This document shows, in pieces, positions 1 to 64,000 of a stretch of DNA of 64,000 bases. The translations under genes were made by a program, and so were the position numbers. The DNA comes from Polytrichum commune (Eukaryota > Streptophyta > Polytrichopsida > Polytrichales > Polytrichaceae): the NCBI GenBank assembly GCA_950295325.1, contig OX485804.1, positions 44,454,001 to 44,518,000 on the forward strand, written 5' to 3'. Under the pieces are notes generated by a model. That model ran no database searches and was not told the DNA's origin. It saw nothing but the letters and a program-made list of their open reading frames with translations. How positions within the stretch are numbered: position 1 is the stretch's first letter; the number at the start of each line of letters is the position of its first letter.

Positions 1-660
1 GAAATGCAATGCATCTTTGTCAAATTTGTTGCCATTCCAAAGCTTGAGCCATCCAACTTTGACTTCTGCATCCACATTACTGACAGCAACACGATGAAGT
101 TTCTCTTGTAGCATTTCAGGCACCGAAAATGAACCCCAATGGCGCTTAACTTCTTCAAGGAAAGTAGAGGTAACGTTGATGTCGGCAATCGCTAGTTGTT
201 TCGTAAAACTAGAAGATAACATTGCACATTTTTGTTGACAGCTGCGGACATTGCTTTTGAAACTCCGTCATATATCCGTTCAAGAGGATGAGTTTCATTG
301 TACTGGTTGAGAGCAATATCGCTATCCAGTTGCTTTCTAAAGGAAGTCAAAGGCATGGTGCCAATACTTTGCATCCGATATAAAGTATGCACCAAATTGG
401 TGGATACGTGAGAATTTTCGGTTGACCTGAAAAAAACATTAAATTGATTAGATTCATGATGATATAATTTGGAAAACAAAATATTAACTAGAAATAAGTA
501 TAAAAAAAAGGTAAGAACATTACTTGTTGATGTCATGCATAGCAGTCAATAAACTTGGAATGTCGTCAAGCTCAGGCGCCAAAATAATAGAATCCACAAA
601 GACACGACGTTCATAATCTTTGGTATATACGCGGTCAATATAATTTCTCCAAGCAAAAAA

Positions 661-672
661 TCTGTGATTTCC
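661..672 (-). other. GNHR motif of the ParB/Srx-like domain, copy 1
   Basis: Four codons GNHR inside FDGNHRFFAW. In ParB and sulfiredoxin relatives the corresponding loop (GERR, GGCHR or DGNHR) binds nucleotide or phosphate. The plus-strand paralogue has WEGNHRLTAW at 13434-13445, so this short block is conserved between two otherwise diverged copies. Confidence 0.55.
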
Positions 673-1469
673 ATCGAATATAAAAAACATCTTCTTCTTG
701 TATGACGTCAATGACAAATCTGTATCCAATTGAGATTCAAACGGGGCATTGGTTTGAGCCCAATTCGGGCTCCAAGATGCGCGAACCTCATCATCCACGA
801 ATTCAAAGTTTCCCTTATGATCGGTGGCCGATATATAAAACACACGGTCACCATCACGATAACCATTGAAAAAATCAGCCTCCAATTTAGTAATGTCACC
901 CTTCAAAACAGGACGCACAATCGGCATAGGAACCATGCGACATGAGGATACACGCAAGCGAGCATTAGGTCCAACACGGATTGAGGAAATTGTGGAAGTG
1001 GAATTGATCTTTCGTTTGTTCATAAGCTCCCACACTTTTTCTTGATAAATTTTATTGTCACCATCATTATCTTCATCCGAGTCAAAATCATCGAGGAATT
1101 CATTTATTTTTATTTTTATTTTTATTATGAAGATTTGACGATATATCCTGATGATGATGAACTTCTTGAGATGGACGATTTTGAGTTGAATGCATTGTGG
1201 AATCATCATCAGTAGAAATAGGAGTCGTTCTCTCCAAATCCATTGATTGATCCTAAAACAAATGAAATAAGTTTCATAAATATTTTAAAACCAGTAGCAA
1301 CACATTAGCAATAACATTACAAAAACAACAGCAACAGCAATAACAATAACAACAGAAAACCACGAACACAGGGAAGAATGACAAAAATTATTCTAAACAC
1401 TACCATTTGCACCTTTAAATATTCTACGATTAAGGTGGCCGGTCACCCCAAAACTTCAAGGGCAAACCC

Positions 1470-2510
1470 TGTGCGTTATCGCACAGGGTCTGTATGTCCA
1501 ACTACAGGTCTACCAAAGTTGGGTGCGAGGTTTGGGTCGAACGACCCAAACTGTCCACGCGGTTTCGATCGAGCGACCCAAACCGCCTATAGCCACTTTG
1601 GGTCGAACGACCCAGACTTTTTGTGCGTGGTTTGGGTCGCTCGATCCAAACTGTGAGCGTGGTTTGGGTCGTTCGATCCAAACCACGCTCACAGTTTGGA
1701 TCGAGCGACCCAAACCACGCACAAAAAGTCTGGGTCGTTCGACCCAAACCATGCTCACAGTTTGGGACGGTCGACCCAAACTAGGCAAACAGTTTGGGTC
1801 GTTCGACCCAAACCATGCTTACAGTTTGGGTCGGTCGACCCAAACCATGCTCACAGTTTGGGACGGTCGACCCAAACTAGGCAAATAGTTTGGATCGTTC
1901 GACCCAAACTAGGCAAACAGTTTGGATCGTTCGACCCAAACTAGGCAAACAGTTTGGATCGTTCGACCCAAACTAGGCAAACAGTTTGGGTCGTTCGACC
2001 CAGACCATGCTTACAGTTTGGGTCGTTCGACCCAGACCATGCTTACAGTTTGGGTCGGTCGACCCAAACCATGCTCACAGTTTGGGACGGTCGACCCAAA
2101 CTAGGCAAACAGTTTGGGTCGTTCGACCCAGACCATGCTTACAGTTTGGGTCGGTCGACCCAAACTGTCCGCAATTTACGCCTGATTATGCGCAATTACC
2201 CTGTCATCACGAAAGTGCAAACAAACCTTGTACTGCACCTGTAGATGAGAGAGCTTGCAGCGACAAGCTCAGGTCCGACAGATGAGAGAAAAAAGACTGA
2301 ATGCTTTGGGGGTGTGGCAATTTATACTACTCGTCCCTGCAGCCATATTTAGCGTGGCTCTTCATGGCCCCGCATAGCCGTTAGAAAGTTGCCAGCGTAG
2401 ACCTTGTGCGTTAACGCACAGGGTCTGCGCTGGCAACTTTGAGGCCACTGTGCGTTAGCACATAAGGCCTGTACATTAGTGTATAGACCCTGTGCGTTAA
2501 CGCAGTCTGG
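1470..2510. repeat. Isolated copies of palindrome B flanking array A
   Basis: Single copies of the palindrome made of CCCTGTGCGTT and its reverse complement occur outside the tandem block: near 1471-1492 (centre TTAT instead of TTAA), 2401-2422 and, degraded, around 2455 and 2487-2505. They sit on both sides of array A. They may be dispersed sites or the remains of a larger array. Confidence 0.7.
1530..2168. repeat. Tandem palindrome array A (32 bp unit)
   Basis: About 20 head-to-tail units of 32 bp. Each has a palindromic core with arm GTTTGGGTCG, a 2-nt centre (TT, AA, GT, AG or CT), then the reverse complement of the arm; the spacer resembles CTAGGCAAACA or CATGCTCACA. The left part (1597-1749) is inverted on itself and forms a large hairpin. 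The array lies in intron 1 of the minus-strand ParB-like gene. Two further copies of the core lie in the intron of the neighbouring transposase gene near 8497-8554. Open frames across the array are a by-product of the repeat. Confidence 0.92.
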
Positions 2511-2942
2511 AATTGGTAGATTTGCCAAAACTTGTAAAATCTGGAAAAAATGCTAATGGGGTCCAAAAAAAAAACAAAAATATGCTATATTATCTAAATA
2601 TCCGTAGCTACAAATTCTTCTTATATTTTATTTTGGTTTAAAATCATTTTCTTTTCTCATTCTTCTATCTATTTCCCTGTTTTGGGCCACCTCGTAGATT
2701 TTGGGTTTCGGGGCAAAAAAAAATTATGCTATTTTGTGTCATTTTCTAGCTCCTATAACGTATTGCATGAATACTTGAATAACATATTTCTCATTTCTTG
2801 CATTCTAACCCCGTTTTGAATAATTTTTTTGCTCCTACGCTCTGAACATCGATTTAAATTCATACAATAGATATTTGTTTTACTTTTAGGCTCTCCTAGT
2901 CGTTTTACTTCCCAACTTTTGGCCTTCCTAAGTTGCTCTTAC

Positions 2943-3229
2943 AAACCCTGTGCGTTAACGCACAAGGTTTTACCTCCCAACTTTGGCCTTCCTAAGTTGC
3001 GCTTACAAACCCTGTGCGTTAACGCACAGGGTTTCTCCTCCCTACTTTTGGCCTCCTAAGTTGCGCTTACAAACCCTGTGCGTTAACGCACAAGGTTTCT
3101 CCTCCCAACTTTTGGCCTTCCTAAGTTGCTATTACAAACCCTGTGCGTTAACGTACAGGGTTTTAGCTCCCAACTTTTGGCCTCCCTAAGTTGTTCTTAT
3201 AAACCTTGTGCGTTAACGTACAGGGTTTT
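2943..3229. repeat. Tandem palindrome array B, left part (64-65 bp unit)
   Basis: Five units start at 2943, 3007, 3071, 3136 and 3201. Each contains a 22 bp palindrome (CCCTGTGCGTT then its reverse complement, centred on GTTAAC) followed by a pyrimidine-rich spacer with CTCCCAACTT and CCTAAGTTG. The fifth unit is split by the LTR insertion at 3230. Its 29 bp here plus 35 bp at 5031-5065 rebuild a 64 bp unit, so both parts were one array. Confidence 0.9.
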
Positions 3230-5025
3230 TGTGAGGCCAAACCCCCCACCCTTAAGCGTCCGTAGTCCGAGTAGTGGGTTTGGGCTCACATTCCTCCGCG
3301 GTATTGGATTTGGACTTGGATGAGTCCATAGTGCAAGGTTCACCCTTCAAGTGGTCTTGGATTTAACTTTGGTCTTTGCTTCCTTTGTCTTGCCATCGCG
3401 AGAGTGCTCCACATTCTCCATTAAGTTGTGCACGTGGTTTATTTTTAAAGAGAGGATGCAAGTGTTAAAAAAAACACTATTCTCTATAGTCAATCTCAAA
3501 TACATTTACTTGTGAAAGCCACACATAACACTAACTAGCATAATGTAACTAACTACTTGTCTATGAGCTAATTAGGTAGGCTATCTACTAAGCTCCTTCA
3601 TGAACCCATCTCTTTACTTTCTAATTACATAAACCTAGCTCCTTCATAAACCCAGCTCCTTCATAAACCCAGCTTCTTAGCTTCTAACTAAACAAACCCA
3701 GCTCCTTAGCTTCTAACTAAACAAACCCAGCTCCTTCATAAACCCAGCTCCTTCATGAACCCAGCTCCTTAGCTTCTAACTAAACAAACCCAGGTCCTTC
3801 ATGAACCCACAACTTTGTAGTTGTAATCCCCAACTACCTCACTAATTATTCAAGCCCTTAACTAATCTTCCTACCTAATTTCCCTAATTCTACTAACAAC
3901 CCCTTTCTAATCACACAATTCTTCTCTAATCCTAAAATCCTAAAATCCTAGAGAGGAGAGGGGGAGAGAGAATTTCCTAACTTCACTAAGACTAACTAAT
4001 CCACACAAGTATATTTTTGCACTCATCACAACATCAAGTGCTCAACTCTTAAACATGGAACTTGCAACCACGTGTATTCAAAACATGAACTTAAAGTACC
4101 ACAAATTGGAATCATGAATTAACTTTAAAATCCTTCACGTCAACACTAATTCTACCAAGAGGTCAAGCCCTCTTCAAGGCTAACAAGCCTTGGCTCTCAA
4201 ACTAAAAACTAAGCACACACATGTGCTCCAATATGGCTTCCCACACCCACACTTATAACTCGTGGGGTGCCTTGGAGCACAAAGGAAAGAGAGGATGAGT
4301 GAGGGAAGAATGAGGGATTATATAGTAAGCTTGAGGGGGTGAGCACCCTCAAGGCTCACGATAAGCCCTTGAGATTTCCTCCTACGTAGTAGGCGCCAAT
4401 CCTATCTTCTAAGCCTTCCTCCCTCAAATGATCAACAAGGATCCTAATTCGAACATTTAACTAGCCTTGGCTTTCTACCTACCACACTTTACCAAACTTG
4501 GGATGCTTCAACCCAAACTTAGCCTCCTTCGCTTTCCGCCGCCATAACTTTCTCCCCTTACTTTCCCAAATCGTCGCTCACCACTTAATTCAAACCACGA
4601 TGCTTAACTCGTGATTTGATTGGTGCTTTGAGAATTTGCTTATCCTCCACCTTGCATTCTTCCTTAGGCCTTCCCCATTAAGTGGCCATGATGAGGTGGT
4701 CCACTTGTGCGCTCCATGTGATCCTCCATTCATCCCAATTCGAATGCACTTGCCTCTTGAGTCACTTTGGTTGTCTCCATCCATTTGTACTAGCCTACTC
4801 ACTAACTACTCAATCCAAGTTCTCCTTACCTATCCTCATTCACTCAAATCCTTCCGAAGGTAAAAACACAATAACAACTCACATCCTAGCCTCTTACAAC
4901 ATGGTACTTCTAAGACTAACATTTCACTCTTTTTATATTTTTGTGAAGTAACATGCTACTTCAAAGTGCATCAACTAACGTTTCAAGGGTCTAAGACTAA
5001 ATGTGGGCACCCTTTTGGGCTCACA
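3230..5025. mobile_element. Solo LTR (1796 bp) inserted in palindrome array B
   Basis: The element starts TGTGAGGCC and ends GGGCTCACA, so it has the TG...CA ends and short inverted termini (TGTGAG/CTCACA) of an LTR. It is flanked by a perfect 5 bp direct repeat, GTTTT (3225-3229 and 5026-5030). It splits one array B unit exactly. No gag or pol coding is visible and there is no second LTR, so a solo LTR left by recombination is the simplest reading; a non-autonomous element with unusual structure is possible. Internal sequence includes short tandem repeats of CCCAGCTCCTTCATAAA type at about 3640-3800. Confidence 0.78.
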
Positions 5026-5345
5026 GTTTTACCTCCCAACTTCTCGCCTCCTAAGTTGCTCTTATAAACCCTATGCGTTAACGTACAGGGTTTACCTCCC
5101 AACTTCTCGCCTCCTAAGTTGCTCTTATAAACCCTGTGCGTTAGCGTACAGGATTTTACCTACCAACTTCTCGCCTCCTAAGTTGCTCTTATAAACCCTG
5201 TGTGTTCTCCTCCTGACTCCTAGCCTTCCTAAATTTATGTTATATACCATGTGTTGTTGTGTATTAACGTATAGGGTTTCTCCTCTCCAATTTATAACTT
5301 CTATAAATTACTACTACATGACATGTGAAAGAACGTACAAGGTTC
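5026..5345. repeat. Tandem palindrome array B, right part
   Basis: Continuation of array B after the solo LTR. Palindromes start near 5066, 5129 and 5192 and degrade towards 5240-5345. The centres carry substitutions (CTATGCG, GTTAGCG), so this half is older or less homogenised than 2943-3229. It lies just downstream of the exon 1 donor of the minus-strand ParB-like gene. Confidence 0.8.
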
Positions 5346-5685
5346 TCCATCCTAACTTATAACTTATGCACTATCAAATTATGTGAAGGTTGAACTGACT
5401 TACCTTTTTGTTTGTCGTCTTCTTTGAACCCGTCTTCAATTCGGACTCTGATATACGATCGTCTACATCTTCTTTGCTCTTTGCACCTTCATCATCCTCC
5501 ATCGCATCAAAATCCAGTGTCTTCACAGTTTCTTCTACCGTACTCAACAAATTTATTTTCCCTTCCTTATTTGCATTCTTCTTTCCCACACTCAGTCTGA
5601 ACCTCTTTTTCTCGGAAGTGAAATACAAAGCTTTCCTAAGTCTTCTCTTCGGCCTCACGGGTGTTCTCTCTACATCGTCCACCAT

Positions 5686-6209
5686 CGTTGGTGTCTATGA
5701 TATGTTTTCTATCAGGTACTATCATTTATTCTTCCAATGTATCTATCTCACAAAATCCGGCGTATATTACAATCACATGTTGTAATTGGCATTTAATGAA
5801 CGAGATATTTCGACGCGTTTGTCATTATGTGTTTATTTTTGTTATATCCGCCAAAATTTTCTGACACCTACTATGTTCTATTTATAATGATCAATAATTT
5901 ATTTTTCCAACCAATTTTAATTCTTTCTACATCTACGTCAGTCCACACATATATATTTTTGTTTTCTACCAATACTTTTAGATTTTGACGCCATTTTGTG
6001 TATATATCTTGCTCGTAAATATTCTCTGACTATTATTGTGTTATGTCCACTTCTGTATTATTAGATGCTATGTATCACACGCTTTCATCTCCATCCATTA
6101 TTGTATCACACGTTTTCATTTCCATTCATTTCCTCACACAACTCTATACAAAAGCAACATTCACCCCATATTTTTGTGATGTGTTGTTCATATGTTCTTT
6201 TGATTTTCT
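5686..6209. promoter_or_regulatory. Divergent promoter region between ParB-like copy 1 and the transposase gene
   Basis: An AT-rich stretch of 524 bp separates two ATG codons facing away from each other: minus strand at 5685 and plus strand at 6210. No coding sequence is visible in it. Divergent placement suggests shared regulation of the two genes as parts of one element. TATA-like AT runs are frequent, and I cannot pick a specific promoter. Confidence 0.4.
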
Positions 6210-9200
6210 ATGGCTACCATTAGAGCTCATGGATCTTTTGTTCCCTTCATCTTGCCACTCCAAGATGATGGTCATGTGAGTGTTTCAGAGGATTTACTTA
6301 GTTTGAGATTCAACCTCCAGATAGGAACCATGTATTTAGAGCATGAGATGTACTCTGCAGATGGAGAGGTGTATGAAACGATTTTGGTTCCAAAAAATAG
6401 AACTGATGTTGGTTTTATGTGGATCTTAGGACCTGGTTCATTTAGGGTGATAGGACTTTCTGAGTCTCAGATGCAAGCTTCAACTGTCATTTTGACAAAC
6501 GAATCCGGTACATCCACAGTTCAAATTCCCTCTATCGCACCTGTTAAGGTGGAACCCCTTGATGATAGTGTGTTTGTGCTATCAGATTCAAAAGATGACA
6601 TTTGTGCATCTATTGATCTTTCAAACACATCGCCATTTCCATTTAGAAGTGTTCATTCTACTCCTTCCCAACTTCCTATACATGTAGCCAAATCCCCTTG
6701 CAGTCTTATGTACAAGAAGGTGGTTCCCCAAATCTGACCTTCTCAACGTCCTCCACTACACCATTCACCTTCATCTACAGGGTTGACTATGGTTGATGCC
6801 TTGAAGCTAACAAAGTTAAGAAAAAGATCAAAGTCCGATCTTGCATCCATTGATTTTGACAGTATAGATGTTCGTAAAGTCAAGTACTTACCATCTTCTT
6901 TTAATGGTGATGTTTTGTTTCTCTTGCCTCCTGTGGCATTCAAAGCTCCAAGTACGTATGGTCGCTCAATGGACGGCATGGACAAGATGTGCGACGGTCA
7001 CCCTTGGTGCACCACCAAAACCACGAATATCCAAAATGTCTTTGGACTATCTTTTCGGCGCTCTACTTGTGTTGGTCATCTCCAATGTCATAATGACTAC
7101 TGTGATTACATGAATCGCAATGGGGGCCTCCGGAACAACACTGAATGGGCCGGTTCAACTCCTATCCCATTTGCTGTGGGTGTTGTTCCCCCTACTAAGT
7201 CCACTGTCGAGTGTAAGATATGTCGTTCCACACTTGTGTGCATTGCTTTGTGTAATGCTCGAATCATATACATCCACTCCACATCCGTTGGAATGTCCAA
7301 GGCTTGCATTCATCTTGGTGTACATGATCACCCTGTGGCCAATGGCACATGCCGTGAATCATTGGACATGGCATATCAATGCGTTGCAAATGAAGTATTG
7401 AAAATACCCACAGCAAAAAATTCAGCCATAGTTATGGCGGCGAGCAAACAATTCTTGGCCGATTACCTTCTCAAATCTCCCGCAAATGTCGAAGGCCATC
7501 ACTTGGTTGGTTCATCCCTAGAGGTCGTCATGGACAAATTCAGCACTCTTGCGTCTCCAAATTGTCGTAACTTTGTATCTGGATCAAAGCGTTTTTTGCG
7601 TAGTGGAATGGGAACTATGGATAGTATTATGGCGCTCAAAGACCACTCTGCTTTCAAATTCGTCCATGGTAGTCGGTTCCCAGGGCAGTCAAAGGACAAA
7701 GTGTTTGTTTTCAAGATGTCTGTAGACCTTCCAGGTAGTGGTGTGGAGCTTGTGAAGAGGATGCAAGTCGGTGGGGATATGGAAAATTCATGGATTATGT
7801 TTGACCATGTCAAACGTTTGAAGGACTGGACGACCATGGCTTGCCATGTGTACGACAGTCGATACTGTAAAGTGTCGACTATTGCGTGTTGTGACATGCA
7901 ATCTGAAGATGGTGCAGCACAAATTATCTTTTGGGAAAATTTGAATGTTGTCATGGCAGAAAATGGTGTACCAAATGTAAACTTCAAAGCGTTTATGGCT
8001 GATAGTGCTCAAGCTAATTGGAATGCGGTGACGGCGATTTACGGGGATGGTGATCCAAGTCTACCCATGGTTGCACGTGAGCGTACATGTCTTTTCCATT
8101 GGTCCGCAAGCTTGGATAAGGTGACCCAAAGGTATATCAAACCATCCTTGCAATTTCAACACAAACAAATATGCAAGGATTACAAAGACGCGAAAACAAT
8201 GGACGACGCTGAGACCAAGTACCATGTGATTCGTTCTTGGTGGTTGTCATCTGGAGCTGCCTCCGAAGAAGGCATCCTTGGCCTTTCAGAGTGGTTGGGA
8301 TTTTGGCACTTTCGTTATAGACAATGGGGTGGCCATATGCTACTTGTAAGTACATATCAAACTTCATTATTCAATATAATATATCTTATGTTTTTCTTAT
8401 ATTTGTCTTTCTGTGTTGTTCATAGGATATGACAATAGAAGAGCGTGCGGGAATGCCAACATGCAACCTTGCAGAGACTGTACACAATAAACAACAAGCA
8501 GTTTGGGTCGTTCGACCCAAACGTGGCAGCCATTTTGGGTCAAACGACCCAAACCTAGATATATAATCTATCTTATGTTTGTCTTATCCTTGTATTTGTG
8601 TGTTGTTCATAGGATATGACAATAGAAGAGCGTGCAGAAATGCCAACATGCAACCTTGCAGAGACTGTACACAACAAATGGCTCCAACAGTCCGGCAACA
8701 AGATGATTTGTTTTTATGAAGCTACAGTGGACGACATGATCCGTGCCTTCATGCAAATTGCAAATTACCGGACATGGTTGAAAGGGAGGTCTGATGGTAA
8801 AGGTCCTGATTCCGCCTCCTTGAAACTCAAAGCAACTGCCAGGTGTGGAGATCCAAAAATGTTGGCCAATGTCATGAAGTCTTATCCAGGGGCAGAAGAC
8901 GTCAACACTAGAGATTGTGCATTGGAAGGGTCAGAACTCTTTGGTTCCACCAAACGCAAATTCAACCTACCACCGGGTGTTGATTGTGACTCTCATCGAC
9001 CCGACAAAGTGAACTATTCCATTCCTCGTCCCAACACTCGAGCAACTCGTCAACGCATAGAGGAATCGTTGAGTTCTACAATTCATGGTGTGGCTCATAC
9101 TACATCCGTGTTAGAGACTGATTGTCTTGCTTCTAAGTGGCACATTGCAAGATTGCCACCCAACTCAGCCAAACGTTGTTGGGCACTGCAGGCCATCACA

Positions 9201-9944
9201 GGGACTATGTGCAATGCCAAAGTCGGGACTGGGAAACATGGCACACCTGCTCCAACATACAAAGGGCTCAGGAAGGAATTTCGCTCTCCCAACAATGTGG
9301 AGTATGAATTTTGGTTTTGTCCTGACGACATCAAACGTTGTGTGAGTGGCAGTAAGAAGAAATATGTGTTGGATTGGCCTATAGTACCCAACACGTGGCC
9401 AGTGAAGATAGGTACCAATCTATCGAGAGAGGAGGTTTTGGCACTTGAAGATGTTGGATTTCAACTACAGTAGAGGGAGGCATTGTCTCCTCGTCGTAGG
9501 CTTTCAACAATTGCAACTCTTCCCATCCCTCGCTCGCATTTTTCTATGCCACCAAACCCAGACGCCCATCCTACATTCAGATTTGGGAAGACAGTGCGTC
9601 GTAATCCAACAGCACCTCTGGCGGATCACAAAAACAAATGGGAGAGCGCCGGACTCATGGAAGGTTACTATGTGATTGGGGTCACTGCCATTCCATATCC
9701 AGGCTTTGGAGTGATAATCAACATTGTCTCCAAGCAGGATATCACCTACCATGTCACAATTGGCGATATCCCGCATTGCACATGTTCAGATTTCACGAAA
9801 ATGTCCTCTCATGCATTGGGAAAAAAAGGAAAATGGGTGTATTGTAAACATCTTTATTATGTGTTTAGATTTTTGTGCAAGGTGGATTACGAGAGTGATA
9901 AGTTCATTCATGCACCTACATATACCTATAATGAGGTCATGTGA
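6210..9944 (+). pseudogene. GCM-like zinc domain + DDE + SWIM transposase gene (MULE-like), interrupted by in-frame stops
   Basis: Starts at ATG 6210. Exon 1 runs to 8345 (CTT|GTAAGT) and exon 2 runs from 8613 (CATAG|GATATG) to a stop at 9942-9944, all in one frame. In order: an N-terminal region (6210-6780) of unknown fold; a Cys/His cluster from HPWC (6999-7010) to HDHP (7324-7335), typical of WRKY/GCM-type zinc binding; a transposase core with FDH (Asp at 7803), ADSAQANW (Asp at 8001) and CLFHW; and a C-terminal SWIM zinc finger with CTC at 9777-9785 and CKH at 9843-9851. The frame is broken only by TGA at 6735 and TAG at 9471. A duplicated last exon near 10490 has CAC where this copy stops with TGA, so the true end lay a little further on. 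Expected role: cut-and-paste transposition in the nucleus. The family call is good; this copy is probably inactive. Confidence 0.78.
8380..8612 (+). repeat. Tandem duplication of the intron/exon junction carrying palindrome A
   Basis: The 3' splice region of the transposase intron occurs twice, 187 bp apart. TTGTTCATAG|GATATGACAA is at 8425 and again at 8612. The upstream copy continues as exon for about 60 bp and then runs into two copies of the palindrome A core (about 8497-8554), separated by GTGGCAGCCA; a repeat of the intron end follows. Use of the upstream acceptor would add palindrome-encoded codons and reach a TAA stop. The second acceptor restores the frame. Confidence 0.8.
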
Positions 9945-10640
9945 CTACTTGAACTTGCTGGTATTGTAGAATGTGAGTAGTATTGCAAGTGCTCTATTAA
10001 GCAACATATATTTGAATGTCAATAAATGACATGTTTTGGTTTGGATTATTATAATAAAAATTAGCAATGGATTGAAAGTATTTCAAATGATTCAGTAACT
10101 TCGTTTTTATTTAGACTGCGACCCAACCATGTGTAACTTGATTGATTCATACATATAAATAATAACACATTTCTAAAAATAAAAAATAATTAAGAAGATT
10201 CTACGCACATCCGCGTAGTAACGTCTTCTTGGTATCCGCCTATAGATTATTCCCGCTTTATCACTAGCTCAATTTGGGATAGCACCAGTCAATGTAACCA
10301 ACCGGATTCGAACCTGGGTTGATCCAGACCTAATACCAGTTTCTTACGCAACTCACATCCACAGGCGGATGTCTCAAAACCTAGTAGCTACCTACATATT
10401 CATTATTTCTAATATCTAATTTTCTTTCTTTTGTAGATTCTGGGCCTTTATTCAACCCGTGAACAGTTTGAGTGGCTCACAATTATGGCACCGAGATATA
10501 TGTATAATGAGGTTATGCACCTACTTGAATTTGCTCGTGTTGTAGAATGTGAGTAGTTGTACAAGTACTAGTTGTAGCTACATGTATAAGGATGTCAATA
10601 AATGACAAGTATTGGTTTGAATTATTATAATAAAAATCAG
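9890..10640 (+). repeat. Duplicated terminal exon and 3' flank of the transposase gene
   Basis: 9900-10090 and about 10480-10665 are diverged copies. Both read YNEVM, then a segment ending VVECE or IVECE and a stop, then GATGTCAATAAATGACA and TTATTATAATAAAAATYAGC. The second copy follows a good acceptor (TTTTGTAG at 10431-10437). Between them lie a SINE-like block and AT-rich sequence. The AATAAA-like strings after the stop could be poly-A signals. Confidence 0.7.
10195..10380 (-). mobile_element. tRNA-derived SINE-like sequence
   Basis: On the minus strand there is a consensus RNA polymerase III B box, GGTTCGAATCC (10304-10314), about 60 bp downstream of CCGCCTGTGGATGTGAG. The plus strand shows matching short termini (CCGCGTAG, CCGCCTATAG, GGCGGATG). 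No complete tRNA cloverleaf is present, so a tRNA gene is unlikely. No clear target-site duplication was found. Confidence 0.45.
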
Positions 10641-10867
10641 CAATGGATTGAAAGTGTTCTAAATGATCCATGGAGATAGGGCCCTTTCACTTGTGCTTCA
10701 TTTAAAATATTGGCAATTTACAATTGAAAATATGCAATTAATTTGTCAAAATTTTGGTTGTGTACCCTAAACCCGTGTGTCTTTACTAAATTTGGATTCA
10801 TTGCTCATATGTTACTGCTCATTGCTCATGTGTTACTGCTCACCGCTCACTGCTCATCGCTCATAAG

Positions 10868-12690
10868 ATAACGTCCCTCGAACCGAGAGGGTGGGGCAAT
10901 ATGGAATTTCAGGTGCCATGTTTGACTTTTTGATTTCTAGGCGAGTTATATTTGAGAATTTGTAAGGACTGGGGCACCCTCTCGGTTCCGAGAGGGTGGG
11001 GCAATATGGACTTTCAGGTGCCATGTTTGAGTTTTTCATTTCTAGGCTAGAGTTATATTTGAGAATTTGTAAGGACAGGGGCACCCTCTCGGTTCCGAGA
11101 GGGTGGGGCAATATGGATTTTCAGGTGCCATGTTTGAGTTTTTCATTTCTAGGCTAGAGTTATATTTGAGAATTTGTAAGGACTGGGGCACCCTCTCGGT
11201 TCCGAGAGGGTGGGGAAATATGGATTTTCAGGTGCCATGCTTGAGTTTTTGATTTCTAGGCTAGAGTTATATTTGAGAATTTGTAAGGACTGGGGGACCC
11301 TCTCGGTTCCGAGAGGGTGGGGAAATATGGAATTTCAGGTGCCATGTTTGTTTTTTTTATTTCTAGGCTAGAGTTATATTTGAGAATTTGTAAGGACAGG
11401 GGCACCCTCTCGGAACCGAGAGGGTGAGGCAATGTGGATTTCAAGTGCCATGTTTGAGTTTCTGATTTCTAGGAGAAAGTGATATTTCAGAATTTGTAAG
11501 GACTGGGGCACCCGAGAGGGTGGGGAAATATGGATTTTTAGGTGCCATGCGTGAGTTTTTTATTTCTAGGCTAGAGTTATATTTGAGAATTTGTAAGGAT
11601 TGGGGGACCCTCTCGGTTCCGAGAGGGTGGGGAAATGTGGATTTCAAGTGCCATGTTTGAGTTTCGGATTTCTAGGCTAGAGTTATATTTCAGAATTTGT
11701 GAGGACTGTGGCACCCTCTCGGAACCGAGAGGGTGGGGCAATATGGAATTGCAGGTGCCATGTTTGAGTTTTTGATTTCTAGGCGAGTTATATTTGAGAA
11801 TTTGTAAGGACTGGGGCACCCTCTCGGAACCGAGAGGGTGGGGAAATGTGGATTTCAAGTGCCATGTTTGAGTTTCGGATTTCTAGGCTAGAGTTATATT
11901 TCAGAATTTGTAAGGATTGTGGCACCCTCTCGGAACCGAGAGGGTGGGGCAATATGGAATTGCAGGTGCCATGTTTGAGTTTTTGATTTCTAGGCGAGTT
12001 ATATTTGAGAATTTGTAAGGACTGGGGCACCCTCTCGGTTCCGAGAGGGTGGGGAAATGTGGATTTCAAGTGCCATGTTTGAGTTTTTGATTTCTAGGCT
12101 AGAGTTATATTTGAGAATTTGTAAGGACTGTGGCACCCTCTCGGAACCGAGAGGGTGGGGCAATATGGAATTTCAGGTGCCATGTTTGAGTTTTTGATTT
12201 CTACGCTAGAGTTATATTTGAGAATTTGTAAGGACTGGGGGACCCTCTCGGTTCTGAGAGGGTGGGGAAATGTGGATTTCAAATGCCATGTTTGAGTTTC
12301 GGATTTCTAGGCTAGAGTTATATTTCAGAATTTGTAAGGACTGTGGCACCCTCTCGGAACCGAGAGGGTGGGGCAATATGGAATTTCAAGTGCCATGTTT
12401 GAGTTTCTGATTTCTAGGCTAGAGTTATATTTGAGAATTTGTAAGGACTGGGGCACCCTCTCGGTTCCGAGAGGGTGGGGCAATATGGACTTTCAGGTGC
12501 CATGTTTGATTTTCTGATATCTAAGAGAATGTGATATTCGAGAATTTGTATGGACTGGGGCACCCTGGGTGGGGCAATATGGACTTTCAGGTGCCATGTT
12601 TGATTTTCTGATATCTAGGAGAATGTGATATTCGAGAATTTGTAAGGACTGGGGCACCCTCTCGGTTCCGAGAGGGTGGGCAATGTCGGT
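10868..12690. repeat. Tandem palindrome array C1 (about 106 bp unit, about 18 units)
   Basis: Each unit holds a 24 bp palindrome (arm CACCCTCTCGG, 2-nt centre TT or AA, then the reverse complement of the arm) followed by a conserved spacer with GTGCCATGTTTGAG, GATTTCTAGG and GAGAATTTGTAAGGACTG. The period is 105-108 bp. Two units have lost most of the palindrome (near 11508 and 12563). The array ends about 70 bp before the acceptor of the first recognised exon of the plus-strand ParB-like gene, so it is probably intronic. Unit length is not a multiple of three; the long minus-strand open frames here are artefacts of the repeat. Confidence 0.93.
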
Positions 12691-12991
12691 ATTATGAGGG
12701 CGGGTTTGATGTTTTCAATTTCAAGTCTGGTTTCTTAAGGTGTATTTTGTGTATGTAGGCATCGCAGGCTTTGGCTCTTCCTGTATCACTTGTGCACTTA
12801 ATGGAAGATGTCGATGTTCCATTGTCGCCTCCTGTAGCTCTCATTGCGGCTCTTGATGACATCTCACATGGAGAGGTGTCTAATTCGTTGAGCTTTTGTT
12901 GGTATTTTTTTGTTGTATCAATGTTTAATTTAGATTCTTGTATGTTTGGTTTTTGTGTTATCTTCTTATGCTTTGCATTTTTTTTTTGTAG

Positions 12992-13569
12992 ATTGATGTT
13001 CCAATTGTATCCGACTGCCTTCGACCTCTGGCTGAGTCGAATCCGGATGAGACTGAGCTATTGATTCGGAGATCGCAGAAACAAGACTCGAACACCGTGA
13101 TTCAGCGGGTTCGATTCAAACCTCTCGGGAAGTCTTGTTTCTCTATTCCATTGTGTCGCTTGCGTTGTCTTCCTCTTGTTCGGCCCATCAACGACGTTGA
13201 TGTTGTTCGTTTGGAGAATGAGTTCGTGATGGGTTATCGTGATGGTGACCGAGCTATGTACGTCTCTCCATTCAACAACCTCGATGAGGTCCTTCATGTC
13301 TCCGATGACATCAAGGCCTCCTGGAGTCCATTATGGCATGAGGCCAATGCAGAGTTTGATGCCATTCTCCAAAGAGACTCCGACCTTGCTAACTTTGTTG
13401 ATAATATGTTCTACGTGTGGGAGGGGAACCATCGGTTGACAGCTTGGTGGAGGCACATCAACAATCATCACCCGATGGACAAAGATTGGCATATCTCTGC
13501 TGATTGTATTGTGGTGGATCCAAGAAATTGCACCGCCCTCTTTCTTAATGCTATGAATGACATCAACTG
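12992..13569 (+). CDS. Exon with the ParB/Srx-like domain, copy 2
   Basis: An intact 578 bp exon flanked by TTTTTGTAG and G|GTGAGT. It reads LVRPINDVDVVRLENEF, which matches the start of a ParB-type domain, then GYRDGDR, a SWSPLW block, GNHR at 13434-13445 and a C-terminal part ending MNDIN. Copy 1 on the minus strand has equivalents of every block (LEADFFNGYRDGDR, ASWSPNW, GNHRFFAW, MHDIN). No helix-turn-helix of the classical ParB DNA-binding region is evident, so it may be a nuclease- or sulfiredoxin-like relative. Confidence 0.6.
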
Positions 13570-14121
13570 GTGAGTTTGACATTTTATGTTGTTGTGCTTG
13601 TCTTTTGTTTTTTCGCATTTTTTCCACTAACATTTTCTTTGTTTAGGTCCATGGAGCATGACCATGTTAAGGACAACCTGCCCGCCAAGTTACTTCGCAT
13701 TTGGACGTTTGGAAAGATGAGGCTAGAGGAGTTTAAAGACCTCCTTTCCGTTGTTGACTACAAGATGTGTGAGTCCAAGATGGAGAAGAATCCTACTTGG
13801 TATCCCCTTACATTAGACGTCTTCGTGAAATTCTTATACAAGGTAAATTTTGTGTAAATTTTCCTTGACTTTGCTTCTCCCATGTTTATGTGCGTTCCTT
13901 ATCTTTCTTTTTGTTTGATTCAGAGGGAGATATCCAACGCGGCTGATACGGCAGCAAGGTTATACCGTGAGGCCACTCCCGAGGCTCTCAGATCAGCGCC
14001 AGAAATTTGGGATGCTATGACAAAAGCCCAGGATAGGTTGATCAAAAGCATTCGTTCTCGGAACTTTGAGAAGTTCATTTCCGTTGCCCACAAGGACAAC
14101 GGTGATGATTTCTTCAACGAG

Positions 14122-16510
14122 GTGCCTCTGCTATCTTTGTATTTTCATTTAGTTTTTCATTCTCTGTTGAATGTCAACATTACTTAGAAGAGATGTTAAT
14201 CCAGATTATGGCCTGTAGAGAAAATGGTACTACAAGAGAGCAACTGCGAAGGAAAAATCCAAGTACAAGAACAATTGGTGCATATAGGATAGAAGACTGC
14301 CGCAAGAATTGAGGAAGGGCCGAGAAGGAAGCAGTCTGCCAAAGAGGGCGAATGAAGCAGGGACTTCGGCCACGGGATAGACCCTCGGCCACGGGATTAG
14401 GTCCCAGCCACGGCTTTACGAGACATTACGCGCGGTGATAGGACCTATTACCCACGGGAATGGGATCCCAGCGGGTTAACAAAGGGGATTAAGGACTTAG
14501 TAATAGAGGAGCATTATATAAGCATGTTTAGATTATAAGAGGAGTATATAGGGATAGTAGCAAGCAATGAAGACCATATATGAGCAAGTATACTCATTAG
14601 TATAAGTATATAGGATTTTGTCAAAAACAACTTTGCTAATAATATCAAGCAATTATAAGGGAATAGAATCTCATATACATTCCATAAACATTCCGTTGGG
14701 AAGATATACAAAAATCAAGCATTAAAGGATTCTATCAATCAAGTATGTATGCATTGGTTAAATTCTTACAAATGCCATACGATGTAGCCACGACAAAGAT
14801 ATAGCGGAATCTTGAAGATATAGAGTACTTGACGGTTATAACCGTTTGTGGTTTTCAACCATCTACAAACGTTATAGATAGGAAGATAATTAGGGAATTA
14901 GAGTTACCAATTACTCTAAACATAGATTTTAAGATAGAGAGAAAAGACTATTTAAGGGAAGCAATTTAGGAGACCTATACCTCATTTTCTACACAACGAA
15001 GTTATCTTAAATTTGAGTGTCAAGAATCACTTGAAGCTTTTGTAACTCTCCTCTCGAGGAACTTTTGCAATACACTTATCTTTTCTACAATATGAGTGAT
15101 CTCTCTTACCTCTCCCTCTCAATTTGAACTACGAGTCGTCAATGGTACTTTGTAGCTTAAATGATTGAGCAACCGAGAGTAGAGTAGATTGAATAGACTC
15201 TTTTGAGAAAGAACTCAAAAGATAGTGTGAGGGTGAGAACAAAGCGCTCAAGACAATTTGGAGAATCAATGGAACTTTGAGAGAGATTGATATGAGAAAG
15301 CAATTGTCAATTTATACAACTTGAATGAAGGAAGCACGATTATCTCTCAAAGCGGAACTTATCATTGATCTCCTCAAAAAGGAATTATAAATATACATGT
15401 GATTGTATATTTGAAGAATTATATGCATGTTATGGATGATTAAAGTGAAACTTCTTAACGATTACAAACTCCTTCAAAAGAGGAGGAACTTATTATCATA
15501 AACTACATAATTGACTTACAAGTATTATGCATATTATAATATATAACATATGTTTGGATATCGAACTTGTTTTACGATTAACAATAATGATGAAGACATA
15601 AATTTACATCAAAGTTTGAATCTATATGAATGAAGTAATATTGATATGAAATAATCTACTTACTACAATTGTTATTGGAACTTCTTTCTTTAAGTTTCTT
15701 TGTGAGTTGTTGGATGTCATTATAAGTTGAAAGAATTCTCTCTCTTGAACAAACACACAAGAGAATAATGTAAGAATGATGTTCTAATCTTCTCGTCATC
15801 AAGAAACACTTTGTAGTAAAAGTGCTTCTTCTCTTAAGATACTTTGTGAGTTGTTGGATGTCATCAACAATCAAAGAGGAGTTCTTACTTTTGAATAAAC
15901 CTCAAGAGAGTTATAATTACTATCGTCATCAAAAAACACTTTGAAGTTAAACGTGACATTGCAAAACAATCAATGATGTGTTCATGAAATTACAACTACT
16001 ATATGTATACATGTCAAGTTACAATATTATAAGTAGTAACACTTGAGCTTAAAAAGGAAGACTCAAGAATATTAGATCTTCTTCATCATTATAAGTTTAC
16101 TATCATTTATGTGATTGATATTTATAAACTCCGAATCTTAAGGATTCATATAACTTATTGAAAACTATATTATTAACAAGGATATTGTCACACCTCTTGA
16201 AGCATTCTTAAATCTAATGGTTCTTATTATCAATGATGCCTTACATTGAAAGTAAGAATTAAGATAATGAGATTGTGTTCACTCCGATAATTATATTCAT
16301 ATCATAAGGAGAAGAGAGGGATTATTAATTCGAGACCGAACATATTAATGAGGCACGGTAGTTCTCACGCGAATATAAATTTACGTGATGTCTCACCGAG
16401 AGTCTTCTTGAGCTAATTTGCAAGGGAACGACCCACGGGGTGCATCATTTTCCTATAAATCCTCTCTTGCTTGATATTTCTTTCTTACTTATCACTCTTC
16501 TATGTGGCAG
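14122..16510 (+). other. 2.4 kb intron with an AT-rich, insertion-like interior
   Basis: The intron of ParB-like copy 2 between GAG|GTGCCT and GTGGCAG|ATT. About 14200-16440 looks foreign. It has a short GC-rich segment with three GGCCACGGGA-type repeats (14360-14420), long AT-rich sequence, and a roughly 145 bp segment repeated in tandem (15670-15830 and 15830-15965; shared strings CTTTGTGAGTTGTTGGATGTCAT and CGTCATCAA). It looks like a non-autonomous retroelement or solo LTR, but ends and target-site duplication could not be fixed. No coding sequence is seen. Confidence 0.45.
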
Positions 16511-16799
16511 ATTGACCGTCATTTCTCCACGCACCTTCCTCGTCACTGATATGACAATCGAAAAACTTCAAAAGGTGGCCACCGCACATGTGGATCCCCA
16601 CTTCAGGCAAAGTGGCTTCGTTGGTGGAACTCCCCTGCCGAGGTCAAAGATAAGAATAGATTTCCATCGGCTCTCCCTCTTAGGGAGAAAGTCCTCAAAA
16701 ACTGGCTCAACAAAGCTTCATTCTGGGCTCAGGTGCATCTACAATATTTTTCCCTCTGCTTATTCCTTTCTCTATTTCAGTTTCTTATTTCTAGGCTAG

Positions 16800-18832
16800 T
16801 TTCATCTTTGATAATTTGTAAGGACTGGGGCACCCTCTCGGTTCCGAGAGGGTGCAGAAATGTGGTTTTTCAAATGGCCATGTTTGAGTCTTTGATTTCT
16901 AGGCTAGTGTTGAAGGTGGGGGAATATGGATTTTCAAGGGCCATGTTTGAGTTTCTGATTTCTAGGCTAGTGTCATATTTGAGAATTTATAAGAACTGGG
17001 CACCTTCTCGGTTCCGAGAGGGTGCAGAAATGTGGATTTCAAGTGCCATGTTGGAGTTTCTGATTTCTAGGCTAGTGTCATGGGTGGGAAAATGTGGATT
17101 TCCAAGTGCCCTTTTTTAGTTCCTCATTTCTAGGCTAGTGTCATATTTGAGAATTTGTAAGGCTGGAGCACCCTCTCGGAACCGAGAGGGTGCAGAAATG
17201 TGGTTCTTCAGGTGCCATGTTTGAGTTCCTGATTTCTAGGCTAGAGTTATATTTCAGAATTTGTAAGGCTGGGGCACCCGAGAGGGTGGGGAAATATGGA
17301 TTTTCAAGTGCCATGTTTGAGTTTTTGATTTCTAGTAGAGTGCCATATTTGAGAATTTGTAAGGACTGGGGCACCCTCTCGGTTCGAAGAGGGTGCATAA
17401 ATGTGGGTTCTCAAGTGTCATGTTTGAGTTTCTGATTTCTAGGCTAGTGTCATATTTGAGAACTCATGGCACCTAGTACCTAATTAGAGTTTGAAAACAT
17501 GTCGAGGGGGTCCACCCCCGATGCCCCTAAGCATACGGCTAGGTGGGAACCAACTACTAGAATCAACCCTAGCGCCTAACCTAACTAAAATTTGCGAAGA
17601 GAGTTTGAGAAGAAAGTTTGCGAATAGGTCGTTCGGAGGGAGGAGCCAGGAGCCTCCACTATCGCCCGGCAGAGGCAAGGAGCCTCCACCATCTCTCATT
17701 TCTGGATTCTCAAGTGCCATGTTTGAGGTTGACATTTCTAGGCTACTGTCATGTTTGAGAATTTGTAATGACTAGGGCACCCTCTCGGTTCCGAGAGGGT
17801 GCAGAAATGTGGATTTTCAAGTGCCATGTTTGAGTTTTTGATTTCTAGGCTAGTGTTATATTTCAGAATTTGTAAGGCTCGGGCACCCTCTCGAAACGGA
17901 GAGGGTGCAGAAAGGTGGACTTTAAGGGCCATGTTTGAGTTTCTGATTTCTAGGGTAGAGTTATATTTCAGAATTTGTAAGGTTGGGGCACCCTCTCGGA
18001 ACGGAGAGGGTGCAGAAATGTGGATTTCAAGGGCCATGTTTGAGTTTATGATTTCTAGGGTAGAGTTATATTTCAGAATTTGTAAGGCTGGGGCACGGTG
18101 GGGCAATGTGGATTTCAAGTGCCATCTTTGAGTTTTTGATTTCTAGGAGAAAGTGATATTTCAGAATTTGTAAGGTTGGGGCACCCTCTCGGTTCCGAGA
18201 GGGTGGGGAAATATGGATTTTCAAGTGCCATGTTTGAGTTTTTTATTCTAGGAGAAAGTGATATTTGAGAATTTGTAAGGTTGGGGCACCCTCTCGGTTC
18301 CGAGAGGGTGGGGAAATATGGATTTTCAAGTGCCATGTTTGAGTTTCTGATTTCTAGGAGAAAGTCATATTTGAGAATTTGTAAGGACTGGGGCTCCCTC
18401 TCGGAACGGAGAGGGTGCACAAATGTGGATTTCAAGTGCCATGTTTGAATTTCTGATTTCTAGGCTAAAGTTATATTTCAGAATTTGTAAGGCTGGGGCA
18501 CCCTCTCGGCTCCGAGAGGGTGGGGCAATATGGACTTTCAGGTGCCATGTTTGAGTTTCTGATTTCTAGGGTAGAGTTATATTTCAGAATTTGTAAGGTT
18601 GGGGCACCCTCTCGGTTCCGAGAGGGTGGGGAAATATGGATTTCAAGTGCCATGTTTGAGTTTTTGATTTCTAGGAGAAAGTCATATTTGAGAATTTGTA
18701 AGGACTGGGGCACCCTCTCGGTTCCGAGAGGGAGCAAAAATGTGGGTTTTCGAGTGCCATGTTTGATTTTCTGATTTCTAGGCTAGTGTGATATTTGAGA
18801 ATTTGTAAGGACTGGGGCACCATCTCGGCCAT
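16800..18832. repeat. Tandem palindrome array C2, inside an intron of ParB-like copy 2
   Basis: About 15 units of the same repeat as at 10868-12690, lying between exons 5 and 6. The units are more diverged than in C1 (GTGCAGAAATGTGG is common here, GTGGGGCAATATGG there). Palindromes occur near 16830, 17000, 17171, 17373, 17780, 17885, 17991, 18183, 18290, 18395, 18500, 18607 and 18712. Units near 17277 and 18094 are collapsed. The array is broken by unrelated sequence at about 17465-17700. Confidence 0.92.
17465..17705. other. Unrelated insertion within array C2
   Basis: About 240 bp with no similarity to the array unit, more GC-rich, containing GGAGGAGCCAGGAGCCTCC and a nearby second GGAGCCTCCACCATC. 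It replaces part of one or two units. No inverted ends or target-site duplication could be read, so its nature is unknown. Confidence 0.5.
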
Positions 18833-20055
18833 GTTTGAGTTTCAAATGTCAAGTCTAGTGATAGTTTGAGATTCCTAAGTTATCTATTTGTTCATTTCTC
18901 TACTTTACATTTCTAACTATTTTTCTTTCTTTTCATAGTTGGAGAAGGGCGTTGAAGCTAAGATTGCTTCATTTGAAAATGAGTGTTCCGTTGAAATCGA
19001 TTGGGGTTCCACGGAAGATATTTTCCAACCGGCCAATTATGTTGAGCATTGGAGGCTGATTCTGTGGGACAAGGCATTTTTGGTTTATTTTGACGACAAG
19101 AGAGATCTTAAATTTGTCAAAGGCCTTGATCTCATGGAATTTGAGGAAGGCCCCATATCAATCAAACGCGTCACTTACCGGTAATATTTTGAGTTTTTAT
19201 TTAGTACATATTGTTTTCGTTTTATTACCTTTCCGCCACCGTTTTTGTTCATGATGTTCTTCATTTTCCAAGTTCATTCACCGTGAGCTTGTTGCGAAGA
19301 ATGCTCTGCCTTCTTCGTGCTTGCCAACTTTCCTTGTAGATTGGGTCGATGTCAACTCCAATCTTTGTGTGTATACAGCCATGCAAGTTGCCAAATTTCC
19401 GGAGTCTCATTTGCAGGCTGGGGGATGGTACTTGGATTGTTCTGGAGGATTTGTGCCTGCAGAAGAGAAGCCTCTTTTTTCCAGCATTGTGAGTACTGCT
19501 CCCGATGAAAACATTGTCCCCTTTGAGGAACCCGACATCCTTGAGTTTCCTCCTCTTAAATCCAAGGCACCAAATGGAAAGGGCAGAGCAAAAAATACCG
19601 GCACTCAAGCAACTTCCCACCTTCCCACTCGGTCTGCTTCAAAGATCCCCCTTCAACCACCCACCCTCCTACAGAGTCCATCTAGCACTCCCTTCATTGC
19701 TCCATCAGCTGCCCCCTCTATTACTCCCTCAGCATTTTGTCCACAAATTATTGCTACTCCTTCTCACAGTGACACTTCTCTTCTATCATTGCCTCGCAAG
19801 AGGAAGGCCGCCCTTTTGGATACGAGTGCCACCTCTTCAGAGTCGCCTAACACGCTTGCCCTCATCGAAAATGTGGACATGGTCCAACTCATGCTCGATT
19901 CTGAGCTTGCAGGAGGTCCCCTCCCGGCATATACGCGCATCCAGGAGTTCATTGCCAAAGTTTGTATATTTTCTTTCTTCATTTTTCAAACTCCTTTCCT
20001 TTTGGTTTGTTTATTTTTTCCTTCCTCTTGTTTTCTCATGTAGTTTTAATTGCAG

Positions 20056-21032
20056 GTTGGGGCAGGTCGTTCCCGTGTGAACACCTCGACTACAACTCAC
20101 AAGGGCCTCGATTTGCTCTTCGCAGACATTCCTGAGAATTTGCCGGTGCCCAACATCTCCACCGATGTTCCTGCTTGGAACAAGCTACATGAATCATATT
20201 ATGAGTGTTTTTTGCATTTGCGAAATCTAACCTCTATGATCATGGTGTCCTTGTCCTAGCCCATTGTGCGAGTGCCAGTGTTTCTAGGATTGTTTTTTAT
20301 TGGGCACACACGTACGACTTCTACGTCGCCGAAGATTGGTTCGGTATGAATGATTTGGACCTCCAATCTCCTGTGGTCCCCTTTGGAGTTGTAAGCAACT
20401 CCCCATCTCCTACTCCGATTTTATTTTGTTTTTTATTTCACTTTTTCCGAGTCTTATGAAATCGTTTTGTTTTTTTCAGACTCGGAAATTCAACATCAAG
20501 ATTCTTGTTCGTATTAACTCTGTTCTCAAATTGTGTGAGGAGGCCATGCAAGAGTATGGTTACAACCTCCAGCGAGATGGATGGTTGAATGCTTTCACCG
20601 ATAAGAAGAGTCAGGCGATGCGTAGTGATGGGATACCCTGGAGAGGTGCTCGCGAAAAGCATCATATTTTTTTCTCTATTTTTTTGCTACTCTTACCGAC
20701 AATAATGATGTTATTATGGACTGGCAATGTGGTGTAGGTACGCATTCTCTTTCAGCATCATCCTTACTTTGATTTTTCGGTTATTTTTTTTTCACTAGTT
20801 TCCATACTAACATTTTACCTCTCTTTGCTTTAGGTGGTTCGATTACAGCATGCCGCTCCCTTGAGCGGCATATTGTGGCCCTTGAGAGTGACCCCATCAT
20901 TTTCAATGCACTCCTACTCCCCATGCGCGATCCCTAGCCTGCGCGTATATCTCGCTCAGTTGCCGCACCGTTTACATCTATCTTTGATCCTCCTCAGAAG
21001 ATGACCAAACGGGCATTCGGATTCCTTTGTGC
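20056..21032 (+). CDS. Exons with the N4/N6 methyltransferase-like region of copy 2
   Basis: Exons 20056-20390, 20480-20737 and 20834-21032. In order they give: DLLFADIPENLP (Asp at 20125-20127) where beta-class enzymes have a DPPY-like motif IV; a hydrophobic strand VLVLAHC; a block ending PWRGAREKHHIFF, like the R-x-x-HE region before motif I; then CGVGGS across the exon 9/10 junction and ERHIVALESD, like motifs I to II. The order IV before I is that of beta-class N4/N6 methyltransferases. The catalytic motif is degenerate (DIPE). Two T-run indels and TAG at 20935-20937 interrupt the frame. Confidence 0.5.
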
Positions 21033-21352
21033 GTAAGTTTGCTTTATATATTTTGCCATGTTTGCCTTGATTTCGGGTTCTCATTTTCCAGTGTCATCAT
21101 GTTTCTAATCCTTTTGCTTGGGTGTTTAGAGAGCCAGCGGAGGACGCAGTCATTCGTCGAGACATGTTCTCAAGTTCTCCGAAGCCATTTGAGCTTCCCC
21201 CGTATGCTAGTGCAATGGCGGATTGCTTTGGGAAGGCGGAGTCCCCACCTCCTCCTCGCGTTCGTAATTTCTCGCGTGAAACACGAAATCTTTTCTTGTT
21301 AGAAGCAAATGAGGGTGAGGAGAGTGATAGGGAATGTTCTCCAAGCCCTTAG

Positions 21353-24300
21353 TTTATCATTTTGGTTTTGGAGATTATAACTCAGTTTGTTGTTGTTTTC
21401 CAGCTTTAAAAAAAGTTGTGTGTTGGTTTTATTTTTGATATCCGGCGCAAGTCTCATTCTTTCTCTCCATTATTTCATATTCATAATGTCAACCCGCGTT
21501 GCATTCTTCATTTTTTCTTCATTGTTCGGATCTCTTAACTTCTAGTTACAGAACAATCTAGCATACACCCATTCCAATAAAAGGTTGGTGCCTCACACAC
21601 CTCCTCCTTGTTTCATTAAATCATAAGTTTTCAATAATACTTAAGTTGCACACCACACAATACACTCCAATTCATACTACCCGCATCGCAAGGCTAAGCT
21701 GGGTTAGTTAATATCGATGCCTAAAAGGGTTGAACCCAATGTGAGATAAGGGGGAGGAAGCCCAAAGCAATACAATAGATGATGGAATAGTTAGTCATTT
21801 AGATTGTGATGTGACATTGATACTAGGGTGTGTTACGATTGAAATAATAGTGAAGAGTGTTTTTCAACGCTTGTACTCATGGTATGGAATAAAAGTTGTG
21901 CATGCTCGTATTTACGATTGGGTTACCCCATGGATTCAACAAGCGCGAGTGGTGCATTGGAAGTTGAGGTTAAGTATCATGCCTCTACACTCGTTGACAT
22001 AAGACATGTGATTCTCAAACCCACACTCGGACTAGGATGCTTAAGGGTGGTGGGTTTGGCATCACACCGCCCGCATTGCATTCTTCATTTATTACTGCTA
22101 ATCTAATTAGTTTGTGGATTAGCCCTTAAGTATCGTTTAAGTATCCCTAAACAATATGGCTCTCACAATCTTAACTGCTAATCACAAAACAATGTAGCAT
22201 AAACCCATTCCAATAAAAATTGGGTGCCTCACACAACTACTCACATGAGACTCCCATCTGGGCTAACCTTATGCTTGACTGAAGGCCATTTAAATCTAAC
22301 TCCACCCCTGACATGTGAACCTCCTTAATCAAACAGTCACCACCAAGGGCTTTATAAGTTTTAATGTTAAGAACGCATATGGGCACGATATTGGGCTCAC
22401 ATAGTGCTGACGTCAGCCCTAATTTATGTATATTTCAACGGAATTGGGCTCCCTTTTCAACAAATGTTTCTACTAATACCCCCTAAACCCACGGTAATAC
22501 ACCCACTTTCTGTCAAAATTTATACCAAAAATTTATGCTCTCCGCTCTCCGCTCTACGCTCACATACTTGAGTTTCCCTAATTAAGGTCAGCAGAAATTG
22601 CCCCAATTTTCCTCTTGCTGCACGGAGCGAAGAACAAGAATTTGTTGCACTCATGGCGTGCGACAAGCACTGACATCGAAGTCCCTGACAGTTGTGCGGC
22701 AACTCTAAACTCTTGAATGCACACGAATGGCGATATGTTGCACGCAACGGGTTCCCCCCCCCCCCCTTCCTCCAACTTCACCTTTAATAATGTATTCTTA
22801 TTACTAGAGTTTATTTATGTAGGATGCTCCCATTAATGAGTTCCTGAGGACTCCTGTCCGGATATCAAATATGGTTAATTTCAAGGTAGGGCTCCACCAA
22901 AGTCGTGCACAATATTTGTGAGAACACCTATATCATTTGAAGAATAGTATGTTGTGCTAAACCAAGCTATCGTTTATCAATGCATTGTACTTCAGGCATG
23001 TCAAACCTTAAGTTGTTGGGTACTCCTCGAACACACAGAAATGTTGATCATTGGCAATTGAAAGGGCTTGCTGTGTTATCCACCCAACCGCAGCGACCTG
23101 TTTGGAGCCCCGACCACTCAGTGTTTATCATGAATTTTAACGACGATGTGTTTGTTTGTAGCTTGAGGGATGGTATCGCAATATGTTTATGAGCTGGACA
23201 TGTGCAATTGATGCAGGATGCGTGCATGGATGATTGCGAGGATACAAAATTGGACTGCTCCGGGAATAGTGCCTCAACGTATGGAGCTCAACAACGCTCT
23301 CGAGCACATACTGGACGTTGTGGAAGGTTGAGCGATTAAGTTGTTGGGAGCGATTGACACGATGTTGTATTTCGCTGCCGTCGGAGGAGATCATGAGTTG
23401 ACAGTGTAACTAGGAGATATGGATTTCAGTATAGACACGTGTAGGAATTCCATAGTTCCATGAAGTGATTCCATAGATGATGTGTGTGTCACAGTACCAA
23501 TATGGACTTGTTTTTGTAGAAAGAATCTGGAAGTTGGACGTGAGTGGAGTATGTGGAGTAGTAGTGCCTTTGGTACTTGCCACGGAGTACTACACTATAG
23601 AGACTTGATGGCAACTAGGACATGTATGCATTGTAGACCTTCTGGCCTGCATATCCAACTGAAATGTTACCCAGTTTATGTTGCAAGATATCGTTGCGAA
23701 CACGACATTATATGTGCCCCTTATTGCTTCAAGCAACATTAATGTAATCCTTTTTGCACTCCACTTGTGCGTAGAAACTGGTCCAATGGCTGTCATTTAA
23801 ATATTGTTTTATTGATGTTCATGTCCCTGAAACCATGACATTGTGGTGGTCATCCACTGAATGTCGACCATTCACATCCCCTGCAAGCCCTTTTGCAAAT
23901 GAAGGTCACAAGTCCTGCCAAATTCTAAGGCACTACTTGGTTCACATTGTGAGATATGGAGAACATCGATCACATGGTACATGACTTCTTAAAAAAACAA
24001 CACTTTAGGAGGCGTCAAAATATGTCAATGAATTTCGAAATTTCGAGGCGTATTCGCTCGATAATGTCACGTTTCTAAAGTTCCACATGCACTGGCTACA
24101 TGGTTAACTGCAGTGTTGTCTCACAGCAACCGGATATTTCTCAGACTCAGCGCGGCGAGCAGGCCAACGCCTTGTGTGCAATTCATAATTTTGGCATTCA
24201 AGCGAGTTGGCTTCAGAGAAGTACTCATTGTAATCACCACGTGAAAGTGTACAAGCCAGTAAGGGAAGTTGCTAAACTCACATCACATGAAGGAATTTTG

Positions 24301-25440
24301 GATGTATATAAGCCACATACATACGCGTACAAGTGGCAATTTTTCACATCCGGCATTGAATGAAGCAATATATGGCCACTCCGCACGCGCGTGGAAGACA
24401 TATATATATATATGTATGCATATATATATATTTTTTATTTTTTATTATTTTTTATTATTTATTTTTTATTGTTGGTGTATGCATTTTGGTGCGGCAATCA
24501 TTGGAAACGTCAACTGCGACATAAATTGGGATTTGGTGGAACACATGTGCAAACTGTGGTCAAAAGAACCGCAATAGAAAAACGATTACGGTTTTTTTTT
24601 ACCATGTTTTCTACTAGTGTATGGACATCCACTTTGGACACTAAGCAGTAAACACATTTTGAATGTACACGATGCTCTATGTGCACCTCATTCCACACTT
24701 GCATTCCATGCCGTTTTGAGCAGTGACCTATTGTATGGACATCCACTTTGGACACTAAGCAGTAAACACATTTTGAATGTACACGATGCTCTATGTGCAC
24801 CTCATTCCACACTTGCATTCCAATCCGTCTTCAACTTGTGCAATTTGTGAAGTATATCGTGTGAGCAATGTGTGAGCAGGTCATTGGTCATGTTGGTTAT
24901 AATCCCATACATGTTGTAAATGGTTTGCTTGTGTTGATTTGGACCCACATTGGCATACGACGATTACAAGCATATGATGTACATGCAATTCAACATGGAA
25001 TATGAATGTGTGTCATGAATGTGCTCGACAAGGAAATGGTATTTAAGACACAAATGTTCCACAGTTGTTGAGGATTTATGCTCATTGTCAAATTCCGGGA
25101 TGGTGGATGATGACATTTTGGCGAACAATGTTATATTTACCCCTAAACCCCATATTGGCTGTAGTTCAAGTCTTCAAAAAAACTATCGACCATTTCATGT
25201 TTTATAAAAATCTTGTGACATTTTTCACCGCTATTGTTGTTATCTTTTTTACATGAACACATTTTTTGGGATTTATATTTTATTTGTGTGCTCACACTTA
25301 ATGTACTTGTAGCTTTCCAAGACATACCAAAGTCACTGTCCCCCGGCACTGGTTCCCAATCACTACAAAACAATGCACTAATGCACGAGTGACTGTGGAC
25401 TAAACACCTCGAAATTCTTTGTTATTTCGTAGTGACTTCA
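21353..25440. other. Intergenic region without a recognised gene
   Basis: I see no convincing coding sequence. It holds a diverged direct repeat (about 21490-21610 and 22068-22240, sharing GCATTCTTCATTT and CCCATTCCAATAAAA), a C14 run near 22745, AT repeats near 24399-24430 and a 114 bp tandem duplication at 24619-24840. Short open frames at 22980-23790 show no family signature. Confidence 0.6.
24619..24840. repeat. Two-copy tandem repeat, 114 bp period
   Basis: Two nearly identical copies begin GTATGGACATCCACTTTGG at 24619 and 24733 and both contain TTTTGAATGTACACGATGC. The similarity is high, so the duplication is recent. Confidence 0.85.
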
Positions 25441-25464
25441 CAACGCATTCCTTGTAGTGTAGGC

Positions 25465-25830
25465 ACCCACTTCTTTCAGTTGCCCCTCCCCCCCCAACTA
25501 CTATTTCCAAGGTGAAGGTGTCTAGTAAATAACTTGACACCCACATATGTGAGGTTAATTCATCTCAAGTAAACCCCTGTAATCTATCTTCAAGCCTTTG
25601 ATGTGTCAAATCATCTAAATAAAAGAGATCTACAAGCCACTAAAATGTAATTGATTGTGTGTTCACCTTGCGTAAAGTTGCTCCACTTGCTCAAAGAGGT
25701 GGGTGTTGACCATAGTTGCAACGAAACACGTTTCTACCTATTTCAAAACAAAAATCAACGTTTGTTTGAAATGATGTTGCTAAACAAGAGTCTAAGTTTA
25801 GGGTTTTGTTGTGGTTGTGGATGTGCCATC
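25465..25830. repeat. Segmental duplicate of 39055-39422
   Basis: Nearly identical to 39055-39422, including a poly-C run near the left end (25487 and 39077), GTTAATTCATCTCAAGTAAA and GTTGTGGTTGTGGATGTGCCA at the right end. Beyond 25830 this copy continues as a duplicate of 34563-35317 while the 39 kb copy continues differently, so the junction is a mosaic breakpoint. Confidence 0.85.
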
Positions 25831-26548
25831 TACCAAGATCGATTCTACTAGTCAAAGATTTTGCCAAGAAGAATAATCTCGCAAAGTGTAAACTCTCCAA
25901 GATGCTTATAAATCTGGTGTGAACCACCCACTACACCACTTAACCAAGAATCCTCTGTTCCAAACGCAAACCCACCTCCCACATTCCAAATTGCGAATTA
26001 CAGATCGGCTCAATTAATTCTTTACCATAAAATTTAAATGACATCACACTTTTGTTGTCAGGCGCACACCTGCAAAACAAGATGGCAGCTCTCGCAAATG
26101 GCGAATTGAAGTCGGCGTACAGCTTCAACTTTCCCTCCTCCTCCTCCTCCTCCTCCTCTTGCTGCTGCTGCTTCCATCTCTTCCAAACTCTCCTGTTCAA
26201 TGAGCAAACCTCAATTACAAGCTGATGAGTCAATTCCTCCAATCTTTGATGAATCTCGAGGACTTCTCAGATTGATTGTGCGCCGATTCTTGTGATGATC
26301 AATGGAAGGGATCATGAAGTGGAATTGAGTGAGGCCAAAAGAAGAAGAAATATGCAACTTCGCGTGAAATTTCGTTTCAATTAGAATGTTAAATGCAATT
26401 CCCACCTGCATAGTTGGTGATGAAGATTTCAGCACTTCTATTCTAGGCAAAGATGATTGAAGTCAGCTGACATGGTGGGCGATAATGTAACATTACACGG
26501 CAAGTTGAACATATTCATGACAATGCGGTCATGGCCATTTTACACTCG
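25830..26548 (-). pseudogene. Displaced copy of theta-GST exon 1 and flanks
   Basis: Matches 34563-35317 along its length, with scattered substitutions and one gap of roughly 30 bp near 26470. The minus strand still reads KLKLYADFNSPFARAAILFC before a donor-like AG|GTGTGC, the N-terminal beta strand of a theta glutathione transferase. The start ATG is out of frame with this because the CTC/CTG microsatellite (26132-26170) differs from the gene copy. No later GST exons follow, so this is a non-functional duplicate. Confidence 0.78.
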
Positions 26549-27738
26549 AAACTCCGTAGCATCACACCTGTGGCAACTAAAGTGCACATGATATCACGGA
26601 GTTTTGTAGTGTTAACATGGATGCGTGGTGGTATAGAATTAGTATAGCATGTGACATTATGGAATAACACAAGGGAGATGTGAGGACAATTTGAATTCGT
26701 TCTCCTGTCACCTACGCTAGGGTGGTCCACTCCACTTGTCCTTCCCGGGTGATGTGGTAGACGCATGCACCAACATTCAACAAGTGCCATAAGAAGAAGA
26801 AGAAGAATAAGAATAAGAAGGTGGCACTTCACATGTTGACACATGCTGCACTGCGAGAAGGTGTGGGTTGACTTCTTTGGTGGTTTGCATTAATGACAAA
26901 TTTCGTGATATAAGGGAGAGAAATGTGACAATAAGGAGCGAGATTTGAACTACAATCATCCGTTCCCTATGGCTTTGGGAAATTAGAGAGTGTGTGACAC
27001 TGTGGAGGTTGATATTACAAAGTTTAGGGTGTAATCTTGAAGGAAAATCAAAATTTTATATTGGGTTTAGGGGCAGGACCGATTTTGTGATTGGCCACCA
27101 TGGGGGGGTGGACAAAGAGGACTAAGAGGCCAACTGAATGGCTTATGTGGACTTTGGTGACTTAGAGAGCAATAGAGGGAAATTAAGGTTAGGTATGTGT
27201 GGCAAAAAGAGATTCCGGTTGTGGCATAGGGAAAGTGATGAAACCAATGGAAATACATTGTGTTAGATGGGGGGAAGTTGAAGGCCTTTGAGTAGAGCAA
27301 GCAAAGCATTATTTAATCATATGTTTGCCTCGACTGCTTCTGGTGGAGGTTGGAGGCTCCTTGCTTATATGGTGTATGTGTGTTGTCACGCCTCAGGGGA
27401 CAACTCTATTTATTTACATGTCAAAGAGTGCATTGTAGAGAAATATATAGCTTATGCTTGTAAATAAAGATAGTTCCTATATATAGTTCTGACATGTATT
27501 TTTGTGGTTCTTTGTTTTTTGCATATGTTTGCCAAGCAACTACTATACTAATTGACATGCCAATATAAGTATTTAACACATGTGCAATGACTATGCTTTG
27601 AGATTTGTTGAAATTTCAAACTAAATGTGTAAGTGGAATTGTCCTCAACAATCGCTGCTCTTGTTAGTGCATCTATGGAGTGGAGACGAGCAACTTTATG
27701 AACTTTAGTGGAAAGGTTGAGTAAGGTCAAGTTTACAT
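26549..27738. other. Intergenic, no gene recognised
   Basis: Unique-looking sequence with a short AAG repeat at 26790-26820. Open frames are short and show no conserved motif. I see no RNA gene or clear repeat. Confidence 0.55.
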
Positions 27739-28092
27739 GGGGTCCCAAGTCCCACCATGGAGGCAAAGTCCCAACTTTTGAGCCTCAAAAAACCATTAGG
27801 ATATTGAATATTATCATTAAAGTCGGATCTTGACTATTTTATGCAAAAATGTTTGCGAGACTTGTGTTGAGAGTTGGGTCTAGCTTTTTGCTTGACCCGA
27901 CTCTCAACACAAGTCCCCAGCCTCACCTTCAAAAATGTTGCCATGTAGGCATCCATGTCATACTTGGGACTTAGGACTTGGCACCGCATATGAAGTGTTA
28001 AGTCCCACCTTCCAAGCTCTCAATGGTTGAGATTGCACAAATTGACCTCAAATGACCTGGGACTTAGGACTTGGGACTTGGGACCCATGTGA
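27739..28092. mobile_element. MITE with GGGTCCCAAGTCC termini, copy 1
   Basis: A block of about 350 bp with terminal GGGTCCCAAGTCC on one side and its inverse on the other, and an internal near-perfect hairpin (27858-27917, arm ACTTGTGTTGAGAGTTGGGTC). A second copy lies in the opposite orientation at 44004-44375. No coding capacity. Confidence 0.68.
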
Positions 28093-29587
28093 ACTAGCCG
28101 TAAAAGTTATTTATTGCTACGAATCCTCTCCCACGCTTTGGCCTTGAGGTCTCTTTTGGTGCCACATAAACAACTATAACTACAAACAAAATAAAACTAA
28201 AGATAGTAAATTGTAACTTTCGTGAGTACTCCCAACTTCACCTTGTAACATACTCGGGGAAGTAAAAGTAGTTGTGTTTGTTATCAATACACATTTTCCT
28301 TCCTTTATTACTCAAAAATAGAACTAAAGAAAGTAAATTGCAACCATAAACCACCGAAACAATAGTTGTGTGTAAATGCACCTTGAGTGAAAGGGAATAA
28401 CTAATATGGGAAGTGTTGATTGGCCAAGATGTGATGATGTTGGCATCAAGGAAGGTTGACCCGTTTATGGAAAACGAACATATCATGATTGTTGATGGAT
28501 GCTATGGATGTGTTCATAAAGGCTCAAAGCCTCTGACTCATTCCTCCCACCCAGCTCGGATATGAAGCTCATAAAATGGAGGATCCTTTGACCATGCCAT
28601 CAGCATGGTCAAACTTAAGCATGTGTCCCTTCAGTAGAGAAAAAAACTTACAGGTGAAATGAAAAGGTGATGGATCCTATTGAGTAAATGTGAAAAGTGA
28701 GGGGAAAGTGCACATTATAGAAAGCCCTACCTCCATTTTGTACATGGAGGGGGTGCCTACGGGTCATATTCGATATTATCGTGGATGATTTTTGGCATAA
28801 TTTTGTGGCTATGTTCAAAATATATAGTATTTCAACTTGCTACACTAGGTAGCAAAAACTCACTGCGACAAATACCTAGTCCTTAATGATACTCAACGTA
28901 TAAGCTTTACCTCTCTCTGCTCCTAGTTAAACGTATTCCCACCACAAGCCCCGTCAACTTCATATACATGTGGTCCAACATCGTTGATCAAGAATTTTCC
29001 TCAATCATGAACGTGCATCCTACTACTCCAACAATGGCAATTCCCATTGTGTGAACAATGGGTGTTTTTGTGAAGGTGACTTAACCAAATATCATCAAGG
29101 TGGCAACTAAATCAACATGTATTACTCACCCATTGAAGTAGAGCAACTCTACCACCAATTAGGAGCCAAAAATAGGTGTCCAATTAATTAACAAAGCTAA
29201 CAGTATTAGGCTCATCTACCTTAGTGTGCATTTCAGAGACCTCCAACAAAGTAAGATCCAATTCATATATCACATTCTACTTGGACGGTTTTGGATCTAA
29301 AACCCAAACACATATTTTATTTTCCAACAAAGATTTTGATCAAAATGAAAACAATCATTTCGCATAATCTTTCCTTGTTACATGTTATTTTCTATGGAAA
29401 AAAATACCATGAATTTATGGTACGTGGAGAGGTTGATGCAAAAAACTCCTCAAGTACAAGGTTTCACACTTTTAATGCATAATGGTGTATCATGTGTGAC
29501 ATCTAACAAAAACAGTCCGCGCTCAAGCAAATGCCAGTCTCCACTTGGCACATGCGGGAGTGGAGCTTGGGGATCGACATGCAGGTA
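28093..29587. other. Intergenic, no gene recognised
   Basis: AT-rich sequence. It includes a small perfect hairpin at about 28595-28621 (arm TTTGACCATGC) and a segment at 28975-29065 similar to 35395-35480. No supported gene. Confidence 0.5.
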
Positions 29588-31239
29588 CAGTCTAACCTTG
29601 ATAATGTCACCCTTGTTAATAGAACACCTTGATATTGTCACCTAAAAGTTTGAAACCGATTTTCATAGTGTAAAACTCCCTCGTTATTATCCCTATCACC
29701 CTTGGTAATGTCACTATTTTGTTCCAAAATCCGTAGTGTAAATGTGATAATATCAAGTATGGATGGATTGTATGTGATGGTTGGATGGACAAATTGAAGA
29801 AATATGATCCAGAGGACATCTTCAATTTTGATGAGACAGGTTTGTATTATAGAGCCTCTCCTTGCAAGACTTTGAATATTGGGAAGGCGAAAGGAAATAA
29901 GAAAAAGAAGGACCGTGTGACATTGGGGCTTTGCACTAACATCTCATGGAAGGAGCGATTGAAGCTTGTTTTCATTCACAAATCAGCGCGTCCCAGATGC
30001 TTTCCTCAAAATTTTGATCCAAATAGTACAGTACACTATTATTCTAACAATTCAGCCTGGATGAATGGTGGTGTTTTTACACATTGGGTGAAGAGTGAGA
30101 ACCGAAAAATGGCATTGAAAGACAGAAAGATTTGCATTATTATGGAAAATGCAGAATGCCATGATATTCATGGTGAGGTCAAGAAAGTTATAGATGGGTT
30201 TAATGCCTTTGTACTCTCCCATATCACTATCTTGTTCCTTCCACCAAATGTGACTTCAGTTGTTCAGCCTTTGAATCAAGGAGTGATTGCAGCATTCAAA
30301 ATGTACTATAAGCGCAAGCTTGTTAACTGGACTTTGCAACAAATTGATAACAATTCAAATGAAGATTTGGAGAAACTGAATGTTGATCTATTTCAAGCTA
30401 TGCTATGGTGTGTGGCGGCATGGCATGAATTAGATGATCAAACCATTAGAAATTGTTGGAGAAAGTCCGCCATATTGCCTACAGAGTGGAATGCATATAT
30501 CAACAATTTTGATGAACGTATGAAGTCCAAAATGGAGGAAGCAGCTTTGGAATTGGGCAATCTCATCGCCGCATTGAATTTGGGTTTGGATGTCGAAGGC
30601 AAGCCTGTAGAAAAGCTTTGTCCTTTGGAGTACATAAACATGGAAGGTGAAGATGATTTTGAGGTGGAATATTCTACTGAGGAGCTTGTGCAATTAGTGC
30701 AAGATGGCGAACATGTTCTTGATTCCATGGAAGTAGACCCATTGATTGTTGATAGCAGTGATGATGAGCCTAGAGTAGTGAAGCTAAGCGGTGCACAAAA
30801 ATATGCTAAAGATGTTTTGAATTTTATGGCTAGCCAAGGTTCTCAGATTTTCAACACTCAGGAGTTGTTAGGGATGGAAAAAACCCATGACAAACTCATT
30901 AAAATTGGTGTTGCACATTTAACATCAACAAAACAATGTGACATTAGAAGCTTCTTTGTCTCTAGTGAGAGGTCTTTACCTGATCTCAATGACACATTAT
31001 GATGTGCTCTTGTTGTTATTCACAATTTTGAATTAGATTTTACATTCAAAAACATTAAAGTCTCGTATTTGTTATTTTATTTTTTACATTGTAATTTCAT
31101 TTTGATTTTCTACCCTTTTTTTTGATAATATCACATTATGCAGAAATCTTCAAAATGTGACATTATCAAATATGTCACACCTTGTTTATGTCACTCTTTT
31201 TGGTGAAACGGATGGTGTGACATTATCAAGGTTAGACTG
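29588..31239 (+). mobile_element. Pogo/Tigger-like DNA transposon, internally deleted
   Basis: The 1652 bp element has matching inverted ends (CAGTCTAACCTTGATAATGT at 29588 and its reverse complement ending at 31239), each flanked by TA (29586-29587 and 31240-31241), the target site of the Tc1/mariner/pogo superfamily. Sub-terminal copies of CCTTGATATTGTCAC and GTGACATTATCAA lie just inside. The encoded protein lacks the N-terminal CENP-B-type helix-turn-helix region normal for the family; the coding frame begins close to the left end, so a deletion removed it. Confidence 0.92.
29785..31002 (+). CDS. Pogo-like DDE transposase, N-terminally truncated, 405 aa
   Basis: An open frame from ATG 29785 to TGA 31000. 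It aligns in pattern with the DDE_1 region of Tigger/pogo transposases: FNFDETGLYYRASPCKTL (first acid in FDE), KGNKKKKDRVTLGLC, FLPPNVTSVVQPLNQGVI, then a C-terminal acidic tail. The second catalytic position normally reads MDNA.CH and here is MENAECH. The third normally reads QPMDQG or QPLDQG and here is QPLNQG. With the HTH region missing and two of three acids changed, it is unlikely to catalyse transposition. The frame is otherwise undamaged, so recent decay or a domesticated role are both possible. Confidence 0.88.
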   Translation: MDKLKKYDPEDIFNFDETGLYYRASPCKTLNIGKAKGNKKKKDRVTLGLCTNISWKERLKLVFIHKSARPRCFPQNFDPNSTVHYYSNNSAWMNGGVFTHWVKSENRKMALKDRKICIIMENAECHDIHGEVKKVIDGFNAFVLSHITILFLPPNVTSVVQPLNQGVIAAFKMYYKRKLVNWTLQQIDNNSNEDLEKLNVDLFQAMLWCVAAWHELDDQTIRNCWRKSAILPTEWNAYINNFDERMKSKMEEAALELGNLIAALNLGLDVEGKPVEKLCPLEYINMEGEDDFEVEYSTEELVQLVQDGEHVLDSMEVDPLIVDSSDDEPRVVKLSGAQKYAKDVLNFMASQGSQIFNTQELLGMEKTHDKLIKIGVAHLTSTKQCDIRSFFVSSERSLPDLNDTL

Positions 31240-31449
31240 TACAATGAAGAGCTGTGAGGTCATCTCTCCTCATCCATGTCTATTAGTCAATGATTATGGG
31301 TCAAAATTCCCTCAACAAAAACACCACTTTTGTGAAGTAATATCTGATATTCATATCACATTATGCTCAACTCCTCCAACATCTGACAAGGGAGTCGTTT
31401 TATGGAGTTTTCATTTTCAGTACGACCAAAGAGAAGCTCGAGAACTAAA

Positions 31450-34400
31450 CTACTGAGCCATTATACTTCCAGCTTGGATTTGCCTTGCAGTAGCATATGC
31501 TGATTCATGCGCTTCCTCGAAATGAGGGTTAGTGGAATTCGCCACCTCAACCATCCAGGCCTTGAGTTTCTCCCTCGACCCCAGCAAATCTTTCTGTGTC
31601 TCAGGATCGAAAAACTGCCCATTACACACATCCACATTGCATTAATATATATATAAAACACAAAAATAAATCACTTGAATAGACTGTTTCACAATATCCA
31701 TGCCAAGACACGAGGATCACCTTGCTCATTAGAGTAGAAGCGCTCATAACCGATCACTTATTTGGAGAAGTATAAGGCGGTGAAAGTTTTTCCCATGTAG
31801 GAAGATAGAAATCAAGAGGACTAAAAATTATTGCCATTTGTCATATCCAACTTGGCCAAGACCATGCCCTATCCAACATGGACATTAGCTCTTGGCCATC
31901 AAAGTGTTGAATCAGACAGCACTCTATGGTATATGGAATTGGTATCTTACCTTAAGCTGCTTTATCTGGCAGACCAAAACTATATCAGCCAAAGACACCT
32001 CCTCTCCATTTTCCAGGAATTTTCCGGGTCCACGTAATAATACAGTCTCCACCAAATCCAAGGAATCCTTCAGATTTTTCTCGTACTTTGCTTCCAGCTT
32101 TTCATCCGACTCCAACTGATGCAGTTGTGCAACCTCCGGAATCTTGGCAAACACTCGGAGTTGCAGAAGGTTACCTGAAATTCATTTCCAGCAGCCACCA
32201 TTCCTTAGTTTTATGGTGTTCATAATAGAGTAGAATAGAATACACTTCCAGATCACACATCTACACTCGATTGAAATAGATGAAATCAAAATAGAATGAT
32301 CAATCTAAGGATTCAGTTTGAACTTTGACGTTGTTAGGAATCCTGTGACGTTTGTGCATTACATACCCGCATTCGAAGTAATGTTCAATGGCATCCAATC
32401 CAAAACACTGTCGATAACTGCCCGCCTCTTTGGATCTTGTGGGTACCTGAATTGTTGAGTCATCTCGTCAACAACAGTCTTACGGTACGCCGCCCAGTTG
32501 TGTGCACTTCCAACTCCAAAAAATAATTTCTAGCTCTTGGATTGGCTTGGCAAATTGTGTCCTCTAGTTAGCGATTGTAGAATTAAAATCACACAGACTG
32601 TCGTGCCAAGTTTCATAGTCGGAGTAGAAATGCAAAAGGTATAACAGTCCAAAGTGAAGACTGTGTTTCTATTTGAATGATCAAATAGGCGCTCGCAACT
32701 TATGGTAACTAATGAACCAACAACGGTGTCTATATTGTCTAATCTCATAGTCTAATTTCATTGTAATTTTAATAAATTTCTTAACTATGAGTCATATAAC
32801 ACTCAAATTGAGGCATCCATGAAGAAGAGTCACCAAATAAGGCCCATTATAGGACATTGAAATCAAGTGCTTCCTGAATTTAGCGTTTCGAAGGAGTGTT
32901 TTTGCTCACCAATGGTCCGGTACATTCCGTGTTGTCGCCAAGTACCGCATAATAGTAACACTGCACCAAATATACCCATCATCAGTCAACTTTCATATTA
33001 ATTAAACCTCAAGATACTGTTTCGGAAAATTTGTTTGAGGTCCTTGGCAGACTCGGGCCCCTTTCCATGTAAGAAATTAAGAGCTTGAAGAATGGAACCT
33101 TCTCACTGACGTTAAAGGAGCCTCTAACTCACACTTGGTCACCCCAGTCCAATTTACATTTGAGCTATCAATTTGAGAGCTTGAACTCTCAACCGCGCTT
33201 ACAACGCTTACATGGCGCGTTCATGGATCCCACACGGAACAACTACGACGAGCTGCAGTTATTTTCAAAAGCTGTCCGCCAAATTTCTAAGGTACCTAAG
33301 GGAGGTCACCTACAAATATCAAGCTCTCATTCCAGCTCTCGTTTGAGTCCGCCACACCAGTAGGCTAATTTCAAACATTCTTCAGCTTGTTATGGAACTC
33401 TGCTTTGTTTAGTGCCATTTTCATTCCTCCCTTGATAGCTATCTCACTTTGGACATGGCCACTTTATACTTGCTCAAATCATTAACAGCTTTCAAGAGGA
33501 TTGGTGAACCTCTCCACAGTTGAATTAAAGCTTTCCAACTCCAAATATCGAACTCCCAAAAATTGTAAGTTCAGGCTCTCAACTCCATCAAAAAGTTTTA
33601 AGGATTCATCACACACCTCTCACGAAGCTTGAATCCGTCGTCATCAATGCAGGGGATTCTTTGCATGGGGTTGATTTCTGTCATCACCAACATCTTTGTG
33701 TTATACTATCAACAATTAAAAGTACCTAAACTGGAACTGAAACCAAAACCATATGCGGCTATGTCGGATTCTGAACCTGAAGTAACCAAATGTGAAGCCA
33801 CGTTGTACATATGCAAGTTTCAATTCTACTCACTAACTTGCAAACTTCGCCTTATATTGCTATCAAGATTGAAAAGTACCGAAATAGCCACATGTGGCGG
33901 CTATGTCGGATTCTGAACCCAAAAGACCGAATTTGAAGAGCTAAACTCCTCAAACGTATCTATGCAAGCTGTGGTTCCACTCACTCACTTGCAAACTCGG
34001 GCGTTCTCGTCTCCCGTTTCACGGCGTCAATGTGGATATACTCATGCTCAATGCCATTTACCCTGCACTCCCAATCAATCAGCCCTCATAGTCCAACTCA
34101 TAAAAGTCCACCAAAAAAATTAATTTCTCCCCCTTCGAGAGGGTTTCCGCCATTGTTGATCTGGTACATAGGTGAATGCATGGTATCAATAATCGACACC
34201 AATAACGGTATCAAAGAAGCTACCTGTGCGTATTAAAATAGTATCACCAGTCAAATATTGATATTTGGTGGTATATCACCATTGTTAAGGTCGACATTCT
34301 TTTGTATCTGGGCCACCAATCGTGCAAGCTCAACCCATCTTGTAATCCTTAATGACCAAACCCGAAATGGAAGCCGTATCCGAGTCTCATAGCATTCTTA

Positions 34401-34906
34401 AGCATCACGTGTAAGGACGTTCTCTTTCTATTCTAGGTTCAACAATAAATTCTCAACAATCAAATCAAGTTCCTCGATTTCACACATGAATAGTCAAGTG
34501 GCATTAACATCTCATCGATCGATACCCACATTGTATAAATCTCGGACAAAGCCTTCAACTCCCATCTACTAAGATCGGTTCAACTAGATAAAGATTTTGC
34601 CAACAGATAATCTCGGAAAGTGTAAACTCTCCAAGGTGTTTGTTAATCTGGAGTGAACCATGCACTACACCACTTAACCAAGAATCCTCTGCTTCAAACG
34701 AAACCCACCTCCCACATTCGAAATTGCGAATTACAGATCGGTTCAATTTCTCTACCATCAAGTTTAGATGACATCACACTTTTGTTGTCAGGCGCACACC
34801 TGCAAAATAAGGTGAGAGCTCTCGAAAATGGCGACTTGAGGTCGGCGTACAGCTTCAACTTTCCTCCTCCTCCTCCTCCTGCTGCTGCTGCTGCTGCTGC
34901 TTCCAT
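31450..34906 (-). CDS. Theta-class glutathione S-transferase gene
   Basis: Minus-strand exons: 34906-34800 (ATG, poly-Ala/Gly from a CTG/CCT repeat, then KLKLYADLKSPFSRALTLFC), 32960-32910 (TIMRYLATTRNVPDHW), 32446-32367 (YPQDPKRRAVIDSVLDWM), 32174-31951 (LETVLLRGPGKFL-type segment, SLADIVLVCQIKQL) and 31614-31450 (stop TAG). Splice phases agree across the last four. They match the theta GST pattern: thioredoxin-like N-terminus, RYLA..-DHWYP, then the helical domain with N-capping S-x-A-D. An exon of roughly 40-50 residues between the first two, covering the middle of the thioredoxin domain (VPA-x-DDG region), was not found, so the gene may be damaged or that exon diverged. Role: glutathione conjugation or peroxide reduction in the cytosol. 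The pogo element sits about 210 bp beyond the 3' end. Confidence 0.8.
33715..34010. repeat. Diverged tandem duplication in the long GST intron
   Basis: Two copies of about 150 bp share GGCTATGTCGGATTCTGAACC and CTCACTNACTTGCAAACT. It lies in the intron region where the missing GST exon would be expected. No coding is evident. Confidence 0.6.
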
Positions 34907-35317
34907 CTCTTCCAAACTCTCCTGTTCAATCAGGCAAACCTCAATTTCAAGCTAATAATTCAATTCCTCCAATCTTTGATGAATCTCTACGACTGCTCAG
35001 ATTGATTGTGCGCCGATTCTTGTGATGATCAATAGAAGGGATTATAAAGTGGAATGGAAATGGGTTGAGTGAGGCCAAAGCAAGAAGAAGAAGCGTGCAA
35101 CTTCGCTTGTAATTTCGTTTCACTGGAATTTTTGTTGCAATTCCCACGTGCATAGTTGGAGGTGAAGATTTCAGCACTTTTATTCTAGTAGGCCAACATG
35201 ACGGATGTCAGCTGATTGTTGAAGCTCTGAAACATCGCTGACGTGGTGGGCGATGACTTAATTACCATTACGTGGCAAGTTGAACATATTCATGACAATG
35301 CAGTCATGGCCATTTTA
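34563..35317. repeat. Segment duplicated at 25830-26548 (GST exon 1 and 5' flank)
   Basis: Includes the GST start exon and about 400 bp of its promoter side. The right-hand limit falls near GACAATGCAGTCATGGCCATTTTA. This is the source-like copy, because its frame is intact and downstream exons follow. Confidence 0.8.
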
Positions 35318-38300
35318 TTCTTGAAGGAGAATCAAAATAAGTTGAGTTCTTCGCATTTGATAGTCACAACGCCTCGGACAACGATGAGCTTCACATGTGG
35401 TCCAAGATCGTTGTTCGGGCATTTTTCTTAATCGTGAATGTGTATCCTGCTACGTCAAAACGGAAATATCCATTGTGTGAACAACAACAATACCCAATGT
35501 GGCTGTCAAATTTGAGCATTTGTGCATGAGAACGTTGCAACGTGGGGTGACGTTGTTGAAGAGGATGACAACCGAATGGAAGTGAATGAAGTCCAACCAT
35601 GTTTTTTCCACACTTGACCATCACCTGATGATGTCCCCCCTTCCTATAAACCACCCATTCTCCTTCTACATAGCGAGGGCACTTTCCAAGATTGTGGCAC
35701 GCCCAAGTCCATTGCAAGGTAAACCGTTGCATTCACCACGTGGTTGAACAACGGACTTCGACTTGGAAGTTACCTTGGGACAACACATTGCATGGTAGGC
35801 CACAGCAATACCCCACATGGACGGCGAGTTGACAGCCCCTGGGTTGACCATCCCCTAATATTGCTCTGACAAACTTTCGTCATGTCACTAGAGAGCAACC
35901 AAAAAAATGCCAAAGGGAGTTGCAAGCATGGAGGACAACATGGGCCACCACGGTTGCCCGTCAAGCTACGGGTGATATTTTGGATGCAACTGGATCTAGA
36001 CCAATGGTATCAATTGGGATACCACTTGTTGATACTCAGTCCAGTTGAATTGAGGGGCGTGGAAAACAATGGTCAAGAATCCGACTCTTGAACTAATTAA
36101 CAATAATGCAAGCACGGCTTGACATAGTTAGCTAAAAAATGACATATGTAGCTCAAATACACGCTTTTGGCCCAATCTAGGCCTCTCGGACGTTTGAGAC
36201 TTAACCTCACTCAGGTATGTGGATGTTAAATGGTTATTTTTTTCAATTGGACACATGTTTATCATTGGTGTGTGGACGGTTAGGTGATGATCGACAAATA
36301 AACACCATAAAGGCACACTCAAAAGAAATTGGACAACGTCTTCAAATTGAATTATTTACTCCACACTCAAAAATGAATGCAATTGCAAAGCCCTAGGTAT
36401 TCAATTAGGGAATCAACATACATGCACTTAGTTCCACTAACCATAACTTAAGCAAGGGAAGTCCGATTTTCATGAACCCAAATTTTGCCCATGTTTCATT
36501 GTAGATTTGCTCTTGCAACACAAATCTTAACCCTACAAAATAGACAACATGAAAACACAAACCGAGTGACAACACCCACACACCTTACATCGACTTGTGG
36601 CCCATGATACTAAGTCCATAGTCAAATCGGTGAAATAGTTTTCGAGACCCTAATAGAATTATTTGTATACTCTCCCAAAGCGGGACAAAACCATGGGTTT
36701 GATCCTTCTTTGAAATTTTTTTTTTATTAAGAGCCAGTTACCTCATTGTACAATGTTGCCTACTTTGGGACCTCCTCTTTCCACCTCTCAAACATTGAGA
36801 GAATTTCAAGATCTAAAATAAAGGTATGTGCACGGGACTCGCTATCCTAAATCATGAATCAGCCTATGCAAGGGTAGCTTGACCCACCCATCCAAGCCAA
36901 AAACCCAATTTATGATAACCCAACACCACTCTTTGGGTACTATAATTTAAGCATTAAGAAAACTTGGATAACTTAGTGTTAATTCTCATAAACTCAAGGT
37001 TCATAACTAAACCCATGGTTTCATCCCTTTTACTTCACAAAACACTCTAATGCGTTCCCAATTTTTACACCTCGAACTCAAGTGAATCGCCCACCCGTCC
37101 CTCATGCTTTGATTGCGGGGAGGGATCAAATAATGGTGGCCAAGGTTGTTGGCGAGTCCCTATCACCTTCCCCATCTACATACCGAGTGGATAAGCTCAA
37201 CAAAATGTCAAAAATCATGACATGAATTTACCCTCACTTGCCACATGAAAGATCATGACAACTTTACAAGTGGCACGCATAAGAACGGTAAATGTTGCAT
37301 TTAGTGTCACCAATTCTATTTGTCTTGCTCAACACCAATTGTAAACCGCCCCGTGGAGTGTCACCAACACTAAATGTAAACCTAACATTTTTGTGTTATT
37401 TCCTTGTAAAAAGAAAGAAAGAGTGGGCACTATAGGTATATAAAGTTGTGAGTATTAGTGTAATTGATTAAGTGATTTTTTCATCCAATTTTCAATCATT
37501 CACGACAGTATTTCTTTACGCAAATGTTTAGGATGCAAAATGTACCAAATTGTTTTTCAAAGTTTGGATGACAATCGTTGTAAACTACATCATTAGAAGT
37601 GTCATTAGGAAAAGTTGCCACGGTAACATGGAATACCATGTGCTACTAAATATAATACTAAGTGAAGTTATGATACCAAGATTAGGACCAATAATTACAC
37701 TAATTAGTCATGTTAGTGTGGGTGGAAAATTAGCATAGAATTAATGATCAACGTGGACCACTTTAATTCTCTAGTCGGAGTGGTTCGAACTTGGGTCCAA
37801 GACCCTAGGCCTTCTCCTTAGTCTTCCTTGATACTTCCAACCAACTCCTTGGATAAATATAAATAGTCATCTTACATCAAAACTAGCATAATCAACAAAA
37901 TATGAATAAAAAGTGATCGTGTCTTTGGTGCTCCTGCAGGGTGTTGACTGCAATCATTGGTTGCCACTCCAATACAAATTTTGCCCAAACGTCATTGCTA
38001 TTTATTTTAATTGAATGAAAATCTCATGTTTTTAAATAATAGCATTTGTGCTCACATTAGCCATTCAATTTAGCGTTCGGACAAATTTTTAACGAGTTAT
38101 TTGCATACAAGTAGTAAAAAATGTGGGGCAATTTGTATGCTCCAATTGCAAAGTGGTAAACCTCCTGTGGTTTGCGCAATTTGGCCTGAGAATTTGTGGA
38201 GTTGCTCAACTATTGAGGTGTTCACATCTAGTAGACCACACAAGCGTTCCGCTCATAGGTGAATTTGATTGGTTGAAGGTCTTTAATGGGGGTAAAACAT

Positions 38301-38655
38301 GGCATTTTCATGTGCAACCTTTCCTTCAAAAATTAAATAGTGAAACCCAAGGAGGTAATTCATACATGTTTTTCCTTCTAAATACCAAATTTCCCATGTT
38401 TCAAAATCCCAAAGCTATTTTCAACTCTAACCTCAACAATTGTACATAAAAGGTCCACAACCAACATTGATTGAAATGGATTTTTAACAACCCTTTCATA
38501 GGCTTGGGAAGTCAGGGCTTAAGTTTTGTACAATATGTGGACCTCATGAGGTTACTCACTAGTGAGATGTGTAAATGTATATAATTTGCCTTTGACTTGC
38601 AAACTAATCCTACCTTCTCTTGCTACCATGTGGACTCTCAATCTATCTACTTCTT
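35318..38655. other. Intergenic, no gene recognised
   Basis: Mostly AT-rich. 35395-35480 resembles 28975-29065. 37290-37420 resembles 57220-57335 (shared AATTGTAAACCGC and AGTGTCACCAACA), so both are old copies of one repeat. Open frames of 60-110 codons show no family motif. Confidence 0.5.
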
Positions 38656-38656
38656 A

Positions 38657-39040
38657 GGGCCGATTTAGACCATAGTGTTAAAGTGCATATGTCAAGAATT
38701 TTAAGGGAATGGAGCAATTTGATTGGTTGTGAAATGGGTTCTTCACCAACCAAGGTTTACACTTCGGCCAAAACTTGTCTGGTGGAGAACTTCAAGAATG
38801 TATGAAAAAATGACATGGTTGTTGAAATGGCAACACTTTTCGCTAGGGAAGTTCTCCAAAGGTCAAGTTTCTTGGGACAACTTGGTCTTCGAAGGTCTCC
38901 AAATTGAGGCATTTAAAAATTTTAACATGTTGTTTTTCCATCTTGCCCACCATACCAACCGTTGCCTCAAATACCCATATCTTGGGCTAAAATTCTTGAC
39001 CAACCGGTGCACTTCTCTAAACCATAGTCTAAACCAGCCC
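38657..39040. mobile_element. Tourist-like MITE (384 bp)
   Basis: Inverted ends GGGCCGATTTAGACCATAGT and the complement of GTCTAAACCAGCCC, flanked by TTA on the left and TAA on the right. The size, G-rich ends and 3 bp TWA flanks fit PIF/Harbinger-derived Tourist MITEs. The flanks are not identical, so one has mutated or the limits are off by a base. Confidence 0.65.
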
Positions 39041-39054
39041 TAAGGGCCATGCTA

Positions 39055-39422
39055 GGCACCCACTTCTTTCAGTTCCCCCCCCCCCCCCCCACTGCTATTT
39101 CCAAGGTGTAGGTGTCTAGTAAATAACTTGACACCCACACATGTGAGGTTAATTCATCTCAAGTAAACCCCCATAAACTATCTTGAAGCCTTTGATGTGT
39201 CAAATCATCTAAATAAAAGAGATCTACAAGCCACTAAAATGTAATTGATTGTGTATTCACCTTGCGTAAAGTTGCTCCACTTGCTCAAAGAGGTGGGTGT
39301 TGACCATAGTTGCAACGAAACACATTTCTACCTATTTCAAAACAAAAATCAACGTTTGTTTGAAATGGTGTTGCTAAACAAGAGTCTAAGTTTAGGGTTT
39401 TGTTGTGGTTGTGGATGTGCCA
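39055..39422. repeat. Segmental duplicate of 25465-25830
   Basis: Shares more than 95 percent of bases by eye with 25465-25830. It starts directly after the Tourist-like MITE at 38657-39040, with a C14 run near its left end. Confidence 0.85.
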
Positions 39423-40614
39423 CTCCTATGTTTCCCATCGTGTCCACATGCGTTGGCATTTCCGATTATACTTGTAATCAGAAACTAAAATTTGGTGTGT
39501 TTAACACCAATATTCTTTCTTGTATGAAGAAAGAGCTCAACCATCTCAACGTGTGCCACGGTGGCATGAATCTAAGACGTTGAGTGAAGTCTTGACCATG
39601 CCAACTTCAGTAATTGAATCCCAACTTCAAGAAACCTCTACTTCAAGCCAAAGCCAATCTAGAACAAGCAATTTGGAGAGCAATACTTGTGACAACGACA
39701 ATTTCAAAAGCGGCAGTCATGATGACCATCCAAGTAGTTCAGCTAATTTAATTGGTTCTAGTTCGCAAAAAAATTATAATTTTGAAAACCCTAAAAAAAA
39801 AAGCGCTTTAGCCTTGTTAATGCGTTGTAGTGTACCAATGGTATATTGCAATCCTAGAGCTTATAATATACTCTAGTTTTGCTTTTCCACGAAATTTTCG
39901 CGTGTCAAATCGTTTTGAAACATTTGAAGCCATTTTTTAAATATGTTTCATTTGTTTCGAAACGCACATTGCCACTACAGTGTCGACTAAGCTTTTAACC
40001 CTGGCCCCAAGTTAGCTTGCCGTCTTGGGCTACTTTGACTACCCTACAAGGACTGCTTCTTCTTCTTCTTATTATTATTATTATTATTATTATGCCTTCT
40101 ATTTCCGCAAATCCCTCTCCACCACAGGCTCCGTGGCCCCAAAAAGCCTGCCACAGACGACTCATATGTAAGTTAGTTAACTCCGGTGACGAGATTCCGG
40201 CATCAAAGCGGCATATGTCGTGTTCCTGCCAAACACTAGGGTCCAAGCTGGAACCAATGATCGGGGATTCGGGGAGAACCGGTGGTTACTTACTAATGAA
40301 TGAACCGGTTGAGTTTGAGAAATAACCGGTTGACGTTCAAGACTTCAGGCAAATTACCCATCATTTTAGAGGAGTTTATAGAACATACCCCAATTTAATA
40401 AACGGAAAACCGGAGAATGTCAACACGTAACCGGTTGGACTTGCAAACACTAGGATCTCCATCGACTATGCTCAACAATCTCCCCATTCACTATTCCAAA
40501 TGCACCGGTTGAGTTTGAGAAATAACCGGCTGAAGGTTTAGGGCTTCAAGAACATCACCCGTCAGTTTAGAGGAATCTATGGAATATATCCGGATCGGTA
40601 AAGAATAAATTGAA
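39423..40614. other. Intergenic, no gene recognised
   Basis: Contains a Ser/Asn-rich 118-codon open frame (39520-39876) with no family signature, a CTT/TTA microsatellite at 40055-40094 and several AACCGGTTGA-type short repeats (40300-40540). Nothing supports a gene. Confidence 0.5.
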
Positions 40615-40628
40615 AGATGTCGACATGT

Positions 40629-40830
40629 CTTCTTCTTCTTCTTCTTCTTCTTCTTGAGACAGAAGACCAACAGGCCAGCACCAAAGCGCAGGAGGTAGTT
40701 GACCACATGGCAAGCTTTCCGTCAAGTAGAGAGGAGATTTCACAGCCAGGGATCGAACCGTCAACCTCGTCCTTGGGATGTGGGTACTTCTCCACCATCA
40801 TCCGGTAGTTCAGGGTCGTCTCGGAACCGC
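40629..40830 (-). mobile_element. tRNA-derived SINE with GAA tail, copy 1
   Basis: On the minus strand the element begins near CCGAGACGACCCTGAACTACC and carries a pol III B box GGTTCGATCCC (reverse of GGGATCGAACC at 40748-40758). It ends in a (GAA)n tail, seen on the plus strand as CTT repeats from 40629. A 14 bp target-site duplication, AGATGTCGACATGT (40615-40628) and AGATGTCAACATGT (40831-40844), brackets it. A second copy is at 49595-49766. Confidence 0.85.
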
Positions 40831-40910
40831 AGATGTCAACATGTCACCGGTTGGACTTGGAAACAGTAGGGTTTTGACCGGTTATGCCCGAAACTCTCCC
40901 CGGACACTGA

Positions 40911-41418
40911 GGGCCACTTCCCACACGAGCCAAGAGCCGTGGCCATGAAAATCGTGAGAGCCCAAAAGAAAGTGCCGAAAGGCCGTCCCAAGGCACCTCC
41001 AACATCATGTAGTGTGGTCACGGACCCTCAAGTGTAGTGTGAAGTCATGTGTGACCGGGTCCTCAACCAAATGCTATTTCAATGAATTTCTATTCATGTG
41101 GGCCCTCACACATGATAAAACAGAATAAAACAACGGTTGTGAGCGTTTGGAGTGCCATGGTCTCCCGGATTTGTGTCAAGCCTACCTCCAAGAGGTGGTT
41201 TTAGAAAAATAGTCCAAGTGACCATGAAACATGATCCATTCGATGCCATGTAGGAGTCCATGTAGACTTTACATCCATCTTGCATTCACATATATACTCC
41301 GTTGGTCCCTCAAGTGTAGTGTGAAGTAGCGAAGTTGGACCGGCTCTGCCTTTTCCACCAATGAGAGTGCTTGAAGTGTACGGGTCACGGGCTGTCAGTC
41401 TCGTGTGTGAAGTGGCCC
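40911..41418. mobile_element. MITE family GGGCCACTTC (PIF/Harbinger-like), copy 1
   Basis: 508 bp with inverted ends (GGGCCACTTCCCACACGAG and the complement of CTCGTGTGTGAAGTGGCCC). Related copies at 58162-59114 and 61398-61897 are flanked by TAA. The flanks here are TGA and TTA. No coding capacity. Confidence 0.8.
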
Positions 41419-43010
41419 TTAAATTGGGGTCAATTTAGGCGAATGAGAACTGGAGCCACGAGCATGGACCGGTGGGCCACCCACGAGCTGGTCATGTGTC
41501 AACTTGACCCCATGCAAGATGCATACTATAACGCTTATTAGAAGCGCCTATATATGTACTAGCTTAGAAGGGGCCACACTTCTTTTTACTACTCTTTGAC
41601 ACGGGACCCATCCACCTTACCTAAAGTTGAAGACTTGGTCAACTCAACGGATTATCCCATTTGGAGCTTGTGTGGTACTATTTCCCGGAACACACACTAT
41701 TTTAGTTGTCGAACCTCCAACATTAGCTAGGGTTGAAATGTTTATGTAGTGGTACTAAATCCATGAATGCATGCTCAATTGTCATACATTTCAAGAAAAT
41801 TAGTGTGTGTTCTAGGGTGTTTTGTAGAGTGCGTAGTTTGTTTTGGTGAGCTCAAAGAAGTTGCTTCTTCTTCTTCTTCTTCGTCTTCTTTTCCTCAATT
41901 GGTGCCACAAACTCCTAAGGCGTCTCCTAACACTGAGGAACTAAAGAGTGCTTGCATTGAGCGTTTCCGGCACTTTGACACTTTGGACTCCCGAAACCCT
42001 AGATCTTATGATGACATCCTAGCTAGAGAAATTTAGTATCACCTTCACCAATTCCCATGTGCATAATTAGCCCAGCCTTAGTATGAGGGATAATCGTTGT
42101 ACTTAAGAGTGGTTTTAGCACTAGGGTCAAAGACCAAAGAAACTCCCTATTGGTCCAACTATCTTATTGGTCAAGAGCGAAAATTTGGACCGAAGGTGTT
42201 TACGCTACAGGTCATGTGCAAGGTTTGTGGGGGGAGAGGGGGGAGAGGGGGGAGGGATTGAAGTGGCGTTGACGTGACCTCACTTTCTTGTTGGGCCTTG
42301 GTTGTCCTCATCCAAGGAAATTCTTCCCTTAATTCGATGAGAAAAAACAATCTTCAAGCTTGGGTCCAATCTTGAGTCCGATAGTAGGGTTATTTACATG
42401 TATTTTGGACCTCAAGTTTTTTTTGAGATCCGGACCTCGATGTAAGCTCACACAAATTAATATCGGGGTTCACAAAGGATGCAAGGTCAACGACAATCCA
42501 AAATAGAGCATTCACGTTGGTTGAGAGGAATTTATTTAGATGCAAGCAATTTACACTACGGTCTATGTCCAAGGGTAGGGAGTATTGGGCAAAAGGGAGG
42601 TATCACAATACTTTTTACTAGGCATGCATCCCGGAGATAAGTTTCTTTCCATCTCTTCAAGGCCTACTTTAGAGATCCTGAATCAGTCTACCCCAAGTCA
42701 TTTGAGATGAATTCACCACCAACATACAAGAGGGTCAAGTTTTTCATGCTGGATGGATAAGAGGTACACTCCTATTCAACAATCCCTCTCATCTAGGCGA
42801 GGTATTGGACCCCCTTTTACAATAATAAGGTATGTGGGTCCATAAATTACAAAGCAAGACATCTACAATGATATGTGCATGTAGGTTGCCCCCAACGTCA
42901 TTTTTCATCGACATCCCATGCTATTTCTGAATATTTATTACCACAATAACAAAATACATGGGTTTCAAAATTTGGGGCTGTTACATGGATAAACAACCCA
43001 AATTATATAC
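41419..43010. other. Intergenic, no gene recognised
   Basis: An open frame at 41767-42036 contains a CTT-encoded Ser run and a short charged tail, with no family resemblance. A GGGGGAGA microsatellite lies at 42229-42258. No gene is supported. Confidence 0.5.
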
Positions 43011-43014
43011 ATAG

Positions 43015-43138
43015 CCGTAACATTATTCAGTGCCATAACATTGTTCTATGGGACCGACAATATTCCACGTAGTATTTTGGGATATTCCCCACATTGTCAG
43101 TCCCAAAGAACAATGTTATGGATCTGAAGAATGTTATG
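43015..43138. repeat. Short hairpin element with CATAACATT ends, copy 1
   Basis: Two arms of about 48 bp are inverted copies (GTAACATTATTCAG, CATAACATTGTTCT and GGGACCGACAATATTCC on the left) around a spacer of about 20 bp. The terminal sequence resembles that of the hairpin at 44519-44697, suggesting one small MITE family. Confidence 0.65.
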
Positions 43139-43216
43139 TTTGTGTTTATAACAAACTAAACTCACCAAATATCCGAGAATCTTAGCCATGACCCACATAA
43201 CACCATAGCTACACTG

Positions 43217-43618
43217 ATGCCCCGATCACACCAACTTTCCGTCAACTTCCGGATGTGAAATAGTTGGGGATGTGATGACGGCCGGATGCCAAGTTGTTCA
43301 CACCAACATCCCGGTTTGGTCAACATTTTGGCGGCCGGTGGCCACCGTCATGACCGGTCAAATGAGTTGGCATAGACTTTTAAGGTGTAGCAACCGGAAT
43401 AGAGTGACCGGCAGAGGCTAATATTGGAGGGGTTACCGTTTTCTGTGGTGGGACCCACATGTCCGACGGACATCCAAACGTGGATGTCAGATTATAGATG
43501 GTGGCCATCTCCGTCGCCGTCATACATCATGGACGGCGATGGCCCACCATGAAAATCACTATTAGAGACATATTCATCTACTGAAAATGAACTTTAAGTT
43601 TGGTGTGATCGGGGCATG
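43217..43618. mobile_element. MITE with TGCCCCGATCACACC ends
   Basis: About 400 bp bounded by TGCCCCGATCACACCAA and its inverse (TTTGGTGTGATCGGGGCA), with TGA next to each end, possibly a 3 bp target-site duplication. A related partial end (GTTGGGTGTGATCGGAGCATGAG) occurs at 49270-49293. Non-coding. Confidence 0.7.
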
Positions 43619-44003
43619 AGTAATGTTATATTTTGATTTTGGTCCAAGGTAAATCACATGGGTAAAGAGAAGAGACACCTCGTTTGCGAGGGCAACCCTA
43701 ATTGCACATACCCTATGTTATAAATAGGTCCCGGTTTTGTGAGCTTGAAAACCGTGTTGGGTTTTAATTGGCGTGTGTAGCCCGAGTCTTCCTTGTTTGA
43801 GGCGATCTGTTTATTGTTGTCTCCCACTGCCTCCTTTACTCGTGGCAACCATTCTCCAAATGCGGAGGAAAAATATAGTTAAGTAGGCTTTACGAAGTAT
43901 GTTATATGGACCTATTGTCATGTGGTCCCTCATCTAAATTGGAGCTTCCGTGCGGCCACTCTTCTTCTTCTTCTTCTTAATCAGGTATAGGGCCGCTTCA
44001 CAC

Positions 44004-44375
44004 ATGGGTCCCAAGTCCTAAGTCCCAGTTCACATGAGGTCAATCCGTGCAATCTCAGCCGTTGAGAGCCTTGAAGTTGGGACTTACCACTTCATACGGG
44101 GTTTCAAATCCTAAACCCCAAGTATGACATGGATGCCTATATGGCATCACCTTTTGGAGGTGAGGCTTGGGACTTGTGTTGGGAGTTGGGTCGAGCAAAA
44201 AGCTGGACCCCAACATTCAACACAAGTCCCAAGAATGTTTTTGCATGAAGAATAAAGATATATATGACATTAATGAATATAAACCATATGGTAGTTGGCT
44301 CTTGAGGCTTGAAAGTTGGGACTTTGCCTCCATGTTGGGGCTTGATGACACAAGTGGGACTTGGGACAACAAATC
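44004..44375. mobile_element. MITE with GGGTCCCAAGTCC termini, copy 2 (inverted)
   Basis: An inverted copy of 27739-28092. It has the same internal hairpin (GGGACTTGTGTTGGGAGTTGG) and the same outer GGGTCCCAAGTCC. Open frames inside are by-products. Confidence 0.68.
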
Positions 44376-44518
44376 TTATAAGCCTACATGCCCAACATCC
44401 ACTATATAACTCTCTTTTTCTCTCTTCAATATACAATTATCTTTGTTTCAATTTATTTCACAACCCAATTTCGGGTGCACAACCCCTCTACTATCGAATA
44501 CCTTTTATTGGGTTGGTT

Positions 44519-44697
44519 CATAACATTATCAAGCAGTGTGCGTTTGTTCATGTGGGTCTTGAGAATATAACCATGAGATGCCTCAACCTAGTGTAGATTC
44601 AGACTTTATCCGAGTCTCCGTGCACTAGGTTAAGATATCTTATGGTTGTATTCTCAAGGCCCACGTGAACAAACCCACACTGCTGAATAATGTTATG
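44519..44697. repeat. 179 bp hairpin (foldback) element
   Basis: Left arm 44519-44594 (CATAACATTATCAAGCAGTG...) and right arm 44620-44697 (...CACTGCTGAATAATGTTATG) are inverted copies of about 75 bp around a 25 bp loop. A transcript would form a long imperfect stem. This is typical of small MITEs that feed siRNA or miRNA-like precursors. No protein frame. Confidence 0.8.
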
Positions 44698-46450
44698 TCC
44701 AGGGCAAAAGCCATTTACATTATGTAAATCTAACATTGGGTCAAACTTGGTGGTGGACATCTTTTTGCCCCCCACCCACCCCCTTCACGCTAAGGCACAT
44801 AATTCCACACTACCATACTTTAGCACATCCGTACTTGCCAACTCAAATGACCTTTTTCCCGCACCTCAAGCCATTTGTGAGCTTTTTGAGGACCACATGT
44901 GATGCGATCTCTTTGGTGGTTTTTATGTTGGTGGGTGGCATATGTTTTCCTATTGACCTATTTTGCTTGCTAACTAATTGTTGCAATCATTGTTATAATG
45001 AGGTCCATTTCTCCACCAACATTTTTGAGGTTGTTCAATTGGGGCTTGCCACATGTGCATATCAAGTAGGTTGCACTCATCGACGCTTCTCCCATTCTCC
45101 ATCCCTTGGGTTACGATCGATTCTTTCCTTATTGCCTTCCCAAAGACATGTCACAATTACCATGACATGATGTCGTGAGTCTTAGTGTATGGTTTTTTAT
45201 GTTTCAAGAAATAGCAAACTATGCCAATTTCAAAAGCATCGACAACAATCCATTATGGTACTTTGTAATGTACTCAAAACATGCTCCATGTACTTTGATA
45301 GGTTTGTGTCGTCCGACAATGGCACCACTACTAGGACACCTTTCATTACCCCCTTCCATACCACCATGTCCAAACCCAACACATGCACCTTCCACTATGC
45401 ATTATAACATAGATTTCTCTTTATTGGTCCTCGAAATACACAAAGAAGCACAAATTCTTTTGTGCCAACCCTCCACTAGCAACCACCTTGTCAACAACCC
45501 ATTCTCCACACCACTTAGTCCAACCCCCTCCACTTCGCATCTTCAATCCTCTACCCCAATTGGTCGTGCCCGTGCCCATTCAACATATCACGGTTCTACC
45601 CTACCTCATGTTCTCTTTGACAATTTTCTCTCCCTTTCTTTCAATGTTGTTTGATGTGTTTGATGCACTAGACCACATGTGTTATGAAATAATATCGTTT
45701 ATTCCATAGCAATGGGTTGGACATCTTGCTCATGTTTTCATACGAGTTTATGGTCACGATCGAAGATGTAACCTCTTTCATATGCGCAAACCACATTTTG
45801 ATATTGTATATTTCCATTTGATGCACCATGTAGAACTATGTCCAATCCTGATAGTGGGGGATCCCCCCCCCCCCCCCCTTCTCCACATTATTCGTACATT
45901 GTTAACCTAATTCAAAGTTGATACATGGCATGATGGTTTATCATAATTACTGTGATTCTAATCCGATGTTAACCTTGACTTTGACCCTTTAGTGTGAAAT
46001 GATTTGCCTCTAAACCTCAACTTGTTGTCATCCTTTGATGACATCGAGAACAGAGACATGGTAAGGGTAGATATTGCTCAACGCTGGATATCCCAAATCC
46101 ACATATGGTGTTTCCTCCATCAAGAAGCTTCACATGTGTAATTGCACCACATAAGAGGTCCTCACATGTGCCCATGCACCCCAAGACACAACGGTATGCT
46201 AGAAATACATACAACATGTGTCAACAAATCTACATTAGTGTTATCTATGTTAACGATGTATAATATTTTTCCAAACCATTCTCATTACAACTCAAGGCAA
46301 ATATGTTGTTAAGCATATTAATTATATGCAATTATCTCATGTATTTAGCATCAAAGTGTCCAAGTTATGTATCAAATTTGGCCCGACATCAAGTATGTTG
46401 TCATGTCACTACATGATTTGGCTACATTAGCATCTAAAGATTGCAGACCT
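44698..46450. other. Intergenic, no gene recognised
   Basis: Low-complexity C/T-rich sequence with a C15 run near 45865. The longest frame here (45175-45654) begins at TTG and has no recognisable domain. No gene is supported. Confidence 0.5.
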
Positions 46451-46459
46451 TATACCACT

Positions 46460-47265
46460 ACTCTAGTTAACTATTTTAACTACTTTTCTTGTACTTGGTT
46501 TAGGGCATCACTATAGTTAACTAGACCACGAGGCTGATCCAATGCTCATCACTATAGTTAACTATTGCACAACCTGGCCCACTTCTGCAACCACTATAGT
46601 TAAATAGGTCCACGAGGCTGACCTGTTACTGCACCACTTTAGTTAACTACGATGCCGACTCTCATTAGCAGGTTGTAGGAAAAAAATACCAATGCCATTG
46701 AGGGACTCGAATTCAGACGAATCCACAACAAACAACCCAACTGAACCATTGTATAGTGAAAGTCCATTTCCGGACGTTACCGTGTTTGACCGATAATATG
46801 AATATAGAGTATCACCTTTTTATCAATTCTAGTTCATATAAGCGTCACTTGCCTTTTTTACTGTCCCCGATAATTCGATTTCTTCAAATCTCAGGGTTTG
46901 CCTATGGGCCCTTATGATTTTTAAGGATGGCAAACGACAATTCGCGTCCGTACCGATTGCAGTTCCATTTTTGAGCGCCATCAAACCACAGATTGGCCAT
47001 GAAAAGCAGTGAGTTGTTGGTCTCTGTCAATCCCACTGTACAGAATCCGTCCAAAAGGGATGGCGAGCTGGGATCTCAACGTGACCAAGAGTTGTGTGTG
47101 ATGGAAGGATGGCAAACGACAATCCGTACCGATCGGAGTTGGGCATATAGTCCACCCACTATAGTTAACTATAGTTAACTAACTATTTTGAGGCAACTCT
47201 TCTCACACCACTATAGTTAACTAACTTTTTTGAGGCGATGTTTCTTGCACCACTATACCCCATTT
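46460..47265. repeat. Cluster of CACTATAGTTAACTA direct repeats
   Basis: The 15 bp motif CACTATAGTTAACTA or close variants occur at least seven times: about 46465, 46510, 46550, 46592, 46640, 47158 and 47207. Flanking strings (GACCACGAGGCTGA, ACTATTTTGAGGC) are partly repeated too. Inside, GGATGGCAAACGACAAT occurs at 46924 and 47107. It looks like nested or tandem small elements; the ends are unclear. Confidence 0.55.
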
Positions 47266-49577
47266 AGTGTAATTAGTGCCACTTTAGTGATGACTACGGG
47301 TTTAGTGGTATAAGGTCTGAAAGATTGGTTGTGCAGATGTTTGTTCTAGTTCATTGCATGGCCCTTGCAAAGTAGTTTCGTCCTAGGTGGTTGTTTCACA
47401 TAGAGCATGTTGAGTTGGGCTCCTTGGTGTGTAGATACCAACTTTGGTGTATCTCAGTAAGAATATTTCAGAACTATCAAGTAACGTTTGTGGGGAAGTA
47501 CCCTAATACATGTTCTCAATGTTAGAGAGAGACATAGAGAACCACAAACTCAATTGTTAATACAAGGCATTGTTTTGAATAGTGGTGATGCTAATGGAAA
47601 TATCATGGTGTTAATAATACGTTCACCTTCATGATGACAATGTTATTATTGATGACCCCAAACCAAAGAAGAAGAACTCCGGTCTCCGGAGGATGCCGGA
47701 GTGAATAAAGTGTTTGTTCGTAGAACATCCTAGGCCATGCCTTACGGTAGTGGTGTTAGATGTAAAACTACTTTGCCCTTTGCAGGACGTAGACACTCAA
47801 ACCAAACAATACCCACTATTGGGTTGATGATAGAAATCGATTGAGATGACTTCGGTTTCCTTGCAAAAAATTAAAGGTGGAAACTTTTTCTAGATAGCTC
47901 AGAAAAAGTGGATGTCTACATACAATTACTGCGTGTGCTTTAATTAACCCTAATCGACCGATTACCAAGGAAGAACCATGTTGTTCTTCTTTGTTGAGAC
48001 TAACCTTGCTCGGTTTCCTTGCCTTTTTCTTCCACCTTGCGGCCATCTTTAGCTCCATCTTGTTTCTCAACTTCGACATCTGAGGTAGAAAAAACAAAAA
48101 CAAAGAATGATCACTACTAGTGCACTAGACTAGGGGTAGAATGATTCTTGTATGGACCCAAAATGGCTGATTATAAAATTGATGATCTTAAAAGGATACA
48201 ATGGTAGGTGGGATGCATTGATTGGTTGGATAGGTGTTGTTTCACACCACCTGCAATCGGGCTTTTGGGTGCCATTGAGTCAATTGTTTTGTGTGCACTC
48301 ATATGCAGAGTAGGTTATTTTGATGCTCATATTTGGGAGACTCTACTGTACAAGTAGGGGGTGCAACTTACTTGCCTCTTTGTGAAGAATCAAATTATGA
48401 AACAACTTGCATTCCTCATCATTTTCTCTACTCCATCTCTTAAGAAATACTGCACAAATTTACAAGCCACTCATTTTGGCCAAATTGGCTCATTTTCACA
48501 GTTTTCCGTATTTCTACTGTATAACATTGCAAGACAACTATTTCTCCTTCTCCTTCTTCTTTTTCTTCTTCTATTTCTTCTTCAATACATACTAAGAAAA
48601 AGCTAGCTCACGTTCTCTAATTTAGATACATAGGAAACACTCCCATGAATGTTATAAAAAGTCATTATAATCTTGAATTGGGCAGAAATTGTTTTCACTT
48701 CCCCCACTATTTTCAATCCTTGTCTTTGACCTTTTCCATACCGAGGGACGTGCCGAATGCCCTAAGTTACATATATAGAACACAACCTTTTATCACGACT
48801 TTCAACACACAAGTAAAAGGACAGCAAAATGATACACACTGCATCGTTGGCAAAAGCACAATGGATTATATATGTTGGGAGTTGAGTAGTTAACTTAAAA
48901 GCATGGAACTCAAGGTAGCATATATGTTGGGCAATGACAAGTCTCCTTTTTATATTCCATCTGCTACACACAACATGGTACACCCTTTACAATAAGTTAA
49001 ACCTTGAAATATTTTATTCAAAATAGATAACTACACTAGGGTCAAATGTCCCATCAAACGGCGTTTGAACTTGCAGTTTTGAGGAGTTATAGATTTGGAT
49101 TTGACAAGTTTCCTATCCATAACTCATCAAATTATTGAGGGGTTGATCACACTGGTCAGTTTTGACATCATCCGTCAGCATCTCCGATTGTAATAGTGTG
49201 AAAAGTGGTGGGCCAACATCTATTTCTCAGCATAATCCTTGACAATTTCATACTTGGAACTGGATGTAAAGTTGGGTGTGATCGGAGCATGAGAGCATGA
49301 AAAAACGAACTAAATAACATCCATATGCCTTATAAACGCCACCCATGAAGACAACATGTATCTATATACAAGGCGAAGGAGTAATATGATAAAATCAATG
49401 AGACCAAAGGAGAAGGAAACGGGGATGAAGGCAAAGGAGTTGAGTGGTTGACCAAAGGAAACTCGTGGGCACAAGTGCAAAGAACCTCTTAATTTTTTGG
49501 GGGTAAAAATGAAAATAATGTAAAAGATATCATACACATGTTGTCGTGCCATGGGTTGTAGTAGGGTGACATTGTGC
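47266..49577. other. Intergenic, no gene recognised
   Basis: No conserved coding is seen. CTT/TTC microsatellite at 48541-48595 and a TGATCACACC-related remnant at 49140-49293 (see 43217-43618). Confidence 0.5.
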
Positions 49578-49594
49578 AATATCATGCGTAGTGT

Positions 49595-49766
49595 CTTTTT
49601 TCTTTCTTTCTTTCTTTTGAGGGAGATAAGGTCGACATGCCAACGCCAAGTTTATCCTGTCAAGCAGAGAGGAGATTTCACAGCTGGGAATGGAACTACC
49701 AACCTCTTTCTTGAGATTTTGGGTATCTCTCCACCATCATCCAGTAGTTTGGGGTCATCTCGGACC
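49595..49766 (-). mobile_element. tRNA-derived SINE, copy 2
   Basis: Same family as 40629-40830: shared GAGAGGAGATTTCACAGC, CTCCACCATCATCC and GTCATCTCGGA. The tail on the plus strand is a TTTC-rich run from 49595. It is bracketed by a 17 bp duplication, AATATCATGCGTAGTGT (49578-49594) and AATATCATGCATAGTGT (49767-49783). The B box is mutated. Confidence 0.88.
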
Positions 49767-49783
49767 AATATCATGCATAGTGT

Positions 49784-51790
49784 TGATCATCTCACAGAGG
49801 TCATGCACTACATTTTATATTTGACGTGCTGATGTCCAATGAGGATGCAACACCTCAACCAAATCTCAAAGTTAGTGCTATGGATGTGTAATAAGCTCAT
49901 TGCAAGAGAAAATTACACATAGTCACAATTGCTAGGGGGGCATTCCGCATGTATCACACTTGAATATTACATAATCATTCCTACATACAAAATATATTGG
50001 ATGTTACTAGCTCAATTGGTCACAAAAACGGGTCCCAAAATCATGTGCCAATGACCTCATAGAAATAATCACAACCAGATTACCACTTGTAGAGGACCCT
50101 AGGGACATCAGACACATATTGTACGGGAACCACATCAAGGGGTGCCTTAGTGTTTGTACTCTAAATTGCACTTTCATAGCCACTATAATCTCTCAACTTT
50201 AATCTCACAAACAATGTCATAAAATGAAGTTGAAGTTCAGGAAACCAGAAGGTTTGTGGGCTATTAATACATCAAAATGATGTTAGAACTACTAATACCC
50301 TAGAGTGAAGGAATGCAATGAGCTCAATAAGATATAGGTTGATATCAACTTGATGTTCCAGTTGGAAGCAAACTCGAGATTGCCTAATACTACATTCTAA
50401 AATGGGGAACATTCTTTAAGAATCATGTAACAAGGACTCTTGAACATGATGAGATTAATGGGCTCACTTCATGTCGATGAATTATTGATGTTCGTGTTTT
50501 TTTTTGTTTTCCTTCTTTTCACTCGGCATGTGTTATAATATTGAAGTTCCGAAGCGGTCAGGTAGTAGTACAACCGTAAACAAGGAAAACTATATAAAAT
50601 TGAGGGTGAAGAAATTAAATATGAAAACCCTAACCTCCTTGAGCCTCTAGTTTTCTTTTTAATAACAAAACATGCTAATCCCAGGAAAGCTCTCCACAGT
50701 ACTGCCAAACTTCTTGGAAACGAGTAGGGAGACAGCCATTGGCTGGGACATCTAATTTTAGATCCACCGTCCAAAGGAGCGGTTGAGATGCAACCGTCCT
50801 CCTTCCACGCCCCTCACATTGGGAAGACGACGAGGCCGCTGGGGCTGTCAGACGGAGACGAACCCTCGTCCACCCGCTGACGGATGGAGGTGGACTTACG
50901 TCAGTTCACCGACGGACGGAGAACAACGAACGAGCGAACGAGTCCGGGAGCTTCAAGCTTTTGCTGAAGCGGAAAGGGAAGAAAGCTGTGGGAAGATCGG
51001 GGAGTCTGAAGATTTGGATCACCATCTACATCGGTCGTCGTCGCTGCAGACAGACGCTCCAATTCATTCCTGGCCTTTTCTGAAAGGCACATGGTGGTAC
51101 CGTGGTAGTGCTTATCGGCATCTATGGACAGCAGCTTTCCTAGGAGCAGCTGTTTTCTACCCTCGATTTCCACAGATTTCACTCGAGGTTTCTCGGAGAG
51201 CGGTGAGTTGTCACAAGATTGTCAGCTTGTGGTATATGATGACGATTTGCAAGAATTGCGCACGGCGGAACCAATTCCTGGAGGGAGCCAGCTTGTCGTG
51301 TGGTGCAGTTGGTGTAAGTTTTAACAGTTACATGTTACGCTTTTTGCTGTCGCCAGAGTTCTCCAGGGTTTGCTTGTAAGTCAGGAACTGGTCGTCCTGA
51401 TAAGTAAAAGTCACGGTGGGACCGGCTGCGCGTGAAGAGATCTGTGCCAACAACCAATGGCTGAGGTTCGCCTGCTGGCCATGACTGGAGTGACTCATTA
51501 TTATTACTTAGCTGTTTTTTTTTCCCCCGAGGGGTGAATTCTTTACCATTTTCTTTCCTCGCTCCGGTGGTTATAAAATGCTTCGTGCCTCCAGCTCTTC
51601 TCTTCTTTCTTCGGAGCCTTGAGCTCCCCGTGCCGCACCTCACCAGCCGTCCTCTGGCGTCTGCATTCTTTTCTTTTCTTTTCTTTGCAGCGCAAGGCTT
51701 AGGCAGTCGGCAGACACTTTATTAGAGGGCGGGGTGCTTTGCGGCGCCATCGCTGCTATCCGACCCTCGGACGGACGGAAAGTAGTGACG
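49784..51790 (+). promoter_or_regulatory. Upstream region of the sucrose-phosphate phosphatase gene
   Basis: Ordinary AT-rich sequence to about 50770, then a GC-richer zone (50770-51790) as expected near a plant promoter and 5' leader. A donor-like GCG|GTGAGTT at 51201-51207 could end a 5' leader exon. Open frames on both strands (plus 50783-51379, minus 51182-50901) begin at non-ATG codons and match nothing I know. A real exon of another gene cannot be excluded. Confidence 0.4.
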
Positions 51791-54700
51791 ATGGAGTTCA
51801 AGGGAGCCCCACGATTGTTGATTGTGTCGGATCTGGACCACACCATGGTTAGTTTTCGACCTCGGGCCTCGCTCGCCGCCTTCACTGTCCTTTAGATCTT
51901 TCTTGTTGCTGTGGTTCATAGATGCCTGTTGTGAATGCGTCGGTTGGAATTTGTGCACTAGACATGTGGAAATTGACCTTTTATGTTGTCCTAAGGAAGC
52001 TCACTCGTAATCCTCTGGTCCTACATGTGTAAACTCTCCCCTATAGCAACTTTAAAGTCTCCTAACGCACTTGCAATGTAAGTGTAACCTTAAAGCTTGG
52101 CTTTCCTCGTGACATGTGAAAGTTTTGGAAAATCTTCAGCACTTTGCTTAACAATGTCAGTCTCAGATTCCACTGCTTTGAAAAATTGAATGAAATCGCA
52201 GTCGCTGTCGTGGAACGGCTTTCTAGACCTTCGATGTCAGCGGTGCAGCATTACTTAGATATTTCTTGTTGTACTGATTAATTGATGCCTGTTATGAAAG
52301 CGTCTGTTAAAACTTGTGCACTATATATGTGGAAATTCACCTTTTATTGTTTTCTGTAGGAAGCTCCACTCTTATCCTCTGGTCTTACCCGTTTAAACTG
52401 TCCTCTTTACCAACTTCAAATTTCTTCACGCACTTGCAACGTAGCGTATAACCTTACAGCCTGGCTTTCATCGTGACATGTGAAAGGTTTGGGGAAAAAT
52501 TAGAACACTAGTTAACAATGTTAGTCTCAGATTCCACTGCTTCGAAAGAAATGACTGCAATCGCCGCCGCTGTCGTGAAATGGCTAGTTATCAGGCCTTG
52601 AAAGGCATTTATGTTTGACGTCTCTACAAACTATACACAGTCGAACAGTATGAAATGACTACACAGTCGAACAGTACGATTTGTATTGAATCGTGAAAAT
52701 GGTTATCAATAGAATTTTTGGCAGGAGAGTGGGCCACAATTTCAGACGCATTTGACCTCTTCCTGATTGACTTCACGAATTTAAAAGCCACATAATTATT
52801 TTCCTTTACGCACATGGACTGTCCTATGTAGTACTACCTCCGGCTATGGTGTAACGCCTGTCTGTGTTAGGGACAATTCTGCACGTTTAAAATAAGCTCC
52901 TCTGTGAGCTTTGCTATGTAAAGCAGACAGTACATCACTGTTAATTCTCAACTGTGCAGTGCAAAGATACTAGATCCCGAAGTCTCTACCAATTGACATG
53001 TTGCAACTCTCATCATCCTATCTGTACGCTATTTCAAGGATTTGAATCTTTGTCTCATGCCTTTCCTAGGACATGCTCCGTGCTGTTGACCTTTTCCTAG
53101 TCTATTAGATGTTAAATGTCAATCTGTGTAAGGGGGATTCTTGCTGTCGGCTGACCAAGGCGTTTTGCAGGTGGACCATGAAGACCACGGCAATTTGTCC
53201 CTACTGCGATTTGGTGCTCTTTGGCAAGCAGAATATAACCACGACTCCTTACTAGTGTACTCCACCGGAAGATCACCCACCATGTATTTTGACTTAAGAC
53301 AGGAGGTGCCTCTGTTGACACCGGGAATCGCTATTCTGTCGGTTGGAACTGAAATTATGTACGGAGACACTATGACTCCTGATCTTGGTTGGGTAAAGGA
53401 GCTCAGTAAGGGCTGGAATCGTGCAGCTGTTGAGGAAGTGGCCAAGGAAATGGACCTGAAATATCAGGTAAACACTTACGGAAGTTTATTACACGAGAGG
53501 CTTTTCTCATCGTTCCCTATGAAAATACTTTTCAATATTAACCACTATTCACATGTTGTTTGTAGATCCAAGCAGTTCTAGTCATGGGCTTGGGTTGGGT
53601 AGATGGACTTGTCTCATATTCAGTGCACTTTTGTCACAATTCGGCAGTGTGATTCAGAGCAAAGGCCTTTCAAAGTAAGCTTCCATGTGAGGAAGGAGGA
53701 GTCTACGCACATCATGCCCATGCTGCTTCAAAAATTGGAGGCAAAAGGGGTAAGTACAAACATGCGTATCAACATATCGGCATCTTTATATGCTCCTCTT
53801 CTGCGCACCCCCCCCTCCTCGATCTGCTTGTATTCGCCAGAGTTCGGGAAGTTTTTGAAGCCTTAGTGGCTAATTGCCGGTAGTTGCTACGAAGGGTCGG
53901 ATTTTTTCCAATTTACATCAGCAACAGCCGGTCTTTTGTAAAATCAATCGGCCAATTGCCTATATTTTCATATTTTCATTGGCCAATATCCGATTAAATG
54001 GAATTCATATCGGCACTAATTGTTTAAAAAATGTATGAAAAGTTATTAGAAATCATTTCTTAGTACAAAATCTTGAATAAGTGAAAACGAAAGGCATGTT
54101 CAAAACTTTAAATTTGAAGAGTTAATATCCTTGGCAGGAATTGAACCTAGCAATGCCTTCACCGCTTGAAGGCCAAGGGTCCCCCAATTCTTCATAGAAG
54201 CAATTGGATTTGGTCATGGAAAGCTTGCATAGTTCAAAAAGTTTAAGGTTTAGGGTACTTCCTCAAGTGCATCATCAGATGCCCTAGACAAATAGCGCTT
54301 TGGATGCTTCCGGCTGAATCCAGTAACTCACAAGAAGAATCGGCTACATTTCCGGGACATTTTCTAGTCCATCGGCTAATTGTCAGAGGATTGAAATTAC
54401 AATCGGATTGCCATCCGATGGTTGGAAATTTGGACCGGCCATGAGGGGAAATCCATCGGCTGATAATGAACTAGCCGTCGGTTTTCCCAAAACATAGGCA
54501 TTCGCAATCACACGTTTTTGAATGATTTTGACAAGTTTCTGGTAATCAATGCGCTTTAGACCCTGCCAGCACTTTTGAGGGCTAACATGCATTTTAGAAG
54601 ACTATCACTTGGTTAAAGTGGTGATGTTGTTTGCTAACGTGCACTTTTCATTTTACAGCTCGATATCAAGCTTATTTACAGTGGTGGTTTGGATCTTGAC

Positions 54701-56400
54701 GTACTTCCCAAAGCTGCCGGTAAAGGTCAGGCTTTGGCTTATCTTATGCGAAAGTTGAAGGCTGAGAACCGCACTCCTCAAAGAACTCTAGTATGTGGAG
54801 ATTCAGGAAATGATGTTGAACTATTCAGCGTGGAAGGTGTTTGCGGAGTTATTGTAAGTCAATGACTCTACATCATCAGACTACCTTGTTTTTGTACGCT
54901 AGTTTGTCACTCTATATCTTAATTGTGCAGGGGCCTTAGACTTTAAAAGATGGAATTGAGTATCAGATTTTACTTGGTAAACTTCCTGGACTTGGGTCAA
55001 GAGCACGTTGGACTGAATCTGGATTGGGAAGGGGTACTGCAATCTGGGATGTGGTCAAATCTATCGAAGGTTTAATTAAGGATGATGGTTTCTTCATCGA
55101 CTGGCTATCAAACTTAAAATCCAGCACTTCGACACACTAAATTCACGTGTGCATCGCGTTGTCTTGTTTTAGCTCTGTCAATATCTTCACTAGCTTCTGC
55201 TTGGACTTAGATTTACTGGAATTTCTTCACTGATTATGGTTCGCTGTGGCAGGTGTCAAATGCACAAGATGAGTTAGTTGAATGGCATGACGAGCATGTT
55301 GGTGATAAGTCCCATGTGTTCCGAGCAACTGAGAGGTGTGCTGCAGGTATCCTCCAGGCAATGCAACACTTTGATCTACAGCCGAATGAGTCTCCTCGGG
55401 ATAGACATGTGCCACTCTCCGTACATGACAAATTAGCCCCGAAAGTTGATTCTGTAGCTGTGGCTCATGAGGTGGTAGAGTATCTTATGCTTGTGGAGCA
55501 GTGGCTGCGAGGTGATACAGACTGTTCCGAGGAAGTCTTTAGGCGACTGAAATTCAGTATGGTGGGTATTCAATCACTTGAGTTCCTTGTCCACTTTGCT
55601 TTCATCACTCCATAAACTGTGCATTGTTTTCCCTTTCATGTGTTGAATTTATGGTTATTGAACTTGAATGACTGATAAATTGTCAGAAGAGGATGGCTGA
55701 TAAGGAATTGTCTTTGAGTGTTTTGATGGCCCAGTACAAGCTTATGTAGCAAAGATTGAAACCTTTCAGTAATCATCAAAGTGGATGACAGAGACATGTA
55801 TGGGGTGTGTGCAGGCAAAGGATTCTAGCAGAGTTTGTGCATGGGGAATAATAGAAAATCCACATGATGAGATAGAAAATCTCCGGTCACAATATGGCTC
55901 TCAAAAAGGACAAGTGTTTCATATTTGGGCTGATCGTGTCCGCTCTGTTAAGCTAAGCGACGATTCCTGGTTGGTTAGATTTGACAAGTGGGAAAGATCT
56001 GGTAAAGTGTCAACTTACTCTGGATGCTTGAAGTTCCTTGAATTTCTATCTTCTGTTTTGATATCTTGTTAGAAACCACTGACTTCCATTATCGTACAGT
56101 AGGGCTAGAACAGTATTCTAACAGTAGGGCTCCCCCTGTTGCAGGCACTGCTCTCACGTGTGCCTTGACAACTGCTTTTCTTCAAGCTAATGTAAGTTGC
56201 TCCATACATCACTCGAAATGATTGACATTGTCAATTTCCTTTGTGAATGCGGTTGACAATCTGATGTCACTTCGCTGACTGGAAGGGGGCTTTGGGGACG
56301 GTATTGTGATCAGGCGGACTTCCCGAATGGGTTATACTGGAGATTGATTCATGAGACGTGGCTGAAAGGATACGAGGGACATTCACCCGTGCCAACTTGA
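51791..56400 (+). CDS. SPP: Sucrose-phosphate phosphatase (sucrose-6F-phosphate phosphohydrolase)
   Basis: Eight coding exons with GT-AG junctions and matching phases: 51791-51847, 53171-53467, 53648-53749, 54659-54853, 55253-55561, 55815-56001, 56145-56191 and 56314-56400. They total 1281 nt, 426 residues, the usual plant length. It hydrolyses sucrose-6F-phosphate to sucrose and phosphate in the cytosol, the last step of sucrose synthesis after sucrose-phosphate synthase. The HAD motifs are all present: SDLDHT (nucleophile Asp in the first exon), STGRS, the Lys in AAGKGQAL and GDSGND. The C-terminal half carries the plant SPP C-terminal domain ([29 protein letters not shown]). ATG 51791 is chosen because it directly precedes [16 protein letters not shown]. 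Intron 1 is 1.3 kb. No lesion is visible, so it is likely functional. Confidence 0.96.
54931..55140 (+). other. Protein-like reading inside SPP intron 4 (possible alternative terminal exon)
   Basis: After GCAGGGGCCTTAG the sequence stays open in one frame from about 54940 to TAA at 55138, reading segments such as [20 protein letters not shown] and [17 protein letters not shown]. Composition is that of a real protein and CCTTAG|ACT could act as an acceptor. I do not recognise the family. It could be an alternative last exon that truncates SPP after GVCGVI, or an inserted exon fragment of another gene. Confidence 0.4.
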
Positions 56401-57540
56401 TTGATCATTGTTCCTGCTTGTATCCAGAGACCCCTAGTTTTGCAGAACAAGATATCTCATTGCATGTATACTGTACCACTTTGTATGATTCATCGAGTGC
56501 TGCAGCGTCCTATTCTTAGCTGACACAGCTGAACCACTCCGCTCTTCAGTTGTGTCGCAATAATTCCTTTTCCGCATCTTTCACTTGCACAAACACTTCC
56601 ATTGAAGTAGGATCAGTGTAGTGGCCTTTCTTCTTTCCCATGAATTGGTCACAGATTATCCAGTGGAGAATACCTGCTCCAAGACCGCCATCATGGAGGT
56701 CATGATAGGCAATTAGGTTATACCTATATCAGCAAACTTGAATATGACATGTTGCCATAGACTGCCTGTTCCCATCCTCTATACTTCTGCATGATCTGCC
56801 ATGATTTTTTGAGCGCTTATATTGATGTTCACGAGAAGTTATGCAATACTATCTTTCCATTTACCTCATGTTGGGACTGAATCTTGCAAGTTTTGTGAGA
56901 ACCTTGGCACCTATAACTACTACCAATTTCAATTCTGGCAAGTGCAGGATAATTGGCATCAAAGCAGATCAACGTGAATTGAGGTGTGATGATTTGGTGC
57001 TTTTTTCGGTGCAAGTGATTAAATTCAATGAATTGGTCATTTATTGCAAGAATGACCACTTCGAATTGGTGTGTGGGGAGGTGAATATCAAGCATCATAC
57101 AGACACATGTTTAATAGAGATTGAAACACACACTCAAATTGCAATAACTATCCCACACTCAGTAGGGACTACAATTGGGATTATTCGGTGAAGGAATCAA
57201 GAAAAGTGCACATCCGATAACCATAACTTCACTAAATATTGTATTTATTGGCACCAATTCAGCTGGCCTTGCTCTACAGTAATTGTAAACCGCTTGTGTA
57301 GTGTCACCAACATCAAATGCAAAACCTCTATGACAGAAGTTTCATTCCTTGTGAAACATTATGGGCATTAAAAATTTGCAATTGTTGCAAATTACATGTT
57401 GTCACTTACTAAGTGATTTTTCATCCAAATGGCAATATGTTTCATTACAGAAATGTTAGGATGCAGAATATACACCAATTTTGTATTGATAACTTGTACT
57501 TAAAGTAAGTTGGGATGAAAATACTTCTAGACTTTATTCA
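56401..57540. other. SPP 3' flank and intergenic sequence
   Basis: It should hold the SPP 3' untranslated region. No further gene is recognised. 57220-57335 is an old copy of the repeat seen at 37290-37420. Confidence 0.5.
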
Positions 57541-59134
57541 CTACACCATTTATGGTATTTAGTGCCACTTGTTATTTGGAATAACACAATGCAATGACTC
57601 CTTGCTATAGAGTCCAGTTTTTACTAGCAAAGGTTGCATAGGTTGTTGGCTCTGTCTATAGGATAGAGACTATGCATCAACTTCTTCGTTTCAAGAGCAA
57701 ATTTCCTAACCACTTTGTGTTCACACTTGGACGTTACTTGTTCTTGTTATTTTGGTCCACTTTATGTAATGTGGATGTTAACTATAGTTTTTATATATAT
57801 ATACAAGTGCTCCCTAAAATGCATTGAAAGAAATCTAGTTAGCTATAGTTAATTTGGCAGTTCTTGATTATTTATTTTAAAATTTTCGGGTGATAAATGA
57901 GTAGCTTCAATCCTTGACTTGTATTTGAGAAGAAGGTGCACAAAATCCAAGAAAGGTTTGGTATAGTGAATAGCCATGGATTGGCGTGAGCAAAGTAATC
58001 AACTACAATTGTAGTCTTTCATAGCAAAGGATAGAGCCTCACGGTTCTACCGATTTCTTGTTCATATCTTATAAGATTGTAAATGACTTTGCCTGGTAAA
58101 ATATTACGTCCTCAACATATAGTTATAGCATTGCATAACTTTGAATAGTAAGTGACACTAAGGGCCATGTTGCACACGAGCCAAGAGCCGTGACCATAGA
58201 ATTATGAGAGCCCAAAAGAAGTGTCTAAGGGTTGTCCCAAGACCCTTCCAAAATCATGTAGGGTGGTAACGGGCCCTCAAGTGTCTTGTGAAGTCCTATG
58301 TACTGGGCCCTCAACCAATTGCTATTTCAATGAATTTCTACTCATGCGGGTCCTCACACCTAATAGAATACAATAAATATACAGTTGTGAGTCTTTGGAG
58401 TGCCATGGTCTCCAAGTTTTGTGTTAGGCCTACCTACAAGAGGTGGTTTTTGAATGTAATCCAAGTGACCATGAAACATGATCCATTCAATGCCATGTAG
58501 GAATACATGTAGAGTTTACATTTATCTTGCATTTACATACTATGTTAGTCCCTCAAGCATAGTGTGAAGTGGATTTGGACCGGCTCCGTGTTTTCCACCA
58601 ATGAGAGTGCTTGAAGTGTACTTCACACACGAGATTGAGAGCCCGTGACCAATGCACTTCAAGCACTCTCATTGGTGGAAAAGGCAAAGCCGGTCGAAGT
58701 TCGCTTCACACTACGCTTGAGGGACCAATGGAGTATGTGAATGCAAGATGGATGTAAAGTCTACATGGATTCCTACATGGCATGAAATGGATCACGATTC
58801 ATGGTCACTGAGACTATTTTCGAAAACCACCTCTTGGAGGTAGGCCTAACACAAAACCGGGAGACCATGGCACTCCGAATGCTCACAACCATTGGTTTAT
58901 TCTATTTAATCATGTGTGAGGACTTGCATGAATAGAAATTCATTGAAATAACATTTGGTTGAGGGCCTGGTCACATATGACTTCACACCGCACTTGAGGG
59001 TCCCTGACCACACCTACATGATTTTGGAGGTGTCTTGGGACAGCCTTTGGACACTTTCTTTTGAGCTCTCACAATTTCATGGTCACAACTCTTGGCTCAT
59101 GTGTGAGGTGGCCCTAAATACCATAAACAGTGTA
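57541..59134. mobile_element. MITE with CTACACYATTTATGGTATTTAG ends, interrupted by a foldback element
   Basis: The left end reads CTACACCATTTATGGTATTT (57541). The matching right end, AGTGACACTAAATACCATAA followed by ACAGTGTA, is split: its first half ends at 58161 and its second half resumes at 59115. The foldback element at 58162-59114 sits exactly between, at the TAA. Smaller relatives are at 61043-61252 and 62659-62887. Confidence 0.72.
58162..59114. mobile_element. 953 bp foldback element made of two inverted GGGCCA-family MITEs
   Basis: 58162 to about 58620 is one copy of the 40911-41418 family in plus orientation; from there to 59114 is a second copy inverted, joined at ACTTCACACACGAG. 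The outer ends GGGCCATGTTGCACACGAG and the inverse of GTGAGGTGGCCC are flanked by TAA on both sides. The TAA duplication and the interrupted host MITE show it inserted as one unit. Confidence 0.85.
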
Positions 59135-61042
59135 TTCCAAGTCCAATTGGTTACAATTGGTTATTCCAAGTCCCTAGTGTTTCCAAGTCCAATTGGTTAC
59201 ATAACATTTCGATCTTTCCATTTTTCTTTATTGATTTGAAGAACCTTTCATATATTTCTATAAAATGACGTGTAATTTTTTTGAAGTCTTAAACTTCAAC
59301 TGGTCGTTTTTTCAAACTCAACCGGTTCATATGTAACTAGCGGTTGGTTCTCCATGTTCATTGATCCACTTAGTTGTTATTAGGGCACAATTTCAAGAAT
59401 TTAAACTGCAACTCGTTTGGCTTGCAATAATGCAAACTGGCGACACTGGGAGAGAGGAAATTATTGCACACGAGCGTATCTATCATCTACCTAACATAAT
59501 AAGGTAGATGGGTCTTTAATGGTTATTTTTTTCCCGACTAGCCCACTTCTCTCTGTATATGAAACCTACAATTAATATGGATTGGATCAATAGAGTAATC
59601 TGTAAAGTCAAGCATAAGAAACCATGGGTTTAGTCCCAACCATTGATTTTAAGAGAATTAACACTTATACAATGCCCACACTAGGGCCAATCATTGGTCA
59701 TGGGCAATAGCAGGAGTTCCTCTTGATAGGGAAAGTGCATCTCTTCTGAAATTTACTACTACAAGTAAGGATTTTTCGCCCTACTCATAATGAAATGAAA
59801 TTGATTTTGAAGTTCGGGAAGCCAAAAGGCTAATGAACTGAGAGTTCATCGTGGTGGTAGCCTCTGTGAGATAAAGGCTAATGTCAACTTAATGGTCCAA
59901 TTGAAAGACAAACTTGAGGCTCCCTAATACTACATTCTCTAATAATGATGGAAACTTACCTCATTGAGTGTAAGGTAGTGCAATTTCACCAATGCATTCA
60001 AGACGAGAACCCCTACCAATATGAAACCCTCCCACTATTGTGGCCTAGTCGCTAGTTCTAGTGTGGGTAAAAGTCACCAAAGCTTGCTTGATGCTAAAAT
60101 AACCATCACAAATAGTGGTGTTCTTGTCCTACCAGGATAGGTGGGCCAAGGTAACCTTGCATGGGTAGCTAAGAAATTCAGGATGGTGGGTCCCATGCAC
60201 ATACCTTATTTTAGATCCTAAATTCCTCTCAAAATTTGAGAGATGAAAAGAGAAGGCCGGAAAAGGTTTCACCCAACTTTCAAAATAGGCTCCGATACAT
60301 GACAAGCCAACGAGCTCTTCATAGAAAGTTTTCTCAAAAGAAGGATCAAACCTCATGGTATAGTCCCTCTTTGAAGGACTAAGCAAATAACTCTAGTGTC
60401 CATTGGTTATTTTTGGTCATAACGATCGGTCAAAATCCTAGTGTTTCCAAGTTCAATCGCTTACATGTTGTAATCAATCTTCTTGGTTTTCCTTTATTGA
60501 ATTGAGATATAACCCATACATTGCCCTAAAATGATTGGTGTTATTTCTAAACTCTTTAACAACTTCAACTGGTTATTACGCAAACTTGACCGGTTCTTAT
60601 GCAACTAGCGATCATTTCTCCCCGTTAATTAGGATTTAAGTATGTTTGGATTTATGGATGAATTTTGGACAATTCCAACTGCCAATATGATGTACACTAG
60701 ATCACAAAACTACACAAATATATAGTAGTTAATAAGCATGGAATACAAACATTCAAAGTTGTGGTTATTACGATGTTGCTTTTGTTGTTGTTGTTTGATG
60801 TTTTTGTCCCCACAAGTGCATGTCACTTTTTTGGGGGGGGGGACAAAGTGGTTTGTCCAAATATACTTAAATGCTAGTTCGTTCATTGTACATGATGGTT
60901 AGCAAGTTCAAGTCGAGGCCGTAGTCCCTCCACTTATGTTGATTATGATATTGAGCTTAGAATGGTTATCATAGTCCGAGCATGTAGTCCAGTCTCTTCT
61001 AAACACATGTCTTTTTGGTATCCGCTCTCAGAAGCACACCTA
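59135..61042. other. Intergenic, no gene recognised
   Basis: AT-rich with a G9 run near 60834 and short AACCGGTT-type repeats (59300-59340 and 60580-60600) like those at 40300-40540. No supported gene. Confidence 0.5.
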
Positions 61043-61252
61043 ACTACACTAAATATTGTATTTAGTGTCACTTACTATCTAGAGTTACACAATGCTATAT
61101 ATGTTTACTATTGATGTGATTTTTTACCATGTAAAGATGTTGATGTTCTATGATTCCAAACAAACAACGTGACTTTTGTTGGCAACAAATAAGAGATACA
61201 ATATTGCATAATTCCTAGTAGTAAGTGACACTAAATACAATTACTAGTGTAC
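61043..61252. mobile_element. Small MITE with CTACACTAAATA ends, copy 1
   Basis: 210 bp with inverted ends of about 45 bp (CACTAAATATTGTATTTAGT, then CACTTACTATC, against AAGTGACACTAAATACAAT on the right). Related to 57541-59134 and 62659-62887. Confidence 0.7.
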
Positions 61253-61397
61253 ACACCACCCAAATATAGATGTCCAATTGAGATAAAGCAGCTGAATCAG
61301 ACACATCTACCTTCAAAAATTAGACCCCCTTATAGGGTAGTTGGTTCATTCATCTCAAGTGACTAAAAACACAAAAATTTGGAGTCTTTGAAACTAA

Positions 61398-61897
61398 GGG
61401 CCACTTCACACATGAGACTGAGGGCCCGTGACCAGTGCACTTCAAGCACTATAATTGGTGGAAAAGGTGGAGTTGGTCCAAGTTCACTTCACACTATGCT
61501 TAAGGGACCAACGGTGTAAGTGAATGCAAGATGCATGTATAGTTTGTATGGATTTCTACATGGCACCACATGGACCATGTTTCATGGTCACTTGGATTAT
61601 TTCCAAAAAATCATCTCTTGGAGATAGGTCTAACACAAAACTGGGAGACCATGGCACTCTGACATCTCACAACCGTTGATTTATTCTATTTTATCATGTG
61701 TGAGGACCCACATGAATAGAAATTCATTGAAATAGCATTTGGTTGAGGGCATGGTCACATATGGCTTCACATTACACTTGAGGATCCATGACCACACTAC
61801 ATGATTTTGGAAGTGCCTTGGGACGGCCTTTGAACACTTTCTTTTGGGCTCTCACAATTTCATGGTCACGGCTCTTGGCTCATGTGTGAAGTGGCCC
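61398..61897. mobile_element. MITE family GGGCCACTTC, copy 4
   Basis: 500 bp with GGGCCACTTCACACATGAG at the left and the inverse at the right, flanked by TAA on both sides (61395-61397 and 61898-61900). Orientation is opposite to 40911-41418. This copy has the clearest 3 bp target-site duplication of the single copies. Confidence 0.85.
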
Positions 61898-62658
61898 TAA
61901 CTTTCAATGTCAAACCACCTTAAAATAATAATCTCTAGGGTGCATAGTATTTCAAGGCTTTTAGGCTGGATGTATGAAATTTTTTTCTCTCTCTCTCTCT
62001 AATCAAATGATGTCCATAATTTACAATTCCCTTTAGAAATGCTTCGAGATCGACAACAATTATGGTCCCGTGCTTTGAGTCACTTGTCTCCTCAAATCAT
62101 GATATGTTTTAGCTTTAGATGTCATAATTGTTGCACATCTAAGTTGCTAATTTCATCATAAACTCATTATTTTTCTTGAGCGGGGTGCCACGTGTCAACC
62201 CATTACTGGTTGGGAGCATGTGAAATAATTGTTAGGGCACAAGAACAAATTTTGGCAACTAAGAGTGTACTATATTGTAAGGTAGTATATATGGAGTATT
62301 GGCTTCATAATAATGAAGAGATTAAGAATGCACTCAACAACACCTCGCTAATTTGAATTATCATGTGGGCCTCTTGCATTTGAAATTTGAACCATGACCA
62401 CTCAAAATCGGTGATATGTGATTCTAAGAAGAAACATGAAACATTCTTTGATTATTGCACGATTCATGTCGATGAAATAGCCATAGGTATCCCTAAAATC
62501 CTAGAAATTGGATGAAATTGTCAACTTTTGGATGGATGTGTATCTATTTGATGAAAATTTGTGTAATCATCCATATATGGCTTCATTACTTCCATAGTAG
62601 TAGCCAATGCTATTCTCTTGAAACCTTCACATGAAAATCATTTCTCAACATGAAATCA

Positions 62659-62887
62659 ACTACATTAAATATCCCGATTAGTGTGTGTTACTATTTAGAG
62701 TTACACAACGCAATAACGTCTTACTCATGAGTTCAATTTTTACTAACAAAAGTTCAATAGGTTGTTCGGACATCGTAGAACATAACTAACTTTGCTTGGT
62801 AATATATCACATCCTTGTTAAATATTATAGGACCACATAACTCTGAATAGTAACATGCACTAGTTGGGATAAATCGATGTAGTGTAC
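62659..62887. mobile_element. Small MITE with CTACACTAAATA ends, copy 2
   Basis: Diverged relative of 61043-61252. The left end reads CTACATTAAATATCCCGATT and the right end is its approximate inverse (GGGATAAATCGATGTAGTG). The interior is AT-rich and non-coding. Confidence 0.58.
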
Positions 62888-64000
62888 TTTAAGATAGTTA
62901 GTGACTGTGCCATCTCATCCCTTACATACATTCAACAAACATGTTCATACATTACAGTAAAATTTCCTACCTATTTACATTTCTATATAAACATACACAA
63001 TATAAGTTAGGAGATCTAGTTTCATAATACACTACAAACCGATGTTGATGGAATTGCAGTCTTTGGGCCACGCCCATCCAAACCAATTGTGCATAATTGT
63101 GCATAATTGTCATAAATTTTCATCTTTTATAATGGGACCAGGGGGCAATGAAATGAAATTGATTTTGGAGTCCATGATCCAAGAGACTTATGGGACTAGA
63201 AATACATCAAGATGCAATGGACATGGTATGACTGAGGGGTAGGCCAAAGGTATCACCGCAAGCAGGGGGCAGAGTAGGGGGCGGGGGGGTAAACAAATAG
63301 ACAAGGTTTTCTTCAAATGTAATAATATGTGTTTTTTAACTCTTCAACTTCTCTACGATCTTTAGGATTAAAAAAAAAACACATTGTTTTGATTTACGAT
63401 CTTGATTGAATTTTGTCAACATGTCGAGATCATTCTATATACCGTAGCTAGACACCCGGTCCGATAAAAAAAATCTCAAAAATGAATGTCGGATTATTTT
63501 GAAAATGATAGACACAATATGTCGGAATTACTTTAATTTTACCTTAAGCTTATGTTAGAATATGGTAGATTCTCACTTTACACAAGCTTATGTAGTGTTA
63601 ACAATTCACTATAGGGTATTACATAGATGAGGAGTTTGCGTTATATTCCAAGTTCACCTTAGTTGTCACAAAGAATTTGGGTAAACATGAAATTGCAAGA
63701 CTTTGTACTAAGAACTTTGTCTATGTCCGAAATACATTTCCGGACATCAATTTCACATAGAAGATGCACTTATTTGGAATTGTGCCCAGCTAGGGTTAGT
63801 TGGTACATGAAACAAAGTACTACCTCCAAATATAACTTTGTAATTTGAAAGTTTTGTGCAAAAGATATCAACAAATTTCAGCACGCATTTTCAAGAAGTG
63901 AGGAGGTTTGAAGAGAAGAATGTTATGAACATCTTCGCAGCTTGATTGTGCTAAGAAGAATATTTTATTTTTTAAAGAGTTGAGCTAAAACTAAGAGAAC
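62888..64000. other. Intergenic, no gene recognised
   Basis: AT-rich sequence with short direct repeats (TTGTGCATAA three times near 63088-63110) and a G8 run at 63281. No gene or element ends are seen up to the window edge. Confidence 0.5.

Follow-up and report, generated by a model that had tools for sequence, protein, structure and literature searches.

Palindrome arrays beside a candidate DNA-reading gene in DNA transposons of Polytrichum commune: a possible VANC-like self-recognition system

In 64,000 nt of Polytrichum commune contig OX485804.1 (the window), three tandem arrays of palindromes—A, B, and C—lie in or beside two copies of a gene whose product carries a GNHR motif. Do these arrays belong to the gene, and what might they do for it? 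All three were found where the first-pass annotation had placed them, and the observation proved larger than first described.

Nested elements and their arrays

Copy 1 lies on the minus strand of a 13.4-kb element, P1, which also contains a transposase-like gene on the plus strand and arrays A and B (Table 1). The left flank (L043) and the right junction in the window carry an inverted terminal repeat matching at 29/31 positions, and the P1 ends seen here agree with those of a P1 copy on C5. In both P1 copies examined the target duplication is 10 bp long, reading GAACCGAGAG at this locus and ACATTGTAAC at the C5 one. P1 inserted into one of the C palindromes belonging to another element, which holds copy 2. 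The first-pass layout had the arrays rightly placed, but the transposon bearing copy 1, A, and B is an element in its own right that sits within the C array. To the left of the window, past the insertion, the C array continues (L043 1–2451). A and B do lie inside intron 1 of copy 1, as claimed, by a by-eye reading of its donor (GTAAGT) and acceptor (TTTTAG). A 1.4-kb dispersed repeat (about 3591–5025; 92.5% match to L045 418–1873) splits the B array.

Table 1. Features of the locus (window positions)
Feature	Position	Strand	Remarks
P1 element	1–10879; start 2,550 bp left of window (C2:44451451)		13,429 bp
Copy 1, GNHR exon (FDGNHRFFAW)	525–1251	−	lower bound approximate; 35% identical to copy 2
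Copy 1, intron 1, with arrays A and B	about 1252–5403	−	by-eye donor/acceptor; exon 2 conserved in P1a–P1e
Lone B sites	near 1466–1489 and 2399–2426
Array A, GTTTGGGTCG-NN-CGACCCAAAC	1529–2168		period 32; palindrome searches and genome-wide count
Array B, part 1, CCTGTGCGTTAACGCACAGG	2902–3229		period 64 (63–64); palindrome searches and genome-wide count
Array B, part 2	5026–5206		period 63–64; separated from part 1 by inserted repeat
Copy 1, probable first exon	5404–5694	−	open frame and GT donor; start codon about 5685
Transposase-like gene of P1	6204–9944	+	stops near 6736 and 9472, and a probable intron, break the frame
One exact and one imperfect A palindrome, probable transposase intron	8499–8550		the same exon start occurs on either side (8426 and 8613)
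Right copy of 10-bp target duplication	10880–10889		left copy: L043 2441–2450
Array C, right part, CACCCTCTCGG-NN-CCGAGAGGGTG	10880–12684 (palindromes from 10883)		period about 106, plus shorter units
Copy 2, GNHR exon (WEGNHRLTAW)	12992–13570	+	open frames
Copy 2, middle exons	13648–13842, 13924–14121, 16511–16733, 18940–19181, 19273–19960	+	bounds from D-element homology
Second C array, inner intron of copy 2	16775–18828		period about 106, plus shorter units
Copy 2, methylase-like C-terminal exons (LLFADIPENLP; GGSITACRSLERHIVALESDP)	20056–21340	+	bounds from D homology
Likely right end common to copy-2-type and D-type elements (GCTCACATACTTGAGTTTCCC)	22558–22578

A de novo search (arms of at least 9, at most 1 mismatch, loop of at most 4) recovered 18 A and 6 B palindromes from the 3.7 kb preceding the GNHR exon of copy 1, and 15 C palindromes ahead of the corresponding exon of copy 2; one mononucleotide shuffle per locus gave 0–2 palindromes of any kind. 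The transposase-like gene of P1 has a weak SWIM zinc finger near its end and shares 39–50% identity, in five pieces, with the gene that is divergently transcribed in the D element. No MULE Pfam match was found in the P1 gene (SWIM, E 0.15, and DUF6208, E 0.0018, both fell short of the cut-off), nor in the D transposase, whose sole match was FERM_M (E 0.0081, also short of it).

The elements carrying the C and D palindromes form a mosaic pair. Their 3′ halves are common (86% over 2.3 kb), the five exons preceding this half are 65–74% identical, and the palindrome and the GNHR half differ together. An inverted repeat of 149 bp around the D copy was considered as the D terminal repeat and dropped in favor of LTR/TRIM pieces: because its flank resembles what we take to be a primer-binding site and no target duplication was established for D, no terminal inverted repeat is claimed for this element. 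Judged by their reading frames, copies 1 and 2 both look broken: the methylase-like part of copy 1 has a frame change, and copy 2 has frame changes with an in-frame stop near 16548 in one middle exon (16511–16733) and a frame shift within exon 20056–20391.

Array–gene linkage and palindrome specificity

Exact-armed A (gap 0–4) occurs at 9233 sites in the 408-Mb genome and exact B at 490, with 0 sites for either reversed pattern; the D palindrome occurs at 1903, and a loose first-look search gave over a thousand gene candidates. We checked the first listed sites on chromosome C1, comprising 11 B, 4 D, and 7 A clusters. Ten of the 11 exact-B clusters (first 50 of 490 sites, C1 to 21.2 Mb; two clusters are single sites) have a copy-1-type exon 0.5–5.4 kb away on their 3′ side, and one further cluster lies in a decayed P1 remnant; conversely, B is present at 10/10 copy-1-type exons listed in that stretch. 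For D (first 50 of 1903 sites), three of four clusters adjoin a D-type exon and the fourth adjoins methylase-like exons, while the palindrome is present at 3/3 listed D-type exons on C1. Random placement, which would have cut the proposed tie to this gene family, was not seen: the C1 clusters checked all lie in family elements or remnants. Four clusters with no listed gene, apparent exceptions, dissolved on inspection, A at C1:438k lying within a P1 transposase gene, A at C1:462.9k and B at C1:461.7k in one P1 remnant, and D at C1:13.84M beside methylase-like exons.

Of the 42 gene copies sampled, 31 show a recurrent palindrome family within 3.3–3.7 kb upstream under relaxed settings and 23 under strict ones; 11/42 loci had no array in the stretch read, and background chunks of this window gave 0/11 and 0/12. 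The idea that each subfamily has its own palindrome fared well on a tree of 42 rows, where labels B, D, F, G, I, and J each form one clade, and C and H need two changes because rows without an array fall inside their clades. Label changes number 12 (minimum 10; shuffled mean 29; 0/200 shuffles as low). These labels were assigned by hand after the palindromes were known and before the relaxed scan, and the tree keeps them; in that scan some loci labeled "none" (Q15; P3a, C-like) showed arrays, and a K-like array emerged in P5c, Q13, and Q14, which had been labeled G for a different palindrome. The sequences suggest about a dozen palindromes in all, and most gene clades tend to have their own, some weakly supported. 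At Q05, Q07, Q12, and Q17 the palindromes lie, by eye in repeat consensus sequences, within longer repeat units; those counted at Q05 and Q12 belong to a 360-bp unit.

Clade copies share recent ancestry, so clade–palindrome agreement alone is no proof of co-evolution. The transposase, also linked, would give the same pattern. The annotation's proposal that palindromes co-diverged with their proteins was not supported: across 12 subfamilies, with half-sites entered by hand from the de novo and relaxed scans, protein and palindrome distances were uncorrelated (Mantel r 0.03, p 0.42), and gradual co-divergence is therefore rejected. Palindrome divergence looks like discrete switches rather than gradual change. 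A second gene family also has A as its palindrome, in arrays apart from these and with other spacers; it looks as though A belongs to that family and the copy-1 element carries it in addition. When the 31 GNHR exons were compared as a profile with the family-2 DGQH exon, the motif alone aligned (probability 1.3%), which gives no evidence of shared descent.

Within arrays the palindrome is kept and the spacer is free, A recurring at periods of 32, 78, 158, 57, 36, 64, and 48. Information content is 1.6–1.8 bits inside the palindrome and 0.3–1.3 in the flanks, at sites chosen by pattern. The three palindromes had been called unrelated; their sequences do differ, but a CG stands near the center in nearly all families (central CG kept in 11/12 subfamily half-sites) and CGG-NN-CCG in most. 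Spacers of the A, B, C, D, and J arrays are CpG-poor. Palindromic CpGs are, when pooled, no more decayed than other positions (61/1724 vs. 323/7376), whereas J (9/80 vs. 17/320) and E (1/16 vs. 3/88) have more mismatches at CpG.

The encoded protein

The GNHR motif lies in the N-terminal half of the protein; the C-terminal half is methylase-like. Across 31 aligned GNHR exons, G105 and H107 are invariant and N106 and R108 nearly so. A G-x-x-R motif before a helix is diagnostic of the ParB/sulfiredoxin superfamily, and a helix follows GNHR in AlphaFold models too poor for use (pLDDT 41 and 36). Searches of the GNHR exons against Pfam, NCBIfam, and PDB gave nothing above chance and no ParB match for the 31 exons, three of which matched DUF1015 (best E 0.044). 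Neither profile nor structure confirmed the "ParB-like" of the first-pass annotation; by motif only, the N-terminal part is ParB/sulfiredoxin-like.

For the AdoMet motif I region, five of six PDB rows retrieved with a single sequence are DNA methylases (E 0.017–0.88), and a 2-row profile gave DpnA (5hek/5hfj, E 0.0032), a weak but consistent match. Another stretch of copy 1 matched Pfam N6_N4_Mtase (E 0.0065) under its cut-off; for D there was no Pfam match, and the D part near-identical to the copy-2 C-terminal exons matched DNA methylases weakly. The catalytic (D/N/S)PP(Y/F/W) motif is absent in the seven subfamilies read, one copy each: D, C, and G have DIPE, F and H DLPE, I DVPD, and B QFPD. 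In its C-terminal domain the protein appears to resemble N6/N4 DNA methylases of bacterial type, with the active-site motif altered: most subfamilies have DxPE in place of DPPY.

Interpretation and relation to known systems

We favor, at a rough probability of 0.55, a reading in which these DNA transposons carry palindromes for their own protein, as a VANC-like self-recognition and anti-silencing system. Their second gene would encode a sequence-specific protein with a GNHR part and a methylase-like part. Each subfamily's protein would bind, probably as a symmetric dimer, the palindrome filling the noncoding DNA that precedes its own GNHR exon—for copy 1, intron 1—and sometimes other introns too, and would thereby mark every copy of its subfamily. 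The likely benefit would be a local shield from host DNA methylation and silencing, like that given to Arabidopsis VANDAL elements by VANC, which binds its motif and removes methylation. Binding, the domain responsible, dimerization, and anti-silencing are what we infer here.

A bolder version, which we hold only tentatively and think probably goes too far, has the transposons capture a bacterial-type ParB–methylase fusion and diversify it into about a dozen protein–palindrome pairs, each distinct from the others. The methylase would be disabled as an enzyme yet under selection as a DNA reader, ParB-like loading at palindromes with spreading would shield kilobases of transposon from silencing, and a second array (A in P1) would let an element use a neighbor family's protein.

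Somewhat less probable still, the palindromes could be where the transposase binds, forming internal arrays that act like enhancers of transposition and owe their clade specificity to the transposase. P1 and D, the two elements covered by the transposase comparison, both carry a transposase-like gene transcribed away from the array-bearing gene, and one A pair lies within the probable transposase intron; yet the arrays sit kilobases inside the element, in or beside the other gene and away from the ends, and no P1 transposase exon turned up in two A-rich family-2 stretches (10 kb of each read). Neutral tandem repeats, born of slippage or gene conversion in introns and spread by transposition, would suit the satellite-like variation in copy number and period and loci such as P3d, where tandem repeats hold only degenerate palindromes or none. 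We consider this improbable, as one palindrome occurs in separate arrays of differing spacer and period, most sampled subfamilies have a palindrome and the background none, and the central CG is kept.

It seems very improbable that the palindromes work by forming nucleic-acid structure in introns, as hairpins or cruciforms that would, for example, yield small RNAs or alter splicing. Perfect arms of 9–14 bp do lie in probably transcribed introns, with far longer hairpins at some loci (P5b), but within a family the sequence itself is kept beyond complementarity, the dyad suits a protein dimer, and loops of 0–2 nt are too tight for simple hairpins. We give the least credence to the palindromes being preferred insertion targets, or safe harbors. 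P1 did insert into a C palindrome, duplicating 10 bp, and the site used on C5, TTACAcatTGTAA, is itself a small palindrome; these are two sites only, family-specific palindromes are left unexplained, and C palindromes make up about a quarter of their array, so that a single insertion into one is not unlikely.

If the self-recognition reading is true, the same layout built from different protein parts would mean that self-recognition through target arrays arose at least twice. The families would offer a ready set of candidate protein–DNA pairs for studying how specificity switches, and with DxPE they present a recurrent altered methylase motif.

Mutator-like DNA transposons have 9–11-bp target duplications, terminal inverted repeats, and a SWIM finger at the transposase end; P1 is alike in its 10-bp duplication, terminal inverted repeat, and weak SWIM finger. 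ParB–parS also combines palindromic sites with a GxxR-type motif, but parS is one conserved sequence whereas sites here vary by family, and no sign of an HTH or CTPase was seen. To our knowledge, transposon-encoded, sequence-specific anti-silencing with its own target arrays is known only from VANDAL/VANC, a literature search adding no further case, and we found no description of this palindrome-array system in open-licence papers as represented by listings and abstract openings. A Pfam scan of exons from both gene copies and from D, other than first exons and the middle exons of copy 1, gave no match to the VANC domains DUF1985 and DUF287.

In Arabidopsis, according to published accounts, a VANDAL-encoded protein, separate from the transposase gene, has target motifs in tandem repeats of introns and upstream regions that vary among families (PMC5735166, PMC10398659). 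Our elements are alike in having tandem repeats, here putative targets, in introns and other noncoding parts, and in a motif that varies between related families; they differ in that the motif there is 9 bp (PMC5735166, PMC10398659) and here a palindrome of about 20–28 bp, the candidate protein here is GNHR plus methylase-like, and about a dozen palindromes occur in one genome. The bacterial Bce_0392 is described as a ParB–methylase fusion (PMC5512222); it likewise joins a ParB-like part, here so named by motif only, to a methylase-like part, but most subfamilies here carry DxPE in place of DPPY, in an intron-rich transposon gene. What we describe looks like a second, unrelated version of the Arabidopsis transposon self-recognition against silencing.

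Nested elements and their palindrome arrays

In a genome of 408 Mb (64 contigs, with ~406 Mb in seven of these), the three arrays that the first-pass annotation had described as tandem palindromes—A, B, and C—are real; the window spans C2:44454001-44518000. Arrays A and B lie with copy 1, one of the two window copies of a GNHR-motif gene with a methylase-like C-terminal part, and with a divergent transposase-like gene in one 13,429-bp element, P1. P1 ends in inverted terminal repeats and is flanked by a 10-bp target duplication, GAACCGAGAG; a copy on contig C5 has the target duplication ACATTGTAAC and 94.6–97.5% identity in the element's long aligned stretches. The insertion point of P1 falls within a C palindrome, and array C goes on left of the window. 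Since it lies on both sides of P1, array C belongs to a second element, together with copy 2. The C5 insertion site is likewise a small palindrome (TTACAcatTGTAA). Judged by their frames, both gene copies look dead; copy 2 has frame changes, and the methylase-like part of copy 1 has one.

Coordinates of features (window positions unless another stretch is named; L043 is the left flank)
Feature	Position	Remarks
P1	C2:44451451 to 10879	
P1 insertion site	10880-10889; L043 2441-2450	one C palindrome
Array C, left part	L043 1-2451	
Second element, right end	near 22578	probable
Copy 2, in-frame stop	near 16548	
Copy 2, frame shift	near 20220	
P1 transposase frame, stops	near 6736 and 9472	
Dispersed repeat	3591-5025	interrupts B array; 92.5% match adjoins C5 copy of P1
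Duplicated transposase exon start	8426-8672	acceptor-like AG before each, two A palindromes in between; as if array had seeded a new intron
Copy of transposase 3'-end stretch	10488-10670	~80%; between gene and P1 end
C/D similarity	19291 to 21562	86% identity, introns included
Exon with C/D change-over	19273-19960	
DDE_1 transposase	29737-31002	Pfam E 2.8e-34; presumably pogo-like
D-type element	C4:4771600	
149-bp inverted repeat of D-type element	927-1073 and 16554-16702 of joined stretch	primer-binding-site-like neighbour; probably LTR/TRIM pieces, one directly at element's likely right end
Very long hairpins, L019 (P5b, F-type)	2280-2500, gene orientation	arms >30 bp, centred on F palindrome

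Palindromes across gene subfamilies

Each protein query drew 1,163–1,313 loose first-look candidates, and scoring covered the best 150 of them. Forty loci picked from these lists before their upstream DNA was seen, together with the two window copies, made up a sample of 42. At least three like palindromes were present within 3.3–3.7 kb upstream in 23 loci by strict criteria and in 31 by relaxed criteria, including Q05 and Q12, where the palindromes recur within a 360-bp unit. In background chunks, all from a single stretch (window 22–64 kb), palindrome families were present in 0 of 11 and 0 of 12.

Left of the central two bases, the half-sites read CCTGTGCGT (B), CCCTCTCGG (C), AGGCCTCGG (D), GCATCTCGG (E), GGGTTTCGG (F), GGTGCCG(T/G) (G/K), AATTCTGCA (H), ATCCCACGG (I), GTGTCTCGG (J), GAGTCTCGG (L, identified visually in a repeat consensus), GGGGTTCGG (M), and TTTGGGTCG (A). 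CG occupies positions −3,−2 in 11 of the 12 subfamily half-sites (A not among the 12), with variation at the outer positions. At least three strict copies within a locus were reached by B, C, D, E, F, J, and A; the counts are three in one locus for H, twelve in the relaxed scan for M, and one per locus for I.

Linkage was checked by setting the first listed palindrome places, on C1 alone, against separate protein searches. The first 50 of 490 B sites form 11 clusters up to 21.2 Mb: ten lie 0.5–5.4 kb away on the 5′ side of a correctly oriented copy-1-type exon, and the eleventh is inside a P1 remnant without such an exon. B is present at all ten copy-1-type exons listed on the same stretch. 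For D, the first 50 of 1903 sites (control 0) form four clusters up to 13.98 Mb, with two groups 4 kb apart merged; three adjoin D-type exons, the fourth is ~1 kb from methylase-like exons, and D is present at 3/3 D-type exons listed on that stretch. The first 100 of 9233 A sites form seven clusters up to 2.16 Mb, two adjoining copy-1-type exons, three accompanying a second gene family (two read, one from the match list), one in the P1 remnant of the eleventh B cluster, and one within a P1 transposase gene. Random placement, the alternative named by the first-pass annotation, thus does not describe these first listed clusters on C1, all of which lie in elements or remnants or beside methylase-like exons.

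The palindromes had also been proposed to have co-diverged with their proteins. Their labels do largely follow the gene tree—12 changes over the 42 rows of a GNHR-exon tree (at least 10 are needed; shuffled labels average 29, and none of 200 shuffles came this low), a count that is not a probability of co-evolution because near-copies make such clustering easy—but protein and palindrome distances across 12 subfamilies are uncorrelated (r = 0.03, P = 0.42), which argues for specificity switches rather than drift. Copy 2 and the D-type gene form a mosaic, with the last four exons 86–96% identical and five earlier exons 65–74%; in this one pair, it is the 5′ half, and not the methylase half, whose divergence accompanies the difference in palindrome.

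Palindrome A, family 2, and CpG content

At L041 and L042, two loci with A clusters, the gene is a different one, with DGQH (DGQY in L042) where the first family has GNHR. By eye, the region after DGQH resembles a degenerate methylase; Pfam support was not found for this gene, and a profile comparison with the GNHR exon gave no link. Searches returned 908–957 first-look candidates, and all 150 copies scored with the L041 query were at least 90% identical, 19 of them at 100% over 206 aa (C1:622178 and 18 other places), a near-identity that points to recent movement. The A arrays lie between or before open frames, in four places in L041 (periods 78, 158 with 35 at its start, 57, and 36) and with periods 64, 32, and 48 in L042. 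Similarity between L041 and L042 is 75% across the coding part; their large upstream arrays do not align. The palindrome itself would be the selected unit, the best sign being the same palindrome with different spacers. In the stretch read of locus P1e, B was present and A was not found; B is therefore taken as the probable cognate of copy 1, and A would be cognate to family 2 and carried by P1 too.

Pooled mismatches number 61/1724 at CpG versus 323/7376 elsewhere, so that CpGs are kept, although the choice of sites by pattern, with as many as 4–6 mismatches allowed, inflates conservation; the trend is opposite in J and at the few E sites. CpG is scarce in the spacers of A, B, C, D, and J (o/e 0.20–0.49), with values of 0.55 in F, 0.84 in E, and 0.55 in window 22–64 kb. 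CpG-keeping palindromes in poor spacers fit protection and selection alike.

The GNHR protein and known systems

The D-type element shares the plan of P1: a transposase-like gene and, on the opposite strand, a GNHR gene, whose GNHR exon is preceded by a long, probably intronic, non-coding stretch with 28 D palindromes and followed by more GT-AG exons. This copy has two in-frame stops. Its GNHR exon is 100% identical in 8 of 150 scored copies (this one and seven other places).

Searched against PDB as a single sequence, the D C-terminal part matched DNA methylases in 5 of 6 rows, weakly but repeatedly (E-values: DpnA 0.017, CcrM 0.55, N4-cytosine methylase 0.78–0.88), and a two-row profile gave DpnA at E 0.0032. 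Pfam returned no match for this part; copy 1 matched N6_N4_Mtase below cut-off (E 0.0065). Six subfamilies (D, C, B, G, H, and I) retain the outline of methylase motif I, which was not recovered in the one F copy read. In place of the catalytic DPPY, D, C, and G have DIPE, F and H have DLPE, I has DVPD, and B has QFPD (one copy each). Because this replacement recurs, simple decay is an unlikely source; by this motif, the protein is probably not an active methylase. The label "ParB-like" given to the gene rests on the GNHR motif and its company; profile searches and structure models did not confirm it.

We propose that the GNHR protein would bind its own palindrome as a dimer and, once bound, would protect the element, a putative anti-silencing function. 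It may have a nuclease role, since PMC5512222 describes nicking activity for the bacterial ParB–methylase fusion Bce_0392. According to PMC5735166, VANC proteins, the anti-silencing proteins of Arabidopsis VANDAL transposons, each recognize short motifs tandemly repeated within the introns and upstream of the genes of their own VANDAL family; their binding causes methylation to be lost, and targets change between related families. Judged by the domains in the exons scanned, the GNHR protein is not a VANC; the layout is alike, here with another protein and longer palindromes.
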